A DNA stretch of 64,000 nt from Hanleya hanleyi (lineage: Eukaryota > Mollusca > Polyplacophora > Lepidopleurida > Hanleyidae), in contig JAVTVY010047966.1 in assembly GCA_036873755.1 (NCBI GenBank), positions 161,849 to 225,848 on the forward strand. The letters run 5' to 3'. The stretch's first letter is position 1. The number at the start of each line of letters is the position of its first letter. Shown piece by piece: positions 1 through 64,000 of this stretch. Both the position numbers and the translations under genes were made by a program. The notes beneath the pieces were generated by a model that was not told the DNA's origin, ran no database searches, and saw nothing but the letters and a program-made list of their open reading frames with translations.

Positions 1-286
1 GTGCGAAGATGGCCCCGAGAAAGCCGCCTTTCTGTAACACCTTTTTCTTTTGTGTTTGAGGGACCCGCTTGTGGACTAGGGTTCGGAGACCTGTCTTATG
101 CTTGGCCAACTTGGTCTTCTGAGCCTGAGTCAGTGGTACGTTGCCTTTTAACAGGTTGTACCCGATCTCGCACAGACAGCGTACAAGGTCAGGGTCCGCA
201 CCGCGTACAATGGTTCGGACTAACTCGGGTGGGGCCGTCTTCAACACACGGAGCGTGGGAGCGTGCTTCCGTACTCGCGCAGACAT
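1..286 (-). CDS. Polinton small virion-type protein (C-terminus outside window)
   Basis: An open frame runs from an ATG at 286 down to the left edge without a stop (95 codons visible). The product is basic, with a short helix-rich N-terminus and a C-terminal segment reading LQKGGFLGAIF. Small Polinton and adintovirus-type proteins commonly carry a basic stretch followed by a GGFLG motif, and are thought to be minor virion components. It lies directly downstream of the packaging ATPase on the same strand, the usual neighbourhood for such a gene. A GATAAAAAGG motif about 30-45 bases upstream of the ATG could serve as its TATA box. The longer plus-strand frame over this stretch has no recognisable content. 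Family membership is from motif memory only, and the true C-terminus is not in the window. Confidence 0.6.
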   Translation of the reverse strand, partial: MSARVRKHAPTLRVLKTAPPELVRTIVRGADPDLVRCLCEIGYNLLKGNVPLTQAQKTKLAKHKTGLRTLVHKRVPQTQKKKVLQKGGFLGAIFA

Positions 287-436
287 CCTGTACAACTAAT
301 GCTAGAACCCACAACTCTGCCCTTTTTATCCACCTCACAGACAAAGTCAACCTGCTGTGGTATTCATTCTTTTTATTATTCCCCATCATCAAACACACAA
401 ACCCCAGCTGGGGGCGCCACTGTGGGTGTGTTTACA

Positions 437-1045
437 TTATTTTTGCATGTACACGTGGTGGGTCTCTCCCGGAAAGATGCCGGTCCGTAGTCGAAGGTGG
501 TCGGGGGTGGCTTGCTTGAGGTCGAACAGCATATACCCGTGCTGAGGGGTTGTGGCATCTTTGAAGGCTTCCAACGCAAACGGTGTGCGCCCGGGATACA
601 TCTGTCTCGCCAGGTGCAGCAGTTGAGTGGTATCTCTCGGGTTTTTGAAGACCACCAGGTAGTGGGCATTTAAGCTGATATTCCGATGTTCTTGTTTTTA
701 CTGAACAGATTCTGCACAATGTAGATGATGCTGAGCCGTCGATGATGGCTGCCTTTGGTAAAGAGTTGGGTGACCCGTGCATCCGTCTCCGCCATGAGAT
801 CATCCAGAACCACCAAGGTGTCGGGTTCCAAATCGGCCAGGTTGGGTAGACCTTCCACGAACGTGATGTGGGGGCATTGCTGCATACGCTTCCTGCCATT
901 CTCCGTAACACCACACGACTCTGGCAATGGGTGGAGTGATCATGCTGTCGGCGTGTTGAAGGAGCTTCCTGACGAAGTGCGTTTTGCCGGAGCCCGTCGG
1001 TCCTGCGATGATGCAAGTGAAGGGATGCTGCCACCCAGGGTCCAT
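437..1045 (-). pseudogene. Polinton FtsK/HerA-type (A32-like) DNA-packaging ATPase, frame-broken
   Basis: The frame opens at an ATG at 1045 and shows a Walker A motif GPTGSGKT about 15 residues in, then a Walker B-type strand DTLVVLDDLM and a C-terminal segment with VFKNPRD and LFDLK. These are hallmarks of the packaging ATPases of Polintons and other double-jelly-roll viruses, which pump DNA into the capsid. The reading frame changes twice: in a run of five G at 870-874 (plus strand), and near 680-690. The three pieces together give about 200 residues, normal for the family, so little else has been lost. The first ~105 bases overlap the end of the membrane-protein gene upstream in another frame. 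Identification is firm. Whether the breaks are biological or assembly errors is open, because one of them is a homopolymer. Confidence 0.88.
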
Positions 1046-1509
1046 GGTTCGAGGTGTATCCGTTGTCGTGGTAACTCGCTCTTGTAAATTTCGTACGAGT
1101 GAACTGGAGTGGTGGTGGGTACAACGTCGGTCGTCGTTGTCTGTTCACGTTCAGAGATGGTGCTGGGGGTGGGTACAACGTGGGTGGTCGGTTCACTGTG
1201 AGGGATGAAATCCGGTGGGTCTTGAGACGTAGTAGGTGTACTTGGTGTAAGTGTAGAGCTCGACGTGGCTTTTACGCGGGGTGTGGTGGTGGTGGTGACT
1301 GGGCTCGATACGACTGGTGCTCTCTGTAGACCCGTTTCACTGATGGCTGGTGTTCTCAGTTGGTTAAGTAACGTACTGACATAGGCTACGTCGTAAAACA
1401 CACCTCCGTACAACACACTCAGCAGGGTTAGCAGTATCACCACAAAGCCCACTTGCGCTTTGCGCGTTTTGGGAGACGCTGTGTTCAGAGGCAGCTGCTG
1501 TTTGTCCAT
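940..1509 (-). CDS. Polinton Thr/Ser-rich single-pass membrane protein
   Basis: The start is taken at the ATG at 1509 (product begins MDKQQ), because a TATAAA box lies about 50 bases upstream at 1559-1564; the longer frame has no promoter-proximal ATG. The product is about 189 residues: a short polar N-terminus with basic residues (KTRK), one strong hydrophobic segment (VGFVVILLTLLSVLYGG, about residues 22-38), then a long Thr/Ser/Pro-rich stretch like a mucin stalk (TTTTT, TSSSTLTPSTPTTS). That layout fits a type II membrane protein with an O-glycosylated outer domain. The gene lies between integrase and ATPase, and its 3' end overlaps the ATPase start by about 105 bases. I do not recognise a family. 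A role at the virion or cell surface is inference only. Confidence 0.55.
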   Translation of the reverse strand: MDKQQLPLNTASPKTRKAQVGFVVILLTLLSVLYGGVFYDVAYVSTLLNQLRTPAISETGLQRAPVVSSPVTTTTTPRVKATSSSTLTPSTPTTSQDPPDFIPHSEPTTHVVPTPSTISEREQTTTTDVVPTTTPVHSYEIYKSELPRQRIHLEPWTLGGSIPSLASSQDRRAPAKRTSSGSSFNTPTA

Positions 1510-1558
1510 AGCACTGTGGTCGAACGTGGAATGAAGGATGACGGCAGTGGTATCTGGC

Positions 1559-1564
1559 TTTATA
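1559..1564 (-). promoter_or_regulatory. TATA box of the Thr/Ser-rich membrane protein gene
   Basis: TATAAA on the minus strand, about 50 bases before the ATG at 1509. It overlaps the stop codon of the integrase gene, so the next gene's promoter sits in the tail of the previous one. Confidence 0.5.
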
Positions 1565-2632
1565 GTCGTTTCACCTGGCTGGCAGCGACCCAGGAATTGA
1601 AGGAACTGGGCCAGCCTTGCCATTTTACGAAATGAAACAGTTTGCCACGTCGACGTTCCGTTTTCAAAATCTGCTCCACCGTGTAGTAGTCTTGCTGTGT
1701 TTTTACAACAGGCTGTAATTCCGTGTCGTAAAACGTCCCCAGCAACGTTTCCCCTTGGAGATCTTCCAGTTCATAGACTCGCCGCTGTCGGGGTAGGCGC
1801 TGTTTAATCAGGAAGTGCTCATCGCTCCAGTTGGGCAAGTAACTTTTCTCGAACTTGCCCTTGACTTTACTGATCCGTACAGGGTCCCCGACCTTGTACA
1901 CCGCCTTCGTCGTTCGGTGCGATGGCCTGGGGTACAAGACACGCCGGACTTGGGCTTCATTGCGTTGGGTCACGGTAATGGGGGCTCTCTCTATACTTCG
2001 ATGATAGGCTCGATTGTAACCCCTCACCAGTTTCGGGAGAACCTCGATGTACCGCCTTGTATTCTTATAGGTGAAATATTTATACATGCGGCCTTTGAAT
2101 GTCCTGCTGAACCTCTCCACCACGGAAGCCTTGGTCTCGTTGTACGTATGGAAGAAAAACACCTTCTGTTTCTTGAGAAAGGCTTGGAACGGTCTGTTGA
2201 GGAATTCCGTGCCTTCGTCGGTTTGCAAATACAAAGGTTTGCGCCCGATCTTGAAGATGTCTTTGAACGCCGCTATGAGATTTGCCCCCGTTTTCGTCCG
2301 GATGGGTACCACCCACGCATACTTGATAGGATATCGATGCACGTCAAGATATACCGATTCTCATCGTTGTGTTTGGCAAAGGCGCTCATATCCACCAAAT
2401 CCGCTTGCCACTGGGCATCTATTCCTCCCACGATGACCCGGTTCCGTAGAAAATGGCGACGGACAGATCGATGTAAGGTATAGGTGTCTTGTCTTCTTAA
2501 CCAATCTCGGACTTGGGCACGTTGTACTCCCTGGGGTTTGGCCGCTCGATAGAGAGCCGACAATGCACTATAGGCCGCCGGACTGTCGGGACTGTAGCAT
2601 AAGTTATCCAGCACCTTCTCCCAGCGCTTCAT
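1560..2632 (-). pseudogene. Polinton retrovirus-type integrase with C-terminal chromodomain, one frameshift
   Basis: DDE integrase that would join Polinton ends to host DNA. From the N-terminus: a helical region, the first catalytic Asp in QADLVDMS, the second in LQTDEGTEF, and the Glu in KASVVERFSRTF. A basic SH3-like region follows, then a chromodomain (YYTVEQILK ... FVKWQGWPSSFNSW) that may guide insertion to particular chromatin. The start is taken at the ATG at 2632, because the TATA box at 2669-2676 would place transcription start just upstream; the longer frame begins with GTG. The frame shifts once at about 2322, after the first Asp, in a short A run. Total length of about 357 residues matches the family. 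All three catalytic residues and the chromodomain aromatics are present, so the copy is young. Confidence 0.92.
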
Positions 2633-2660
2633 GGTGACACAATGATGATGCACCCTGGCT

Positions 2661-3126
2661 CTATCGTTTATTTATAAGGGGTATATCTTGGACCGGAGTT
2701 TCTTTCTGATTTTCTTCGTGGACTTCCACAGTGGCCATGGTAAATGACCAGTCCAACTCGTCTGATGACCGCTTGATAAGCACTTCATCCACATCCACCA
2801 CGGCATCTTCCTATGCAGACCATAGATCAGGGTGAAGGGTAAAATGCACTGTACCTCCATCTAGCCGAGCCAATTGAGCAAAGAAAGGGCCGCGTCGGAT
2901 GTACACATCGTGACACAAGTGGATGAGGTCGCCGTCCAGTTCACCAGACAACACCCGTTTGAATTTGGTCCAGCCCTCCCGGGACAGACGAATGTGAGCC
3001 GGGCACGGTTGTGTAGGGTCCGTGTCTCCCACCACCTCCTCCATGATATCGACCTTATCCGCATACACGTGTCAGGAAAACCTCGGGGGTCAAGCTGAAA
3101 TACGCCAGTACTATATGCTCCGTCAT
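2661..3126 (-). pseudogene. Polinton PC4-like small protein, copy 1 (frameshift and internal stop)
   Basis: The frame starts at an ATG at 3126 behind a TATA box at 3162-3173. It shifts near 3069-3080, continues through WTKFKRVLSGELDGDLIHL, meets an in-frame TAG at 2811-2813, and then stays open and acidic (EDAVVDVDEV) to a stop at 2661. The middle is nearly identical to the neighbouring upstream gene at 3199-3699, so the two are tandem duplicates. The pattern 'IR ... G.i.L....W..L' near the end of each copy resembles the PC4/p15 single-strand DNA-binding fold, but that is a weak match by eye. If right, it could act in DNA replication or transcription of the element. The conserved family, rather than the function, is what the sequence supports. 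Confidence 0.5.
2669..2676 (-). promoter_or_regulatory. TATA box of the integrase gene
   Basis: TATAAATA on the minus strand, about 40 bases before the ATG at 2632. It overlaps the extreme 3' end of the preceding PC4-like gene. Confidence 0.6.
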
Positions 3127-3161
3127 GGTCAGTACGTGAATGGTACCAGATTTCACTGTCT

Positions 3162-3173
3162 CTCGTATTTATA
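3162..3173 (-). promoter_or_regulatory. TATA-type promoter motif, PC4-like copy 1
   Basis: TATAAATACGAG on the minus strand, about 40 bases upstream of the ATG at 3126. The same 12 bases occur exactly in front of the paralogous gene (3748-3759). Confidence 0.65.
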
Positions 3174-3198
3174 GGGAGAACCCCGTGAGATCAAAGGA

Positions 3199-3699
3199 TC
3201 AGGTGGTCGTGTCATTGGGCTGACTGAGTGTAGCGGGGTAATCAATGGCATCGTCGTCGGGTTCATGTAGTTGTTCATGGGGTTCAGCCGCCGCGTCTTC
3301 CATAGCACGAACCCACGCTAATTGGTCGGGTGATCGGTCGTCCGGTGTAAATAACTGGTCCACAATAGGCACTATTTTCTCCAAGGTTGACCACACAGAG
3401 GGAGTTAGCAGGATACTTCGCGTAGGCTCTTGGTAGCGGCCCAGGCGTATGTGGACGGGAGGTACGGAATATACGTAGATGGCATTGTCCAGGTGGATGA
3501 GGTCTCCGTCCAACTCACCGCTCAACACCCGTTTAAATTTAGTCCAGCCATCACGCTGTAGCGTCACCGTATTCGATAGCATCTCAGCGGGCGTCCAGTA
3601 AATAGCCTCATCGTCTTTCACGAGGATGACTTTATCTTGATAGATGTATAACCTCACACTGGGTGTAAGAGGCAGGATGGCTCGTTGGTAGGTTGACAT
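3199..3699 (-). CDS. Polinton PC4-like small protein, copy 2 (intact)
   Basis: Intact frame of 166 residues from the ATG at 3699; an earlier in-frame GTG is not used here because the TATA box at 3748-3759 places this ATG first. Residues about 10-60 and 60-110 look like two related halves, each with a beta-rich stretch and a 'W' near the end. The second half, VHIRLGRYQEP ... ILLTPSVWSTL, resembles the DNA-binding sheet of PC4/p15 coactivators. The C-terminus is acidic and low in order (EPDDDAIDYP). It shares WTKFKRVLSGELDGDLIHL with copy 1, but the flanks have diverged, so the duplication is followed by divergence outside a conserved core. It probably binds nucleic acid during element replication or expression. 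The PC4 link is tentative. Confidence 0.55.
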   Translation of the reverse strand: MSTYQRAILPLTPSVRLYIYQDKVILVKDDEAIYWTPAEMLSNTVTLQRDGWTKFKRVLSGELDGDLIHLDNAIYVYSVPPVHIRLGRYQEPTRSILLTPSVWSTLEKIVPIVDQLFTPDDRSPDQLAWVRAMEDAAAEPHEQLHEPDDDAIDYPATLSQPNDTTT

Positions 3700-3747
3700 G
3701 CTTGCTCTAAATGTCGAAGGGAGAATGACACACACTCTGTCTCATCC

Positions 3748-3759
3748 CTCGTATTTATA
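3748..3759 (-). promoter_or_regulatory. TATA-type promoter motif, PC4-like copy 2
   Basis: TATAAATACGAG on the minus strand, about 50 bases upstream of the ATG at 3699, identical to the motif before copy 1. Confidence 0.65.
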
Positions 3760-3762
3760 GTG

Positions 3763-4089
3763 TCAATACCACAGCGCCAGGGTGAATAGGGCACAGACTA
3801 GTATGAGGCCAACCAGCCGGCGCTGGTTCCGGCGTGAGCGCTCCTGGTCCATAGCGCGAGCATCAAGGATGGCTGTCATAGTCCAGTAGTGGTGAGTGAT
3901 GGCACGCCTCTCCATCGAGTGTACTCTGTGGAGGACCGCTTCTGTGAACTCGTTCAGGATCTGGCGTCGTCCCTCGTTGTCGTCGCCATCTGCAAACATG
4001 GACCGGACCACTGCTCGGTAACCCGTGAATGAATTCACCACGGTGGCATACTGTAAAATGCGAGTCGCATGGGGCTGGATCTCCGCCAT
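3763..4089 (-). CDS. Polinton small tail-anchored protein
   Basis: Intact frame of 108 residues from the ATG at 4089. The body is helical and charged (residues 1-88). The last 18 residues are hydrophobic (LVGLILVCALFTLALWY) after an Arg-rich stretch (RSRRNQRR), which is the layout of a tail-anchored membrane protein. It is the gene closest to the integrase-side terminus and has its own TATA box at 4128-4135. I do not recognise a family. A role in membrane association or exit is possible but not shown. Confidence 0.6.
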   Translation of the reverse strand: MAEIQPHATRILQYATVVNSFTGYRAVVRSMFADGDDNEGRRQILNEFTEAVLHRVHSMERRAITHHYWTMTAILDARAMDQERSRRNQRRLVGLILVCALFTLALWY

Positions 4090-4127
4090 GGCTCTGTAGA
4101 AATGAAGGTGTGGATCCAGAGGGACAT

Positions 4128-4135
4128 GTTTTATA
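4128..4135 (-). promoter_or_regulatory. TATA box of the tail-anchored protein gene
   Basis: TATAAAAC on the minus strand, about 40 bases before the ATG at 4089. Confidence 0.5.
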
Positions 4136-4205
4136 GACCAGATGTAGCTCTACGGGTGTAGTCCGTGATACGTACTATTCTGATGGGTTAGTCCAAAAAA
4201 AAAGG

Positions 4206-4231
4206 AGCAACAACAACAACAACAACAACAC
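4206..4231. repeat. CAA trinucleotide microsatellite
   Basis: About eight CAA units between the last Polinton gene and the duplicated CRE-containing block. Confidence 0.8.
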
Positions 4232-4253
4232 AGATTACAGATCAATCCTTTTT

Positions 4254-4505
4254 CCAGGTCACGCCCGATTCACGCAGACCGGAAGTGACGTCATACACCT
4301 GCGCACAACCGTGATGGAAAAAATGGATATGACCTTGAACTGATCACGTGACCTCCCCGTGATGACAAATACCCAGAACCAAGTGAGTACATGCATCCCA
4401 TAGTCCCAGGTCACGCCCGATTCACGCAGACCGGAAGTGACGTCATACACCTGCGCACAACCGTGATGGGAAAAACCCAGAACCAAGTCAGTACATGCAT
4501 TCCAT
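4254..4505. repeat. Duplicated block with ETS/CRE-like sites
   Basis: A 64-base block at 4254-4317 returns almost exactly at 4406-4469. Each copy contains CCGGAAGTGACGTCA, an ETS-like site fused to a full cAMP-response element. A second shared stretch (CCCAGAACCAAGT ...) follows each copy at about 4373 and 4475. The block lies just inside the terminal repeat and upstream of the first minus-strand gene, so it may act as an enhancer. Confidence 0.75.
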
Positions 4506-4638
4506 ACAGGCAGACGAGGTCAAAATACTCGCTTCTGATTGGCTGGTCAGGTCAGGTAAGTCACAGTGCTCCGCAAAAGTAGTGCAATGAATACTCCCTA
4601 CCCTAAAAATCGACTCCTTTTATACGTTTTTCTATAAT

Positions 4639-5282
4639 CCGCCATCTTGTCCCACCACCCACCACACACGCCGCCATCTTGTCCCACCACCCACCATCCA
4701 CAGCCGCCATCTTGTCCCACCACCCACCACACACGCCGCCATCTTGTCCCACCACCCACCATCCACAGCCGCCATCTTGTCCCACCACCCACCATCCACA
4801 GCCGCCATCTTGTCCCATCACCCACCATCCACAGCCGCCATCTTGTCCCACCACCCACCATCCACAGCCGCCATCTTGTCCCACCACCCACCATCCACAG
4901 CCGCCATCTTGTCCCACCAATCCACAGCCGCCATCTTGTCCCACCAATCCACAGCCGCCATCTTGTCCCACCAATCCACAGCCGCCATCTTGTCCCACCA
5001 CCCACCATCCACAGCCGCCATCTTGTCCCACCACCCACAGCCGCCATCTTGTCCCACCACCCACCATCCACAGCCGCCATCTTGTCCCACCACCCACCAT
5101 CCACAGCCGCCATCTTGTCCCACCACCCACCACGCCGCCATCTTGTCCCACCATCCACCATCCACAGCCGCCATCTTGTCCCACCACCCACCATCCACAG
5201 CCGCCATCTTGTCCCACCACCCACCATCCACAGCCGCCATCTTGTCCCACCACCCACCATCCACACACGCCGCCATCTTGTC
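4639..5282. repeat. Minisatellite of about 21 YY1-like sites inside the TIR
   Basis: Units of mostly 33 bases (some 27-32), each with GCCGCCATCTTGTCCCACC followed by a CCACC-rich spacer. I count 21 copies of CCGCCATCTTG. The reverse complement, CAAGATGGCGG, matches the YY1 consensus (AANATGGCGGC). The long open frames across this stretch are products of the repeat, not genes. Confidence 0.9.
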
Positions 5283-5322
5283 CCACCACCCACCATCCAC
5301 GCATGCGCACACCACCAATTGT

Positions 5323-5352
5323 GACGTCACCCAAGGTTCTGCGCATGCGCAC
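5323..5352. promoter_or_regulatory. CRE and NRF1-like sites near the Polinton terminus
   Basis: TGACGTCA is followed within about 20 bases by TGCGCATGCGCA, a palindromic NRF1-type site. The same pair occurs in the other TIR near 55319-55346. Confidence 0.55.
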
Positions 5353-5388
5353 TGACGCGCTATTGCGCCAATTTACGCCTTGTATACT

Positions 5389-5828
5389 ACTTACATGGCT
5401 AATCTGTGGTATACACATCTTTGTATCTACATATGCTTTATAGCCTGTTTAAACCGCTACAGTAATTTATTTTATTAAGTTTTAGCACTCGAATACCATT
5501 TAGATTATTGTTATATATCTATGTGTTTTATGTAAAATTGAATGCATACAAATATTTAAGGTTACAAATATGGTTGTATGAGTTCATTTTATACAGCCGG
5601 TGAATGTCATTGTCATTTGGTACATAGTTCAATTCTGGTATCGATTAAGTTCATATATGATTGATTCTAGGTTCAGTACCCCCATTTCAACACTGCGTGT
5701 TGATTCCACACTCCGTAGTATCCACATTATATTGTAACATTTGTGGATCTCAAATTTGTAAGTGGATTCAGGTCAATATTGTTTGACTCTCCCCCCCCCC
5801 CCCAGCCGAAAAGGTACATCACTAAGAA
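5389..5828. other. Host flank with no gene seen
   Basis: AT-rich sequence between the Polinton end and the LINE ORF1. It holds a run of C (about 5791-5804) and no convincing ORF. It could be the truncated downstream part of the LINE. Confidence 0.5.
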
Positions 5829-6659
5829 CTAGTCCTTTCCATGTTCATTGCCTCCACTTTCCCTTCTCGGTGCAGCTGATGTCTTAGACTGCATGTTGTT
5901 TTCTGACGGCGAGGGTCTAGTAGGGGAGGGGGACTTCATGCTTATCAAGCTGTCTAAGGACTGTAGTGATGTCACCTGTCTGATTTCCTCGCTATAGTTC
6001 TTAGCGAATATTTTCCCGTCCCGGGACCAGGCTGACAACACTAGTGGGTGACCTGCTGCAGTTTTCAATAAGAGGTGATTCTTCGTTGTGAGGTCCTCCC
6101 GAATCACAATTTTAGTGCCTTTCAGTGCTTTTCTTTTTTTTATCACTTCATTTTTTGTTTTTCGGGACAGAAATTTGACCATAATAGCCCTAGGTTTTGC
6201 GCCAATATCTGCTCGCACAAAGCCTTGTCGGTGAGCAATCTCAATGTCACGTGGCTCAATGATTATTTCAAGTTTGTTGTTCAACAGGTCTATGATTTTA
6301 CCCTCGCATTCCTCTATTGTTTCCTGTTTACTATCACCACCTATCCCATATACTCGCACAATCTCCTTTCGTGAATATTGCTCAGAATCGTTTACCTTTG
6401 TTTCTAAGTAATCAACTTTTTTGTATAGCTTGGTGATTTCTTCCTGATCCTTTTCATGCTCCAAACATAATTCTTTGAAATCATTTTGTAGTCTGTCATT
6501 TTCTTTTTCTAACTCAAAAATCCTGGATTCTTGTTTCTCAAGCAGGTTGGTGAATTTATTCACAATCCTAGACTCTGTGAGTTCTAAATTTTTTCGTAAA
6601 TTCTCACCTGTAATCATTTCATTCAGCTTGTCCATAATACATTTGAGTTGCTCCTCCAT
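5829..6659 (-). CDS. LINE ORF1-like protein (coiled coil plus RRM-like domain)
   Basis: Intact frame of 276 residues. Residues about 25-90 form a heptad-rich coiled coil (LEKENDRLQNDFKEL, VDYLETKVNDSE). Next is the junction YSRKEIVRVYGI typical of L1/CR1-type ORF1 proteins, then an RRM-like region with IEIAHRQG, RAIMVKFLSRKTKNEV and KIVIREDLT. The last 50 residues are Ser/Pro-rich and basic. Such proteins bind element RNA as trimers. No endonuclease or reverse transcriptase frame follows on the minus strand before the Polinton end, so this is a 5' fragment of a LINE or an ORF1 left on its own. An intact frame suggests a recent insertion. Confidence 0.8.
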   Translation of the reverse strand: MEEQLKCIMDKLNEMITGENLRKNLELTESRIVNKFTNLLEKQESRIFELEKENDRLQNDFKELCLEHEKDQEEITKLYKKVDYLETKVNDSEQYSRKEIVRVYGIGGDSKQETIEECEGKIIDLLNNKLEIIIEPRDIEIAHRQGFVRADIGAKPRAIMVKFLSRKTKNEVIKKRKALKGTKIVIREDLTTKNHLLLKTAAGHPLVLSAWSRDGKIFAKNYSEEIRQVTSLQSLDSLISMKSPSPTRPSPSENNMQSKTSAAPRRESGGNEHGKD

Positions 6660-7032
6660 GGCGATGTTTTCCTGTTTGTGTTTTTTGCTAGCTGGTTTTC
6701 GCGAGCTTTCGCTGATCGGAGACCCTTCTACACTGAAGTTAGTAACTTTTTAAATACACACTCACAAAATATAAAACTTAAATAGGCCACTAAGAAAATA
6801 ACCCAGAAGTGTTTCTCTTGAAGAAGGAGGGGGGGGGGGGGCTTATGATAGTATATTATATCATAGGTTATTAATTGTTCATTTCTGTAAGCTGTATAAG
6901 CTCGATCCAAACCCCTGAAGGACGAAAACTGCAGTTTTTTGTTTTATTATTTGGTTTTAGAATTCAACATTAGTCCGTTTATCTGAGGAAAAAAATGAAA
7001 TTCCAGTTCTATACTCTGTAGCTTTATATCTG

Positions 7033-7735
7033 AAAATGGTTCAACCACGAGGCAGAGGGATGAAAATGGTTCAACCATGAGATAGAGGTGTGAAAATGGT
7101 TCGACCACGAGATAAGGTGTAAAATGATTCACTCGTGAGATAGAGGGGTGAAAATGGTTCAACTATGAGATAGAGGTGTGAAAATGGTTCAACCATGAGA
7201 CAGAGGTGTGAAAATGGTTCAGTCGTGAGATACAGGTGTGAAAATGGTTCAACCATGAGATAGAGGTGTGAAAATGGTTCAACCATGAGATAGAGGTGTG
7301 AAAATTGTTCGGTCATGAGATAGAGGTGTGAAAATTGTTCGGTCATGAGATAGAGGTGAGAAAATGTTTCAATCATGAGATAGAGGTGTGAAAATGGTTC
7401 AGCCATGAGATAGAGGTGTGAAAATGGTTCAACCATGAGATAGAGGTGTGAAAATGGTTCAACCATGAGATAGAGGTGTGAAAATGGTTCAACCATGAGA
7501 TAGAGGTGTGAAAATGGTTCAACCAGGAGATAGAGGTGTAAAAATGGTTCAACCATGCGATAGAGGTGTGAAAATGGTTCAACCATGAGATAGAGGTGTG
7601 AAAATGGTTCAATCATGAGATAGAGGTGTGAAAATGGTTCAACCATGAGACAGAGGTGTGAAAATGGTTCAATCATGAGATAGAGGTGTGAAAATGGTTC
7701 AACCATGAGATAGAGGTGTGAGAATGATTCAATTA
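7033..7735. repeat. 30-bp minisatellite (about 23 copies)
   Basis: Unit AAAATGGTTCAACCATGAGA followed by TAGAGGTGTG. Each unit contains the short inverted repeat GGTTcaACC. Copies are 85-100% alike, with the decayed ones at the left. Open frames over it are repeat artefacts. Confidence 0.95.
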
Positions 7736-7739
7736 TGGG

Positions 7740-9045
7740 ACATTGAATGGGTGATTTATCGCATTCGGCTTTTGCGCTAGTTTTACATGAAAAGTGCTTA
7801 TTTCTAAAAATTTAGTTTTTGGCATGGTTATACTCTATAGTCATAGTCAGTCATCTACATACGGGAGAAAATCCTTGAGATAGCGTATATAATATGTGAA
7901 TGATTTACAGAAGATAGACTATCCTATAATATCATTTGAAGCTCCTTGATGTTCTTCGAGTGGGAGAAAATACTTGAATTAATTTGGAGCCCGAAAGCCA
8001 AGTACGTCTGCACGGATTACAGAAGAGGACATCGAAGTGCTGCAAATGATTTCAAGGCTACACTAAAAAGAACTTGAATGTCATTATCCTATAAGTAGAT
8101 GACTTGGGTGCTCCAAACATCTTCGATACCATCCTTGAGTCAGTGCTCTACATTATTTAAGGTTATCTACCTCATATTTGGGTGACCAAGCTGCTCCAAA
8201 TGATGCTCCATACATAGATGACGTAGGTTTTTCAAATGATTCCAAGGTTATTCTCTCGTATGCAGATGATTTTGATGTCTCAAATACCTTTAATATCTTG
8301 TATACGCAGACGATTCCGAAACGTTTTAGTTGATACTGTTCCGACATTTTGACCATGTCAAGTCGTTTTACCCAAAGATAAAACTTTATGGGATGCACTT
8401 GTCATCCCGTTTTTTCCCAGCTTTTGCATTTTGTCCCAATCGTGACAAGGAGTGCTGTCTCTATATGCAGGGTTAGCCCTTAGGAGAATTTGGACAAAAA
8501 CGGGTTGCAGTAAAGCATAGAGTCGCAATCTTGGTTTTGGAGTTGGGATTCTTTCAGATACAATGTTTTCGTCTGTTTCTGCTGCTGTTAAGAGGATCCG
8601 AGCGACTAGGAGCACCATCTGTTCGCTGGAGAAGCAAAGTGAATGAGTCAATGCAGGGTGCGATTTCTGAACTCCGGATTATTACGTTAATGGTTAATAC
8701 GTTAAATAGATACTGAAAGCTCTCGGTGGTGACACGAGTATAGGCCTACTCTCAGACAATTTTTTTTTACATCTTATCTCAAAACAATAAAAGCACTGCG
8801 ATGGAACAACGAAAACTAGAGTTGGTGGTGGCTCTTATTTACTGTGAACAGATACAATTTCTCTTTAATCTTGTGGATATATTCTTCTATTTTAAAAACA
8901 GATTCTAGTCTAATCCTGCATCATCGTGTTAGATCGATTCTACATGGTCAAAGTACATCATCAGGTGACATGGTAATATATAGTACATGTATATTCAGTT
9001 ATCTCCGTATATGTCATTCACCTTCTGTGGCAATCGACCTTACTT
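7740..9045. repeat. Intergenic; degenerate tandem repeat at about 7890-8330
   Basis: Several loosely similar units of roughly 50-60 bases (TAGATGAC...GCTCCAAA..ATTCCAAGGTTA) can be followed at 7890-8330. The rest holds no gene I can support. The small frames here lack any recognisable motif. Confidence 0.4.
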
Positions 9046-9578
9046 AGCCAAACCAGTGTGGACCACACCAAAATAGGTCGGTTTTGAAAAATATGCAGAT
9101 ATGAAACGCTATGTCTGTAAGAATTTTCTTTTGTGAATAAAATATATTTTGATATCGGATCTCAAATTTGGAAGTTAATTCTTTAAATAATCTCTTGAAT
9201 AATAAAAATTGGACCTTCATGATACCCAGATAGAAGGTATATTTGAAATATTCAATTCATAAAAAGATGCATTAACTTTTTATAGTGTGCATATGTCCTG
9301 TTTATATGGTCAATATTTGTTGTTGGTATTTAATATAATAAAAGCCTTAAATTTCTCATTCGAGAAAATTTGAGATTTGTGTGCCCTAAAACTGACAAAG
9401 TTGACAAAATTTGTAAAGTTATTTTTTTTTATTAAAATATTGTAACCTGCTGCCATATTTACCAGCATAAGACACTAAAGAGTACACATAATAACTTTCA
9501 GATCTCTGTTGTGAGTAAATTGCACTTTTTTCATAACCAACCTGTTCACATGTGGCCCACACTTATTTGGCTTTAAAG
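9046..9578. mobile_element. Possible MITE with imperfect terminal inverted repeats
   Basis: Left end TTAGCCAAACCAGTGTGGAC pairs with the right end AGCCAAATAAGTGTGGGCC (reverse complement of about 9553-9575). The interior is AT-rich and non-coding. There is no clear target duplication, so this is tentative. Confidence 0.35.
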
Positions 9579-10178
9579 TGTAACTGTGGTACAAGTTTAC
9601 GTCATATTCAACATAACGATGTCAATAATAAAACGTAATACCGATTTTCCACAAAATGCCACTCGTATTCTGTCTCAGCATTCAAAAGCAGCTTCAGACA
9701 GTAGGAGAGGGTTTTACACGGGAATCACTCTTACGTCACAAAATAATTTGTCTCTTCTTAGGAGATAACATGCCATGGTGTTGGGCAAATATAGCGGCAT
9801 ACCAGACAAGAATCCACATGATTCCACATTTCTAGATGATCTTCAGCAATATGTCGGAGACAGCAATAAGCTTTCGCCCATCTAGTCAATACTTTCCCAT
9901 CTTGATTCAAGAATAGCACAAGAAATGTTTTAGATAAATAAATCGCCAATGTCCCCAATGTCATTCTTGAGAGAAGATAATATCGGGCTTGCATTGCTAT
10001 TCTATACAGATTAACCATTATGACGTCGTGAAATTAACATCGTCGTGTAATTTGCCCTTTTTTTCCATCGGTTGCCAGTTTACTCGGTTATGTATATACA
10101 TGTAAGAGGCATACTTTACAGTTTGTGCTAATTTTGCGTTTCGCCTTCAGATCCCATTCGATGAGAGACTCGAAGAAA
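9579..10178. other. Intergenic downstream of the TMEM26-like gene
   Basis: No gene recognised. The 86-codon minus frame at 9758-10018 has no family features. Confidence 0.4.
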
Positions 10179-12248
10179 TCAGAGCGTCAGCGAGTTTTCA
10201 CAATGCCAGGAACTATCGGGCGAGTTTTCACAATGCCAGGAACTATCGGTAGAGGACCCGGATTCTCGCCCAGTTATATTTCCAGGTTCGGTTGTTTTCC
10301 AGATATTCTGTGATACCGATACAGCGTCTGGGTCAATTTCGTTCAAATGATCGTCTCCCTTACAATCTGTGTAAGATTTGTTTTCAATTTCTAAGATTTG
10401 GGAAATGTCTCTGGTTGAATTTTGATTAAGATCCTCTGAACATTTCTGGTTCTTTTGGCGCCTGAACCACCTCCATCTAGATTTCTTGCTGATGTTTGAT
10501 TCCACTTCCGAAGGATTGGCCACAGATTTCCTCTTCTTGGGTTTTGTACCATTCGACCTCATAGTCTTCGGCTTGGTATTCTCGAAAAAGCTTTTGGCTT
10601 TAGTAAATTTGCTAGCGGCTTTCGAAGTAGCATCGGGGACATCATGAACATCGGCAACAGCGGATAACGCATTTGAAGCACCGTCGTGGATACCTGAAGC
10701 AACATCCTGAATATCCGAAATAACACCCGGTTTATCCGCGTCGTTCAAGCCATCCATTGCGGCTTTGCATTCCGATTCATCTACATGTACCGGTGGCTCA
10801 GTTTCAATGTTTTGATTAGGGTAGGTATCTTGATCCTTTTCTTGTAAACTAACTTCCGGTTCACAGAGAATATTTGGGTTTCCCGTTTGGCATCTTTCGC
10901 CCAGCAGCTCACGTCGAGATTCATTAAGCAAGAGTAATAAATTATGCCAGTGGACCTTTGACCGATTCTGTATCCTTACCATGTCCGAATCGCACTTGTT
11001 ATCATTTTTAACTGTATCGTGGTACATATGCAACTTCGGTTGATCCGAAAGATGTTTCCCTTTTGATTTAAAACGTTTAATTTTTGCATCCTTGGGAACA
11101 TCGAAACTCCATTTCGGAACATCAAGACGGCAAATTTTCCCTCCTTCCTTATATTTATCATTATAGTTAACTAGGTATGGATTCTCAGAATCCCCCTCCC
11201 CAGAACATCCGGGTATTTCTCGTTTGGTTCCCTGTACATGGCTTCCTGCCCAGGTCTCGCGTTGGGGACCAGATTCCATGTCAGCGGGATTCAACGACAT
11301 CATGGTTATGTTCAAAATTTCGTTTTCCACGGTTTTTGAAGACGCCGATTCCTTTTTCGCTTTAGACGATTTTTTGATACAATTATGTCGACTTTCTCGT
11401 TGTTTTTTCTCTTTATCTTTTGATGTTTTATTCATTGGATTCTCAATAACCATTGCTCCAGGGTCCTCCAGTGGTAGTAATTTGCTATGCCCAGTACCGG
11501 ACATTGTCGACGGTAAGATGGGAATGTCTTCGAGTTGCGCCTGGTTCTGATGTGACTCAGGATTTTGAATTTTCCTTTGTTCACTCTCGTCTCTCTTCCT
11601 TCGCTCCTCCTCTCTCAAAGCTAACTGATTTGCCAAAACACCAGCTTTCAATAGGAACAAATCGTCAAACAATGAATCGGACTTTTGACGTTTAATAATT
11701 TTGAGGCTTTCGACGTATAAAACTACGAGCCTGTACAACTGTAATAGATTGACCAAGGTGTTCTTAGCTGTAAAGAAAATGTTTGAGTAGCTAACAACGT
11801 TGTAGCGGAATATCAATATCATGCGAAGAACCAGAAATGGACCGTCCTGTAAGACAATTGTGGTAAGGATGGACACGATCTCCGATCGACAACACGAACA
11901 ACATCCATTATCCTCAAGATGTTCGCCAGAGAGCGGTTTGTTAAAAGAAGGTCTTGGTTTTCTCGCTTTCGTGGCCGACAAAACGATACAGAATTGCAGC
12001 AAACTCGCTGTCCAAAGGGAAAGAATTATGATTGTCAGCTTTTCGTTGTACTTCACTTCCTCCTCTTTGAAAGCTTCGAACAATTCGATAATGTCCGCCG
12101 CCATACCGATGTAAACGAGGAGGAGCTGTGAGAGCTGTTCTCGAGTTATCTCCCCTTTCGGAAGTAGCCATCTCCCAACAATGAGGACAAGTAACAGTAC
12201 CTGCTCCAGAATCTTTACCCAATCGTCTGGTTCCAGGTAAAAGTTGAA
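10179..12248 (-). CDS. TMEM26-like gene, exon 3 (terminal)
   Basis: Starts after TTTCAG with FNFYLEPDDW and carries the C-terminal membrane core (to about residue 210 of the exon) plus the long hydrophilic tail. Features of the tail are a Lys-rich stretch (KDKEKKQRESRH), an Ala/Asp repeat-like part (DVASGIHDGASNALSAVADV) and basic motifs KPKKRK and KKSRWRWFRRQK that could bind phospholipid or act as nuclear-type signals. The end contains a 29/30-bp tandem duplication (10189-10248) coding SSWHCENS twice. Confidence 0.85.
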   Translation of the reverse strand, partial: FNFYLEPDDWVKILEQVLLLVLIVGRWLLPKGEITREQLSQLLLVYIGMAADIIELFEAFKEEEVKYNEKLTIIILSLWTASLLQFCIVLSATKARKPRPSFNKPLSGEHLEDNGCCSCCRSEIVSILTTIVLQDGPFLVLRMILIFRYNVVSYSNIFFTAKNTLVNLLQLYRLVVLYVESLKIIKRQKSDSLFDDLFLLKAGVLANQLALREEERRKRDESEQRKIQNPESHQNQAQLEDIPILPSTMSGTGHSKLLPLEDPGAMVIENPMNKTSKDKEKKQRESRHNCIKKSSKAKKESASSKTVENEILNITMMSLNPADMESGPQRETWAGSHVQGTKREIPGCSGEGDSENPYLVNYNDKYKEGGKICRLDVPKWSFDVPKDAKIKRFKSKGKHLSDQPKLHMYHDTVKNDNKCDSDMVRIQNRSKVHWHNLLLLLNESRRELLGERCQTGNPNILCEPEVSLQEKDQDTYPNQNIETEPPVHVDESECKAAMDGLNDADKPGVISDIQDVASGIHDGASNALSAVADVHDVPDATSKAASKFTKAKSFFENTKPKTMRSNGTKPKKRKSVANPSEVESNISKKSRWRWFRRQKNQKCSEDLNQNSTRDISQILEIENKSYTDCKGDDHLNEIDPDAVSVSQNIWKTTEPGNITGRESGSSTDSSWHCENSPDSSWHCENSLTL

Positions 12249-15200
12249 CTGAAATGAAAAAGAGCAAACTTTGTCAAATACATTGGGAGTGCTAAATAGG
12301 TTATCCATGTTCTCGGTTATCGATTGTTCATCCACATACTTATACACGTCTGGTATTGTCCACGAGCCTGAGATGGCGTTCTTGCCGTTGATAGGCTATA
12401 ATGGCCACCTGCTCACTGATCTGATACGCAGGCGCAGGCTGGCTTATTCTATGCCAGCAAAGCAATCGCTCTTTGATGTTGGAGGGCGCCGATTTTAGCT
12501 CGGACCAGTCTCTCTTTACACGAAATTACGTCCTGAACCTGTAATCTGTCCTGAATCGATTTGGTTTCAAAATAGGTGTGTTTGAGTGATGTAACGATCT
12601 AGTAATCTAAATTTTCTTAACGATACTCTAACAAGAACGACAGCTTCGCCAACGATCGTAGAACATTGTAACTAATGCGCGGACACGGAAGATGGACACG
12701 CACTCGTGCCCTGTCAAGGTCACGGCAATAAAACATGCAGTGGTGTAATCAATGTGGACCGTTTACTATAATGCTTTCACACGAAACCAAATACGCTCCA
12801 TTTAAAACTATTCATTTACAAACGGTGGAACCACATGTTATGCCATCACCGAGAAGAAAGAAACAAACCCATACACATAGTGGCTGATTTGTGCCATTTC
12901 TTGTTTTCGCATTTACGCGGAGAAAATGTCTTGTTTATGTGGTTTCGTCTGTCGTGAATTTTACCTTTGTCATGGCATCAGATTTATAACTCTCAGGTGT
13001 TACATCGACATATTAAGGATGTTCGCTGCTGGTAAATCAAAGTACTTAACTTTTTGAATAATGTGTGCTGTTGCATTCATAATTGTGTAATATGAGGAAA
13101 AACAAAGAAAAAAATATAGGTTGGTGTGCATTTTTTAGCTGTAGGCAACAATAAGTGGACTGACACATGCTCCATTTGATAACCCAGAAAACATAGGGAA
13201 TAGCCCTAGTTTTGAAGAATATTCATGAAAAATTCATATGAATAGTTTTTACCTTTTTCTTATATTCACTGTTTGCAGATAATCACAATGTCTATCAAAA
13301 TTTATCAAATTGGATGGATGTTGCTGTGCAAAATTCTCAGCTAGAAGACTTTCAAAGAAAATCCGTATCTCTTAACTTAGGAAAGAGAGATAACCTAATA
13401 GGAAAATCAGGCAAAATGGCCACCAAAGCCAAAAATCACCAGCGGACTTCCTTAAGAGATTACCAACTCTGAAAATGGAAGAATGATTGCAAAAATCATG
13501 ATGGCAAAATCAGCAACCCTACATATTAAAATCAGCCATGTTATTTAGAGCAAATAGCTCAAGTAGTAATTGGTTTTAGAGCATAAGATGCTATTATCGT
13601 AGACTTTACTAATTCAGCCCCTTGGTTGTCGAATCAGGAGATAATGATTTTAGATTACCACGATCTGGCACCAACTATGTATTCAGCAGAAGCATGCTGC
13701 CAAATATCTTAACGAGGTGAATAGTTTCGGGACGATAATGGATTTGTGCGTTAATTATTGGTTTTCTACGCTGTGAAATATCAGGTATCACACCAAGATC
13801 GTCGAGGTTAAAGCGTTAACACAATCAGGAATGTTTCACCAATGGGCGATGTTTCTGTTAATCAGCTCATCTCCCGACCTTCAATATTATCTATAAAAGT
13901 CACGTCTGAGCCAGCTGTTCGCGATGAGTCACGCAAGATATCTCGGATGACTGATCCTTTCGAACATTGATTGGCCATTATAGCTGGTCTGTGACGTATT
14001 TTAAAATGTTTCTATAATATTTGACACCTCTGGTGTCGGGCTGGATGGCCCTATTTCTGGTGGTCTCATCTCGAAAAAATGGTGGGGAATGTATGCTGAA
14101 TTTTCCATATGTTTGAGCGGAAAGGCCAGGCTACCTGGTGTGGTGGGTTATTTGTGGCGGCGAATATTAGGGAATATAGTTTTCTCAAGATGTGCTCTAT
14201 AGTGGGGAAACACGCACTGAATCTGACCTCATGATAGTGTTGCATATTCTAAGAAAGAGTCGCAATGAGTACATGTATGGATGGCCTACAATCCTTAACC
14301 CGCCGTGGTTCTTCTCCGAGACAGTACTTCTCGAAGACAGCCAACAGCTGAAATAATGTTCTAGTCAATAAAAAAATATTGTCTTGAAAGATAGAAGCGG
14401 AAATGGACCCAGCTTTCACATTATTAATCGCTTAATTAAGTCGACACAGTCCCTGGCCCATTTTTTGACAATAAAAATTAGACGTTAACAAGAAATTGGA
14501 GCTGTTGCTACAAATAGATAATCTATTCACCACCGGTATATTTCTCTAAAATTTTGCTACCGATTCACTCTTCCGCAAGAGTTCAATTCCAGGATGAAGG
14601 TGTGAATGTCTCACACATCCCATAGTGATCTTCGAGCGCGCACTGGATTGGCTGAACATACTAACTTGCCACTATACTATAAGCAAATAAATTTAAACAA
14701 TTCTACCTTTCCTAGAAATAAGGACAGGCGTTCGTGTTCCACCTCGTCTCGTGACTTGGTGTCGTGGACTTGAAGCCGTATCCTCCTGGTCAGAAGGTCA
14801 AGTTCCAGAAACCATATGGCCGGAAGTGTGCTGGCTAGGTACAGGAAGACGCTAGGGCAAAACCTGCGGAAATAAGCAGAGAGAACATTGATGGATTATG
14901 TTCTCTGTAGATAGTGATTAAAATTTACAAATAATAGCGACTAAGTAATATTAATGTGTGCATACATATATGCCATATTGGAATTATTACAGATGCAGCT
15001 GAGAAATTATCCGCCTTCAGTTAGTTTCAGCATAAAAGAAGGAGTGTTCATCATAAGGGATGATCTGTTCTCATTCTTGTAATTCAATAAATGCAGTGAG
15101 AATGAATGCCGGTTACCTGGCGATATTAACTGATTAGCATCAGTTTGTAGGATTAGGAATAACTGTAAACCGAAGAATATCTGTGAACCGAAGAACTTGT

Positions 15201-18200
15201 ATACAACCTAGAGACAACATATCAATCTCAATGGAATCGTTAAAACACGTGCGATTGCTAGAATTCTCTAATCATCCCTCATTTTTGATGTGACGCATTA
15301 CACTTGGTGTTCGTTAACAGACAATGTGAGAAATGAATAGTTACATGTCCTTTAGCGTTCACCAACAGTATGCGAAGCAAAACATATGTACAGCTTCATT
15401 TTAGTGTTCACTGGCAAACAATGTACAAAATGAACATTTGTATAGCTTGATCTTGGTGGTCATTTAACAGACAGTGGACAAAGTGAACATTCGTCAAGCT
15501 TGCCATTGCACAGTTCGTCGTGAACGAACAACGTGGATGTTATAGCTTGCCCACTGTTTTCTTTGATGGACAATGGACAAAGTGAACATTTTGTATAGTT
15601 TGTCCCTAGTGTTGTTTGATGAACAACGTCCAAAGCGAACATTTGTTCAGCTGGCCCTTAGGCACCGTTGATGGACAGCCAACAAAGTGAGCATTTGATG
15701 ATTTGGTGGAATCTACCTAAAAAAACTTAATCGCTTTTGACCCAACAATTTTGGTCCAATTATTGGGTCAAATCTTAACCCAACCTCATGCGAGGTCCTC
15801 ATGTTAGGTGGGCAGGTGACTACCACCCATTATTCTTTGGTGGGAAAATATTCGACTTAAACGTCTTGGGTAGGAATGAAGTGAACCTATTGGATCGGAA
15901 TAGATTGTACCCAGAAAGTGTTTCTTGATGGACATTAAACACAACGGGCATTCAGCTGGACCTAATTTACGATGGGAAGCCTAAGCTAACTTTATTAGAT
16001 AAAAACTGTTTGCCGAACTAGTTGAGCCGGAAACCCAGAGCTTTATGATCAAATCATTAAAACAAACATCCTTCTGATGTATTGGAGTGTATATCATGCG
16101 TACATGGAGTCTTCATGTTTTCCCCCCTGCAAATGCGAATATGCCTTTCAAACATAATAAATTAATATCCTATCATTGCTCGCCGATATCGCTATCCGAT
16201 TTTAGTCGGATCGATAGCTGTATCCAACACGTCTCAGTTTTTTTAACTCAAGGCCCTCTGAACCATCATATAATTGGAACCTCCCGTGGCAGTTTTCTAA
16301 AAAATATCAACACTAAATTGAGATCCTGCCTGAACTAATTCTCCTACACCATGTTCCATGAAGGAGTCATCGGACTCTCGGTATAAGCATACACTTTTTC
16401 AAAAGGACTCGTGTGCGAATACGAGCTGCTGAAGTGCTTTAGACAATTACAAACGAATTCGTATGTACATTGTATCATGGATCCTACACTGTGTAGAATA
16501 CATGACTGTATCAACAGATCAAGGACGACTGTGTTTATCTCATTTTGAGCTTATTCAATCCATACAGGATCACGATTTTCTGTTGATGAAGAGGATTTTC
16601 ACAAAACGGATCCATGGGATAGGTTAGGCATGCAATGATAGAATGTATCCCGACTGTTAGAGGAGGTGGCCGTGATCTGAATATAGCATGGGTCCAATAG
16701 CGTCATATATATCGATATTTGGATACCGTACTCATCATTTACACTCCATTACGGGAGGTTTGCTTTTAAATAAATCTATTACCGTAGATGAAAAGCTTAT
16801 AAAACAGCGACTGTTACGTTGGAATGATAAGCAAGAGGTGAGAAAAATTTACGACGTCTGGCGACTTAGAAGCACATTCAGACCCGAGAATACGGTGGAT
16901 TCTTGGACGTAACCCTAGTATCTCAGTCGCGCTTTTATTACAGCTGTTCATGTGGAGACTACAAAGTATGCACACGGTCCCTAGCACCGGCATTAAGCGG
17001 AATCAGATACTCTATAGAGCGGGAGCTGTGATGACAGATCCGTTCAAATAAATGACTCATCTAATGTTAATGGATGAGCTTCGAGGACGTCTGATGGGTA
17101 ATGTGTCCCTCTGGTGCATGGGTAATGCATTTTCAGCAAAGAACTGGTGAATCATACCGTAGACAGGTTACACGCCAATGAAGTTGTGAGTTTCCTTCGT
17201 ACCATTGAAAGAAGTTTTATGTTTTGTAGGTATAGTGAAAATGAAATAACTGTTGGTAGATCTTCACTAACGATCTAGCACTAACCTGAATACAGACATA
17301 TTGGGAGCAGAAATATAGGAAATTTTAATATTTATCGAGTGACCACCAGATTTACTCCATGACTGTTGGGAGACAACTTCATTTGCGCCCGAACGTTCGT
17401 ACTCGTTGTGTACGGAGACGAAGAAATACACTTTGGACCAATGAAATATGCTTGTCTTCACAGCCTGACAGTACCATTGTGTGACAAAAATCCAAATCTA
17501 GAGAATAATCTACCAATATGACAGACTCATCAAATCGAAAACGCTCCAAGGTGCTATGTTTTTCGTCAAGAGGGCTAGGTTTTATCCGCGAGAGCTACGA
17601 AAATGATTGTTCTGTATTACAGAGCGGACTTAAGCTTCCCACCATGTTAAGACAGAGTGAACATTTTTTTCAACTTAGCTTTAGTGTTTCTCTGCAGACA
17701 AATACGGCATTTATATAGCTAACCTCAAAGTGTTCCTTTACCGACTGTGATAGTGTTCCCCAAGCGTTGCTTGGTAAGCAATGTGTTCCTTTACTGACTG
17801 TGATGGTATTCCCCAAGTGTTGCTTGGTAAGCAGCGGACAGAGTGAACTTTATCTACATGTATTTAGCTTGACCCTGCTGAAAATTGATCGAGTCCAATG
17901 CGGGATTCGAACCATTGATCGTTGGGTGTATCAGCCTGCGGTGGTCGCTGGTTCGAATCCCGGACTCGACCAATTTTCATCACCAGAATCTGTGCTATAC
18001 TAGTGTAATGTACATAGCTTGTCGCTGGTACATGTTCCTATACAGACTTTAATAAAGGGTACGTTAGAATAGGTTGTCCTCAGTGTGCACTTGTATTCAA
18101 CATAGTGTTCTTTAACAGACAGCGAATACAGCTTGGCCCCGGTCTTCCGTGTCAGACTATCAGCAAAGTGAAAATCTGTGTACCATGCTCCTAGCTCCTA

Positions 18201-20778
18201 GACAGACATTCGATAGAGCGAATATTTGTATCTTGCTCTCATTTCATTGACAGACAGTGGACAAAGTGAATATTTGTACAGCTTGTCCCTACTTCAGTGA
18301 ACGACATAGAATAAAGTGAATATTTTTATTATTACGCCAGTTCATTGACAGTGCCAATATGTATAGAGATTGTCCCTTGTTCAATGAAAGACATTGAACA
18401 AAGTGAGTAAAGCTTGTTCGTAGTTCATTGACAGACAGCGGACACAAGAATATTGGTACAGAGTGTCCCTAGCCCAAAGAAAGACATGGGACAGACTGAA
18501 TATTTGTATAGCTTCCCTCAAATTCATTGACCGACGTTATATGTCTGTATAGCAAGCGTCAGATTTGACATTAATATTCCGTCGCCGTTCATAAAATAAA
18601 TTCCGCGTCATATTTCGTTTGACAGTTAGTACCAATCCCAAATGTGTGTGATATGAACTTAATAAAACACAAGACAGTTTCCTACAAGAGAGAAGCGGTC
18701 AACAGGTTTCCATGATGTCAGCCAGACATACGATCCTAATCACTGACAATTATTCTTCATTCAAATGCATTCCAAGTCATTTCCAGATCATATAGCTCAC
18801 TCACGCTTCCGTTGTGCCTGCTTATTTGAACTCCAGATATATATAGGTTGTGCTTTATGATAACCGACAATGGATACCATGAACATTTGTGCAGGTTGTC
18901 CCAGTCTTCCTTGACAGATTACTGACTAACTGAACAGTTGTACATAGGAATTTGCTCCTAATTCATTGAAGGACATTGGATGAAGCGTATTTTTGTGTAG
19001 CTTCCTCCTAATTCATTTACAGACGTTGGCAGACAAGCAGCTTGTCCTTCGTGAGATTAGCCAATGGATGCAGTGAACATCTGTACACGTTTTCCTGGAC
19101 TTCCTTGACATGTTACAATACAGTTACTTTCTTCTAATTCATTGACAGACAACGCACGAAATGACTATGTTTTATAATTAACCGTTGTACAGCTCTCCCC
19201 TAGAGATCATTCCTAGGTTACCGTTGTACAGCTCTCCCCTAGAGATCATTCCTAGGTTACCGTTGTACAGCTCTCCCCTAGAGATCATTCCTAGGTTACC
19301 GTTGTACAGCTCTCCCCTAGAGATCATTCCTAGGTTACCGTTGTACAGCTCTCCCCTAGAGCTCATTCCTAGGTTACCGTTGTACAGCTCTCCCCTAGAG
19401 ATCATTCCTAGGTTACCGTTGTACAGCTCTCCCCTAGAGATCATTCCTAGGTTACCGTTGTACAGCTCCCCTAGAGATCATTCCTAGGTTACCGTTGTAC
19501 AGCTCTCCCCTAGAGATCATTCCTAGGTTACCGTTGTACAGCTCTCCCCTAGAGATCATTCCTAGGTTACCGTTGTACAGCTCTCCCCTAGAGATCATTC
19601 CTAGGTTACCGTTGTACAGCTCTCCCCTAGAGATCATTCCTAGGTTACCGTTGTACAGCTCCCCCCTAGAGATCATTCCTAGGTTACCGTTGTACAGCTC
19701 CCCCCTAGAGATCATTCCTAGGCGATTAACCAAGATAAGATTTCTTTAGACTTCGGTATTCATCAACAGGAATAGGCAAAGCACCACTTGTATTACACGA
19801 CTTGTATAGGTTGTCACCAGATTGCACATTTTCATCGCGCGCACTATCTATGTGCAAAGTGAACAGTGGTATCGCTTGAATGGGCAGTGAACATTTGTAT
19901 AGGTTGGCTCAGTTCTCCGTGACAGACTATATATTATATTATAATAATAATATAAACAATCCGGTAAGCCACACCTGACAATAATAATATAAACAATCCG
20001 GTAAGCCACACCTGACAATAATAATATAAACAATCCGGTAAGCCACACCTGTACATTAATGGTTGTAGCTCAGACGAGTCTGAAGCTTGTACTAGGAATT
20101 GTGGGTACGGCTTACGTTTAGTCAGTTTTATTATATAACAGTATTAATAAATATTTGTATTCAGTAACTTGCCTCTACATAGTTAATTGACATATGTTGG
20201 AGGGGGTGAATATTTGCACAGTTTGAACAGTGTTCCTTGAAGACAACGAACAAAATGAACATTTGCATAATTTGCCCTTAATATGCGTACTACCGAAGCG
20301 TTACTGAATACCGTCAGCAACCGTTTTTTTTTTTACAAATAATTGCCCCCTCATAAAAGAACACTTTTTGGTAGACTTTGTTCAGAGTAAGAATGCAACG
20401 AAAGATTAAATCTGTCAACATTTTTCCATGATGTCAAAGACATAATCTTACCATTGTCACGTACTATTTATCAAAATGATAAGCCATTATCTAAGCTGTC
20501 AATGTATCCCGGTAACACTTTGGTCGTGGTTGTTCTTTCGGAAAGCAAGAACATCATACTCACCATTTCCATTCTCCTCCCCGTTTCTTCCTCAGTGTAA
20601 TCCCTGTTTCTATGACGAGAAGGACAAGTGTGGCCACAAGACACCAATACCACGGCTGGTTCTTTGTAGCTGTCACTCGCCAGATACACACAAACCCATG
20701 CATCGCGAACATCAGGCGAGTCAAGAGGGCTTTGGTTATACGAAATGCCTGTACGGTTCTTCTGATACACGAAGGCAT
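10179..20778 (-). CDS. TMEM26: TMEM26-like multipass membrane protein, three coding exons
   Basis: Exons on the minus strand are 20778-20564, 14863-14707 and 12248-10179, with donors GTGAGT and GTAGAA and acceptors CCGCAG and TTTCAG. Phases fit exactly (2, then 0), giving 813 residues. The exon 1/exon 2 junction recreates the KW-F motif seen in vertebrate TMEM26, followed by PSVFLYL. Exon 3 has VGRWLLP, ITREQLSQLLL, AADI, LQDGPFLVLRMIL and AKN.LV.LLQLYRLVVL, all TMEM26 signatures, with about eight hydrophobic segments overall. Vertebrate TMEM26 is about 370 residues. This protein adds roughly 480 residues of charged, Lys/Ser-rich cytoplasmic tail. The start is the first ATG after two in-frame stops. 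The function of TMEM26 is poorly known. The introns are loaded with repeats but the coding sequence is clean. Confidence 0.88.
12249..14706 (-). other. TMEM26-like intron 2
   Basis: No additional coding exon seen. It contains a dispersed repeat fragment at about 14073-14200 of the family found at 36065, 39763 and 49935. Confidence 0.6.
14073..14200. repeat. Fragment of the GGTTTGTGACC repeat family
   Basis: Shares AAAATGGTGGGGAATGTATG and GCGAATATTAGGGAATATAG with the 445-bp copies at 36065-36509 and 39763-40208. Both ends are missing. Confidence 0.75.
14707..14863 (-). CDS. TMEM26-like gene, exon 2
   Basis: 157 bases between CCGCAG and GTAGAA. It codes FCPSVFLYLASTLPAIWFLE and a short charged loop, matching the second membrane segment of TMEM26. 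Too short for a simple ORF scan; found by matching phase and family pattern. Confidence 0.85.
16890..17060. repeat. Dispersed repeat, copy A
   Basis: Contains TTCTTGGACGTAACCCTAGT and GGGAGCTGTGATGACA. A second copy lies at 42880-43030, just ahead of a LINE 3' fragment. Confidence 0.7.
17881..17978. repeat. tRNA-like fold-back with two opposed B-box motifs
   Basis: Left arm AAAATTGATCGAGTCC...GGGATTCGAACC and right arm GGTTCGAATCCCGGACTCGA...AATTTT are inverted copies around a 36-base loop. Each arm carries GGTTCGAATCC, a perfect RNA polymerase III B box, pointing outward on opposite strands. It does not fold as a standard tRNA. Confidence 0.6.
19181..19722. repeat. 39-bp minisatellite, about 14 copies
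   Basis: Unit begins ACCGTTGTACAGCTCTCCCC and ends GATCATTCCTAGGTT. Copies are nearly identical (one is 2 bases short), so the expansion is recent. Open frames on both strands are artefacts of a unit length divisible by three. Confidence 0.97.
19939..20050. repeat. 37-bp tandem repeat, three copies
   Basis: Unit contains ATAATAATATAAACAATCCG and TAAGCCACACCTG, repeated three times without change. Confidence 0.9.
20564..20778 (-). CDS. TMEM26-like gene, exon 1
   Basis: Starts at the first ATG after two consecutive in-frame stops. It codes the first membrane segments: ALLTRLMFAMHGFVCIWRV then WYWCLVATLVLLVIETGITL and KKRGGEWKW, which lines up with the N-terminus of vertebrate TMEM26. It ends with donor GTGAGT in phase 2, matching exon 2. 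Confidence 0.87.
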
Positions 20779-23700
20779 TCTAAGGAATTTGGAATCTGCT
20801 ATTGGATATATTTATTAGGTTGTCTGACATGTTGTCGTTCAAACTTCATTCCAATGGTATGCAGGCACCAATATGCGACGAAAAGTCTTCGAATTCTTCA
20901 AATATATTAATTGATTCTCTGATTTCAGTTGACTCATTTTGAGTTCATTATACCTCTTTGTTCGAGAATCACTAACATAAATTGAATTTCCAGTCCAGTT
21001 AACAATGAAATTAGTATCCTGGTGTTGAATCAATCCTTACGTCTTCTTCAGATGAAATTCCAAGCGTATCTGAAGTATATGTGTTTCCGACATTCAGATC
21101 AAATTTGATCGCCGAATTAATCGATTTCGGTTCAGTTGTGGTTTCATGTGCCTTTCCCACAAAATCGTGGATTGACGCCAAATCTTGTTGATCACACTAG
21201 TTTGCTAGAATTCATTTTTTATACGTTGAGAACTTGGACAGAAATATCACAAATTCAGAAATCGAAATCCAAACTTTGGTTACATCCAATAAAAATCTCA
21301 TCAATGAAAAAGACAGTTATTAATCGAGAACAAGTCGCTCTCAGTAACACCTAGAAGACATCCATAGCGAGTAATACCAGGTACACTGGATTCTTTACTT
21401 GCCCATCTTGTAATGATGCAACCCCGTCAGCACTGTTTCGACAAATGTGATTCCAGGAAGGAATATAATCGCCCGACATCGAACGTGGTTTAATCCCCAA
21501 ATTTCACATACTGACATTATAACCCCGTTAATGTTTGAGGATCGTGTCAAATTTTCTGGTTATCCATTAATGATAATTACAGTACAATAAACACTCGTTC
21601 ACTGAACTTCAGTCAGATTGCATTTGGGAAGGAGGAGATCAGAACAGTTAGCCAAGCACAGATATAAGAACAAGACCAATGCATCGATTAATCATATCGT
21701 ATGTTATTTATGATCGTATGATTGTAACTTCTTTATTTAGCGCAGCCCATTCGACTGTTTAAATTGTGCATACTCTCAATGAAAATAAAAAAAAGACAAC
21801 ACAGATGAAGTTTCTGTTTGTTCAGGATCATATACCATTTTATAAAAAAAATCAATCAATCGGGGAATTGCAAATGAGTTGCAACTTTGTAGTGGGTTCG
21901 TTGTGGGGAGGGGAGAGGAGAGAGAGTGGGGGGGGGGGCACACGAATTGAAAATGGTTTCTTTAAACAACTGTCTCAAGTGTGGTAAACAAAATCACTGT
22001 GAAATTAGTAGCTCTGTTGAAGACGTTTGGCTACATCGCAACGTCAGCCAATGAATTCATTACATCCACAGAACCAGTTTTACGTTATTCATTTCAACTT
22101 GTGTCAAGGACTCATTTTGAATCTATTGAGATTAGTTTTCGAGTCCATTTCATCATAACACAGAGAATGTTGTCCACCTGTCATTATTATTACAGCGGCA
22201 TACAACATGAGAGAGTTTACCGGGACTACACTAATCCTCAGTGACACCTTGTTCATTGTATCCGCATCGGTACAGCTACTGATGCGCTTATAATCCCTGT
22301 CCTTGCGCTTTGCTGTCTCTTCTCTTTGTGTTTTGTTCGATATCTTTGAACATTTCAAAGAATCGGCAAGGGTGAAATAAACGGTTTATGCATGAAATTG
22401 CGAGAGAACAAAATTGTATAATTGCTCCTCTCTCGGCCCCTCTTGTACAGATCGACTTGCAAATCCCTGAGAAAAGTGACCAACTACCCAGCGACACAAA
22501 CACCAAGGTACATGATCATATCTCAAAGTGTTACCCTCCCCAAAACACGAAACTCTACAAACTGTTCTACTTCTTTGTGATACAGCTCAAACACACTGAG
22601 AACCACAGATGGGCCAGATCTGAAACAGCATGCGGATGACGACAACATGAATGAAACACCGCCCTGACCACAGGAAGAGAACGTTCGAAAACAGAATACT
22701 TAACCCTAAACAGCGCCAAACGCGTTACCCCTGTGATGTCAACGAACTGACGGTTGTTTAAAATATTATCCTTTGACTTTCACGCAAAATATGACGTAGC
22801 CCGCCATCTTGTACCCCGATACACACTCCAAGAACTGTTACAGGCACCGATTTCTGGACGAATCAGCCCAGTTCTCAATGTCATGGTTAGGGAGATGGTT
22901 GGGCGCGAAAAATACCCCCTCCCGGCGTCGAACTTCTTGTTTTTTTCCTAGGTTGGGCATCACCGTACTGGCCTCTCTAATAAGTGGGCATAGAAGACGG
23001 CCCCCTCTGGAGAAATCCTGACGACGTCCATGTTTCTGCTAGTTTTTTTTTCTGAACAGCTTTGTTCGTGCGAATGGGTACAAAGACAAAGGAATACTTC
23101 ACGTGATTACAAGTGCAATGAACGTAACACACAATCTGATAAAAATAAACCGACGAATTGTACATAGACGATATCCTCCTCTCGATTATTTTTGTATCTC
23201 CATTTGCTCTTTTTTGTTATTTGTTTATTATGAAATATAGCGCTTATAAAGATCTTAACCGAACTATGCTTAGTTGGTTCGTTGTGATATGACTTTTGAA
23301 AGCGACGTTAAATCCTACTCACTCGCTCACTCATTAAGAAATGTATCATGAAAATTAAATATAGCATTGAGTGGATGGGCTGCGAAATCCGCATGAGAAG
23401 TGGACTTTAAACTAAAATTTCAAACAAAATTAAATCAGCCGATCGTGCCGATAACAAAATCTGGCTGTAGCACGTACCGGGCATGCGTGAAAAATTGACC
23501 GCGTTCCACGGTTTTGACATGCTCGCTAACTGTCAAACGGGGTCTTTCGATTAGCGACGCGGAAATTCTTTGTGGACGACGGCTGAATATCGTACCTCGG
23601 ATCTGACGCCTACATTCCACAGAGCTTCACCACATATAGCTGACCTAGCTCAAAACGTGAACAGACCATATCATGGAGTTTATTCACAAAATGGCTTTAG

Positions 23701-24372
23701 TTTCTGAATAACAGGCTTACCAACGGTGTGTCGGTAGTGCATGTTTTAATAACTTTTGTTAATTATCATCGGCTATATAAGTTTATCCTCAAATATTTAC
23801 TTAATCGATCAAACGATCAGTATTTCTCAGTAATCTATTTACGAATTAGGAATCGTTCAGCTTTGCAATGGCATTGTATTAATATTTGATCATCCTTTAA
23901 CAAGGCATTAACTGTGTAAACTGAATTATGGAAAATAAATTTCTCGAAGGCTTATTCCGTGTTAGGAGTTACTATAAATATACGATTAATTTCAGAAATT
24001 ATATGGCTGATTGTTCTACATTTTGAACGGATTAAGTGGTGAAATAACCCTGTTGAGAAAGTTCACCAGTAGACTTAATCCAGATTAATAATATGTTCTG
24101 GTAAATCTATTCTATTTAGAACAGTTACTGTACGTGTAACCTTGATTTAATCTGATATAGCCGTTAACATAATACTAGCGGACTTCAACTAATCTACATA
24201 ATGTATGATGACACTTTTTACACAGCGCAGCAAGTCAAAAGGATGGGGTAGCACAGCCAAGGAGGCTAACCAACTTTGACATCATAGCCAAGGGAGCTAA
24301 CCTACTCTCAGACATGGAAATCCACGGCCTTAGTGTGAGATTTTTGGACGACCAGGCGTTATTACTGTGGCC
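20779..24372. other. Intergenic region upstream of the TMEM26-like gene
   Basis: No gene recognised over 3.6 kb. A dispersed repeat (about 23205-23335) runs from TATTATGAAATATAGCGC to CACTCGCTCACTCATT, a tail I associate with abalone interspersed repeats. A poly-G run lies at about 21927-21937. The promoter of the TMEM26-like gene should be near 20780-21200 but no clear core element stands out. Confidence 0.5.
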
Positions 24373-24423
24373 TATAGTATGATGGCCGAGAGGGGCCATC
24401 GACCATCGCCCTTGAAACATTTT

Positions 24424-24720
24424 GGGCGATATTGCGATAACGCGATATTGCGATGCGATAACGCGATATTGCGATGCGATAACGCGATAATGCGATGCGA
24501 TAACGCGAAAACGCGATATTGCGATATTGCGATGCGATATTGCGATGCGATAACGCGATATTGCGATGCGATAACGCGAAAACGCGATATTGCGATATTG
24601 CGATAACGCGATATTGCGATGCGATAATGCGATATTGCGATGCGATAACGCGATAACGCGATGCGATAACGCGATAACGCGATAACGCGAAAACGCGATA
24701 TTGCGATATTGCGAAATATC
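24424..24720. repeat. GCGATAAC / GCGATATT short tandem array
   Basis: About 35 short words of 6-9 bases (GCGATAAC, GCGATATT, GCGATGCG) in irregular order. Confidence 0.9.
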
Positions 24721-25280
24721 GCGTTATAATTACGCGATAATGTGCGATATTGTGCGATATTGCGATAATGCGATATATCGCGTTATTTTACCGCGATATT
24801 GTGCGATATTATAGTAATATCGCAATATCGCACAATATCGCACACTATCGCGTTATTTTCTCGAAAATAACGCGATAATGTGCGATATTGTGCGATATTG
24901 CGATATTGCGAAATATCGCGTTATTTTTCCGCGATATTGTGCGATATTATAGCAATATCGCAATATCGCACAATATCGCACACTATCGCGTTATTTTCTC
25001 GAAAATAACGCGATAATGTGCGATATTGTGCGATATTGCGATATTGCGAAATATCGCGTTATTTTTCCGCGATATTGTGCGATATTATAGCAATATCGCA
25101 ATATCGCACAATATCGCACACTATCGCGTTATTTTCGAGAAAATAACGCGATATTGTGCGATATTGTGCGATATTGCGATATTGCGAAATATCGCGTTAT
25201 TTTTCCGCGATATTGTGCGATATTATAGCAATATCGCAATATCGCACAATATCGCACAATATCGCGTTATTTTCCCGCGA
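24720..25280. repeat. Palindromic ~130-bp tandem array of CGATATTG words
   Basis: About four units, each itself a near-palindrome built from AAATATCGCGTTATTTT, CAATATCGCAATATCGCA and their complements. Confidence 0.9.
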
Positions 25281-25439
25281 TGCTTGAGCGGATAGCCATG
25301 AAGACAACTCTGTCAATTCCGTTGGCCCAATTCCTGGTTATCTCCCCTGATTCGAATATTTCGAAATAGGTACGAATTTCGCTCCAGTTACTTGATCAAA
25401 CAAAACTATGCGCCAAAAAATTATATTTATTGATTTTTA

Positions 25440-25640
25440 ATTGTTTTCATCGTATCATCGTACCATCTTATCATCGTACCATCCTATCATCGTACCATAG
25501 CATCATCGTACCATAATACCATCGAGTCATCGTACCATCGTATCATCATACCATCGTACCATCGTATCATCGTATCATCGTACCATCCTATCATCGCACC
25601 ATAGCATCATCGTACCATCGTGTCATCGCACCATCGTGCT
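25440..25640. repeat. CATCGTAYCATCGTACC decamer array, left arm
   Basis: About 20 copies of a 9-10 base word (CATCGTACCAT). The inverted partner is at 31765-31970. Confidence 0.9.
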
Positions 25641-26164
25641 ATATTTGTTTAAATACCCACCGTTATGTACCGTTGAGGGATGGAGATGTCTTTCAGCACA
25701 GCGACTCGTTATGGTTCTTACATGAGCGAGGAGATTAACTATTCTTTACTCACTCGATTTTCCCCACACACTAGTCACTATCACCTGATTAACTAAATAA
25801 AAAAGCTAGAAAGGCCCTAAGAAGCCCTGGTAGTATTAAAAGCGTAAATTCGTGTCTATTTGGCTGCAGACTGAGCCGCAGTCAGGACGCGTAAAGGCCA
25901 AAGAAGGTCGCATCCTGTTCGGAATGGGCCGTGTAAGGGCATAGTGAAACACTCGTAGGAGAGCATCCGTCTGGATGGGTGAGTGGTGAAAGAAAGGCTA
26001 TGACGCGCATGCACAGACAGAGAATAGTGAGAAATTAGCATTGTATGCACGGTTTAGGGTAGAGATATGCCGATGGGGCTGAGTGAATGAGTGAGTGAGT
26101 GTGAGTGAGGAGGAGGAATGGGGATGAGTGAGTGAGTGAGTGATCATATAAAGTCGTTGGTAAA

Positions 26165-28465
26165 CCATTAGCCTCAAGTTGTATCTAAACATGAGTGGCA
26201 TCCCATTGAAGCTCTTATCCGGTAGAGACACACTGGAAGTGATATATGCATGCGCACTGAGGAGTGGTAGAGAAAGGGGAGTTTCAGTGGTGCTGACTAT
26301 GCCCCAAACACGTCAAGGTTATATGCATAGCAATACATTTTCTTTATTTCATTCGATAATTTTTTTTACACGATGTATTTTTTCTATTTCTATTCGAAGC
26401 AGTTGTAAAATATATGTGCAATAATTGCATTGTGGGTAATACCTAACCCCGCCTATTTGAATATGTAACGAGGTTTTTCATTGGCTATTGGGAAATCGAC
26501 GGCGAAAATGGCGGCATATTTGACAGTCGGTTTGCCTCGTCTTTGGCTGTCGATGTCGTCTTTGATAATGTTTGTCTTGTGTTTGTCTTCATTCTTAGTG
26601 CCAAATCACAAACAAACGATTTGAATGTAGGTAAACTGACCAAAGAGAGAGTGAAGGCAAACCGACACATATCTCAAATATGCCGCCATTTTCGCCATCC
26701 ATTTCTCAATAGCCAACGAAAAGCTTCGTCACATATCCAAATAGGCGGGGTTAGGTATTACCCACAATGCAATCATTGCACATTTATTTTACATCTCCTT
26801 CGAATAAGAATAAAAAAAACATTGCATAACGTACCTATTTCGAAATGCTCGAATCAGGGGAGATAACCAGGAATTGGGCCAGCAGAGTTGACAGAGTTGT
26901 CTTCATGGCTATCCGCTCTCGCATCGCGCAATTATAACGCGATATTGTGCGATATTGCGATATTGCGAAATATCGCGTTATTTTTCCGCGATATTGTGCG
27001 ATATTATAGCAATATCGCAATATCGCACAATATCGCACACTATCGCGTTATTTTCGAGAAAATAACGCGATAATGTGCGATATTGCGAAATATCGCGTTA
27101 TTTTTCCGCGATATTGTGCGATATTATAGCAATATCGCAATATCGCACAATATCGCACACTATCGCGTTATTTTTGAGAAAATAACGCGATAATGTGCGA
27201 TATTGTGCGATATTGCGATATTGCGAAATATCGCGTTATTTTTCCGCGATATTGTGCGATATTATAGCAATATCGCAATATCGCACAATATCGCACACTA
27301 TCGCGTTATTTTCTGGAAAATAACGCGATATTGTGCGATATTGTGCGATATTGCGATATTGCGAAATATCGCGTTATTTTTCCGCGATATTGTGCGATAT
27401 TATAGCAATATCGCAATATCGCACAATATCGCACACTATCGCGTTATTTTCTGGAAAATAACGCGATATTGTGCGATATTGCGAAATATCGCGTTATTTT
27501 TCCGCGATATTGTGCGATATTATAGCAACATCGCAATATCGCACAATATCGCACACTATCGCGTTATTTTCGAGAAAATAACGCGATAGTGTGCGATATT
27601 GTGCGATATTGCGATAATATCGCACAATATCGCGGAAAAATAACGCGATCGCAATATCGCAATATCGCACAATATCGCACAATATCTCGTTATAATTGCG
27701 CGATGCGAGAGCGGATGGTCATGAAGACAACTCTGCCAACTCTGCTGGCCCAATTACTGGTTATCTCCCCTGATTCGAACATTTCGAAATAGGTACGTTA
27801 TGCAATGTTTTTTTTTATTCTTATTCGGAGATGTAAAATAAATGTGCAATAATTGCATTGTGGGTAATACCTAACCCCGCCTATTTGGATATGTGACGAA
27901 GCTTTTCGTTGGCTATTGAGAAATGGATGGCGAAAATGGCGGCATATTTGAGATATGTGTCGGTTTGCCTTCACTCTCTCTTTGGTCAGTTTCCCTACAT
28001 TCAAATCGTTTGTTTGTGAATTGGCACTAAGAATGAAGACAAACACAAGACAAACATTATCAAAGACGACATCGACAGCCAAAGACGAGGCAAACCGACT
28101 GTCAAATATGCCGCCATTTTCGCCGTCGATTTCCCAATAGCCAATGAAAAACCTCGTTACATATTCAAATAGGTGGGGTTAGGTATTACCCACAATGCAA
28201 TTATTGCACATATATTTTACAACTGCTTCGAATAGAAATAAAAAAAATACATCGTGTAAAAAAAATTATCGAATGAAATAAAGAAAATGTATTGCTATGC
28301 ATATAACCTTGACGTGTTTGGGGCATAGTCAGCACCACTGAAACTCCCCTTTCTCTACCACTCCTCAGTGCGCATGCATATATCACTTCCAGTGTGTCTC
28401 TACCGGATAAGAGCTTCAATGGGATGCCACTCATGTTTAGATACAACTTGAGGCTAATGGTTTAC
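26165..28465. repeat. Second-level palindrome within the fold-back
   Basis: 26165-26935 reappears inverted at 27705-28460 around a central AT/CG array. Each arm holds a smaller inverted repeat element (about 26415-26790 and 27840-28215) with ~110-bp arms that begin GTGCAATAATTGCATTGTGG. Confidence 0.85.
26935..27705. repeat. Central palindromic CGATATTG array
   Basis: Six or so units of the ~130-bp self-complementary repeat also seen at 24720-25280. Confidence 0.9.
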
Positions 28466-31215
28466 GGTCCGTGTAACCTTGCACAATTGAATTTTCGTTT
28501 TTTGTTTTTGTGTTCTCAAAATCAAAAATTGAAAACTGACCGTCAATTTTCAATTTTCGTTTTTTGTTTTTGTGTTCTCAAAATCAAAAATTGAAATTTG
28601 ACCGTCAATTTTCAATTTTCGTTTTTTGTTTTTGGTTTCTCAAAATGAAAAATTGAAAATTGACCGTCAATTTTCAATTTTCGTTTTTTGTTTTTGTGTT
28701 CTGAAAATCAAAAATTGAAATTTGACCGTCAATTTTCAATTTTTGATTCTGGGATTACAAAAATAAAAAACGAAAATTGATATTTGACAGTCAATTTTCA
28801 ATTTTCGTTTTTCGTTTTGCTTCACGCAAAAATGAAAATCAAATATTGAAAATTGCCTCGACTTGTCCGTTTTTCGTTTTTTGATTTTAACTTTGACGTA
28901 TCTATGTTAAGTTCTCATGTGGACGGGTTATCATGTCACTTCCGGTACGACGAGTAGAATAGAAAACACAAATCGTGTCGTATGAGAGGTGTGGAGCGTG
29001 AGAGGCATGTGGCCCACCAGGCCATCCTCGGGAGCCAGTGTATTGATCGATTTGTTAGGGTATCTATACATTGCCTTGGTTGCATGGTTGCACACGATAG
29101 TTCTGGATAAAAAAAAGATCAAGGGGTATCCTCTAAATCAAACCAATTATTCAACAGGTTCAGCTAGCTCATTACTCCAATTCACTAGCTGGACGGTTTG
29201 AGATGTGACATCGCTGGCATAACTTTGATGTCAGGCTGAAATCGACATCGAGAGTCAAGGCAAAAACCGCCGGCTTGGGATACCGACATGCTAATTCAAA
29301 ATAACCTCGGGGGATGAAATGTTCGAGATTGAGGCAACGACTCAAGAACTCACTCGAATCACCAAAAATGTCCAAGTAAACCCTGTGCGGGGATAGCCTA
29401 TAGTATTGACCCTTCTACGGAGGGCCAATGATAGGCTGATGTAGCAACAACAACATTTTCCCAGTTATACGCCAGATTTTGAAATCGAAAACGATGCCGC
29501 GCTATGTCATCGGTCAACTGAGACAGTCACGTGGTTGTGTATGAAGATTGGGGTGGCTCCTATAAATAGTGATCCAATGAAAATGCTCGTCTTAGTTTGA
29601 AATGGCGGAGTCGAATGACCAATCTCTGAAGGGGAGACAGCTGGAACAGTACACTATCACTGTCTGTTAATATCTTGAATTAACAGAGAGTACTGCAGTC
29701 TATGTGCGGGGATTCACGATTTACCTGGACTTGTGAAGATGCACCAGACAGGTCTGGATATGTGGCATCCCGCTGTTCTCAATGGTTATTGGCCTTGAGG
29801 CCTGAGCCAATCAGAACGCAGTCTTAGATTTTCTCATTTCTAAAAATAGATGTTTAGAGCGCTACAAAAGCGAACAGCATTCATGCAGACAACCGCTATT
29901 TGCTATTGATTTGAAATATAGTATTTATAAAGATACCAACAAAGATTTAATACCAATAAGAGTAAGTATGCAGCCCGTAAACCACCATTTCAAACAAGCA
30001 CACAATCGCCACGTTTGATGTCAGACGTCTGAATGCTTCAACGCTTCAGGTCCAATCTTCATTCTCTATTTTTGGGACCTGGATCGTTGGAGCGTTCAGA
30101 TGCTCGTCAACGTTCAGCGTCAAAAACGCTTCAACGCAAGTGTGGGTGTCAAACGCTTCAACGCATCGACGTGGGAAGTTTCCTTGGGGGTTATGATTAG
30201 GCATCTTCATTTTATCGAGCCAATTTCTACGTTCCCACTTCCAACCTGCCTTGATTCATCTGACCCCTTCAGTGTTCAAAATCCGAGGTGTAAATTTCAT
30301 CTACTAACGACAGAAGAACCAATCAGAGCGTACATCGATTGCGAATGAAGTCACGTTGAGTGACATCATCCTCTATTAGCGGCGTCTTTCCTCCTAATAA
30401 GGTGCCCACTAATTAGGTCAGCCAATCAATAACGCTCTTGTGCGACCCATTTCGAATTTCAAATGTTTTCGAGGTCAGTGACGTCTCGTGTCTATTTATA
30501 AGTTATTTGAACATTGAAGGGGTCCAGATATATCAAAGGAAGTTCGAAGTGGGAACGTAGAAATTGGCTAGATAAAATGAAGATGTGATTAGGGTACCCA
30601 CGTATTTATTATACTACCCTACTTTAATGAAACTCCCATGTGTATCAACCCCGTTGTTCTCCATATAATGCTTCACACCTGCTGCACGATTGCCTACTCG
30701 CTTATGCGCAGTTGGCCCATTTTATTCTAGCTCGAATGCCTGGCTCCAGGGATCTATAGTGTAGTGAAACTCCCACATCTTGCCCCCTACTGTTTTTCCA
30801 TATTATGCTCCACACCTGCCTAAACAACCCGATTTGCGCTTTCCATACTACTCCGCGAACCGAAAGTGACATCATAAGTCTTGCGCGTGCGCAGTTAACA
30901 TTGACGAATCAAAGTTAAAATCAAAAAACGAAAAACGGACAAGTCGAGGCAATTTTCATTATTTGATTTTCATTTTTGGGACAAGTGAAACGAAAAACGA
31001 AAATTGAAAATTGACGGTCAATTTTCAATTTTTGATTTTGAGAAACCAAAAACAAAAAACGAACATTGAAAATTGACGGTCAAATTTCAATTTTTGATTT
31101 TGAGAACACAAAAACAAAAAACGAAAATTGAAAATTGACGGTCAATTTTCAATTTTTGATTTTGAGAACACAAAAACAAAAAACGAAAATTGAATTGTGC
31201 AAGGTTACACGGACC
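28465..31215. repeat. Third-level palindrome with ~62-bp repeat arms
   Basis: Arms 28465-28900 and 30905-31215 are inverted copies made of units such as TCAATTTTCAATTTTCGTTT joined to TTGAGAACACAAAAAC-type words. The 2-kb loop (28900-30905) holds no gene I can support. It has its own smaller inverted pair (about 30180-30290 and 30490-30595) with CCAATTTCTACGTTCCCACT. Confidence 0.8.
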
Positions 31216-31764
31216 GTTTACCAACGACTTTATATGATCACTCACTCACTCACTCACTCCTCCCCATTCCTCCTCCTCCTTCACTTCACCTCTTCCTCAC
31301 CCACACTCACTCACTCATTCACTCAGCCCCATCGGTATATCTCTACCCTAAACCGTGCATACAATGCTAATTTCTCACTATTCTCTGTCTGTGCATGCGC
31401 GTCATAGCCTTTCTTTCACCACTCACCCATCCAGTCGGATGCTCTCCTACGAGTGTTTCACTATGCCCTTACACGGCCCATTCCGAACAGGATGCGACCT
31501 TCTTTGGCCTTTACGCGTCCTGACTGCGGCTCAGGCTGCAGCCAAATAGACACGAATTTACGCTTTTAATACTACCAGGGCTTCTTAGGGCCTTTGGCTT
31601 TTCTATTTAGTTAATCAGGTGATAGTGACTAGTGTGTGGGGAAAATCGAGTGAGTAAAGAATAGTTAATCTCCTCGCTCATGTAAGAACCATAACGAGTC
31701 GCTGTGCTGAAAGACATCTCCATCCCTCAACGGTACATAACGGTGGGTATTTAAACAAATATAG

Positions 31765-31970
31765 CACGATGGTGCGATGACACGATGGTACGATGATGCT
31801 GTGGTGCGATGATAGGATGGTACGATGATACGATGGTACGATGATACGATGGTACGATGGTATGATGATACGATGGTACGATGACTCGATGGTATTATGG
31901 TACGATGATGCTATGGTACGATGATAGGATGGTACGATGATAAGATGGTACGATGATACGATGAAAACAA
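31765..31970. repeat. GGTACGATGATACGATG array, right arm
   Basis: Inverted partner of the array at 25440-25640. Confidence 0.9.
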
Positions 31971-32260
31971 TTAAAAATCAATCAATATAATCTATTGGCG
32001 CATGAGTTTTGTTTGATGAAGTAACTGGAGCGAAATTCGTACCTATTTCGAAATGTTCGAATCAGGGGAGATAACCAGGAATTGGGCCAACGGAATTGAC
32101 AGAGTTGTCTTCTTGGCTATCCGCTCATGCATCGCGGGAAAATAACGCGATATTGTGCGATACTGTGCGATATTGCGATATTGCTATAATATCGCACAAT
32201 ATCGCGGAAAAATAACGCGATATCGCATTATCGCATCGCAATATCGGCCATCATAGTATA

Positions 32261-32821
32261 CAATGTTTTCGCGTCCATAATCTAAAAACAAACTTATTCA
32301 CACGACACTATATATTAGCATCAAATTCATGCAGATATAAAATAAAAATATGTATATAAACCCAAGATAGTGTTTTGGGCGAGAGAGAAGCGGTCAGCAG
32401 TCTTGAATGATGCCTGGCATGAAGATGTTCAAATACAAAGCTAGCTCTAAGCATTCTCGTAGGGACTTTTATAATTTGTTATGCTACTTGTGTGCATTGT
32501 TTAGCAGGTATTGACCGCATTTCACTAAGAATCTTACTATTGGCAATATTGATACATCTTTAAACTATTGACCTATCCTGTTATCATCCACCCCGTTCCT
32601 ACCTCATTAAAACTGACTCACACAGTGTGTAGTGCTAAAGAAATGTTACAAATAAGTTGTCATTTCGAAATATATTTTCCCGAATAAATGTCATTCAAAT
32701 TACATGTTTAAAATGTCAAATCCGTATCACTCGCCAGTATTGTTCTTTTGCAAATAAAGTTTCAAAGCGTTTTCTAGAGTATCTGCCGCGCTACGATTGT
32801 CACTCTTCATAGGAACATTAA
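32261..32821. other. Spacer between the fold-back and the TTAA transposon
   Basis: AT-rich, no gene or repeat recognised. It ends in the left copy of the TTAA duplication (32818-32821). Confidence 0.5.
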
Positions 32822-33112
32822 AAGGGTGGTGGAAACGGTACTGATCCCGCCTGACTGAAGAAAACTGCCGTGTTTACCTCCGTCGATTAGACGGAGGTCT
32901 AGGAGAGCAACGTGAAATCTCCCGCAAATAATTGTCATATGGCGAACCCACGACTCATAGGATTTCCAATAGGGATTGTCATGGTTCCCGACGAAATTTT
33001 GAAGCACTTTTGTTGGACACTATTGAAATAATGGGGTTCCCCATTGCAATGCATTTCAATGGGCCTTGCTTCTGTAGTCGGGTTCCACCTCCCATCCACC
33101 GGGAGAGTTAAC

Positions 33113-34802
33113 ATGGCGGCCCTCCAGCTTGTAGAGATGGACAGTGCGATTTTTTGCCGTTTTTCTGGTAAGTTTATTGTCGCTATTTGATGTCATTACA
33201 ACTCAATGATTCATAGTACACCACCCGTCATTTCTATATATCGTAAAGTATTTGTCGGCTGATGACTTATGTCGAAGCCAACCAAATAGTCCAAGTTGTT
33301 GTTGTTGCATATCAAACTGACTGACTGACTGGCTGGAAGACAGCAGCACAATCGACGATGCCCTGATTTTTCTGATACTTTTTTTCTTTCAGTTGATGAT
33401 ATCCACCAGCCTGGTTGTTCAAAAACAGTTATTCTAAATTTTGCTGATAAATTATAATTTCCCGGGGGGGGGGGCTATTTATCTTGGTATTTGGCAGTTG
33501 AATAATGGTTTGATTTTGCAGAAGCACGAAATTGATCTAACTGCGTGTGTCTGTAAACTTATTTAATAAAGCTGATAAATAATATACATATACTTTTCTT
33601 TTCATTTATTCCAACAGTTTAGTGACATCCACATTGTGTGCTGTGACACTTGTTGATGAAGAATAATTTGCTTGTTAAAACCTGATAATATTCTGAAAAC
33701 TTATTCTGAATTGTAGCTGAGACAAAGGAGTGTCTACATTCCGCATGTAGGCCTACATTATTGAGATTTTTGACTGATAGCATGGATGGTACCTTTCCCA
33801 ATTTTTTTTTTTTTTTTTTTTTAAGTTTTAAGCCCTGGACATACCACTGGGCATTTATTTGCCATACGATCACATTTCACATGCTTTGTTCAGCCCCGTG
33901 ATCTTGAACCAAACAGACACTATCACTAGATGAAATAAGGAGATCATGATATACATTTCAGGATTTACCGATGCCAAATGACTTGAACAGAAGACAATTA
34001 GACAAAAAGAAAATCAATAAATATATCAATAAATAATAAATTACATAGAAAATTTTCTTGTCTTTGCAAGGGGGACATCAGACACACTGACAACACAGAC
34101 CATTCATTCAAATTTCGCCTTCCATTGGGGAGGCAGAAATATTCCTCAAACACTGTATACATATTCTCTTTTGTGATCTAATTTTCGTTTGTCAAAATAT
34201 TGTTACTGATATAAACAATCTTGTTCTGGATTATGAAATACTGGATTATTATCATGCTCAGTTCTCATTTCATACTTTTGCAAATTCTTGTAACATGGTC
34301 AGGTTCCAGTTCTATTAAGTACACGTATGAAAGGTGCGAACTGGTATGATGGATTCGTCTTGTTGTGTATGACGAAAGAATGAAATATAATGAAGGCCAT
34401 AAACATTTTCAATGAAGTGAGTTTTGATATTAATATGTATACAATTGATTCCAACTTGCAGGTCATGGATTCAGCAATTCTGATATCAGATGCAACAGGA
34501 CTGTTACACAATGGATGTACTGGATGAAATGGAAAAACCAAAACAGACTATTGATTGGTTCAGCTGTGTCAGAAAGGTGTGGAATGACAGAGGTGGTGAA
34601 AATCAGAGCCAGTGATTGGCCACAACTCCCCCCCCCCCCTCACACACACATTGGATATCAGCTGATTCCTCAGGAAATAAACATTACGCATGTAATGACC
34701 ACCGGCAGAGTGATACATGTGTCAATCGGTCAGACATTTTCAAGGATGCCCAGCTCTAACTTAAAACAACCATGCCGGACTTCATTCCTTCTCTCAGAAT
34801 AA
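33113..34802 (+). CDS. Possible two-exon gene inside the TTAA element
   Basis: Exon 1 (33113-33167) begins with a good Kozak context (AACATGG), codes MAALQLVEMDSAIFCRFS and ends at GTAAGT in phase 1. A matching-phase acceptor (CTTGCAG, 34455-34461) opens exon 2 (34462-34802), which stays open for about 113 codons with a Trp-rich start (QWMYWMKWKNQNRLLIG). No family recognised. It might be a second element-encoded protein or a captured host gene start. It rests on splice-site reading only. Confidence 0.3.
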
Positions 34803-36064
34803 TTGGATCTAACTTTTACAAAACCTACAGCTCCGAATAGCTCCTGGGTCTGGACCACATAAATGAAGGGATCTAGTTTATCGGTGCTATGGCAAAAATA
34901 TCATGTAGAATGGGATTGTGTGGATAATATCAGATTCATGAAAGTTGAAGTTCTGCAGCATGCTCCACAAATATCATCAAAGATCATAAAACTTTCTGGT
35001 CTGCACCAGGGTAGATCTATACTTGTTTGGGTTTTCTAACAAAATTATCTCCCTTGACCAGGTGAGGACTTGAATGTGTCTGAAATGATTTAGCTTCTAG
35101 AAACAAAGACTTCATTTCCTGAGTAGAGGTAAAAACCGAACATATTTTGATCATTTTATTCAAATTTCAATTCCACTTCTGGTATATGTACATGTATAAA
35201 ATACATACAGAATGAACTGCATACAGAATAACACAAAGAACAGGTATATGTATCTCATTACATTCTTAACCAAAGATCAATACCTGGGTGATATTACAAC
35301 AATACCATGGTGTTATATATTGTTATGATTGGCTTAACTTTAGCTGCTGGAGATATTTCTAATTTGAGGGTAATGGGCAATCATACTAAATTTATTTTTA
35401 TAACTTCATTTATTTTCACAATAAGCAACATAATCGAGATTAGCAAGTGAAGTTTTACAACATAATATAATACGCATCATGGGTCTCCTTCAGTTTAGTG
35501 TAGACATATATACCCTTGAATATCTGTTACCATGATTCAGTCATAATATTGTCTGTAATATATTGATGTCGACAAGGAATATATATAAAAATAATATTAT
35601 TTGATAGTATTATTAATTGTATGTTGTTTATGATTAACATGAACTTTTTATTCGCTGGAATCCAGCCAATTGTTCCATATGGGCAATATTCTCATCAGCC
35701 ATCACCATTCAATATGAATGTCATACATGTACAAGTCCATGGTAATTGATACAGTATGGTGAAGGTGACCTGTAACACCAGTATACAAATTTATTCCGAG
35801 CTCATTGAATCATCATCACATGATGCTGAGACAGATCAGAACGGAGTGTCGGTAAAATCAGATGTGTTTTGTAGAGGATTCTGTAAATGAGGATGCTATA
35901 CTGCACACATACAAAATATGAAGTGTTGATGTGTAGGGCCTATAGCACAAAATCACAAGCAAGTTGGTAAAACTAGGCACACAGGGTCTCATTTCTGCCG
36001 CTAACGTGTTAATTTGGGTGGGAGCGTCCTCTCAGGGGGAGGTGTGGGTGAGAAGGGGCCTAAT

Positions 36065-36509
36065 GGTCACAAACCTCCATTGCATTTAGTGGGTCCAAGA
36101 TAATATTTGGGAGTAAACTTTCGGCGACTACTGATTGGCTGTTATTCTAAGTGGCAGTGAAATGGTTTGTGCTATATTCTATAATTCATTCCTATATTAT
36201 TTGACGCTCAGGAATATGGAAGAACCATTGTCACAGGTTAATAAAAAAAAATTTAGCCCGGTTTTCTTGACCTCCCTCAACCCTGGTTACCAAGGCATTA
36301 GACGCCATGCCCTCATTCCCAGGATCTGCCATTCAGAAAAATGGTGGGGAATGTATGCTGATTTTTCCATATTTTTTAGAGGAAAAGCCAGGCTATCCAG
36401 TGTGGTATGTGAGTAGTGGCCGCGAATATTAGGGAATATAGTTTTGGCCAGATGTGCCCAGCTCATTTACTACATAATAAGTAAGGCAAATATTTAGTGG
36501 TTTGTGACC
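36065..36509. repeat. 445-bp LTR-like direct repeat, left copy
   Basis: Begins GGTCACAAACC and ends GGTTTGTGACC, i.e. an 11-bp inverted repeat at its own ends. Nearly identical to 39763-40208 in the same orientation. Preceded by TAAT, which also follows the right copy. Confidence 0.92.
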
Positions 36510-36521
36510 TTTACGTCAAAA

Positions 36522-36880
36522 TGTCATTTTTGACAAATTTGAAAATTGTGACCGAGGTTGTTCGATATTCCTGAGAAAAATGGAGCCAAAACTCACAATG
36601 GGGGGTATGGAAAACTAAATTTTAAATCACCAAATGGTGAAAAAAGGAGTATAGGGCCCACAGGCTACAATACATGGTGGCGAAGAGAATACCCCTGCTC
36701 CCAACACACGATCCTGCTGGTCATGCCCTCGATGTCAGCCATATTTGCCATTTGCGGACCTGTCTCAATCCAGCACATCTCACATTAGAGCTCCATTCCA
36801 TAAATATGGAGAGGCTTCAGTGTAAAAATCAGGGCAGGTGTTTTCAGTTCCATATCCCCTATTGCTTGCTATAACAATTA
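36522..36880 (+). pseudogene. I-PpoI-like His-Me (His-Cys box) endonuclease relic
   Basis: Two plus-strand frames carry consecutive parts of one domain. The first has NGGYGKLNFKSPNGEKR and a YNTWW stretch. The second, one frame over from about 36690, has SHICHLRTCLNPAHL, then N in INMERLQC and a last GRC. In I-PpoI-type enzymes the His of SHxCH and the Asn about 20 residues later are the catalytic pair, and the Cys/His residues hold zinc; all are present. The break is near 36685-36695, and the N-terminal part (from the ATG at 36522) is also out of frame. The gene sits just inside the left direct repeat and faces the transposase gene. Such domains occur in mobile introns and in some invertebrate elements. 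Confidence 0.7.
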
Positions 36881-36955
36881 AATGTTCAGGTAAGCTATAC
36901 CTACACCTCTTTACACCCCCCTCCCCCCTCCCCCCCACTAGAAGTTATATAATTC

Positions 36956-39108
36956 TCACTTCTCACTACTATCACTTTCGGCTTCTCTTTTTCTGCGCAG
37001 ATTATAGTATGAATGAAGGCGGAGAAGCTCAGGCCTGGTCTCATATTCCACCACTGGTTTTAACATATCTGTTTTATAATATTCTCCCCCCTCTTCCCCG
37101 ATTTTTGCATGTAATTCATAGAGAAATTTTTTCTTAGCAATTCTGGCAGCTTTCGCATCAGCACTAGCCTTGGCGACTTTTCCTTTGTCATCGATTCTCT
37201 GTGTTCTGTTCAGTTCTCGAGCCACACACGACCCCTTGGTAATTGGAGCAGAAACAGATTCACATTGTTTAATTATTGATTCAGTGATTCCAGAATTAAC
37301 AGCACTGATTGCACTGTGTGTTCTGGCTTCAAAGTTTCTCGAGAAAGTTTTGTTTTTGGGGACAGACTTACTGATGGCACGATTTACAGCTTCACTTTTC
37401 TGTGTGTTCAACATGTGTTTTGTCTTTTCCAGAATGTCCTGGCCTATTCTGAAATTTATACATTCTCTGAGTTTAACTGCATCTAAAGTTATGAATGGAA
37501 TGTCAGCTATTTCATCTTCAGCATCAATGAGTTCATCCACTAAAGGCATTTCTGTTACATCAGGTTCATTTTCAGTTCTGAAATTAACTTTGAAGTTAGC
37601 AGACAGAAAACAGCTATTCACAATCCAGTTGTCTGTCCTCGACCATTTACACACATAGGAATACATCCTGCATAAAGAGTGATCTCCCTTATAACACTCC
37701 ACGATTGCATCGGTAACATATGTCATTGCAGATTTCAGTTTCTGTTGGTGTCGACCAAGCTGCCGGTGTGCTTCCTTGTGTTCCGCATGACATCTGCTGG
37801 CCAGATCATCTGCGAATCGACTGTGTTGTTTTTTCCGATCATCTGCAGTTTTACCCGGGAACATATCCGCACTGAACACCATCTTATTAATCTTCTTTCT
37901 TTGACTTTTTCCAAGGTGGCGAGTATCTAGCTGGTGTTTCGGTTCAGAAGACATGTCACCCTGATAATACATGTCACTCGCTGCAGAAAATGACCCACCG
38001 TCAGCATCTGTAGTGACATGCTTCACTTCAGTGCCACATTTAGTTATATTTTCAAAACTCTCCTTGGCCCACTGTTTTTCATTGCCAATCACATCATGCC
38101 TTTGTAATGTGGCCGAACAGTGCCCTTTATGGTCTGGGCACTTAACAGCCTTTCCAGTTTTTCTCTCTATCCGTCTTGCTGTTTGACAAAGTTTGTTTTT
38201 TAGCACTAAATCGATCACCCTCTTCTGTTTTGTAGAGTTCTCGATGTTTGTCAAGCTCACCTGAGTAGCCGGCTGGAACGGTGTTTTTCCAACAGATGAA
38301 TATGGAGGATTATTATATCTGCAGTCCATTTCCACATTAATTGGAGAATTTATAGGTAATTGTTTCACTTGATTCATTCCCTCAATCTCCTGAATAACTT
38401 CTAACATGTCACTTTTGTTCTGCTCCACCAATTTCTCACCCACTAAGTAACTAGCTTTCTGCATACCACTGAGGGAGGGGCTTGGCATATTCAGTGTGTG
38501 AAGCACCTGATTAAATTCTGTATTTCCAATGCTGGTATGACTCAGGCCCACCTGTAACCGGTAATTGGGAGCGACTGGATTCCTCCCCGGTTTTCCTCTC
38601 TTCACTTCATCAAACAGTTTCCATCTTTCGGACCTGAACCAGCACTGGTTGCAAACTAAGTTTTCTTCAAAACCCATTCCTCGTTTAGTTTCTCCCTTAA
38701 AGTCCCATGTTAATTTTCCAACACAACTTGGATTAAACTTTAAGTGCTCTGAAAATGCAGAATTCCACATGTTCGCTGTTTGCCCTAAATGTAAGAATCT
38801 ATAGGTGTTCAGTTCTGGGTTATCGGTATCCGCCTTCAGGTATGTGTCCATAAGGCGAGGGGCAGGTGGGCCGGGTCTCAGTAATCCTGTGTCGCAAGTC
38901 TCCATATCTGCATCCACCAGGTTTATGCGCTCTATCCTGTCCTGGCCAATCTCAGACTTCACATAGTTTTGGAATACTCTCTCATCAAGTCGGACATATT
39001 TTTTCAAATTTCTTCCGATTTTTTTTCCGGGCTGGCTTTCCAATGATCATAGGCGACATGCCCTTTTTTGAACCTAGTTGGCACATTTTTCCTCTTTCCT
39101 TTGGCCAT
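36956..39108 (-). pseudogene. Mutator-like transposase, one frameshift near the N-terminus
   Basis: An open frame of 695 codons (39043 to 36956) is preceded in another frame by an ATG at 39108 with a basic start (MAKGKRKNVPTRFKKGH). The join lies in a run of eight T (plus strand 39019-39026). The product has the layout of the large 'Mutator-like transposase' family of invertebrate proteins: a Cys pair (CNQCW), a first acidic residue in VEMDCRY, a CxxH-type stretch (KCPDHKGHCSA), a second acidic position in HVTTDADGG, a HQLDTRHLGKSQRKK motif and a helical C-terminal half with ADDLASRCHAEHKEA. It probably cuts and joins element ends. It lies between the two 445-bp direct repeats. Superfamily (Mutator or Kolobok) is uncertain, because the outer ends show TTAA. 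Confidence 0.75.
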
Positions 39109-39762
39109 GATTATAAAACTTCCCACAAAATATATCTTACTATCTCTCTCTTCAATGAATAACTTGTTTCTGTGGTTTAATCCCAGCAGCTTTCATTTTA
39201 TTTGGAATATCTAGACTGTCCTTGACCTATCCCCCCATCTCTTATCTAACAGGCTGGTGCAATCAATGCCATAAATCTCCCAGAGATTGGTGTAATTTTA
39301 ATCTTTTATTTGAATTGAAGCATCATAATCAATGTATCTTTCTTGCCAAGTAACTCTTAAGTTGTTTGTTTCCCAGCAGATAAAACAGTAGGGTCGATTT
39401 CCAAAGATAATCTCTATTTAGGGGGGAGGGGTGATATCCTGTTACATAACTCCAGCCTGGTAGATAGTGAGGTAAATTCAAACCCAGTGTGAAAACACTG
39501 AATGCCAACATTAAACAAGAAACACAAAATATTTCAGTTTTCAAAGTTTTGTTTTAAAATATATAGACTCTTGCCCTTTCATAGGAATGAAAATACATTC
39601 CTAATACATGTTAATGTACAAATATAGGTTGACTATATATTCTGCTAATAACTTTACAGCAAATAGCCATAGAATGTTAATATTCACACATACAAGTACT
39701 AATGATACATGGATTTCACAGATGCAATTTTATTAATTTCTTTTCAATTTTGTCTATTTGTA

Positions 39763-40208
39763 GGTCACAAACCTCCATTGCATTTAGTGGGTCCAAGATA
39801 ATATTTGGGAGTAAACTTTCGGCGACCACTGATTGGCTGTTATTCTAAGTGGCAGTGAAATGGTTTGTGCTATATTCTATAATTCATTCCTATATTATTT
39901 GACGCTCAGGAATATGGAAGAACCATTGTCACAGGTTAATAAAAAAAAAATTTAGCCCGGTTTTCTTGACCTCCCTCAACCCTGGTTACCAAGGCATTAG
40001 ACGCCATGCCCTCATTCCCAGGATCTGCCATTCAGAAAAATGGTGGGGAATGTATGCTGATTTTTCCATATTTTTTAGAGGAAAAGCCAGGCTATCCAGT
40101 GTGGTATGTGAGTAGTGGCCGCGAATATTAGGGAATATAGTTTTGGCCAGATGTGCCCAGCTCATTTACTACATAATAAGTAAGGCAAATATTTAGTGGT
40201 TTGTGACC
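39763..40208. repeat. 445-bp LTR-like direct repeat, right copy
   Basis: Almost base-for-base the same as 36065-36509, with the same GGTCACAAACC / GGTTTGTGACC ends. Followed by TAAT. Confidence 0.92.
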
Positions 40209-40666
40209 TAATGTCTCAAGCAGTATTCCAGGGTTTTCATTAATATACTCTATTCCATACCCCAATGTGACTTCCACATCCCTAACTGGACATGCTAGTG
40301 GGGAACCCACAATCTCAGGTTAATTACCATTGGTGAAGTTAACGTTTAACAAATGCAAAATTGAGCTTGGCATCCGGCCCTATGTTATTCAGTGATGTAT
40401 TCCCCTAATGACCCTGTTGCCTCGACGGAGGTCTTTGCGCTCATCCAGCGCTTGGTATTACGCAGTTTTGATTACCGCATGCCGTGAAGTTTCCCGGGAG
40501 CGAATATCGATACAGAACTCGCGATGTCAGCTGATATAAAACGTTTTTGGACTATAAGAACGTCTGTAAATAAACGTAAATTGCAATCAAATCATTTAGT
40601 TATAATTATTTGTGGAGTCAACGATCATAGAATATAGTTATCCTCTAGTCGTTTTCCACCACCCTG

Positions 40667-41830
40667 TTAATGTTGCCTTTAATTGTTGCCTGTATATGGT
40701 GAGATTCTGTTGGTTGACGTTTCGTTGCCGGAGGCTTGCCCTCTGTACAAAATCATTGCGATGTTAGCTTTGTGACTTGGAAACATGGTGGAGAATGAAG
40801 CGCCGGTGTGAGTCGAGCGTCATGGGTATTTGTTTTGAATACGAACTTGCATTATATTAATACTCCCTGGCTTGGGCGGGTTTATTTGTTTGTTGTTTTT
40901 TTTCAATCACGCGGTCACATAGTTCATCATTTTCCATCAGATGACTTGGTAGAGTTATTACATTTTTGTTCTGGGATATTTTCATTAATACCGCTCAAGC
41001 CGGTGCTACGGGACGTGTGGTCATGTAATTAAAGATGTCCACATGAACAACTACCATAAAAGCGTTGCTGAGATAAAAATCTTCAGGGATAATTTTTGAT
41101 TGCTGTGATGTTTTTGAAAATATGCAGTCAGTATATATTTGTCTGTTGAGTCATGTGTGTTCTTGTCAGTACGCCGGCATCGTTTTACACCGCCCTTTTT
41201 ATTATTGCGTTTAATTGTTGCTTGTATATGGTGATATTCTGTTGGTGGCCTCTTCATCCCCGAGGCTTGCCCTCTGTACAAATCATTGTGATTGTAGTTT
41301 TGTGACTTGTAATCATGGTGGAGAACGAAGCGCTTGGTCGACGTCGGGCCTCACGGGTATTTGTCCTGAATAAGAAATTGCATTCTATAAATAGTCCCTT
41401 GTTCAATCTGGCGATCACATAGTTCATCATTTTTCATCAGATGACTTGATACGTTATTTTTCTGAGCTATTTGTATCTAATACCGCTCTAGCCGGCGCCG
41501 GTGCTAGAGACTGTGTGGTCACGTCATTCAAGTTGTCCACATGAACAGCTACAATCAAAACGTTGCAGGCATATAAATCATCACAGGGATCACTTTTGGT
41601 TCTTGTGATGTTTTTAGAAATATGCAGTCAGTCAATCTGATTAAAACTCAGACTTAAAAAACCGCTCCTATCAGCGACATGTCCGATAGAGGAGCGGTTT
41701 TTTAAGTCTGAGTTTTAATCAGATTGGCAGTCAGTATATTTGACTGTGGGGTCATATGACTTCTTGTCAGTACGTCGGCATCATTTTTACCACTCTTTTA
41801 ATGTTGCGTTAAATTATTACAACATTTTGC
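40667..41830. repeat. Degenerate ~530-bp tandem repeat
   Basis: Landmarks GAGGCTTGCCCTCTGTACAA (40730, 41262), TTCATCATTTTCCATCAGAT-like (40922, 41423) and CTTGTCAGTACG (41162, 41763) recur in order. The TTAA element is inserted in the first unit. Pieces with the 'GTTCATATGAACA..AAAGCGT' signature recur at 46470 and 52225. Confidence 0.65.
41633..41726. mobile_element. 94-bp fold-back MITE with 9-bp target duplication
   Basis: Arms start CAATCTGATTAAAACTCAGA and continue to CCGCTCCTATC; the right arm is a nearly perfect inverted copy around a loop of about a dozen bases. GCAGTCAGT flanks both sides exactly (41624-41632, 41727-41735). A 9-base duplication points to a Mutator-type source. Confidence 0.9.
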
Positions 41831-42879
41831 CCATAACATCTGAAGGTGCCATTGTCGATTTCCAGTTATTTGCTTAGCAATTTGGTTACCGAATAACGCC
41901 GATGCAAAAGGGTTTGGCTCGAATAAAAATCAGTTAACACATGTGATCAGCGTGTATTGCTATTTATGAACAAAGGGACTGTGACATATATTCATAACGT
42001 ATTGACGGTTTACTCAGATAGGCTGTCGAGCGGTGACCGTAAAGGTGAGAAACCAGCTCGTCGAACGAGTTTCAGTCTTCGATACTCGAAAATCAGATTT
42101 AAAACAGTACTTTGGGAATATATCCAACTATAATGTTTGAAATCATTATCTTTCAATAATTGATTTTGATGCTGATTTGAAAAATATATTTCAGCATAAA
42201 ATTTTAGCGTCATTTGCAAAAATCGAAGCTAGCTATGCACCTTTTTCTTTTTCCATGGAAACCTGCTAGTCTTTTTTTATTTTCACCAAATTTACATGAA
42301 AACGGTTTATTTCTCGAAAACTATTTTTCTTACTGAGACTTGAAATTTGGTCAGATTGTTTGATACACTATGTGCTCCTGGTCTGTGTCTCAGATTTTTT
42401 GTAATTATACAAGTTTGATTTTAATTCGACTTCAAAGTTTAACACCGTGAGCTGCTTAATTTTGTAAAGACATTTTCCACTAAAAGCCAAAAGAATAAGA
42501 ACTAGACCAATCTTATCAAACTGAGACAAGGATTTCTTGTTGAAGTTGTCTTCTACCAGATATGATGATGTATGCCACGATCAGTGGAATATATTCTTGA
42601 AAATAGCCATTTTATAAAGAAGGTTCATTTGAAAAATTAATTTTGTTAAAATCCGAATATCTTCAAAACGAAAACGTTTGCAGTGGACAAATTTGTATAT
42701 TTGGACTCATTAAGATATACTCTTTAAGCATATATTTAGATTGCCATAGCTATGGGGCATATTTTCAGCTGTATAAAGACAGATTTAATTCGAAGTTTAA
42801 ATTTGTCTGCAGGAAGGTTCAGTATCCTTAAAATATCTTGTATTACGCGATGTTCATACGACTGATGGTGTAAAGTCCT
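41831..42879. other. AT-rich spacer with no gene seen
   Basis: Only short frames without recognisable motifs on both strands. Confidence 0.5.
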
Positions 42880-43030
42880 GGATTCTCGGACGTAGCCTTA
42901 GTATCTCAGCCGCGCTTTTATTGCATCCGTTCATGTGGAAACTATGAACAATCCACATGGCCCCTAGCATCGACTTAAGCTGAATTAGATACGCTAGCTC
43001 GGGAGCTGTGATGACAAATCAGCTCAAACA
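42880..43030. repeat. Dispersed repeat, copy B
   Basis: Matches 16890-17060 (TTCTCGGACGTAGCCTTAGT; GGGAGCTGTGATGACA). It lies directly before the LINE fragment and may be part of it. Confidence 0.65.
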
Positions 43031-43042
43031 AATAACAAACCT

Positions 43043-44024
43043 TTGAAAAACGCTTGCGAATTATTCGACACATGTGTTGGATCAATTTTAAATTATGAAT
43101 GTGAAGTGTGGGGTTTCCATCAAGCACTCACAGTTGAACGAGTACTTCGAAAATTCTGTAAACAATTATTAAGAGTGAACATGTCTACCGCAAATGCTGC
43201 TGTTTATTCAGAACTAGGTCGCCAGCCGTTACGTAACAACAGGCTAGTGCGGATAGTGAAATACTGGTTAAAGATTATGCAATCAGATAATTGTATTCTG
43301 GTGAATGTATATTCTAATATAAAGGTGCTATCTGAGAATGGTGTTAACAACTGGGTTGCATTAGTCAAGCAATTATTGTATAGTTATGGTTACGGAGAAG
43401 TATATCTATATCCACAATCTGTTATTTAAGTCCAGTATTTTGGCAGATTTTAAAACGAGGTCAAATGATATATTTTTAATGGCGTGCCCAATTACAGTCG
43501 CCAAGATTATTACTCTATAGATATATCAAAGAACATTATACTCATGAAGATTACTTATCAAAAATTACAAATATTTATCATCGTATAGCATTAACGAGAC
43601 TTAGAACATCATCTCATAAATTAAAAATGGAAACTGGACGTCATGGTAGTAGATTAGACAGAGAAAATAGAATGTGTGAAAGATGTGAAAACAATGAAAT
43701 TGAAGACGAATATCATTTCCTTTTAATATGCCCTTTTTACAAAGAATTGAGAGAATAATATGTAAATAAGTATTTCTGGAAAAAACCAAGTGTATATAAA
43801 GCTGTTATTTTATTATCGAGTAGAACTCAAGGTGTCCTCCGGAAATTAGGAAAATTTGTACACGAAGCTAATTTGTTAAGAGATACGGCATAGTATTGTA
43901 TTTGCTTGTCCTCACGACAAAGATATTATGTGCATACTGTTCCGCCAAACTGAATATGACTGTATGACGAGAGGCAGTTATGCCTAAGTCAATAAAGATG
44001 ATTGATTGATTGATTGATTGATTG
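43043..44024 (+). pseudogene. 3' end of a non-LTR retrotransposon (reverse transcriptase C-terminus and tail)
   Basis: The first frame (to 43429) has LFDTCVGSILNYECEVWGF and then ELGRQPL...RIVKYWLKIM, typical of the region after the catalytic domain in many LINE reverse transcriptases. After a frame break the next part has IALTRLRTSSHKLKMETGR and CERCENNEIEDEYHFLLICP, the usual C-terminal Cys motif, with an internal stop near 43757. A polyadenylation signal (AATAAA, 43991) and a GATT tetranucleotide tail (about 43999-44024) mark the 3' end. It is 5'-truncated, as most LINE copies are, and inactive. Confidence 0.85.
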
Positions 44025-44689
44025 ACTAATTAGGAATAGTAGTTTCTCCGGAAATGGAAATACACTGAATTTCCCAGGACTGGGATTCCTTTCACTGTTA
44101 GCAGAATTAGACTTATAGAGCCACAGATCTTACACATGAGTACAGGAGGATGACTCAGAAAATATCAGCGAAAAGCATTTTGTAAATTAATATTTCGGCA
44201 TATTATTATTCGTGTCATCGCCAGGAATAAAAATATGTTGAAGTATTGATTTACAAAAATGCGTTTCGCTAATATTTTCGGATTCACCCTCCTGCATTAT
44301 ACCAAATGTATCAGTGGATCCCACCGCTTTACACAATAGTCGTATTTTATTAGTGTGTGATATTTATAACTAAATTGATCACTAATATAGGCTCACCATT
44401 GCATATATATCAACAAAGTTATCACCGCAGCAGACTTTGTCAACAGTAATGCGAATCAGCCTCTAAATCACGGTTGATAAATGTCAACCTGTTAATAATT
44501 AGAGTGCAAATAGTTGAGTCCGTCTAGATTGCAATTTAATTGAGCAAAACCTAATGAGCTATTTGGAATTTGTATCGCTAGGGATCTTGGAGGCTTATAT
44601 TAATTTTTAAAAATGAAGCAAAAATATTCAATTATTATACATTTCGTCTATGTGGTCTTCTGATATATCCCATGTTATAGGCCGCACCC

Positions 44690-44860
44690 TAAGAACAAGG
44701 ACCATATGAATACTATTGACGGGAGGACGGAATTGTTTCGTGAGTCCTTCTTCCTCCAGTCAATTAGAGATTGGAACAACCATCCGGCCAACATTCAAAA
44801 TTCACTTTCTCTGAATTCATTCACAAACCAACTCCGCACAGCTGAAGGAATCGAAAGAAC
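44690..44860 (+). pseudogene. Short LINE reverse-transcriptase C-terminal fragment
   Basis: Codes NTIDGRTELFRESFFLQSIR followed by DWNNHPANI and SLNSFTNQL, the common 'FFPRTIRDWN.LP' ending of CR1/Jockey-type reverse transcriptases. No upstream domain remains. Confidence 0.7.
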
Positions 44861-45729
44861 CTATATTATTCTCGTACTCATATGGTCTTCGGGTTATTAA
44901 ACACAAAACGACCACATATACATCACCAGTTGTATAAGTACAATATTATAAGGTACAGAAATGGTCATATCTGTTAGTTTAGTCACCAGAATGTTAGAAA
45001 TTACTTTTTTACAATTGTCCAATATTTGGTGATCAACACAGTCCCGCTCATACAAATTGTAATTCTGGTGTACACACACTACTTCATATATTTGTATTTC
45101 TTGTCCGACCACATGTTAGACATTCTATTACGTGGCAATAAATGGTTCTCTTGGGAATAAAATATCGAACATTCGAAGCTGTTTTCGTATGCATGAACGC
45201 TACTGGGCGATTTAAGCGGGTATTGTGAATTCACATCCACCAATTGTCAGAATAACCTGTTACAATCATAGTCCCAGCAGACAAAGATCCAAACAATATA
45301 ATATTCATTCTAAATATTACTATATTACCAGGTGCTGATTAAGAAATTTCACACCATCATCGAATACGTCTACTTACTCTCAAACTGCAATCAATCTGAA
45401 TTATGTATTTAACACACTCAAAACGTTTCTCAAGGAAAGCAGTATTTCTCTTTTAACGACTCATAACGATACACCAAATGTGTACCGACTCCCAAGATGC
45501 ATAAACACCATACAAAGCTAGATTCATAGCTGGTTCTAGAAACTGCACAACGAAGCTTCTTCCTGCACTGTAGAGGAAGACCTATACTTTCTATACTAAA
45601 ATCCTTCTTCAGAATCTTTTTGGTCGTCTTAGTTCATTAATAGTATCGGTGTTCACGAAAACTGATCGCAGAACTATTAATGTCAGAAGCCACGAAACGT
45701 TCTTTAGCTCTACTACATACAGGAGATAT
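44861..45729. other. Spacer with no gene seen
   Basis: AT-rich; the small minus-strand frame at 44897-45112 has no recognisable motif. Confidence 0.4.
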
Positions 45730-46260
45730 AATTCATGGGATGTTGCTTGAATTTTTCAATACTATCTATTTGAATTTTGGCAATGCAATATATCAGCAGA
45801 ATATAGGTATTCTAATGGGTATACGCTTAAAACTAAAGCGTTGAAACTTACTCGTAAAGTGTTGAAATAACCCTTTAAGTGTGTCCACAGGGACTGCTCT
45901 TTAATAATGCACCCCTTTTGGCTGACCCATATATGTTCTCTTATGAATACAACTTTTTATGCAGACGCTTTCCAGAACCGATTATTTCAAAGCCCTTTCT
46001 TCTTATTCACCAAAAACTATATAGACGATCTTCTCGCTGTGGATAATCGCTGTACAAATGACACAGTGACGGATTTATATCCACCTAAACTGGATCTGAA
46101 AGAAACTAACGGCACATCATATTTAGGCATTTTCTCTATAAACCTGAAGCAGGCTTTCTCTCTCGTCGACATTACGACAAGAGAGATAATTATCATTTCG
46201 ACATCGTAAACTATCCCTTTCTGGAAAGTAATATTCTAGTGGGATGGCGTATACATTTCT
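45730..46260 (+). pseudogene. Degenerate reverse-transcriptase relic (invertebrate 'YIDD' type)
   Basis: Plus-strand pieces in different frames keep family order: FNTIYLNFGNAIYQQNIGI with MG, then ADP...YEYNFYADAFQ, FTKNYIDDLLAVD (catalytic YIDD), YPPKLDLKETN with SYLGI, and finally YDKRDNYHFDIVNYPFLESN. That last motif is typical of a reverse-transcriptase family common in cnidarian and mollusc genomes (possibly Penelope-like; I am not sure). At least three frame changes and missing segments make it inactive. Confidence 0.7.
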
Positions 46261-48246
46261 CGCCTAGTACACTTGCTAGATTCTGTGTAACACGTGACGT
46301 TTTAAATCTACGTCACAAAACAGTAGTATGTGTAGGCTATACCGCACGCTGATAGCAAAATACGAATGTAGCTTGCAAAATCTATTGCGTTACGTTTCGT
46401 GATTTATGTCTAATTCCGTTTGACCGGGGCTAGGAGCCGTATGAACCCAAGTACTTCAAGATCATCATGGTGTTCATATGAACAGGCGCAATCAAAGCGT
46501 GACTGAGATACATCATTCTCTAGATAACGACTTTACAACGAAAATCATGTGGATTAAGAATACTGATCAGCGATACGGATTTCATATTTTTGGAACATTA
46601 TGTCTTGCGGGCATCATTGAAAACTGTTGACCTCTTCTCTCTTGCAGAAAACTAGCCTATGTCTATGTAAAATATGATTTTTATTTAGTTTGGTGCCAAT
46701 GCTTTTATATGAATTAGATTTTTGGATCCCGGATGCGGAAATTCTTTAATGGATGACCACTGACTATTAAATGATGGACTAAACGCTTCTATTTCGAACG
46801 ATGACTGGATTTTCGATTTGATCCCTGTGTTTTCAACTCGTTCACCTATATTATCAGAACTGTTGGACATTTGTCCTTCCTTTTCCCTGTGGTTTGCCTA
46901 TAGGAATTGAACGTTATCCCCGGAAAGTGACATTTGGTTGGCGTTCACTTCCCAAATGGCAATGATAATATTGTGCATGATGCACATCCTTGTGTAGCTG
47001 TTGAGGAAATTGCAATATCCTAGAATGTAACATGTAACATGCTATTACATCTCGGAAACAGTCATCAAATTATGGGTCTGACTTGGGTGACTCTGATACA
47101 GGATGATCAAATAACAATTGGCCTGTCACCCAAATATGTATCATCTCCGTTCCATTAGATATTCGCACAAATATGATTCAGAACATGTGTTTGTCAAATA
47201 ATATACTACTGTGGGAATAGAATCGAGATATTGGCGCTAAATCCTTCACGAGTGGGCACATAGTGGTAGATACAGTACTCACAGGGGAATTATATGTTTG
47301 TTTCCTCTAGACCTTGGGGTAAATTATGGTTAATGGTTACAGTGGTTGGCCGATGATCAGCTGTGAGCAATTTCACTGTTTACTCATCGATCTGCTGTCC
47401 TCCCACGAACGATGCTGACCAGCCGATGACTCAGCAATAGGGGAAATCCAGCTACTGGAAATAACAGTAGTACTACGACTATAGAACTACTGTAAACGAG
47501 CTAGCGCACATGTACCGCTACGCCGTAGTATTCGGTTCTTGGCATAGTGTGTAAGGCGCGGCAAGCAGCCGTAAACACAGCCGCCTGAGTCAGTATACTT
47601 TCGCATCGGGGGAGTTCACAGATGGCAGCCGGTAATTCGATCGTACGCTTAAAAACGAGATATTTCGAAATTCTGCTAATGAATCAGTGCATAGAAGATG
47701 GATGGTAGCAGAGGTTGGTACGCACTGATAAACCGGCCAAGGTTACACGTTTGTATATGCATGCAGACCGAAGAGTATCCCCAAGGCCTGTCTTACTAGT
47801 GGCACATTCTTCCACAACCTCGACGGATACGATCCTAACTCGACTGAAGGAGAATTTATCCAAGATTTAACACGGAAGTCGTGGTTGATATGTCAGACGA
47901 TGTAAAAGCACAGCTGTGTAGTGTCGGTTTTTACTTCAGGCTAACCGGCGAGCGTTAATAGCCCAAACCGGCAAGACTTACAGCATACTAATCTAAACTT
48001 AACCCACTCCGAGGTTAAACATTCAATATCGGGAGAAGAGATGTACGGAGATGGAAAAATTGTACAGTCACCCAAGTTTGACTAACGATTCCAAACGATG
48101 CCAAAAGACAGATCAGAATAGATATATTACGAAAGTATGCCTTTATTTTCACTTTGAATCACTGGAATTGAACGGGACTGATTGTGAAGATTCCATATGG
48201 TTTTGAGCGAGTGATGCTGTGAACCACAAGAGGTTTGCCTCTCACC
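46261..48246. other. Spacer; probable 5' region of the CABIT gene at its right end
   Basis: No gene recognised. A short piece of the 41-kb repeat (TTCATATGAACAGGCGCAAT) lies at 46472. A more GC-rich stretch at about 47500-47650 could be a promoter or 5' UTR for the gene starting at 48247. Confidence 0.4.
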
Positions 48247-48593
48247 ATGGACCTACGTATAACATTAGACGTTGAACTGGACGAGAAATACACCATACCT
48301 CGCCCAGCCATATCATGGAGACCACAATCTTACAACTTGGCGGAAGTAATCAGGAATTTCGAACTGCCCCAAGTTGTTCAATGTGATGTGAAGCAGTGCC
48401 CGGTAGCCATCGAGAATGTTAACTTTGATATGACCCAGCCATTACTACTGTGCCTTAATCGAACAGTCCGTAAAATATGCGGCCGCAATTTGACTATCGA
48501 CAGGACCACCAAAACGCTCAATGAGGTCGGTGAACCGGTTCTTATTCCGGAAGATTATAAAGGTTTGTATGAAATATTGGTTACGGTTGACAT
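48247..48593 (+). CDS. First coding exon of a CABIT-domain (THEMIS/GAREM-type) protein
   Basis: The ATG at 48247 has an excellent Kozak context (CACCATGG). About 115 residues follow with the start of a CABIT domain: WRPQSYNLAEVIRNFELPQV, then PLLLCLNRTVRKICGRNL, and EVGEPVLIPEDYKGLYEIL. THEMIS and GAREM proteins use CABIT domains in receptor-tyrosine-kinase and antigen-receptor signalling through GRB2. The match is to the first half of the domain, so more exons must follow. Candidate donors are GTTTGT at about 48574 or GTTACG at about 48590, and the exon end is therefore uncertain. No later exon was recognised before the Polinton at 55282. Confidence 0.6.
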
Positions 48594-48599
48594 TTTTCA

Positions 48600-49330
48600 T
48601 TTCCTCTCATTGAATGATCTGTGTATATACTGTGATATCTTGTACTCACTCATAATGTAAGTGTCCTATTTTTGTACGATACCAACAGTAAGTAATACCA
48701 TGATTTTATTCAATGCCATGTCATGCTATACCCTGTCTGGTATATTCAATCATGGAGCCTACTAGTAGGCTCCATGATTGAATATATAGATATGAATAAT
48801 GATATAGCAAAATCATTACTCGGTAATTATAAAGTGCTTCAACAGCACTATACAGTGACTCTATATGGAAACAGCTGTTCAAACCACTGGCAATTCTATC
48901 GCCTATATACATCAACGTATTTATCTCTAACTATATAAAAACTATCAGAAAGACATATTTATACATTAATACACTTAGCACATAAACAAGTTAGTGTTTG
49001 AAACCAAACAGCTGTCGTATATTTGCCGAATAAATATATTAGTGATGCGATATAGCCTGAAAACAGAAAATTGACTGCCCTATACCATTTTTTCACTCTT
49101 CCGCTAGATTGTGCCCTTCGATATATTGTCTTTGTCAGTGTTTCCGTCCGTTCGTTCGTTTGGATAGATTATTTCCAAATTAAGACCACAGATGAATCTG
49201 TTAACTGGGCATGTGGGATGAGCATTATCGGTACCAAGGTATATTGTGCCTACACGAGTTGTTGAGCTCGGGATGATGGGGATGAGTGACCGTGACCTAT
49301 TTCTCAAGGTCAAATATATAATACACAGCC
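48600..49330. other. Intron or spacer
   Basis: AT-rich, no exon recognised; contains the 46-bp palindrome listed separately. Confidence 0.4.
48741..48786. repeat. 46-bp perfect palindrome
   Basis: TATATTCAATCATGGAGCCT followed by ACT, then its exact reverse complement with no loop. Confidence 0.95.
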
Positions 49331-49337
49331 AGAAAAA

Positions 49338-49582
49338 GGATGATGGCCCATTACCGTTTTATGGTGATGATGCCTGTTCATCACCCTTTAAAGGTGATGG
49401 AAACGGGTGATGGCCAATGTCGTCACCCTTTTAAGGCGATGGCCCAGGTCGTCACCCTTTTAGGGTGATAGCCATTACCCTTTTAGGGTGATGACCTGAA
49501 CATTTGCACTCATTGCTGATCACCATTTTAGGGTGATAGCCGTCACCCTTTTAAGGTGATAGCCATTACCCTTTTAAGGTGC
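49338..49582. repeat. Tandem hairpin array (TCACCCTTTTAGGGTGA)
   Basis: About nine copies of a 17-base stem-loop word, TCACCCTTTTAGGGTGA, with small variants (ATTACC, AAGGTGAT), separated by a short spacer (TAGCCA). Each copy can form its own hairpin. Confidence 0.85.
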
Positions 49583-49934
49583 GAAAGATGACCTTTTCGA
49601 CGTGACTATGACGTAAAGGAGGGAACCCACGCCCACACGGTTCAGTTTGAATCTGACCGAACAACTCTTTCAGTTTTGCACATGGACAAACTAATTTTCA
49701 CATGCACTGCCAATATAAACGGAAATCATTCTTTTAACGCTAGGTGTCAACAGATTTATTATGCAGAATTGTAAATTAATCGGAATGTTGATTGTCAAAA
49801 CAGTGATTTTACTATATATGATGTCACTTCCGCTGGTGTACTGCTCGGGCGGGAATCCTGTCCAAATATCTGAGCTGGTTGCTGGGGTATTATCATGCGC
49901 CAGTAAGATGGTTTAATTTATGGTAGTCGTAGCT

Positions 49935-50113
49935 CGGAAAAATGGTGGTGAATGTATAGGCTGAATATTTTTAATGTTTGAGCGGAAAAGTCAGGCTACC
50001 TGACGCGGTAGGTCATTCGTGCCGGCTAATATTAAGGAATATAGTTTTGTCAGAATGTGCTCACCCGATTTACTACATATTAAGTAAGGCTGTTTTTAGT
50101 GGTTTGTGACCTT
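49935..50113. repeat. Third copy (right part) of the GGTTTGTGACC repeat family
   Basis: Shares AAAATGGTGGTGAATGTATA, TTACTACATATTAAGTAAGG and the terminal GGTTTGTGACC with the 445-bp repeats, but is more diverged and lacks the left half. Confidence 0.8.
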
Positions 50114-50598
50114 AACCAAGATTCCCACAGCATAATGTTAAACTGGGTCATATTGTGCTACCATAATATCTCATTTCATGAGGATTCCATGGTTAGCTCT
50201 TTTACCTGTACGCCACATATCCTTAACATTATAACCTGGCGCACCTAGATGATTTTCCTCAACCCTGGTTTTCAACCGTACAGACCAAAATTACCTAATT
50301 TATACCACGTATGCATATCTAACCCAAAATACGATGGGTTCTTACATTACTCAGCTGTGTTTCTTCCATGCATTGAAAAATACAAATACAAATATCAGTT
50401 GAATATATGTGAGATAATAATAACACTCGAGTTGAACAAGATGTCACAGTTACATATATATAAGCATCACCGTGAAACATACAAATCAGTTACCTGGTAT
50501 CACATTTCAGAGAAATATCGCAGTAGTGCATAAAAAATAATCAAGAAATACATGTATATGACTAGGGCTGCACATGTAATTGTATTTATCAAGTTGTC

Positions 50599-51775
50599 AG
50601 CGGCCCATCAAATGTATCTCCGACCCATCAACTGTATCTCCGACTCATCTACTGTATCTCAGACCCATCAAATGTATCTCCGACCCATCAACTGTATCTC
50701 CGATCCATCAAATGTATCTCCGACCCATCAACTGTATCTCCGACCCATCAACTGTATCTCCGACCTATCCACTGTGTCTCAGACCCATCAAATGTATCTC
50801 CGACCCATCCACTGTATCTCCGACCCATCAATTGTATCTCCGACCCATCAACTGTATCTCCGACCCATCTACTGTATCTCCGACCCATCAAATGTATCTC
50901 CGACCCATCAACTGTATCTCCGACCCATCTACTGTATCTCAGACCCATCAACTGTATCTCAGACCCATCAACTGTATCTCAGACCCACCTACTGTATCTC
51001 AGACCCATCAACTGTATCTCCGACCCATCTACTGTATCTCAGACCCATCAAATGTATCTCGGATCCATCAATTGTATCTCCGACCCATCAACTGTATCTC
51101 CGACCCATCTACTGTATCTCAGACCCATCAAATGTATCTCCGACCCCTCAACTGTATCTCCGACTTATCAACTGAATCTCCGACACATCAACTGTATCTC
51201 CGAACCATCAATTGTATTTCCGACCCATCAACTGTATCTCCGACCCATCTACTGTATCTCCGACCCATCAAATGTATCTCCGACCCATCAACTGTATCTC
51301 CGACCCATCTACTGTATCTCAGACCCATCAACTGTATCTCAGACCCATCAACTGTATCTCAGACCCACCTACTGTATCTCCGACCCATCAACTGTATCTC
51401 CGACCCATCTACTGTATCTCAGACCCATCAAATGTATCTCGGATCCATCAATTGTATCTCCGACCCATCAACTGTATCTCCGACCCATCTACTGTATCTC
51501 AGACCCATCAAATGTATCTCCGACCCCTCAACTGTATCTCCGACTTATCAACTGAATCTCCGACACATCAACTGTATCTCCGAACCATCAATTGTATTTC
51601 CGACCCATCAACTGTATCTCCGACCCATCTACTGTATCTCAGACCCATCAAATGTGTCTCCGACCCATCAACTGTATCTCCGACTTATCAACTTTCTCTC
51701 CGACACATCAACTGTATCTCCGAAACATCAATTGTATCTCCGACACATCAACTGTATCTCCGATCCATTATTTCG
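50599..51775. repeat. 20-bp satellite with 380-bp higher-order unit
   Basis: About 59 copies of CGACCCATCAACTGTATCTC with ordered variants. The block at about 51061-51240 returns at 51441-51620, an offset of exactly 380 bases (19 units). Reading frames across it are artefacts. Confidence 0.95.
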
Positions 51776-51789
51776 TTTCGTTTATCTCT

Positions 51790-52580
51790 AGAAAACAAAA
51801 ACGTCTTAATGTAAACGCTTTTATAACGCCTACCGGTTCATGTCACGTAGGGCCATGTAAATTGGGTTATAACAGAGTTTACATAAGATCTTGATAAAAT
51901 TCTTTCGCATTTAATCAATTCTAAACAGGAACTCATGTAACCAAATGATCTTCTTGAACTACATACAATCTTGATATAAATTCTTCCGCGTCTAAATCTT
52001 TCTGATAGGCTAGACCTACACTATTTGTAATTTAGCAACATTTTACTGGATACATGGGTAACGTTGCCCATCGATTTAAATTCATCGGTATACAATCTCT
52101 TGGCAGTGTTATTTTCTGGGAATCGAGTTATATAGAGTTTTGAATCTCGGGTGCTTCTGTTTGTATACGTCTAATTCTCCTTATTCCAGTCCTAATGCCG
52201 TATAAACATCGTGTTATACCCATATGTATGGTGTTCATATGAACAATCACAGAAGAAGTGTGACCGAATGTACTCTGAAAGTAATCGATTTTGGGAATAT
52301 ATCGGGGAAACGAATATAGGGGACTGAAGTAATGATATGTGTATATCGGTTCGCTTAACTCGAGGGCTATTGGACCGTTTCCATAGTGTTCAGTTATACA
52401 GTGTTCAAGTAAACAATATCAAAGATTGTCTGACATATATTACACTCTAGAAAACGACCTGGAATTTCGCTTGGATTAAAGAAGACTTGTCAGAACATCA
52501 TGATGCCATTGTCGTCATTGAAAACTACTCACCGCTTTTCTTTCACAAGAAACCTAATTTGTTATTTTACTTCCATGTTA
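51790..52580. other. Spacer with no gene seen
   Basis: Carries a diverged piece of the 41-kb repeat family near 52219-52265 (GGTGTTCATATGAACAATCA). Small frames only. Confidence 0.4.
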
Positions 52581-52599
52581 TTGTACTACCTATCGAACG

Positions 52600-52805
52600 T
52601 CAAAGGCTTCTGATTATAGCCCCGTGGGGCTTCCGGGGATGGACCTGGGATAATGTCGTTGTGCATACCGCAGGTCGCGGTAAGAATAGGCTTCAGCTCC
52701 TCAGACAGCTTGTCGTGAGAGGCGACTAACTAAGGCACCCATGGGGTTCCCGGTGTGAAAAGGAATAGGACCCCCTGCACCCGTGTGGTTCCCGGGTGTG
52801 AAAAG
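52600..52805. repeat. SINE-like dispersed repeat with internal duplication
   Basis: Contains CCGCAGGTCGCGGTAAGAAT and CTTGTCGTGAGAGGCGACTA, a core I have seen in dispersed repeats of molluscs and other invertebrates. A GGGTGTGAAAAGGAATA motif is duplicated at its end (52753 and 52793). Confidence 0.5.
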
Positions 52806-52943
52806 GAATATAGTCGGGGCTGTTAGGGCATAAAAGGGACTGTTTGGTTCAGATTCTTCCAAAAGCACCAAATTTGGCCCATATGTCGCCCATACCATAC
52901 CTTTTCGATTTTTGACGGGCGCCAAGGTAGTCGCCCCCTGGGG

Positions 52944-55278
52944 CCGCCATATTGGCGAAATTCATTATGGCCGCTACCCGGGTTAGAGGTCAGTCAATAA
53001 AATGGCTAGAATCATGAATAATACAACTTTTTAGTGGTTATCGGAGTCGGGAAATCTGATTCTGATCTTATTTCAACGATTTGAGGTCAAGGTCGCCCTG
53101 AAGGTCATTTTTGGGTCAAATTCGTCATTTTTAGTGGTTTTTAGTCGAGATATACAAACTAACTCATTTTATCGATTTTCGGGGTTGAGTAACCCGAATC
53201 TGGCCATATTTTGACAATTTGAGGCAATATTGCATGTGAGGTTCATGACAGATGTCCCCCGAAACAGGGGTCAACCGGAGGTCAATTATAGGAAACCTCA
53301 AAAGGGCTAGAATCACAAATAATACCATAGGGCTTTGCGGCATCGGAGAATTAGACTCTGACCTTATTTTGACGATTTGAGGTCATGGTCACCTCATTTG
53401 AGAATTGTCAAAGATCAACAGTTGCTACTAAAAACAATCGAAAGAAGATTATTCAGGAACAAATGTTACAAAAATACTTCGGAGATGACATCTGCTGACA
53501 AAATGCTATAACCATGCCGCTACGTGCATTTAAATGTTCAAAATACAAAACAAAGACCGCTTAAGCAACAGTATACCAATGATTACTTTTACTACCTATG
53601 CATCCTGGCTTGCGCTCTATGATGCCAGCAATAAATAATACTTGTCATCATCGCCCAAGTTATTAACGCACCCGCCTTCGCATTTGCAGAGGGTCATGTA
53701 TCGGACATCGGCACAGTTGCATTTGCACCTTCCCGTGCATGCCTTGAGTCAGCCTCAGTGCATGAGAATGGCATATGCCATAGAAGTGTCGCTGAGAGTG
53801 GTCCATAGCGGTTGCCATGTACTGGTGCAATCTTTGTGCCAGCTCCACTCACTGAAGTCAGGGATTCCCTGCTGGAGTGAAGCGACTCCAGTAGAAACTC
53901 GCTTGCAGCAGCGCTCGCTTCACATGCTGCAAAAGCGCGGCTTGGGAGGTGGGATGTTTTCCAGCGATCTGGTTGCAGTGGTGAAGAGGTGATGCTTGGC
54001 CTCATTGACACCGGCTGCATCACATCCCTTGCTGTACATGAGCACGATGAAGCACCCCGTTAAGCTATGAAAGAGAGGTAGTGCCACGGACTTTGACGGA
54101 CCAAGATCGGAACAGATGGTTTGGACTGGAATGCCACAATACTTTTTCCTGAACCCCTAAAATCCCGAAGTATGAATGGATCAGCGGCTTTTAAAAGATG
54201 TTAACAAAAAGGAGCCGTTCTCATTCATCAGCACACAGATGTCCAAGACTGACATGAGCGGAAAGCTCCTTCTGTGTACCCGTTTTGAGTCCGTGTTCTT
54301 CAACAGGCGTTATGACCTCACAATACTTCAACCATGCAACCATTCCGAGGCGGACACTAGGGTCCTCCTGCATCTAGCACATGCCACGGAGAAGGGTCAT
54401 ACAACAGCCTATGTTCGCACGATGGACAGCGATGTCCGGTCTTTGAAGACCCTCTGTCTATCGGAACTCTTGGTGGACTTCGGTACTGGAAAGAAATATT
54501 GTGACATTCAGTCCATACTGTTTGTTCCGATCTCGGTCCGTCAAATCCTTGGCACTACCCCTCTTCCACAGCCTTACTGGGTGCGACCCGACTTCACAGT
54601 TCCTTGATAGCGCAAGCCAGAAGGTATAGATACCAATAATCATTGGTATATTGTTGCTAAGGCGGCCTTTGTATTGTATTTCGAACATTTAAATACACAT
54701 AGCGGCGTAGCGGCATAGTAATAACATTTCGTCAGCAGATGTCATCTCCAGAGTATTGTAATATAATTTGTTCCTGAATACTCTTCGTTCGATTGTTCTT
54801 AGTGGTAACTGTTGATCTTTGACCTTTGATCCCAAAATGGGTTGACCTCAAATCTTCAAAATAGGATCAGAATCGGAGAATGCCACAAACCTCTATGGTA
54901 TTATTTGTGGTTCTTTTGGTGTTATACCTACAATTGACCTCTGGTTCGGATGACCTCTATCGCGACTCTCAAATGAAATATTGCCCCGAATCGCTAAAAT
55001 AAGGCCAGATTCGGGTTACTCAAACCTGGAAACCAATAGAATGAGGCAGTTCATATATCTTGCCCCAAAACCACTGATAATGCCGAATTTGTCCTCAAAA
55101 TGCCCTTTAGGGTGACCTTAAAGGTTACCTTGACCTAAAATCGTTGAAATAAGATCACAATCAGATTCTCCGACCCCAAAAACCACTAAAAAGTGTTATT
55201 ATTCACATTTCTAGCCCTTTTAGTTATTCAACTATAACCAGGATGGCGACCATATTGAATTTCGCCGAATATGGCGGC
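52944..55278. mobile_element. 2.3-kb element with ~640-bp terminal inverted repeats
   Basis: Left end CCGCCATATTGGCGAAATTC pairs with the right end (reverse complement) GCCGCCATATTCGGCGAAAT. Similarity continues inward for about 640 bases on each side (to about 53590 and from about 54640), with many GGTCA/TGACC words. The 1-kb centre holds a protein relic. The right end stops 3 bases from the proposed Polinton terminus. Confidence 0.8.
54176..54607 (+). pseudogene. Transposon-associated protein fragment with EADTR motif
   Basis: About 143 codons including NKKEPFSFISTQM, then CNHSEADTRVLLHLAHATEK and YVRTMDSDV...LLVDFGTGKKY. The trio 'EADTR...VRT.D.DV...FGTGK' is shared by a family of long proteins common in transposon-rich invertebrate genomes. 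I do not know its function. The fragment lies in the centre of the TIR element and ends soon after FGTGK, where full-length members continue, so it is truncated. Confidence 0.6.
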
Positions 55279-55281
55279 AGT

Positions 55282-56255
55282 AGTATACAAAGCGTAAATT
55301 GGCGAAGTAGCGCCTCACTGCGCATGCGCAGAACCTTGTGTGACGTCATAAGTGTGCGCAGAAAAAAAAAATGGGGCGGTATTGGGGGCGGTGTGCGCAT
55401 GCGTGATGTGGAGGGCGCCAGTGGAAGATGTGGGAGGTGGGTACAAGATGGGCCGCCAAGTGTCAGTCAGTGCAAGATGTGGGAGGTGGGTACAAGATGG
55501 CCGCCAAGTGTCAGTCAGTGCAAGATGGGAGGGCGCTGCATGCCGCGTCGTCAAAAAGATGTGGGAGGTGGGTACCACATTGCCGCCAGTGTCAGTCAGT
55601 GCAAGATGTGGAGGTGGTAGCAACATGGCCGCCATGTGGGAGGTGGGTACAAGATGGCCGCCAGTGTCATGATGTGGGAGGGGGGTACAAGATGGCCGCC
55701 ATGTGGGAGGTGGGTACAAGATGGCCGCCATGTGGGAGGTGGGTACAAGATGGCCGCCATGTGGGAGGTGGGTACAAGATGGCCGCCAGTGTCAGTGAGT
55801 GCAAGATGTGGGAGGTGGGTACAAGATGGCCGCCATGTGGGAGGTGGGTACAAGATGGCCGCCATGTGGGAGGTGGGCACAAGATGGCCGCCATGTGGGA
55901 GGTGGGTACAAGATGGCCGCCATGTGGGAGGTGGGTACAAGATGGCCGCCATGTGGGAGGTGGGTACAAGATGGCCGCCATGTGGGAGGTGGGTACAAGA
56001 TGGCCGCCAGTGTCATGATGTGGGAGGTGGGTACAAGATGGCCGCCAGTGTCATGATGTGGGAGGTGGGTACAAGATGGCCGCCAGTGGAAGATGTGGGA
56101 GGTGGGTACAAGATGGCCGCCATGTGGGAGGTGGGTACAAGATGGCCGCCAGTGGAAGATGTGGGAGGTGGGTACAAGATGGCCGCCAGTAGTAAAATGT
56201 ATAAAAGGAGTTGATTTTTAGGGAAAGGGTGTATTCAATCTGACTTACCTGACCT
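55282..56255. repeat. Polinton terminal inverted repeat, protease side
   Basis: Starts AGTATACAAAGCGTAAATTG, then TGCGCATGCGCAGAACCTT with TGACGTCA, the minisatellite and TATAAAAGGAGTTGATTTTT. It is the inverted counterpart of 5388-4546. GGCAGT (55276-55281) would be the 6-base target duplication; its partner is outside the window. Confidence 0.8.
55425..56190. repeat. Minisatellite of about 20 YY1-like sites, second TIR
   Basis: Unit GTGGGAGGTGGGTACAAGAT followed by GGCCGCCAT (29 bases) with occasional GTGTCAGTCAGTGCAAGAT inserts. About 21 AAGATGGCCGCC-like motifs. The spacer differs from that of the left TIR, while the ATGGC core is kept. Confidence 0.9.
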
Positions 56256-56429
56256 GACTTCATCAGCCAGCCAGCCAGCCTGCCTGTCAGTCATCCAGCC
56301 TACTTGTATCAGCTGTGGCCATCCCTATTACTTTTTTCGATTTTACCAGTGCAAATTTAACAGACTATTACTCCATAGCAGTTTTTCATCCACCTGAGCC
56401 CCTAGTCATGACGTCATCATCATTTTTCT

Positions 56430-57290
56430 CACACCCAGTCCATTACATCGTCCTTCATGAATGCTTCACTTTGATACCTCACTCCATCCCATTGGTGCAT
56501 TAGGGGCTTCCCTAAATGCCAAAACGTATATTTTCACACCTTTGGGGGACCGCGCATGCGCAGAATCACTCTAATTCAACCCCATACTCAGTGCATCACA
56601 TGCTCCTTCACCTAAGCTTTAATTTGATACCTCTCTCGACCCACTACCTCCAAATTAAAAAAAGAGTGTATTTATACACTCCTGAAGCAGCTAAAAAAAA
56701 TTTTTGCAGGTAGAGGGTCGAGTGAGGTATCAAATTGAAGCTTAGGTGAAGGAGCATCTGATGGACTGAGTATGGGGTTGAATTAGGGTGATTGTGCGCA
56801 TGCAAATACCCCATCGGTCCAGTAGAGGCTTCCCCAGCTCAAAAAAGGCTATTTTTATACCCCTTCACTGCCGCGCATGCGCAGAAGGGTGATAGTTCAA
56901 TCCCATACCCAGTGCATCAGATGCCCCTTCACCTAAGCTTCAATTTGATACCTCACTCGACCCCATTGGCCCATTAGGGGCTTCCCTATATTGGCTGTTC
57001 CATCAACCTTCCCTCCTCCCGACCCCGCCCCCTTTTTTCCTGCCTTGTTTTCAATATTTAATTGTTAAAAAAACATATAAAATGAAAAAGATTTTTTTTG
57101 GCTCCATGAATCTTTTTTTCCTTGTTTTTAAAATAAAAAAAAATTTGTGGCTGTTCCATCAACCTTCCCTCCCCCTTGTCCCCCCCCCCCTTCTAATTCC
57201 CCTTTTTCCGTTTTTTCAATATTTAATTGTTAAAAAATTGAAAAAATTGAATTTTTTTTTCTTTGGGGATAACAATGATGGGGTCTGATG
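56430..57290. repeat. Sub-terminal repeats of the second Polinton
   Basis: A ~95-bp inverted pair (about 56555-56650 and 56705-56800; landmark CTTCACCTAAGCTT) has further direct copies at about 56450 and 56900. A ~150-bp direct duplication follows (GGCTGTTCCATCAACCTTCC at 56993 and 57149). NRF1-like GCGCATGCGCAGA sites occur at about 56551 and 56872. No gene. Confidence 0.7.
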
Positions 57291-57374
57291 TTAATTTTTG
57301 TGCTTTTAGAAGTTTCCTCTTTCCGGGGAAGATGGTTGGCCCTGAAAAGGGCCGTTAGTGTTACACCACCATAC

Positions 57375-58112
57375 TTAGGCACGGTAGATTTTCTTTATCC
57401 CTCCTACATGTTTCCGGCAAATTGGACATTTTATTTTCAGATGGTTCTCGCCGGCCTCAGTGCAATGGCACATGTCTCCTACACACGTCAGTGTCACCCA
57501 ACAACCCGCACATAGGCATAAATGACCGCATGGCAAAACAGCAAATTCGCTTTCGTCATCTGTACATATGCTACAGCGTGATTTTTTCTGCTCTTTATCC
57601 ACTTGTTCGTATTGTCTGTGAATCTCCTCGTCCGTTTTATTCAGGTCTTCTTTCAGTCCATTAATCAAGTTGTTCAGGCGAGTTATCTCGGCTTCACACC
57701 CACAGCATTGTTGTGGCGGAGTTTCGGCGGTAGTTGAAATCATTGGAATTTCACCAGGCGTTGTCGTTGGCCCACGTCTACTATTTAACCATGGCAGTTC
57801 ATCTTGTAGTTCCTCATCAGTTGAGTCATTATCAGGTTCTTGTATGGTTTCCATCGTGCTTATTTCTGCGTCATGTTCATCCCTTAGTCTTTCCAATTGT
57901 GCATTTTCTTCCACAGTTCGCCGCAGTTCTTCTAATTCTTCTGTACTGCGTGTTAAGATGGTTGTTTCGTTTTCCAATTCCCTTTGAAAACTGGTGGTTA
58001 CCATCATTCCATCATTTTCCTGAACGCTAACCAGCTCTCTGTGTTCTGTAGCTGCATTTCTCGGGTCCCTAGCGGGGTGGTGTGTAAACAGCGCACGTCT
58101 TGTTGAATTCAT
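57375..58112 (-). CDS. RING-finger protein carried by the Polinton
   Basis: Intact frame of 245 residues from the ATG at 58112. Residues about 50-110 are acidic and helical (coiled-coil-like), and residues about 130-175 hold a CCGC pair and a second coiled coil. The C-terminal RING (about 178-240) reads CSIC...LPCGHLCLCAGCW and then CPICRKHV, with an unusually long stretch (about 25 residues, itself with Cys and His) between the second and third Cys pairs. RING domains of this kind, C-terminal and IAP/MDM2-like, act as E3 ubiquitin ligases. No BIR domain is present. It is the first gene from the protease-side terminus and has its own TATA box. A role in host-response or apoptosis control is inference. 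Confidence 0.8.
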   Translation of the reverse strand: MNSTRRALFTHHPARDPRNAATEHRELVSVQENDGMMVTTSFQRELENETTILTRSTEELEELRRTVEENAQLERLRDEHDAEISTMETIQEPDNDSTDEELQDELPWLNSRRGPTTTPGEIPMISTTAETPPQQCCGCEAEITRLNNLINGLKEDLNKTDEEIHRQYEQVDKEQKKSRCSICTDDESEFAVLPCGHLCLCAGCWVTLTCVGDMCHCTEAGENHLKIKCPICRKHVGGIKKIYRA

Positions 58113-58143
58113 GATTGTATGGGTGAATAAATGTCACAATATA

Positions 58144-58155
58144 CACGTATTTATA
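58144..58155 (-). promoter_or_regulatory. TATA box of the RING gene
   Basis: TATAAATACGTG on the minus strand, about 35 bases before the ATG at 58112. It differs by one base from the TATAAATACGAG motif of the first Polinton. Confidence 0.65.
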
Positions 58156-58165
58156 CTTTTAGTGG

Positions 58166-58330
58166 GCTGTGGGAGGTGGGTACAAGATGGCCGCCAGTGT
58201 CAGTCAGTGCAAGATGTGGGAGGTGGGTACAAGATGGCCGCCAAGTGTCAGTCAGTGCAAGATGTGGGAGGTGGGACAAGATGGCCGCCAAGTGTCAATG
58301 AGTACAAGATATGCATGGCCGCCAAGTGTG
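58166..58330. promoter_or_regulatory. Short YY1-like array between divergent genes
   Basis: Three to four units of the TIR minisatellite (GGTGGGTACAAGATGGCCGC with GTCAGTCAGTGCAAGAT spacers), placed just upstream of the RING gene's TATA box and about 500 bases from the plus-strand acidic gene. Confidence 0.65.
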
Positions 58331-58348
58331 AATGAGTGCAAGCTATGC

Positions 58349-58450
58349 TCACTGTATATGAGTGTGTTTGTTATCATTGCTCAAGCATAAAAATTTCCTA
58401 TTTTTTTCCATAAATCCGTTACAATTTTCTCGGAATTATGATAAGACTAA
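58349..58450. repeat. Direct repeat flanking the acidic-protein gene
   Basis: TCACTGTATATGAGTGTGTT ... AAGCATAAAAATTTCCTA returns, diverged, at about 59275-59380 (CCACTGTATAGTGCTGTGTT ... AAGCATTAAAATTTCCTA), so the gene between may have been duplicated or inserted as a block. Confidence 0.55.
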
Positions 58451-58791
58451 TCCATAGTGTACACGTATTTTTTTTTTTAGCCAGGAAAATTAAATTATTT
58501 CCAATGTACCTGGGTTTTACACTACCGTACACTAACTTTATGATTTTTAAAATGCCTAAAAATTAATAAAATAATCATATATTCTAGCGTTAGGTTGTTA
58601 AATTTTTAAATATAACACTAATGAATTGCCTGAGTTTAACTTGTAATAAAATTTACAGGTGCCCTGATATTTATTGTAAAATGAAAAGCTGTTTATAATT
58701 GTTAAACAAACACACATATATTTTTTCTTCAGCAGAGTAGCACACGATACAACCAGAGTGTTTTCGCTGCGCGTGCGCACGTGTCTTACAC

Positions 58792-58800
58792 TATAAATAC
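58792..58800 (+). promoter_or_regulatory. TATA box of the acidic-protein gene
   Basis: TATAAATAC on the plus strand, 43 bases before the ATG at 58843, with an NRF1-like GCGTGCGCAC about 20 bases upstream. Confidence 0.6.
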
Positions 58801-58842
58801 CACATTTTTTTAATTATTCACAATTAATCTGAGTGCCCAGTC

Positions 58843-59235
58843 ATGGATTTACCCTTGACACAACTCATGGATATTGACAACACATCAGATTTGTTCACAA
58901 ATCATGATAATCAAGTACAACGCTTCGACAGTATCATGAATTTGGTACACGATGAACCCCCATTAGATGATATAATCAACCACTTATTCTCACCTTTACC
59001 TGAACCCCAGAACTACCCTGCACCAACTCATTGTCAACATCCTCCAGAAACATCGCCGCTGGATAATTTCTTCGCCTTGACAACAACCACACCGGATGTT
59101 ACTCCAGATGTAGACCAAAGTTTTGATGATATAGACGAGATGTTACAAACCATGTTAAAACCCCCAGAACCAGAGACGACAGAAGATGGAACCGATTCAA
59201 ATGCCTCCTATGATTCCGGAGGTATTGAAAAATGA
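58843..59235 (+). CDS. Small acidic protein of the Polinton
   Basis: Intact frame of 130 residues with a TATA box in place. The protein is strongly acidic and Pro/Thr-rich, with almost no Lys or Arg. Short hydrophobic clusters sit in acidic surroundings (PPLDDIINHLF about residues 41-51; DDIDEMLQTML about 95-105), like activation domains or E1A-type interaction motifs. It is the only plus-strand gene I support in either Polinton and diverges from the RING gene. I do not recognise a family. An early regulatory role is a guess from composition and position. Confidence 0.5.
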   Translation: MDLPLTQLMDIDNTSDLFTNHDNQVQRFDSIMNLVHDEPPLDDIINHLFSPLPEPQNYPAPTHCQHPPETSPLDNFFALTTTTPDVTPDVDQSFDDIDEMLQTMLKPPEPETTEDGTDSNASYDSGGIEK

Positions 59236-59399
59236 CAGTCGTTGTTGAAACCACAAGATAAAGACAAAGAAGGCCCACTGTATAGTGCTGTGTTACCATC
59301 GCCCAAGCATTAAAATTTCCTAATTTTATTTCGAAAAACCCATTAGTGCATAATATTGCTGAAATAATGCCAACAGAAAACTCAAGAGTCAATTTAAAT

Positions 59400-60476
59400 A
59401 TTTATTTGTATTGAGCAAATTACAAGAATTTCGAAGAGAAAAGAGCCGAAATAATGTCTGTCTGTCCTGGAAATCAGCTGATCAGCAATAAATCGACATC
59501 TCCGTGACCTTCAAGGAGATTTTGACATTAGTTTTTACCCGCTTTTATCACAAATCATTATAAAGAAATTGTCACACCCGGTGAACTCCTGAAACCCACA
59601 TCCTACCTGAGAGTTTGGTAAGATATTCCATTCATTCGTTACCGTTCCCGTGCAGTAGAATTTCATCCATCAGCTTTCACTGTTGTGGTGCCAAACACAA
59701 AAATTGACAAATTATACGGACTGCCACGATAAGCGTTCCGTACTGCACATGTCCGATAAAAGCCCTCCAGTCGTTACAGAATGTTGATTCCACAAAACCT
59801 GTTCGGTGGCCTACATTATCGTTCAATCGCTGATCATAAAGGCTGCGTTCATTCTCACCAGAACTGTAGGCCTATACACTTCGAAATCTGTGAAAGAATA
59901 TCCATTTTCACGTTTCCTGTCGGATATCACACAAATTGATGCGTCCGCTGGAACACAGCACACTCCCTCGATTTCAGTCTACGTGTGACATGCAGGCGAT
60001 GCATGATGCAGATCACATTATTCATCTCAGCGGATACCGAAATGGAACAAAGTTCCGTTATACACTGCAACAGAGAATGTTCTCCCGCTCAGAAAACACA
60101 AAATGGCTACTGAACACAAAAATTTCCCCGGATAATAAAGTCGTTCAAACCACAGCGCCATCTATACGCTTTGGTGCAAGGGAGACAACTCGGACTAGAC
60201 CAATTCGAAGATCATGTCCGCTATATTTAGCCTGAATGGGTATAGGGGTGATCGGGTTTTTTTATGGCTTTTACTATGAGCTATGAGGGTGATCATGTAG
60301 AATACGATGGAAAAAAATTTGAAAGTACCGCGTAGGCTTGTATATAGATCCATATAGACCCATATACACTCATATACTGGGATATTAGTATGTATCAATC
60401 CATACGGGTGGACATGTTGGAGCACTAGTGGCCCGATGGGGTAGAGTGAGGTCTTATTTTAAAGCTCTCGAGGAAA

Positions 60477-60508
<32 letters not shown>

Positions 60509-60700
60509 AAAAAATCAAAAAAATCGGCGAGTAGTAGACGAAGGGAAAATTGGAAAGTATTGACCATGCCCCAGAATACTTCATAGGCATATCACGGCCT
60601 TAAGGCCTATGTAAGATGTAATCTACATCACAGTTTAGTAGTATAAAAAGCGCAATTCACCTTTTCTCTTCCAAAGAAATAAAATCGGCTCTATTTTACA
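59400..60700. other. Non-coding stretch of the second Polinton, gene content unclear
   Basis: A 99-codon plus frame (59936-60235) shows no recognisable motif and lacks a promoter. A TAAA microsatellite occupies about 60476-60510. A DNA polymerase B gene, expected in a full Polinton, is not here. Confidence 0.4.
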
Positions 60701-60814
60701 GGAGTATATACGCAGGTGACGTGGGTTGTCACGTCACTTCCGGGTTTTCACTAAACACTACCTCCAAACATACAAGAGTTGCAATGTTCAACCGCCGGGG
60801 TGTTTTTCCGCCCC

Positions 60815-60885
60815 AGCGCCCCGCAGCGCGCGCGCGCGTCATCCCCGGCAGTGCGCGCGCGCGCGCGGACGCGGGTCAAAAGGTC
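60815..60885. repeat. CG-dinucleotide-rich block
   Basis: Two runs of alternating CG (CGCGCGCGCG, 60828; GCGCGCGCGCGCG, 60853), a sequence that can adopt Z-DNA. Confidence 0.8.
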
Positions 60886-61014
60886 AAAGGGTCACCTCCA
60901 GGTCAGACGGTCCAATGTCCAATGAGACAATGTTGCGGTATCGCTATAGTCAGAGCTTGAGCACAAAAAGGGGGATTCTAGATGAACCTGGGAAAGATGG
61001 GCAGTTCCATGTGG

Positions 61015-61100
61015 ACCAATCAGCGGTCGAGAAAAAGAGCCAATCAGCGGTCGAGAACAAGAACCAATCAGCGATCGAACAATCAGCCAATCGAATTGGG
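61015..61100. promoter_or_regulatory. CCAAT-box array
   Basis: Three units of about 25 bases with CCAATCAGCGGTCGAGA, followed by two further CAATC boxes: up to five CCAAT-type sites in 85 bases, reminiscent of an NF-Y promoter or enhancer. Confidence 0.6.
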
Positions 61101-61199
61101 GTATTCACGGTGTGCTTTCGCTGACGTCCGCGCCTACATCTGGGTTCTTGTACACCCAGGTAATGTTTTTCTGGACATGGATGGGTTACCTTTGGCTCC

Positions 61200-61580
61200 A
61201 TTCTAGGCCACTGATTGGCTCATAGAACTTATAGTCATAATCTATACGTGTTGGACGAGTCTTTAGGCTGATTTCTGATCAGTCTGTAGGCTGATTTCAT
61301 TGGCTCTCTATTTTTACTATAGTGCTCTTGCATTCTAACCTTGATGGGTTACCTAGAACTTATAGTCATCAACATAATCGATACGTGTTGGACGAGTCTC
61401 TTCACTCACCGTATACACGTACCTCAATGAAATGCCCGCTCCAAACCTAGACCAAAGACACGTACTTGGTCTGTGGGCTGATTTCATTGGCTCTCTATTT
61501 TTTTACTATAGTGCTCTTGCATTCTAAACTTGATGGGTTACATTTTGGTCCCATCCTACACCACTGATTTCAGTTTGACT
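61200..61580. repeat. Direct duplication of about 200 bp
   Basis: GATTTCATTGGCTCTCTATT, TACTATAGTGCTCTTGCATT and CGATACGTGTTGGACGAGTC-like landmarks each occur twice. Confidence 0.75.
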
Positions 61581-61654
61581 GAATCTCCGCATTGGGCATT
61601 AATGCATCAGGGATAAAACACACAAGACAGGGTTTTTTGGTGAGATCTCATTTT

Positions 61655-61660
61655 TTTATT
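61655..61660 (-). terminator. Polyadenylation signal after the protease gene
   Basis: AATAAA on the minus strand, about 175 bases beyond the protease stop. Confidence 0.5.
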
Positions 61661-61699
61661 CATTGAACAACAACAACGTGAGAACAACCACGTGAAAAC

Positions 61700-61862
61700 T
61701 CAAGCCCAGAACAAGGGGCTTGTCATTAACTGAAGCCCAGAACAAGGGGCTTGTCATTAACTGAAGCCCAGAACAAGGGGCTTGTCATTAACTGAAGCCC
61801 AGAACTTGGCGGGCGTATGTACATTGAAATAATTCAAGCCCAGAACGGGGCTTGTACATTGA
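61700..61862. repeat. 31-bp repeat of small stem-loops in the protease 3' region
   Basis: AAGCCCAGAACAAGGGGCTT plus GTCATTAACTG, three full copies, then a fourth shortened one (61835-61855). AAGCCC pairs with GGGCTT in each unit. The last unit overlaps the final codons of the protease. Confidence 0.85.
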
Positions 61863-62307
61863 AATGATGGGCGGCCCAGTCATAGACGAGTACATCGCGG
61901 TCCTCGGCCTGGGGGTACTCGTCAAACATCTGTACGATGGTAGATAAGGGTCTTCACCGGCATCGATGGTACAGGTAAAACAAGCAATATTGTCCGCACA
62001 CGCTACTGGTCAGGCTTTGCAACGTTTGACTGTTCCAGCACCACGTCTCTGTGCCTTGATCCATGAAGTCTGTTAAATCGGGATGGAGGGGTGGCAGGCC
62101 GTACGGGTCAAAGTATTCGCCCTGCTCTTCTGTCAAGTACACGGCCACCTAGTGTTCACCGGGTCGATCCATCGGGTCCGTGTTGAGAACGTAAGCAGCC
62201 GGATACATACGGTCTAATGGAAACACATCTCGAGCGAACACCCCTTGAAAGACCCTACGTGTCTCTGGGTCATTCTCCAGCACGGTGGTTATCTGGTCTG
62301 TATCCAT
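61834..62307 (-). pseudogene. Polinton adenain-like cysteine protease, two internal stops
   Basis: The frame starts at an ATG at 62307, only one base after the capsid gene's stop, and runs in one frame for 157 codons to 61834. Visible features are the catalytic His in PGEH, a YFDPYG strand-turn with the acidic partner, and the nucleophile region SVCGQYCLFYLYHRC. These are the marks of the adenovirus-type (Ulp1-like) maturation protease that cleaves Polinton capsid precursors. Two in-frame stops interrupt it: TAG at 62149-62151 directly after the catalytic His, where the family has Trp, and TGA near 61951-61953, after which the frame stays open. Both are explained by single C-to-T type changes. 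The copy cannot make full-length protein unless stops are read through. Confidence 0.87.
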
Positions 62308-62308
62308 G

Positions 62309-63615
62309 TTAGGTGGAGAAGTCACACAGGACGTTGCGCGCCTTGTCCACTTGAATGATGTCAAACTCGGCGTGGCAGATCACATTGACGGTGGTCGCCA
62401 GGGCTCGTGCAAATTGGATTTCCAACCGTAAGTTGCCTTGCTTGGCTAGGGCCAGCTGATGGTCGTTCTCTAAGGTGGGGGTGAGATCGAAACAGAACAA
62501 CGTGTATCCGTTCCCGTAGTCCTCCCGACTGATCATATTCCCTTCGTCCTGGTTGATTTGACCGGTGGCTGTAAACAGGCTCTGATAGGCTCGAATGAAA
62601 TTCCTCCGCCCAAAGTTCGGGGTTAAGGCCGTGGCTGGCACCTGTTGTCCATCCACATGCAGGGCCACAAAAGTGATGCCGAAATGTTTAAAGTCAAACG
62701 GATTCTCTGGGTAGGCTCCGCTGAAACTGGTATTTTCTACACAGGCCAGGATCAATCGCTTGGGTAGTTCCCCCAGAAACAGGTTTTCTTTGTTGGCGCC
62801 CATATTTCCAGCAGGCACAGAGAACACTTTGGTTTGCACACGTCGGATAGGGTACTGGGCTGGTTTTGTTTCCAAGGCTTTCATGTGTCCCAATTGAACG
62901 GCTGGATTCGGTTTCACTTTTCGGACATACAGGACTGCGTCTTGGATGACAATCTTATAGTCCGCTACTTGCCCCTCTACGTTAGTGGCCATCAAGGCGA
63001 AGGTCGGAGGCGCCCGTATCAGTCGGATTTTGATGGGGATCTTGTTCAAGAGGTACCGGTCTTGCATGAACATGTCTGCATGCAGTCGACCCATCATATC
63101 CACCGAGGCACTGTTCGCAGTGAAAGCCTTCCGTTTGTCATATCCCCATTGTCCGCCGTGTCCATGTGCTCGGCCGTGTCCCTGTAGAATAAAGCGGTTG
63201 TCAGCTGAGATTTTTTAGCCTCTCGGCCATACGACAACAGTGTCTCGATGTAGGCTCGATAGGGGTACGTGTTGGTGGAGTCACTGATGAGTTTGTCGCT
63301 GAGAAAAATGTCCACCTGCTGAAACATCGAGTGCAGCCAGAGATTCGTCGGGCCCACCGTTGCTTGGTCAGCGATTCTGGTGCCAGCTCCATTGACCACC
63401 TTGGCTTTCACATACAAGTAGGTATGGGCTAAATCCACATAGGCCGTATCCGCATTACTGATGGTGACCTCGATGGGTCCGGTTTCGTTGATGCTGGAGA
63501 GCGGGAGATGCTCCACCCATAATCCTTGTTCGACACTGGTTTGTGTGGGCGGCACGGTCCACAAATCAAATTCACTGTTGGTGGAGGGGCAGGACTCGGC
63601 GTGGATTAAGGCCAT
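62309..63615 (-). pseudogene. Polinton major capsid protein (double jelly-roll), one frameshift
   Basis: The start is the ATG at 63615 in AAAACATGGCC. The N-terminal part (to about 63145) has the family signature DLWTVPPTQTSVEQG and WLHSMFQQVDIFLSDKLIS, ending near LFYRDTAEHMD. The rest, in another frame, has MMGRLHADMFMQDRYL, IVIQDAVLYVRKVK and NPFDFKHFGITFVALHVDG. These match the major capsid proteins of Mavericks/Polintons, whose two jelly-roll domains build the icosahedral shell. The frame changes once at about 63135-63150. Combined length of about 435 residues is normal. The 5' end overlaps the preceding basic-protein gene by 44 bases, and the stop lies one base from the protease ATG, so these three genes are tightly packed and probably share a transcript. 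Confidence 0.92.
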
Positions 63616-64000
63616 GTTTTAAGAAAAAGATATCCCGGGTCTTCTTGGATGTGCGTCGTCGCTGGGTCGGTCGTCGACTGGTGCGTGATCTCGGTGGGGC
63701 AGCTCTTTTATTCCCTACGGTGCGTTGTGCTTTCGCCACCAAGACGCCTCCCGCTTCTTTGGCCCGTCGTTTCAAGGCTTGTCGGGGTGCCGTACCCCCC
63801 AAAACATCACCGGCCACTTGCAGTCCACTGCGTACCGCTTGTTTGCCGGTTGCTTTCACCCCACGCGTCACCAAGGGCAGGAACGTTTTCACAATGCTGC
63901 CGAGTATGTTCCCCAGTCCATGTCCTCGTTGCATGCGTGCACCGCTAAAGACCGGAAAGCCACCCCCGGCCTGTTGGCCATAATAGTCGGCATAGCTGCG
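63572..64000 (-). CDS. Polinton basic virion protein (N-terminus outside window)
   Basis: The frame is open from the right edge to a stop at 63572. Visible parts are a Gly/Tyr-rich start (YYGQQAGGGFPVFSGAR), then RGHGLGNILGSIVKTFLPLV, an amphipathic Ala/Gly region and a strongly basic tail (TSRRPTQRRRTSKKTR). Polinton proteins of this type lie just before the capsid gene and are regarded as minor capsid or membrane-active internal proteins, somewhat like adenovirus protein VI or X. The C-terminus overlaps the capsid start. The ATG inside the visible part (63934) is not the likely start, because the conserved Gly-rich segment lies upstream of it. Confidence 0.75.
   Translation of the reverse strand, partial: RSYADYYGQQAGGGFPVFSGARMQRGHGLGNILGSIVKTFLPLVTRGVKATGKQAVRSGLQVAGDVLGGTAPRQALKRRAKEAGGVLVAKAQRTVGNKRAAPPRSRTSRRPTQRRRTSKKTRDIFFLKHGLNPRRVLPLHQQ

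Follow-up and report, generated by a model that had tools for sequence, protein, structure and literature searches.

A KolobokP-type transposon in Hanleya hanleyi, whose sister copies may carry donor-flank tetranucleotides to new insertion sites

The window analysed here, a 64,000-nt stretch of the genome of the mollusc Hanleya hanleyi (contig JAVTVY010047966.1, positions 161,849 to 225,848 of the forward strand), harbours a unit of 4,144 bp in which two long terminal direct repeats (LTDRs) enclose an internal region (INT) in the order LTDR-INT-LTDR (Table 1). The left and right LTDRs exhibited 99.55% identity over 447 columns of a BLAST alignment, with one mismatch and one indel in an A run, and their 11 bp inverted repeats (GG...CC) are perfect. 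The exact sequence GGTCACAAACC, or its reverse complement, was found at all four LTDR ends of the unit; when up to one mismatch was allowed, the window contained five matches to GGTCACAAACC, all of them exact, compared with 1.01 expected by chance, the fifth being located at 50101-50111. TAAT adjoins the outer ends only, the inner flanks being TTTA (36510-36513) and TGTA (39759-39762), indicative of the insertion of a single unit.

Table 1. Features of the LTDR-bearing unit, in window coordinates
Feature	Position	Strand	Remarks
Left outer target-site duplication, TAAT	36061..36064	.	Sequence and flank print
Left LTDR, 445 bp	36065..36509	+	Own 11-bp terminal inverted repeats GGTCACAAACC/GGTTTGTGACC
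INT	36510..39762	+	Sequence; TTTA at start, TGTA at end
His-Me finger (His-Cys box, I-PpoI-like) nuclease remnant	36582..36874	+	Convergent with transposase
DDD/E transposase (PF20700)	36956..39108	-	Frame broken at homopolymer run, ~39019-39026
Right LTDR, 446 bp	39763..40208	+	Termini as in left LTDR
Right outer target-site duplication, TAAT	40209..40212	.	Sequence and flank print

Among the 12 ORFs of at least 60 aa located between 35700 and 40700, only the transposase and the nuclease scored above the Pfam cut-off (2/12). None of the 12 was found by Pfam to encode a reverse transcriptase, and an LTR retrotransposon was rejected on these grounds. The frame at 36956-39043 (-) matched PF20700, 'Mutator-like transposase', with E=1.7e-49. 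The shorter homopolymer run that characterizes the window transposase was also observed in sister copies L010, L014 and L015; since the interruption is common to these three sisters, it may represent a homopolymer polymorphism or an assembly error rather than copy-specific damage. In L011, L012, L016 and L017, the transposase is a single open frame, that of L012 comprising 717 aa from the ATG and matching PF20700 with E=1.8e-49. Alignment of 17 transposase sequences revealed invariant residues D262, D370, H398, C472, C480 and C487, nearly invariant C308, D368, H477 and E573, and a consensus DTRH ending at H398. These positions appear to comprise the Kolobok-type C/DxxH signature and zinc-finger cysteines, the assignment of catalytic residues being our own reading of the alignment.

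The nuclease remnant matched PF05551 at 36674-36874 (+) with E=6.9e-10. It lacks 85 bp, including the start codon, that are present in all nine aligned sister copies, and differs by one base in an A run, a state shared with one of these nine (L011). L012 encodes an uninterrupted nuclease of 126 aa (PF05551, E=6.9e-15), which aligned to I-PpoI over the catalytic pattern SH.CH...C.NP.HL..E....N...C. By sequence alone, the 126-aa protein matched I-PpoI weakly (E=0.088), and a search for nuclease homologues in the protein collection returned two candidates, neither at E <= 0.001. The protein resembles His-Cys box homing endonucleases such as I-PpoI in its PF05551 domain and aligned His-Cys pattern, but is shorter (126 aa) and lies outside any group I intron.

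The original prediction, made from the sequence of the window, had described two near-identical direct repeats with the termini GGTCACAAACC/GGTTTGTGACC, enclosing a Mutator-like transposase and a convergent I-PpoI-like nuclease and inserted once between TAAT copies, i.e. a DDE-type DNA transposon with LTR-like repeats resembling a composite transposon. This description was confirmed in its architecture and in the presence of both genes, while the nuclease proved to be truncated and the transposase frame interrupted. 'Mutator-like' stands as the Pfam label, whereas the published placement of LTDR-bearing architecture is in the Kolobok superfamily (PMC9587614). The further claim, that this was an undescribed mobile system outside any standard class, did not survive, as the animal transposons named KolobokP had already been described (Kojima and Bao 2022, Mob DNA 13:24; PMC9587614).

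KolobokP elements are described as having LTDRs of about 450 or 660 bp with their own 11-18-bp inverted repeats and 5'-RR/YY-3' ends, autonomous oyster families of 4,022-4,748 bp, solo, monomeric and multimeric (LTDR-INT)n-LTDR forms, 3-5-bp duplications and a relaxed target specificity (PMC9587614). The window unit shares with them two LTDRs of the published size class, 11-bp LTDR inverted repeats with RR/YY ends, a total length within the oyster range, a DDD/E transposase with a convergent I-PpoI-like nuclease downstream on the other strand, and the occurrence of solo LTDRs and multimers with target duplications in its own genome. It differs only in sequence at the family level and in its truncated nuclease and interrupted transposase frame. 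Judged by architecture and gene content on the features compared, the window unit is a damaged KolobokP copy and, as such, adds a further family to an unusual kind of element already in the literature. With the Kolobok superfamily in general, it shares the PF20700 transposase, the DxxH signature, the zinc-finger cysteines and RR/YY termini, but it possesses direct repeats and a nuclease, and the duplications (TAAT here, varied 4-bp sequences in other copies) are not a fixed TTAA. The strict TTAA rule of the superfamily does not hold here, and only that strict rule is excluded, because KolobokP specificity is reported to be relaxed (PMC9587614). Bacterial composite transposons similarly have terminal repeats that are each bounded by inverted repeats and independently mobile, but the KolobokP transposase lies between the repeats, not inside them.

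A search of the 2.48-Gb host genome for further complete units was positive. Seven loci, among them a dimer (C17632, TAAA duplication), were bounded on both sides by full LTDRs, and the INT of the window unit yielded at least 79 matches (40 of 170 candidates scored). The LTDR-INT junctions ttta and tgta recur at other loci, and multimers are common, including, besides the dimer, arrays C16101, C33041, C52132 and C31727. Solo LTDRs with their own identical 4-bp flanks also exist (e.g. C7589, TATA; C16358, TAGA). Recurrent complete units and single LTDRs with their own duplications, which had been set against each other as alternative outcomes, therefore both occur. The window sequences at 49935 and 14073, previously named as solo repeats, match only LTDR positions 269-446 (77%) and 273-393 (86%), respectively; they were rejected as solo copies, being partial, diverged relics with no left terminus in the sequence around them. 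Furthermore, two LTDR-4bp-LTDR tandems were encountered as chance finds rather than in a genome-wide count: C8857, whose spacer TGTA equals the INT end and which lies within an outer TTAA duplication, and C15057, whose spacer TGAA equals the INT start. Neither such tandems nor INT tetranucleotides at landing sites were found in the main text of the KolobokP publication (PMC9587614).

Both outer flanks were readable for 44 insertions belonging to three LTDR families, 28 of which exhibited identical 4-bp flanks and 16 unequal ones. The 28 duplications are varied, TTAA accounting for two. In 12 of the 16 mismatched insertions, one flank repeats the four bases that border the same LTDR end inside a unit of that family, the INT end being matched on the left or an INT start on the right; TGTA, the INT end, was observed as the left flank in 8/16 and as the right flank in 0/16. 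In eight solo LTDRs, the matching side bears an INT-like tetranucleotide. Random sampling of unequal pairs from the 28 duplications reached 12/16 in none of 200,000 simulated trials; against this, with the chance per insertion set on purpose as high as 0.4, the tail was only 0.005. This donor-flank test was applied after the fact to the first two families; for the third, the prediction was fixed before its flanks were examined, and five of six mismatched copies fit. The INT start of the third family is TGTA or TTTA, depending on the copy, so TGTA is not specific to one end there, and the left flank equals the INT-start tetranucleotide in 5/6 of its mismatched copies, compared with 0/10 in the other two families. 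Four of the 16 (C35748, C13764, C18552 and C52703) are unexplained, although the outer flank of a donor would be unrecognizable. An LTDR four bases longer in some copies was rejected, as the next four bases equalled the other flank in 0/12 cases (best partial match three of four bases, in C16359). In C12351, the LTDR is followed by TTTACG, six bases that agree with INT, and this copy could represent a truncated INT.

The favoured reading, with a probability of roughly 60%, is that the unit is a KolobokP monomer, that a sister-encoded transposase mobilizes LTDRs or monomers with the donor flank sometimes kept, and that LTDR recombination acts separately. The transposase from intact sisters would recognize the short inverted repeats that bound each LTDR, and thus a solo LTDR, a whole monomer or a monomer from a tandem array, (LTDR-INT)n-LTDR, could move, producing a 4-bp target duplication. 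The strand not joined to the target would be cut 4 nt outside the element, and the excised end would carry four donor flanking bases as a piggyBac-like 5' overhang. On landing, this overhang would usually be removed, with the target duplication in its place, and would sometimes be ligated in and retained. By a separate route, LTDR recombination would convert an array to a solo LTDR, or the reverse, at one site.

The donor-like tetranucleotides at mismatched flanks would accordingly represent carry-over on a 4-nt 5' overhang, a cut geometry that we infer from the flanks. The odds appear about even that the donor's four bases leave as a 5' overhang and sometimes replace one target-duplication copy, with LTDR-4bp-LTDR tandems being ends joined after the same cut. 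The published KolobokP footprint, in which few bases are lost on one side and one tetranucleotide is retained at INT-INT junctions (PMC9587614), is what a cut 4 nt outside the element would leave. A 4-nt overhang of donor flank is described for piggyBac (PMC7351741), which shares the 4-bp duplication and whose overhang would account for the carry-over; it belongs, however, to another transposase superfamily by published classification (PMC9587614), whereas the window transposase is of the PF20700 type, with varied duplications and no fixed TTAA. The superfamilies grouped with Kolobok by signature are given as hAT, P, MuDR and Dada (PMC9587614); piggyBac is absent from that group, which counts against a piggyBac-like cut.

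A possibly new aspect is that sister copies, when they jump, seem to take along four bases from the site they leave. If true, mismatched duplications record the donor site of each LTDR, and would be proof of transposition from composite units and arrays by single LTDRs and by monomers. As such duplications would name the donor, the landing-site pattern makes the question left open in 2022 (cut-and-paste versus circle, and the mobility of solo LTDRs) readable from genomes, and it predicts in concrete terms how a Kolobok-type transposase would cut.

It is possible, if on the unlikely side, that the nuclease drives the spread, a cut in the LTDR leading to unequal crossover as in the published model. 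Multimers are common, and array C18643, with four LTDRs, and solo C24920 are the product pair expected from unequal crossover: they share the left flank (67/67 bases) and the TTCA duplication, their right flanks agree over the length read, and at its right end the solo matches the last LTDR of the array. A single insertion site thus occurs in two forms, one with a solo repeat and one with an array of four, but ordinary unequal crossover would yield the same pair.

Rather unlikely is a copy-out-paste-in route via a circle, proposed for KolobokP (PMC9587614), in which two LTDR ends are joined over a 4-bp donor-flank spacer, as in IS3 and IS256. The chromosomal tandems C8857 and C15057 favour it, as does the published excision, which loses few bases and on one side only (PMC9587614). 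A spacer common to both ends, however, predicts equal sides, and the INT-end tetranucleotide was never the right flank.

Recombination within a unit or array as the sole source of solo LTDRs, with ordinary mutations causing the mismatched duplications, is disfavoured and appears improbable. Identical 4-bp flanks are common among the solos, and C24920 and C18643 provide a clear single case, but the eight solos whose matching side bears an INT-like tetranucleotide are not expected from within-unit recombination, and random unequal flanks rarely produce the pattern. LTDR distances (mean 2.1 differences for nine within-unit pairs, 4.8 between units) did not separate the models. Two independent MITE insertions by chance around a Kolobok fragment, a reading that the existence of single LTDRs with their own duplications might suggest, were rejected as practically untenable, since the inner flanks recur in other units, in the window copy it is the outer rather than the inner flanks that are duplicated, and 228 families with this layout have been published (PMC9587614).

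The I-PpoI site, which we take to be TTAA followed by GGTAGC, resembles the joined LTDR ends in three bases only. In all four families compared, the fourth of which has the termini GGTAAAAAGGAAC, the joined LTDR ends read as a four-base spacer followed by the GGT of the left end.

The original prediction of two near-identical direct repeats enclosing a transposase and a convergent nuclease proved an accurate description of the 4.1-kb unit in the window. Its two long terminal direct repeats (LTDRs) are identical except for a single substitution and a single indel; they start with GGTCACAAACC and end with GGTTTGTGACC, and flank an internal region (INT) that carries a minus-strand transposase (PF20700, E=1.7e-49) together with a convergent I-PpoI-like His-Me nuclease piece (PF05551, E=6.9e-10). 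As predicted, TAAT adjoins the outer ends only, the inner LTDR neighbours being TTTA and TGTA. The supposed solo repeats at 49935 and 14073 turned out to be relics of related LTDRs, diverged in sequence and covering their right part.

The available text of Kojima and Bao (2022; PMC9587614) describes KolobokP elements as an INT flanked by LTDRs of ~450 or 660 bp, each LTDR with its own 11–18-bp inverted repeats and RR/YY termini, with genes for a DDD/E transposase and a convergent His-Cys box nuclease, 3–5-bp target duplications, solo repeats and multimers. All these features (LTDRs, inverted repeats, termini, both genes, duplications, solos and multimers) were found in the window family, which is, on the features described, a new family of this published lineage; the 'undescribed mobile system' originally proposed had thus already been reported. 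As a discovery the unit is ordinary, and the testable addition concerns how KolobokP moves.

Searching the 2.48-Gb genome assembly for LTDRs returned at least 42 matches on at least 29 contigs (C-numbers), these counts being lower bounds, as 40 of 2337 candidates were scored. Besides the window copy (C43317), at least six further complete units with full LTDRs at both ends, for which the original prediction had proposed a search, were identified (C10559, C35748, C12400, C22449, C22612 and the dimer C17632), while C32040 and C34760 each have one damaged end. Solo LTDRs with identical flanks are listed in the table. Solos on C7829 and C32513, as well as at two places on C29852, share identical flanks and are therefore duplicated segments or separately assembled alleles, not separate insertions. 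Two more LTDR families (L024; L021/L022; L-numbers denote retrieved sequences) follow the same plan, nonautonomous arrays included, and a fourth has the termini GGTAAAAAGGAAC. On C31727, C33041, C16101, C52132 and C9233, short nonautonomous units are arrayed in tandem, with an LTDR every ~1.3 or 1.7 kb.

Coordinates and loci of the features described
Feature	Location	Observation
Left LTDR, window unit	window 36065-36509	
Right LTDR, window unit	window 39763-40208	
Relic, right part of related LTDR	window 49934-50112	77% identical; ends GGTTTGTGACC then TTAA
Relic, right part of related LTDR	window 14075-14195	86% identical
Host-like Tmem26-family gene fragment	window 10179-12395 (-)	738-aa open frame; PF09772, E=2.7e-62
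Integrase-chromodomain frame	window 1560-2360 (-)	Chromo, E=2.4e-07; rve, 0.001 (below cut-off)
Two overlapping frames	window 62309-63618 (-)	
Long repetitive frames, one or both strands	window 4591-5448, 7071-7811, 50534-51814, 55407-56214	
Solo LTDR, family 1	C7589	identical 4-bp flanks TATA
Solo LTDR, family 1	C29852	identical 4-bp flanks TATA
Solo LTDR, family 1	C7829	identical 4-bp flanks TTTG
Solo LTDR, family 1	C19076	identical 4-bp flanks TTTA
Solo LTDR, family 1	C16358	identical 4-bp flanks TAGA
Solo LTDR, family 1	C39492	identical 4-bp flanks TTAG; one mutated terminal base
Array at shared site	C18643	L021, L022, L028, L165
Solo at shared site	C24920	L105, L106, L166

Among the elements with retrieved flanks, both outer flanks were readable at 44 distinct insertions (16, 9 and 19 in families 1, 2 and 3, respectively; family 1 is that of the window unit). 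Family 1 lost 13 of its 29 contigs in this selection (C32040, C34760, C813, C50185, C43818, C37228, C12025, C29306, C18350, C18504, C31438, C16038 and C32513, the duplicate of C7829), as well as one of the two C29852 copies and C7625, as the LTDR was truncated or rearranged, adjoined INT or the end of a contig, was retrieved at one end or had the same flanks as another insertion; 15 of 24 family 2 and 8 of 27 family 3 elements were likewise excluded (INT on one or both sides, a single flank, or the same flanks as another insertion). Identical 4-bp flanks were found at 28 insertions and unequal ones at 16. Inside composite units, TGTA, the INT-end tetranucleotide of all three families, stands immediately before the left end of an LTDR. 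The four bases after the right end are the INT-start tetranucleotide, which is TTTA in family 1, either TGAA or TTCA in family 2, and either TGTA or TTTA in family 3. Of the 16 mismatched insertions, 12 carried exactly such a border tetranucleotide as one flank, on the matching side. TGTA was never the right flank (0/16), nor was an INT-start tetranucleotide the left flank in families 1 and 2 (0/10), a control that is uninformative in family 3 because INT there can start with TGTA. Unequal pairs drawn at random from the 28 duplications gave at least 12 fits in 0 of 200,000 trials. If each insertion is given a chance of 0.4 of fitting, a value set high on purpose, the tail for 12/16 is 0.005. 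The pattern was suggested by families 1 and 2, and the prediction was recorded before family 3 was fetched, where five of six mismatched insertions fitted. The non-fitting insertions were C35748 (TCAA/TCGA), C13764 (TAAG/TGAG), C18552 (TAAC/TCTA) and C52703 (TGAA/TTCA), and at none of the 12 fitting ones did the four bases that come next match the opposite flank. Flanks that are mutually reverse complementary were observed at C36737 and C4150 (TGTA/TACA; L115-L116, L151-L152) and at C52703 (L145-L146).

The simplest account of the mismatched flanks would be a carry-over of donor bases, in which an excised KolobokP end would keep four of them as a 5' overhang, mostly removed on landing and sometimes retained. 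According to the available text of PMC7351741, piggyBac carries a 4-nt donor-flank overhang of this kind, whereas for KolobokP we infer it from the flanks. Published KolobokP excision footprints, as far as the available text of PMC9587614 describes them (few bases lost on one side; one tetranucleotide left at INT-INT junctions), fit such an overhang cut. With a circle in which the joined LTDR ends share one spacer, the spacer should land on either side; the one-sidedness of INT tetranucleotides at mismatched insertions speaks against it. If donor-base carry-over is correct, eight solo LTDRs flanked by an INT tetranucleotide (C12351, C49927, C16359, C10096, C36737, C24323, C7458 and C4150) would have left composite units, and the monomers C10559, C22449 and C22612 and the C6938 array would have come out of larger arrays. 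C12351 matches INT over six bases and may be a truncated INT.

Tandem LTDRs were found on C8857 (L058; TTAA-LTDR-TGTA-LTDR-TTAA, both LTDRs partly lost) and C15057 (L083; INT-LTDR-TGAA-LTDR), with spacers of exactly four bases that correspond to the INT-end (TGTA) and INT-start (TGAA) tetranucleotides, respectively. These look like element ends joined through a circle or directly; the terms 'LTDR-LTDR' and 'tandem LTDR' have no occurrence in the main text of PMC9587614.

The solo LTDR on C24920 and the four-LTDR array on C18643 share 67 of 67 left-flank bases, the printed right flank and the TTCA duplication. The three inner LTDRs of the array differ at their right end from the last one, whose right end the solo carries. 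Recombination between LTDRs within one insertion would give such a pair, the contigs being either alleles or a duplicated segment. Some solos therefore arise in place, as expected under the unequal-crossover model in the available text of PMC9587614.

Compared with nine aligned sisters, the window nuclease gene is the sole copy without 85 bp at its start; it is also one base short in an A run, as is L011. In the window copy, a homopolymer run breaks the transposase frame. L012 has one base more in this run; the shorter form also occurs in L010, L014 and L015, so the interruption may be a polymorphism or an assembly error. Unbroken transposase frames (744–745 aa, stop to stop) were found in L011, L012, L016 and L017. 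As both the transposase (717 aa from ATG) and the nuclease (126 aa; PF05551, E=6.9e-15) of L012 are whole, the same genome has copies with both genes uninterrupted.

Elsewhere in the window, the long repetitive frames are probably minisatellite-like arrays, not genes. The two overlapping frames presumably resemble a Polinton/Maverick capsid protein; a Pfam scan of piece 62309-63214 gave no match. Among the matches listed for the Tmem26 fragment, the highest identities were to Patella caerulea (70%), Haliotis (65–67%), other gastropods and a nemertean, and the two best E-values among the named ones belonged to a moth (43%) and a crinoid (40%).
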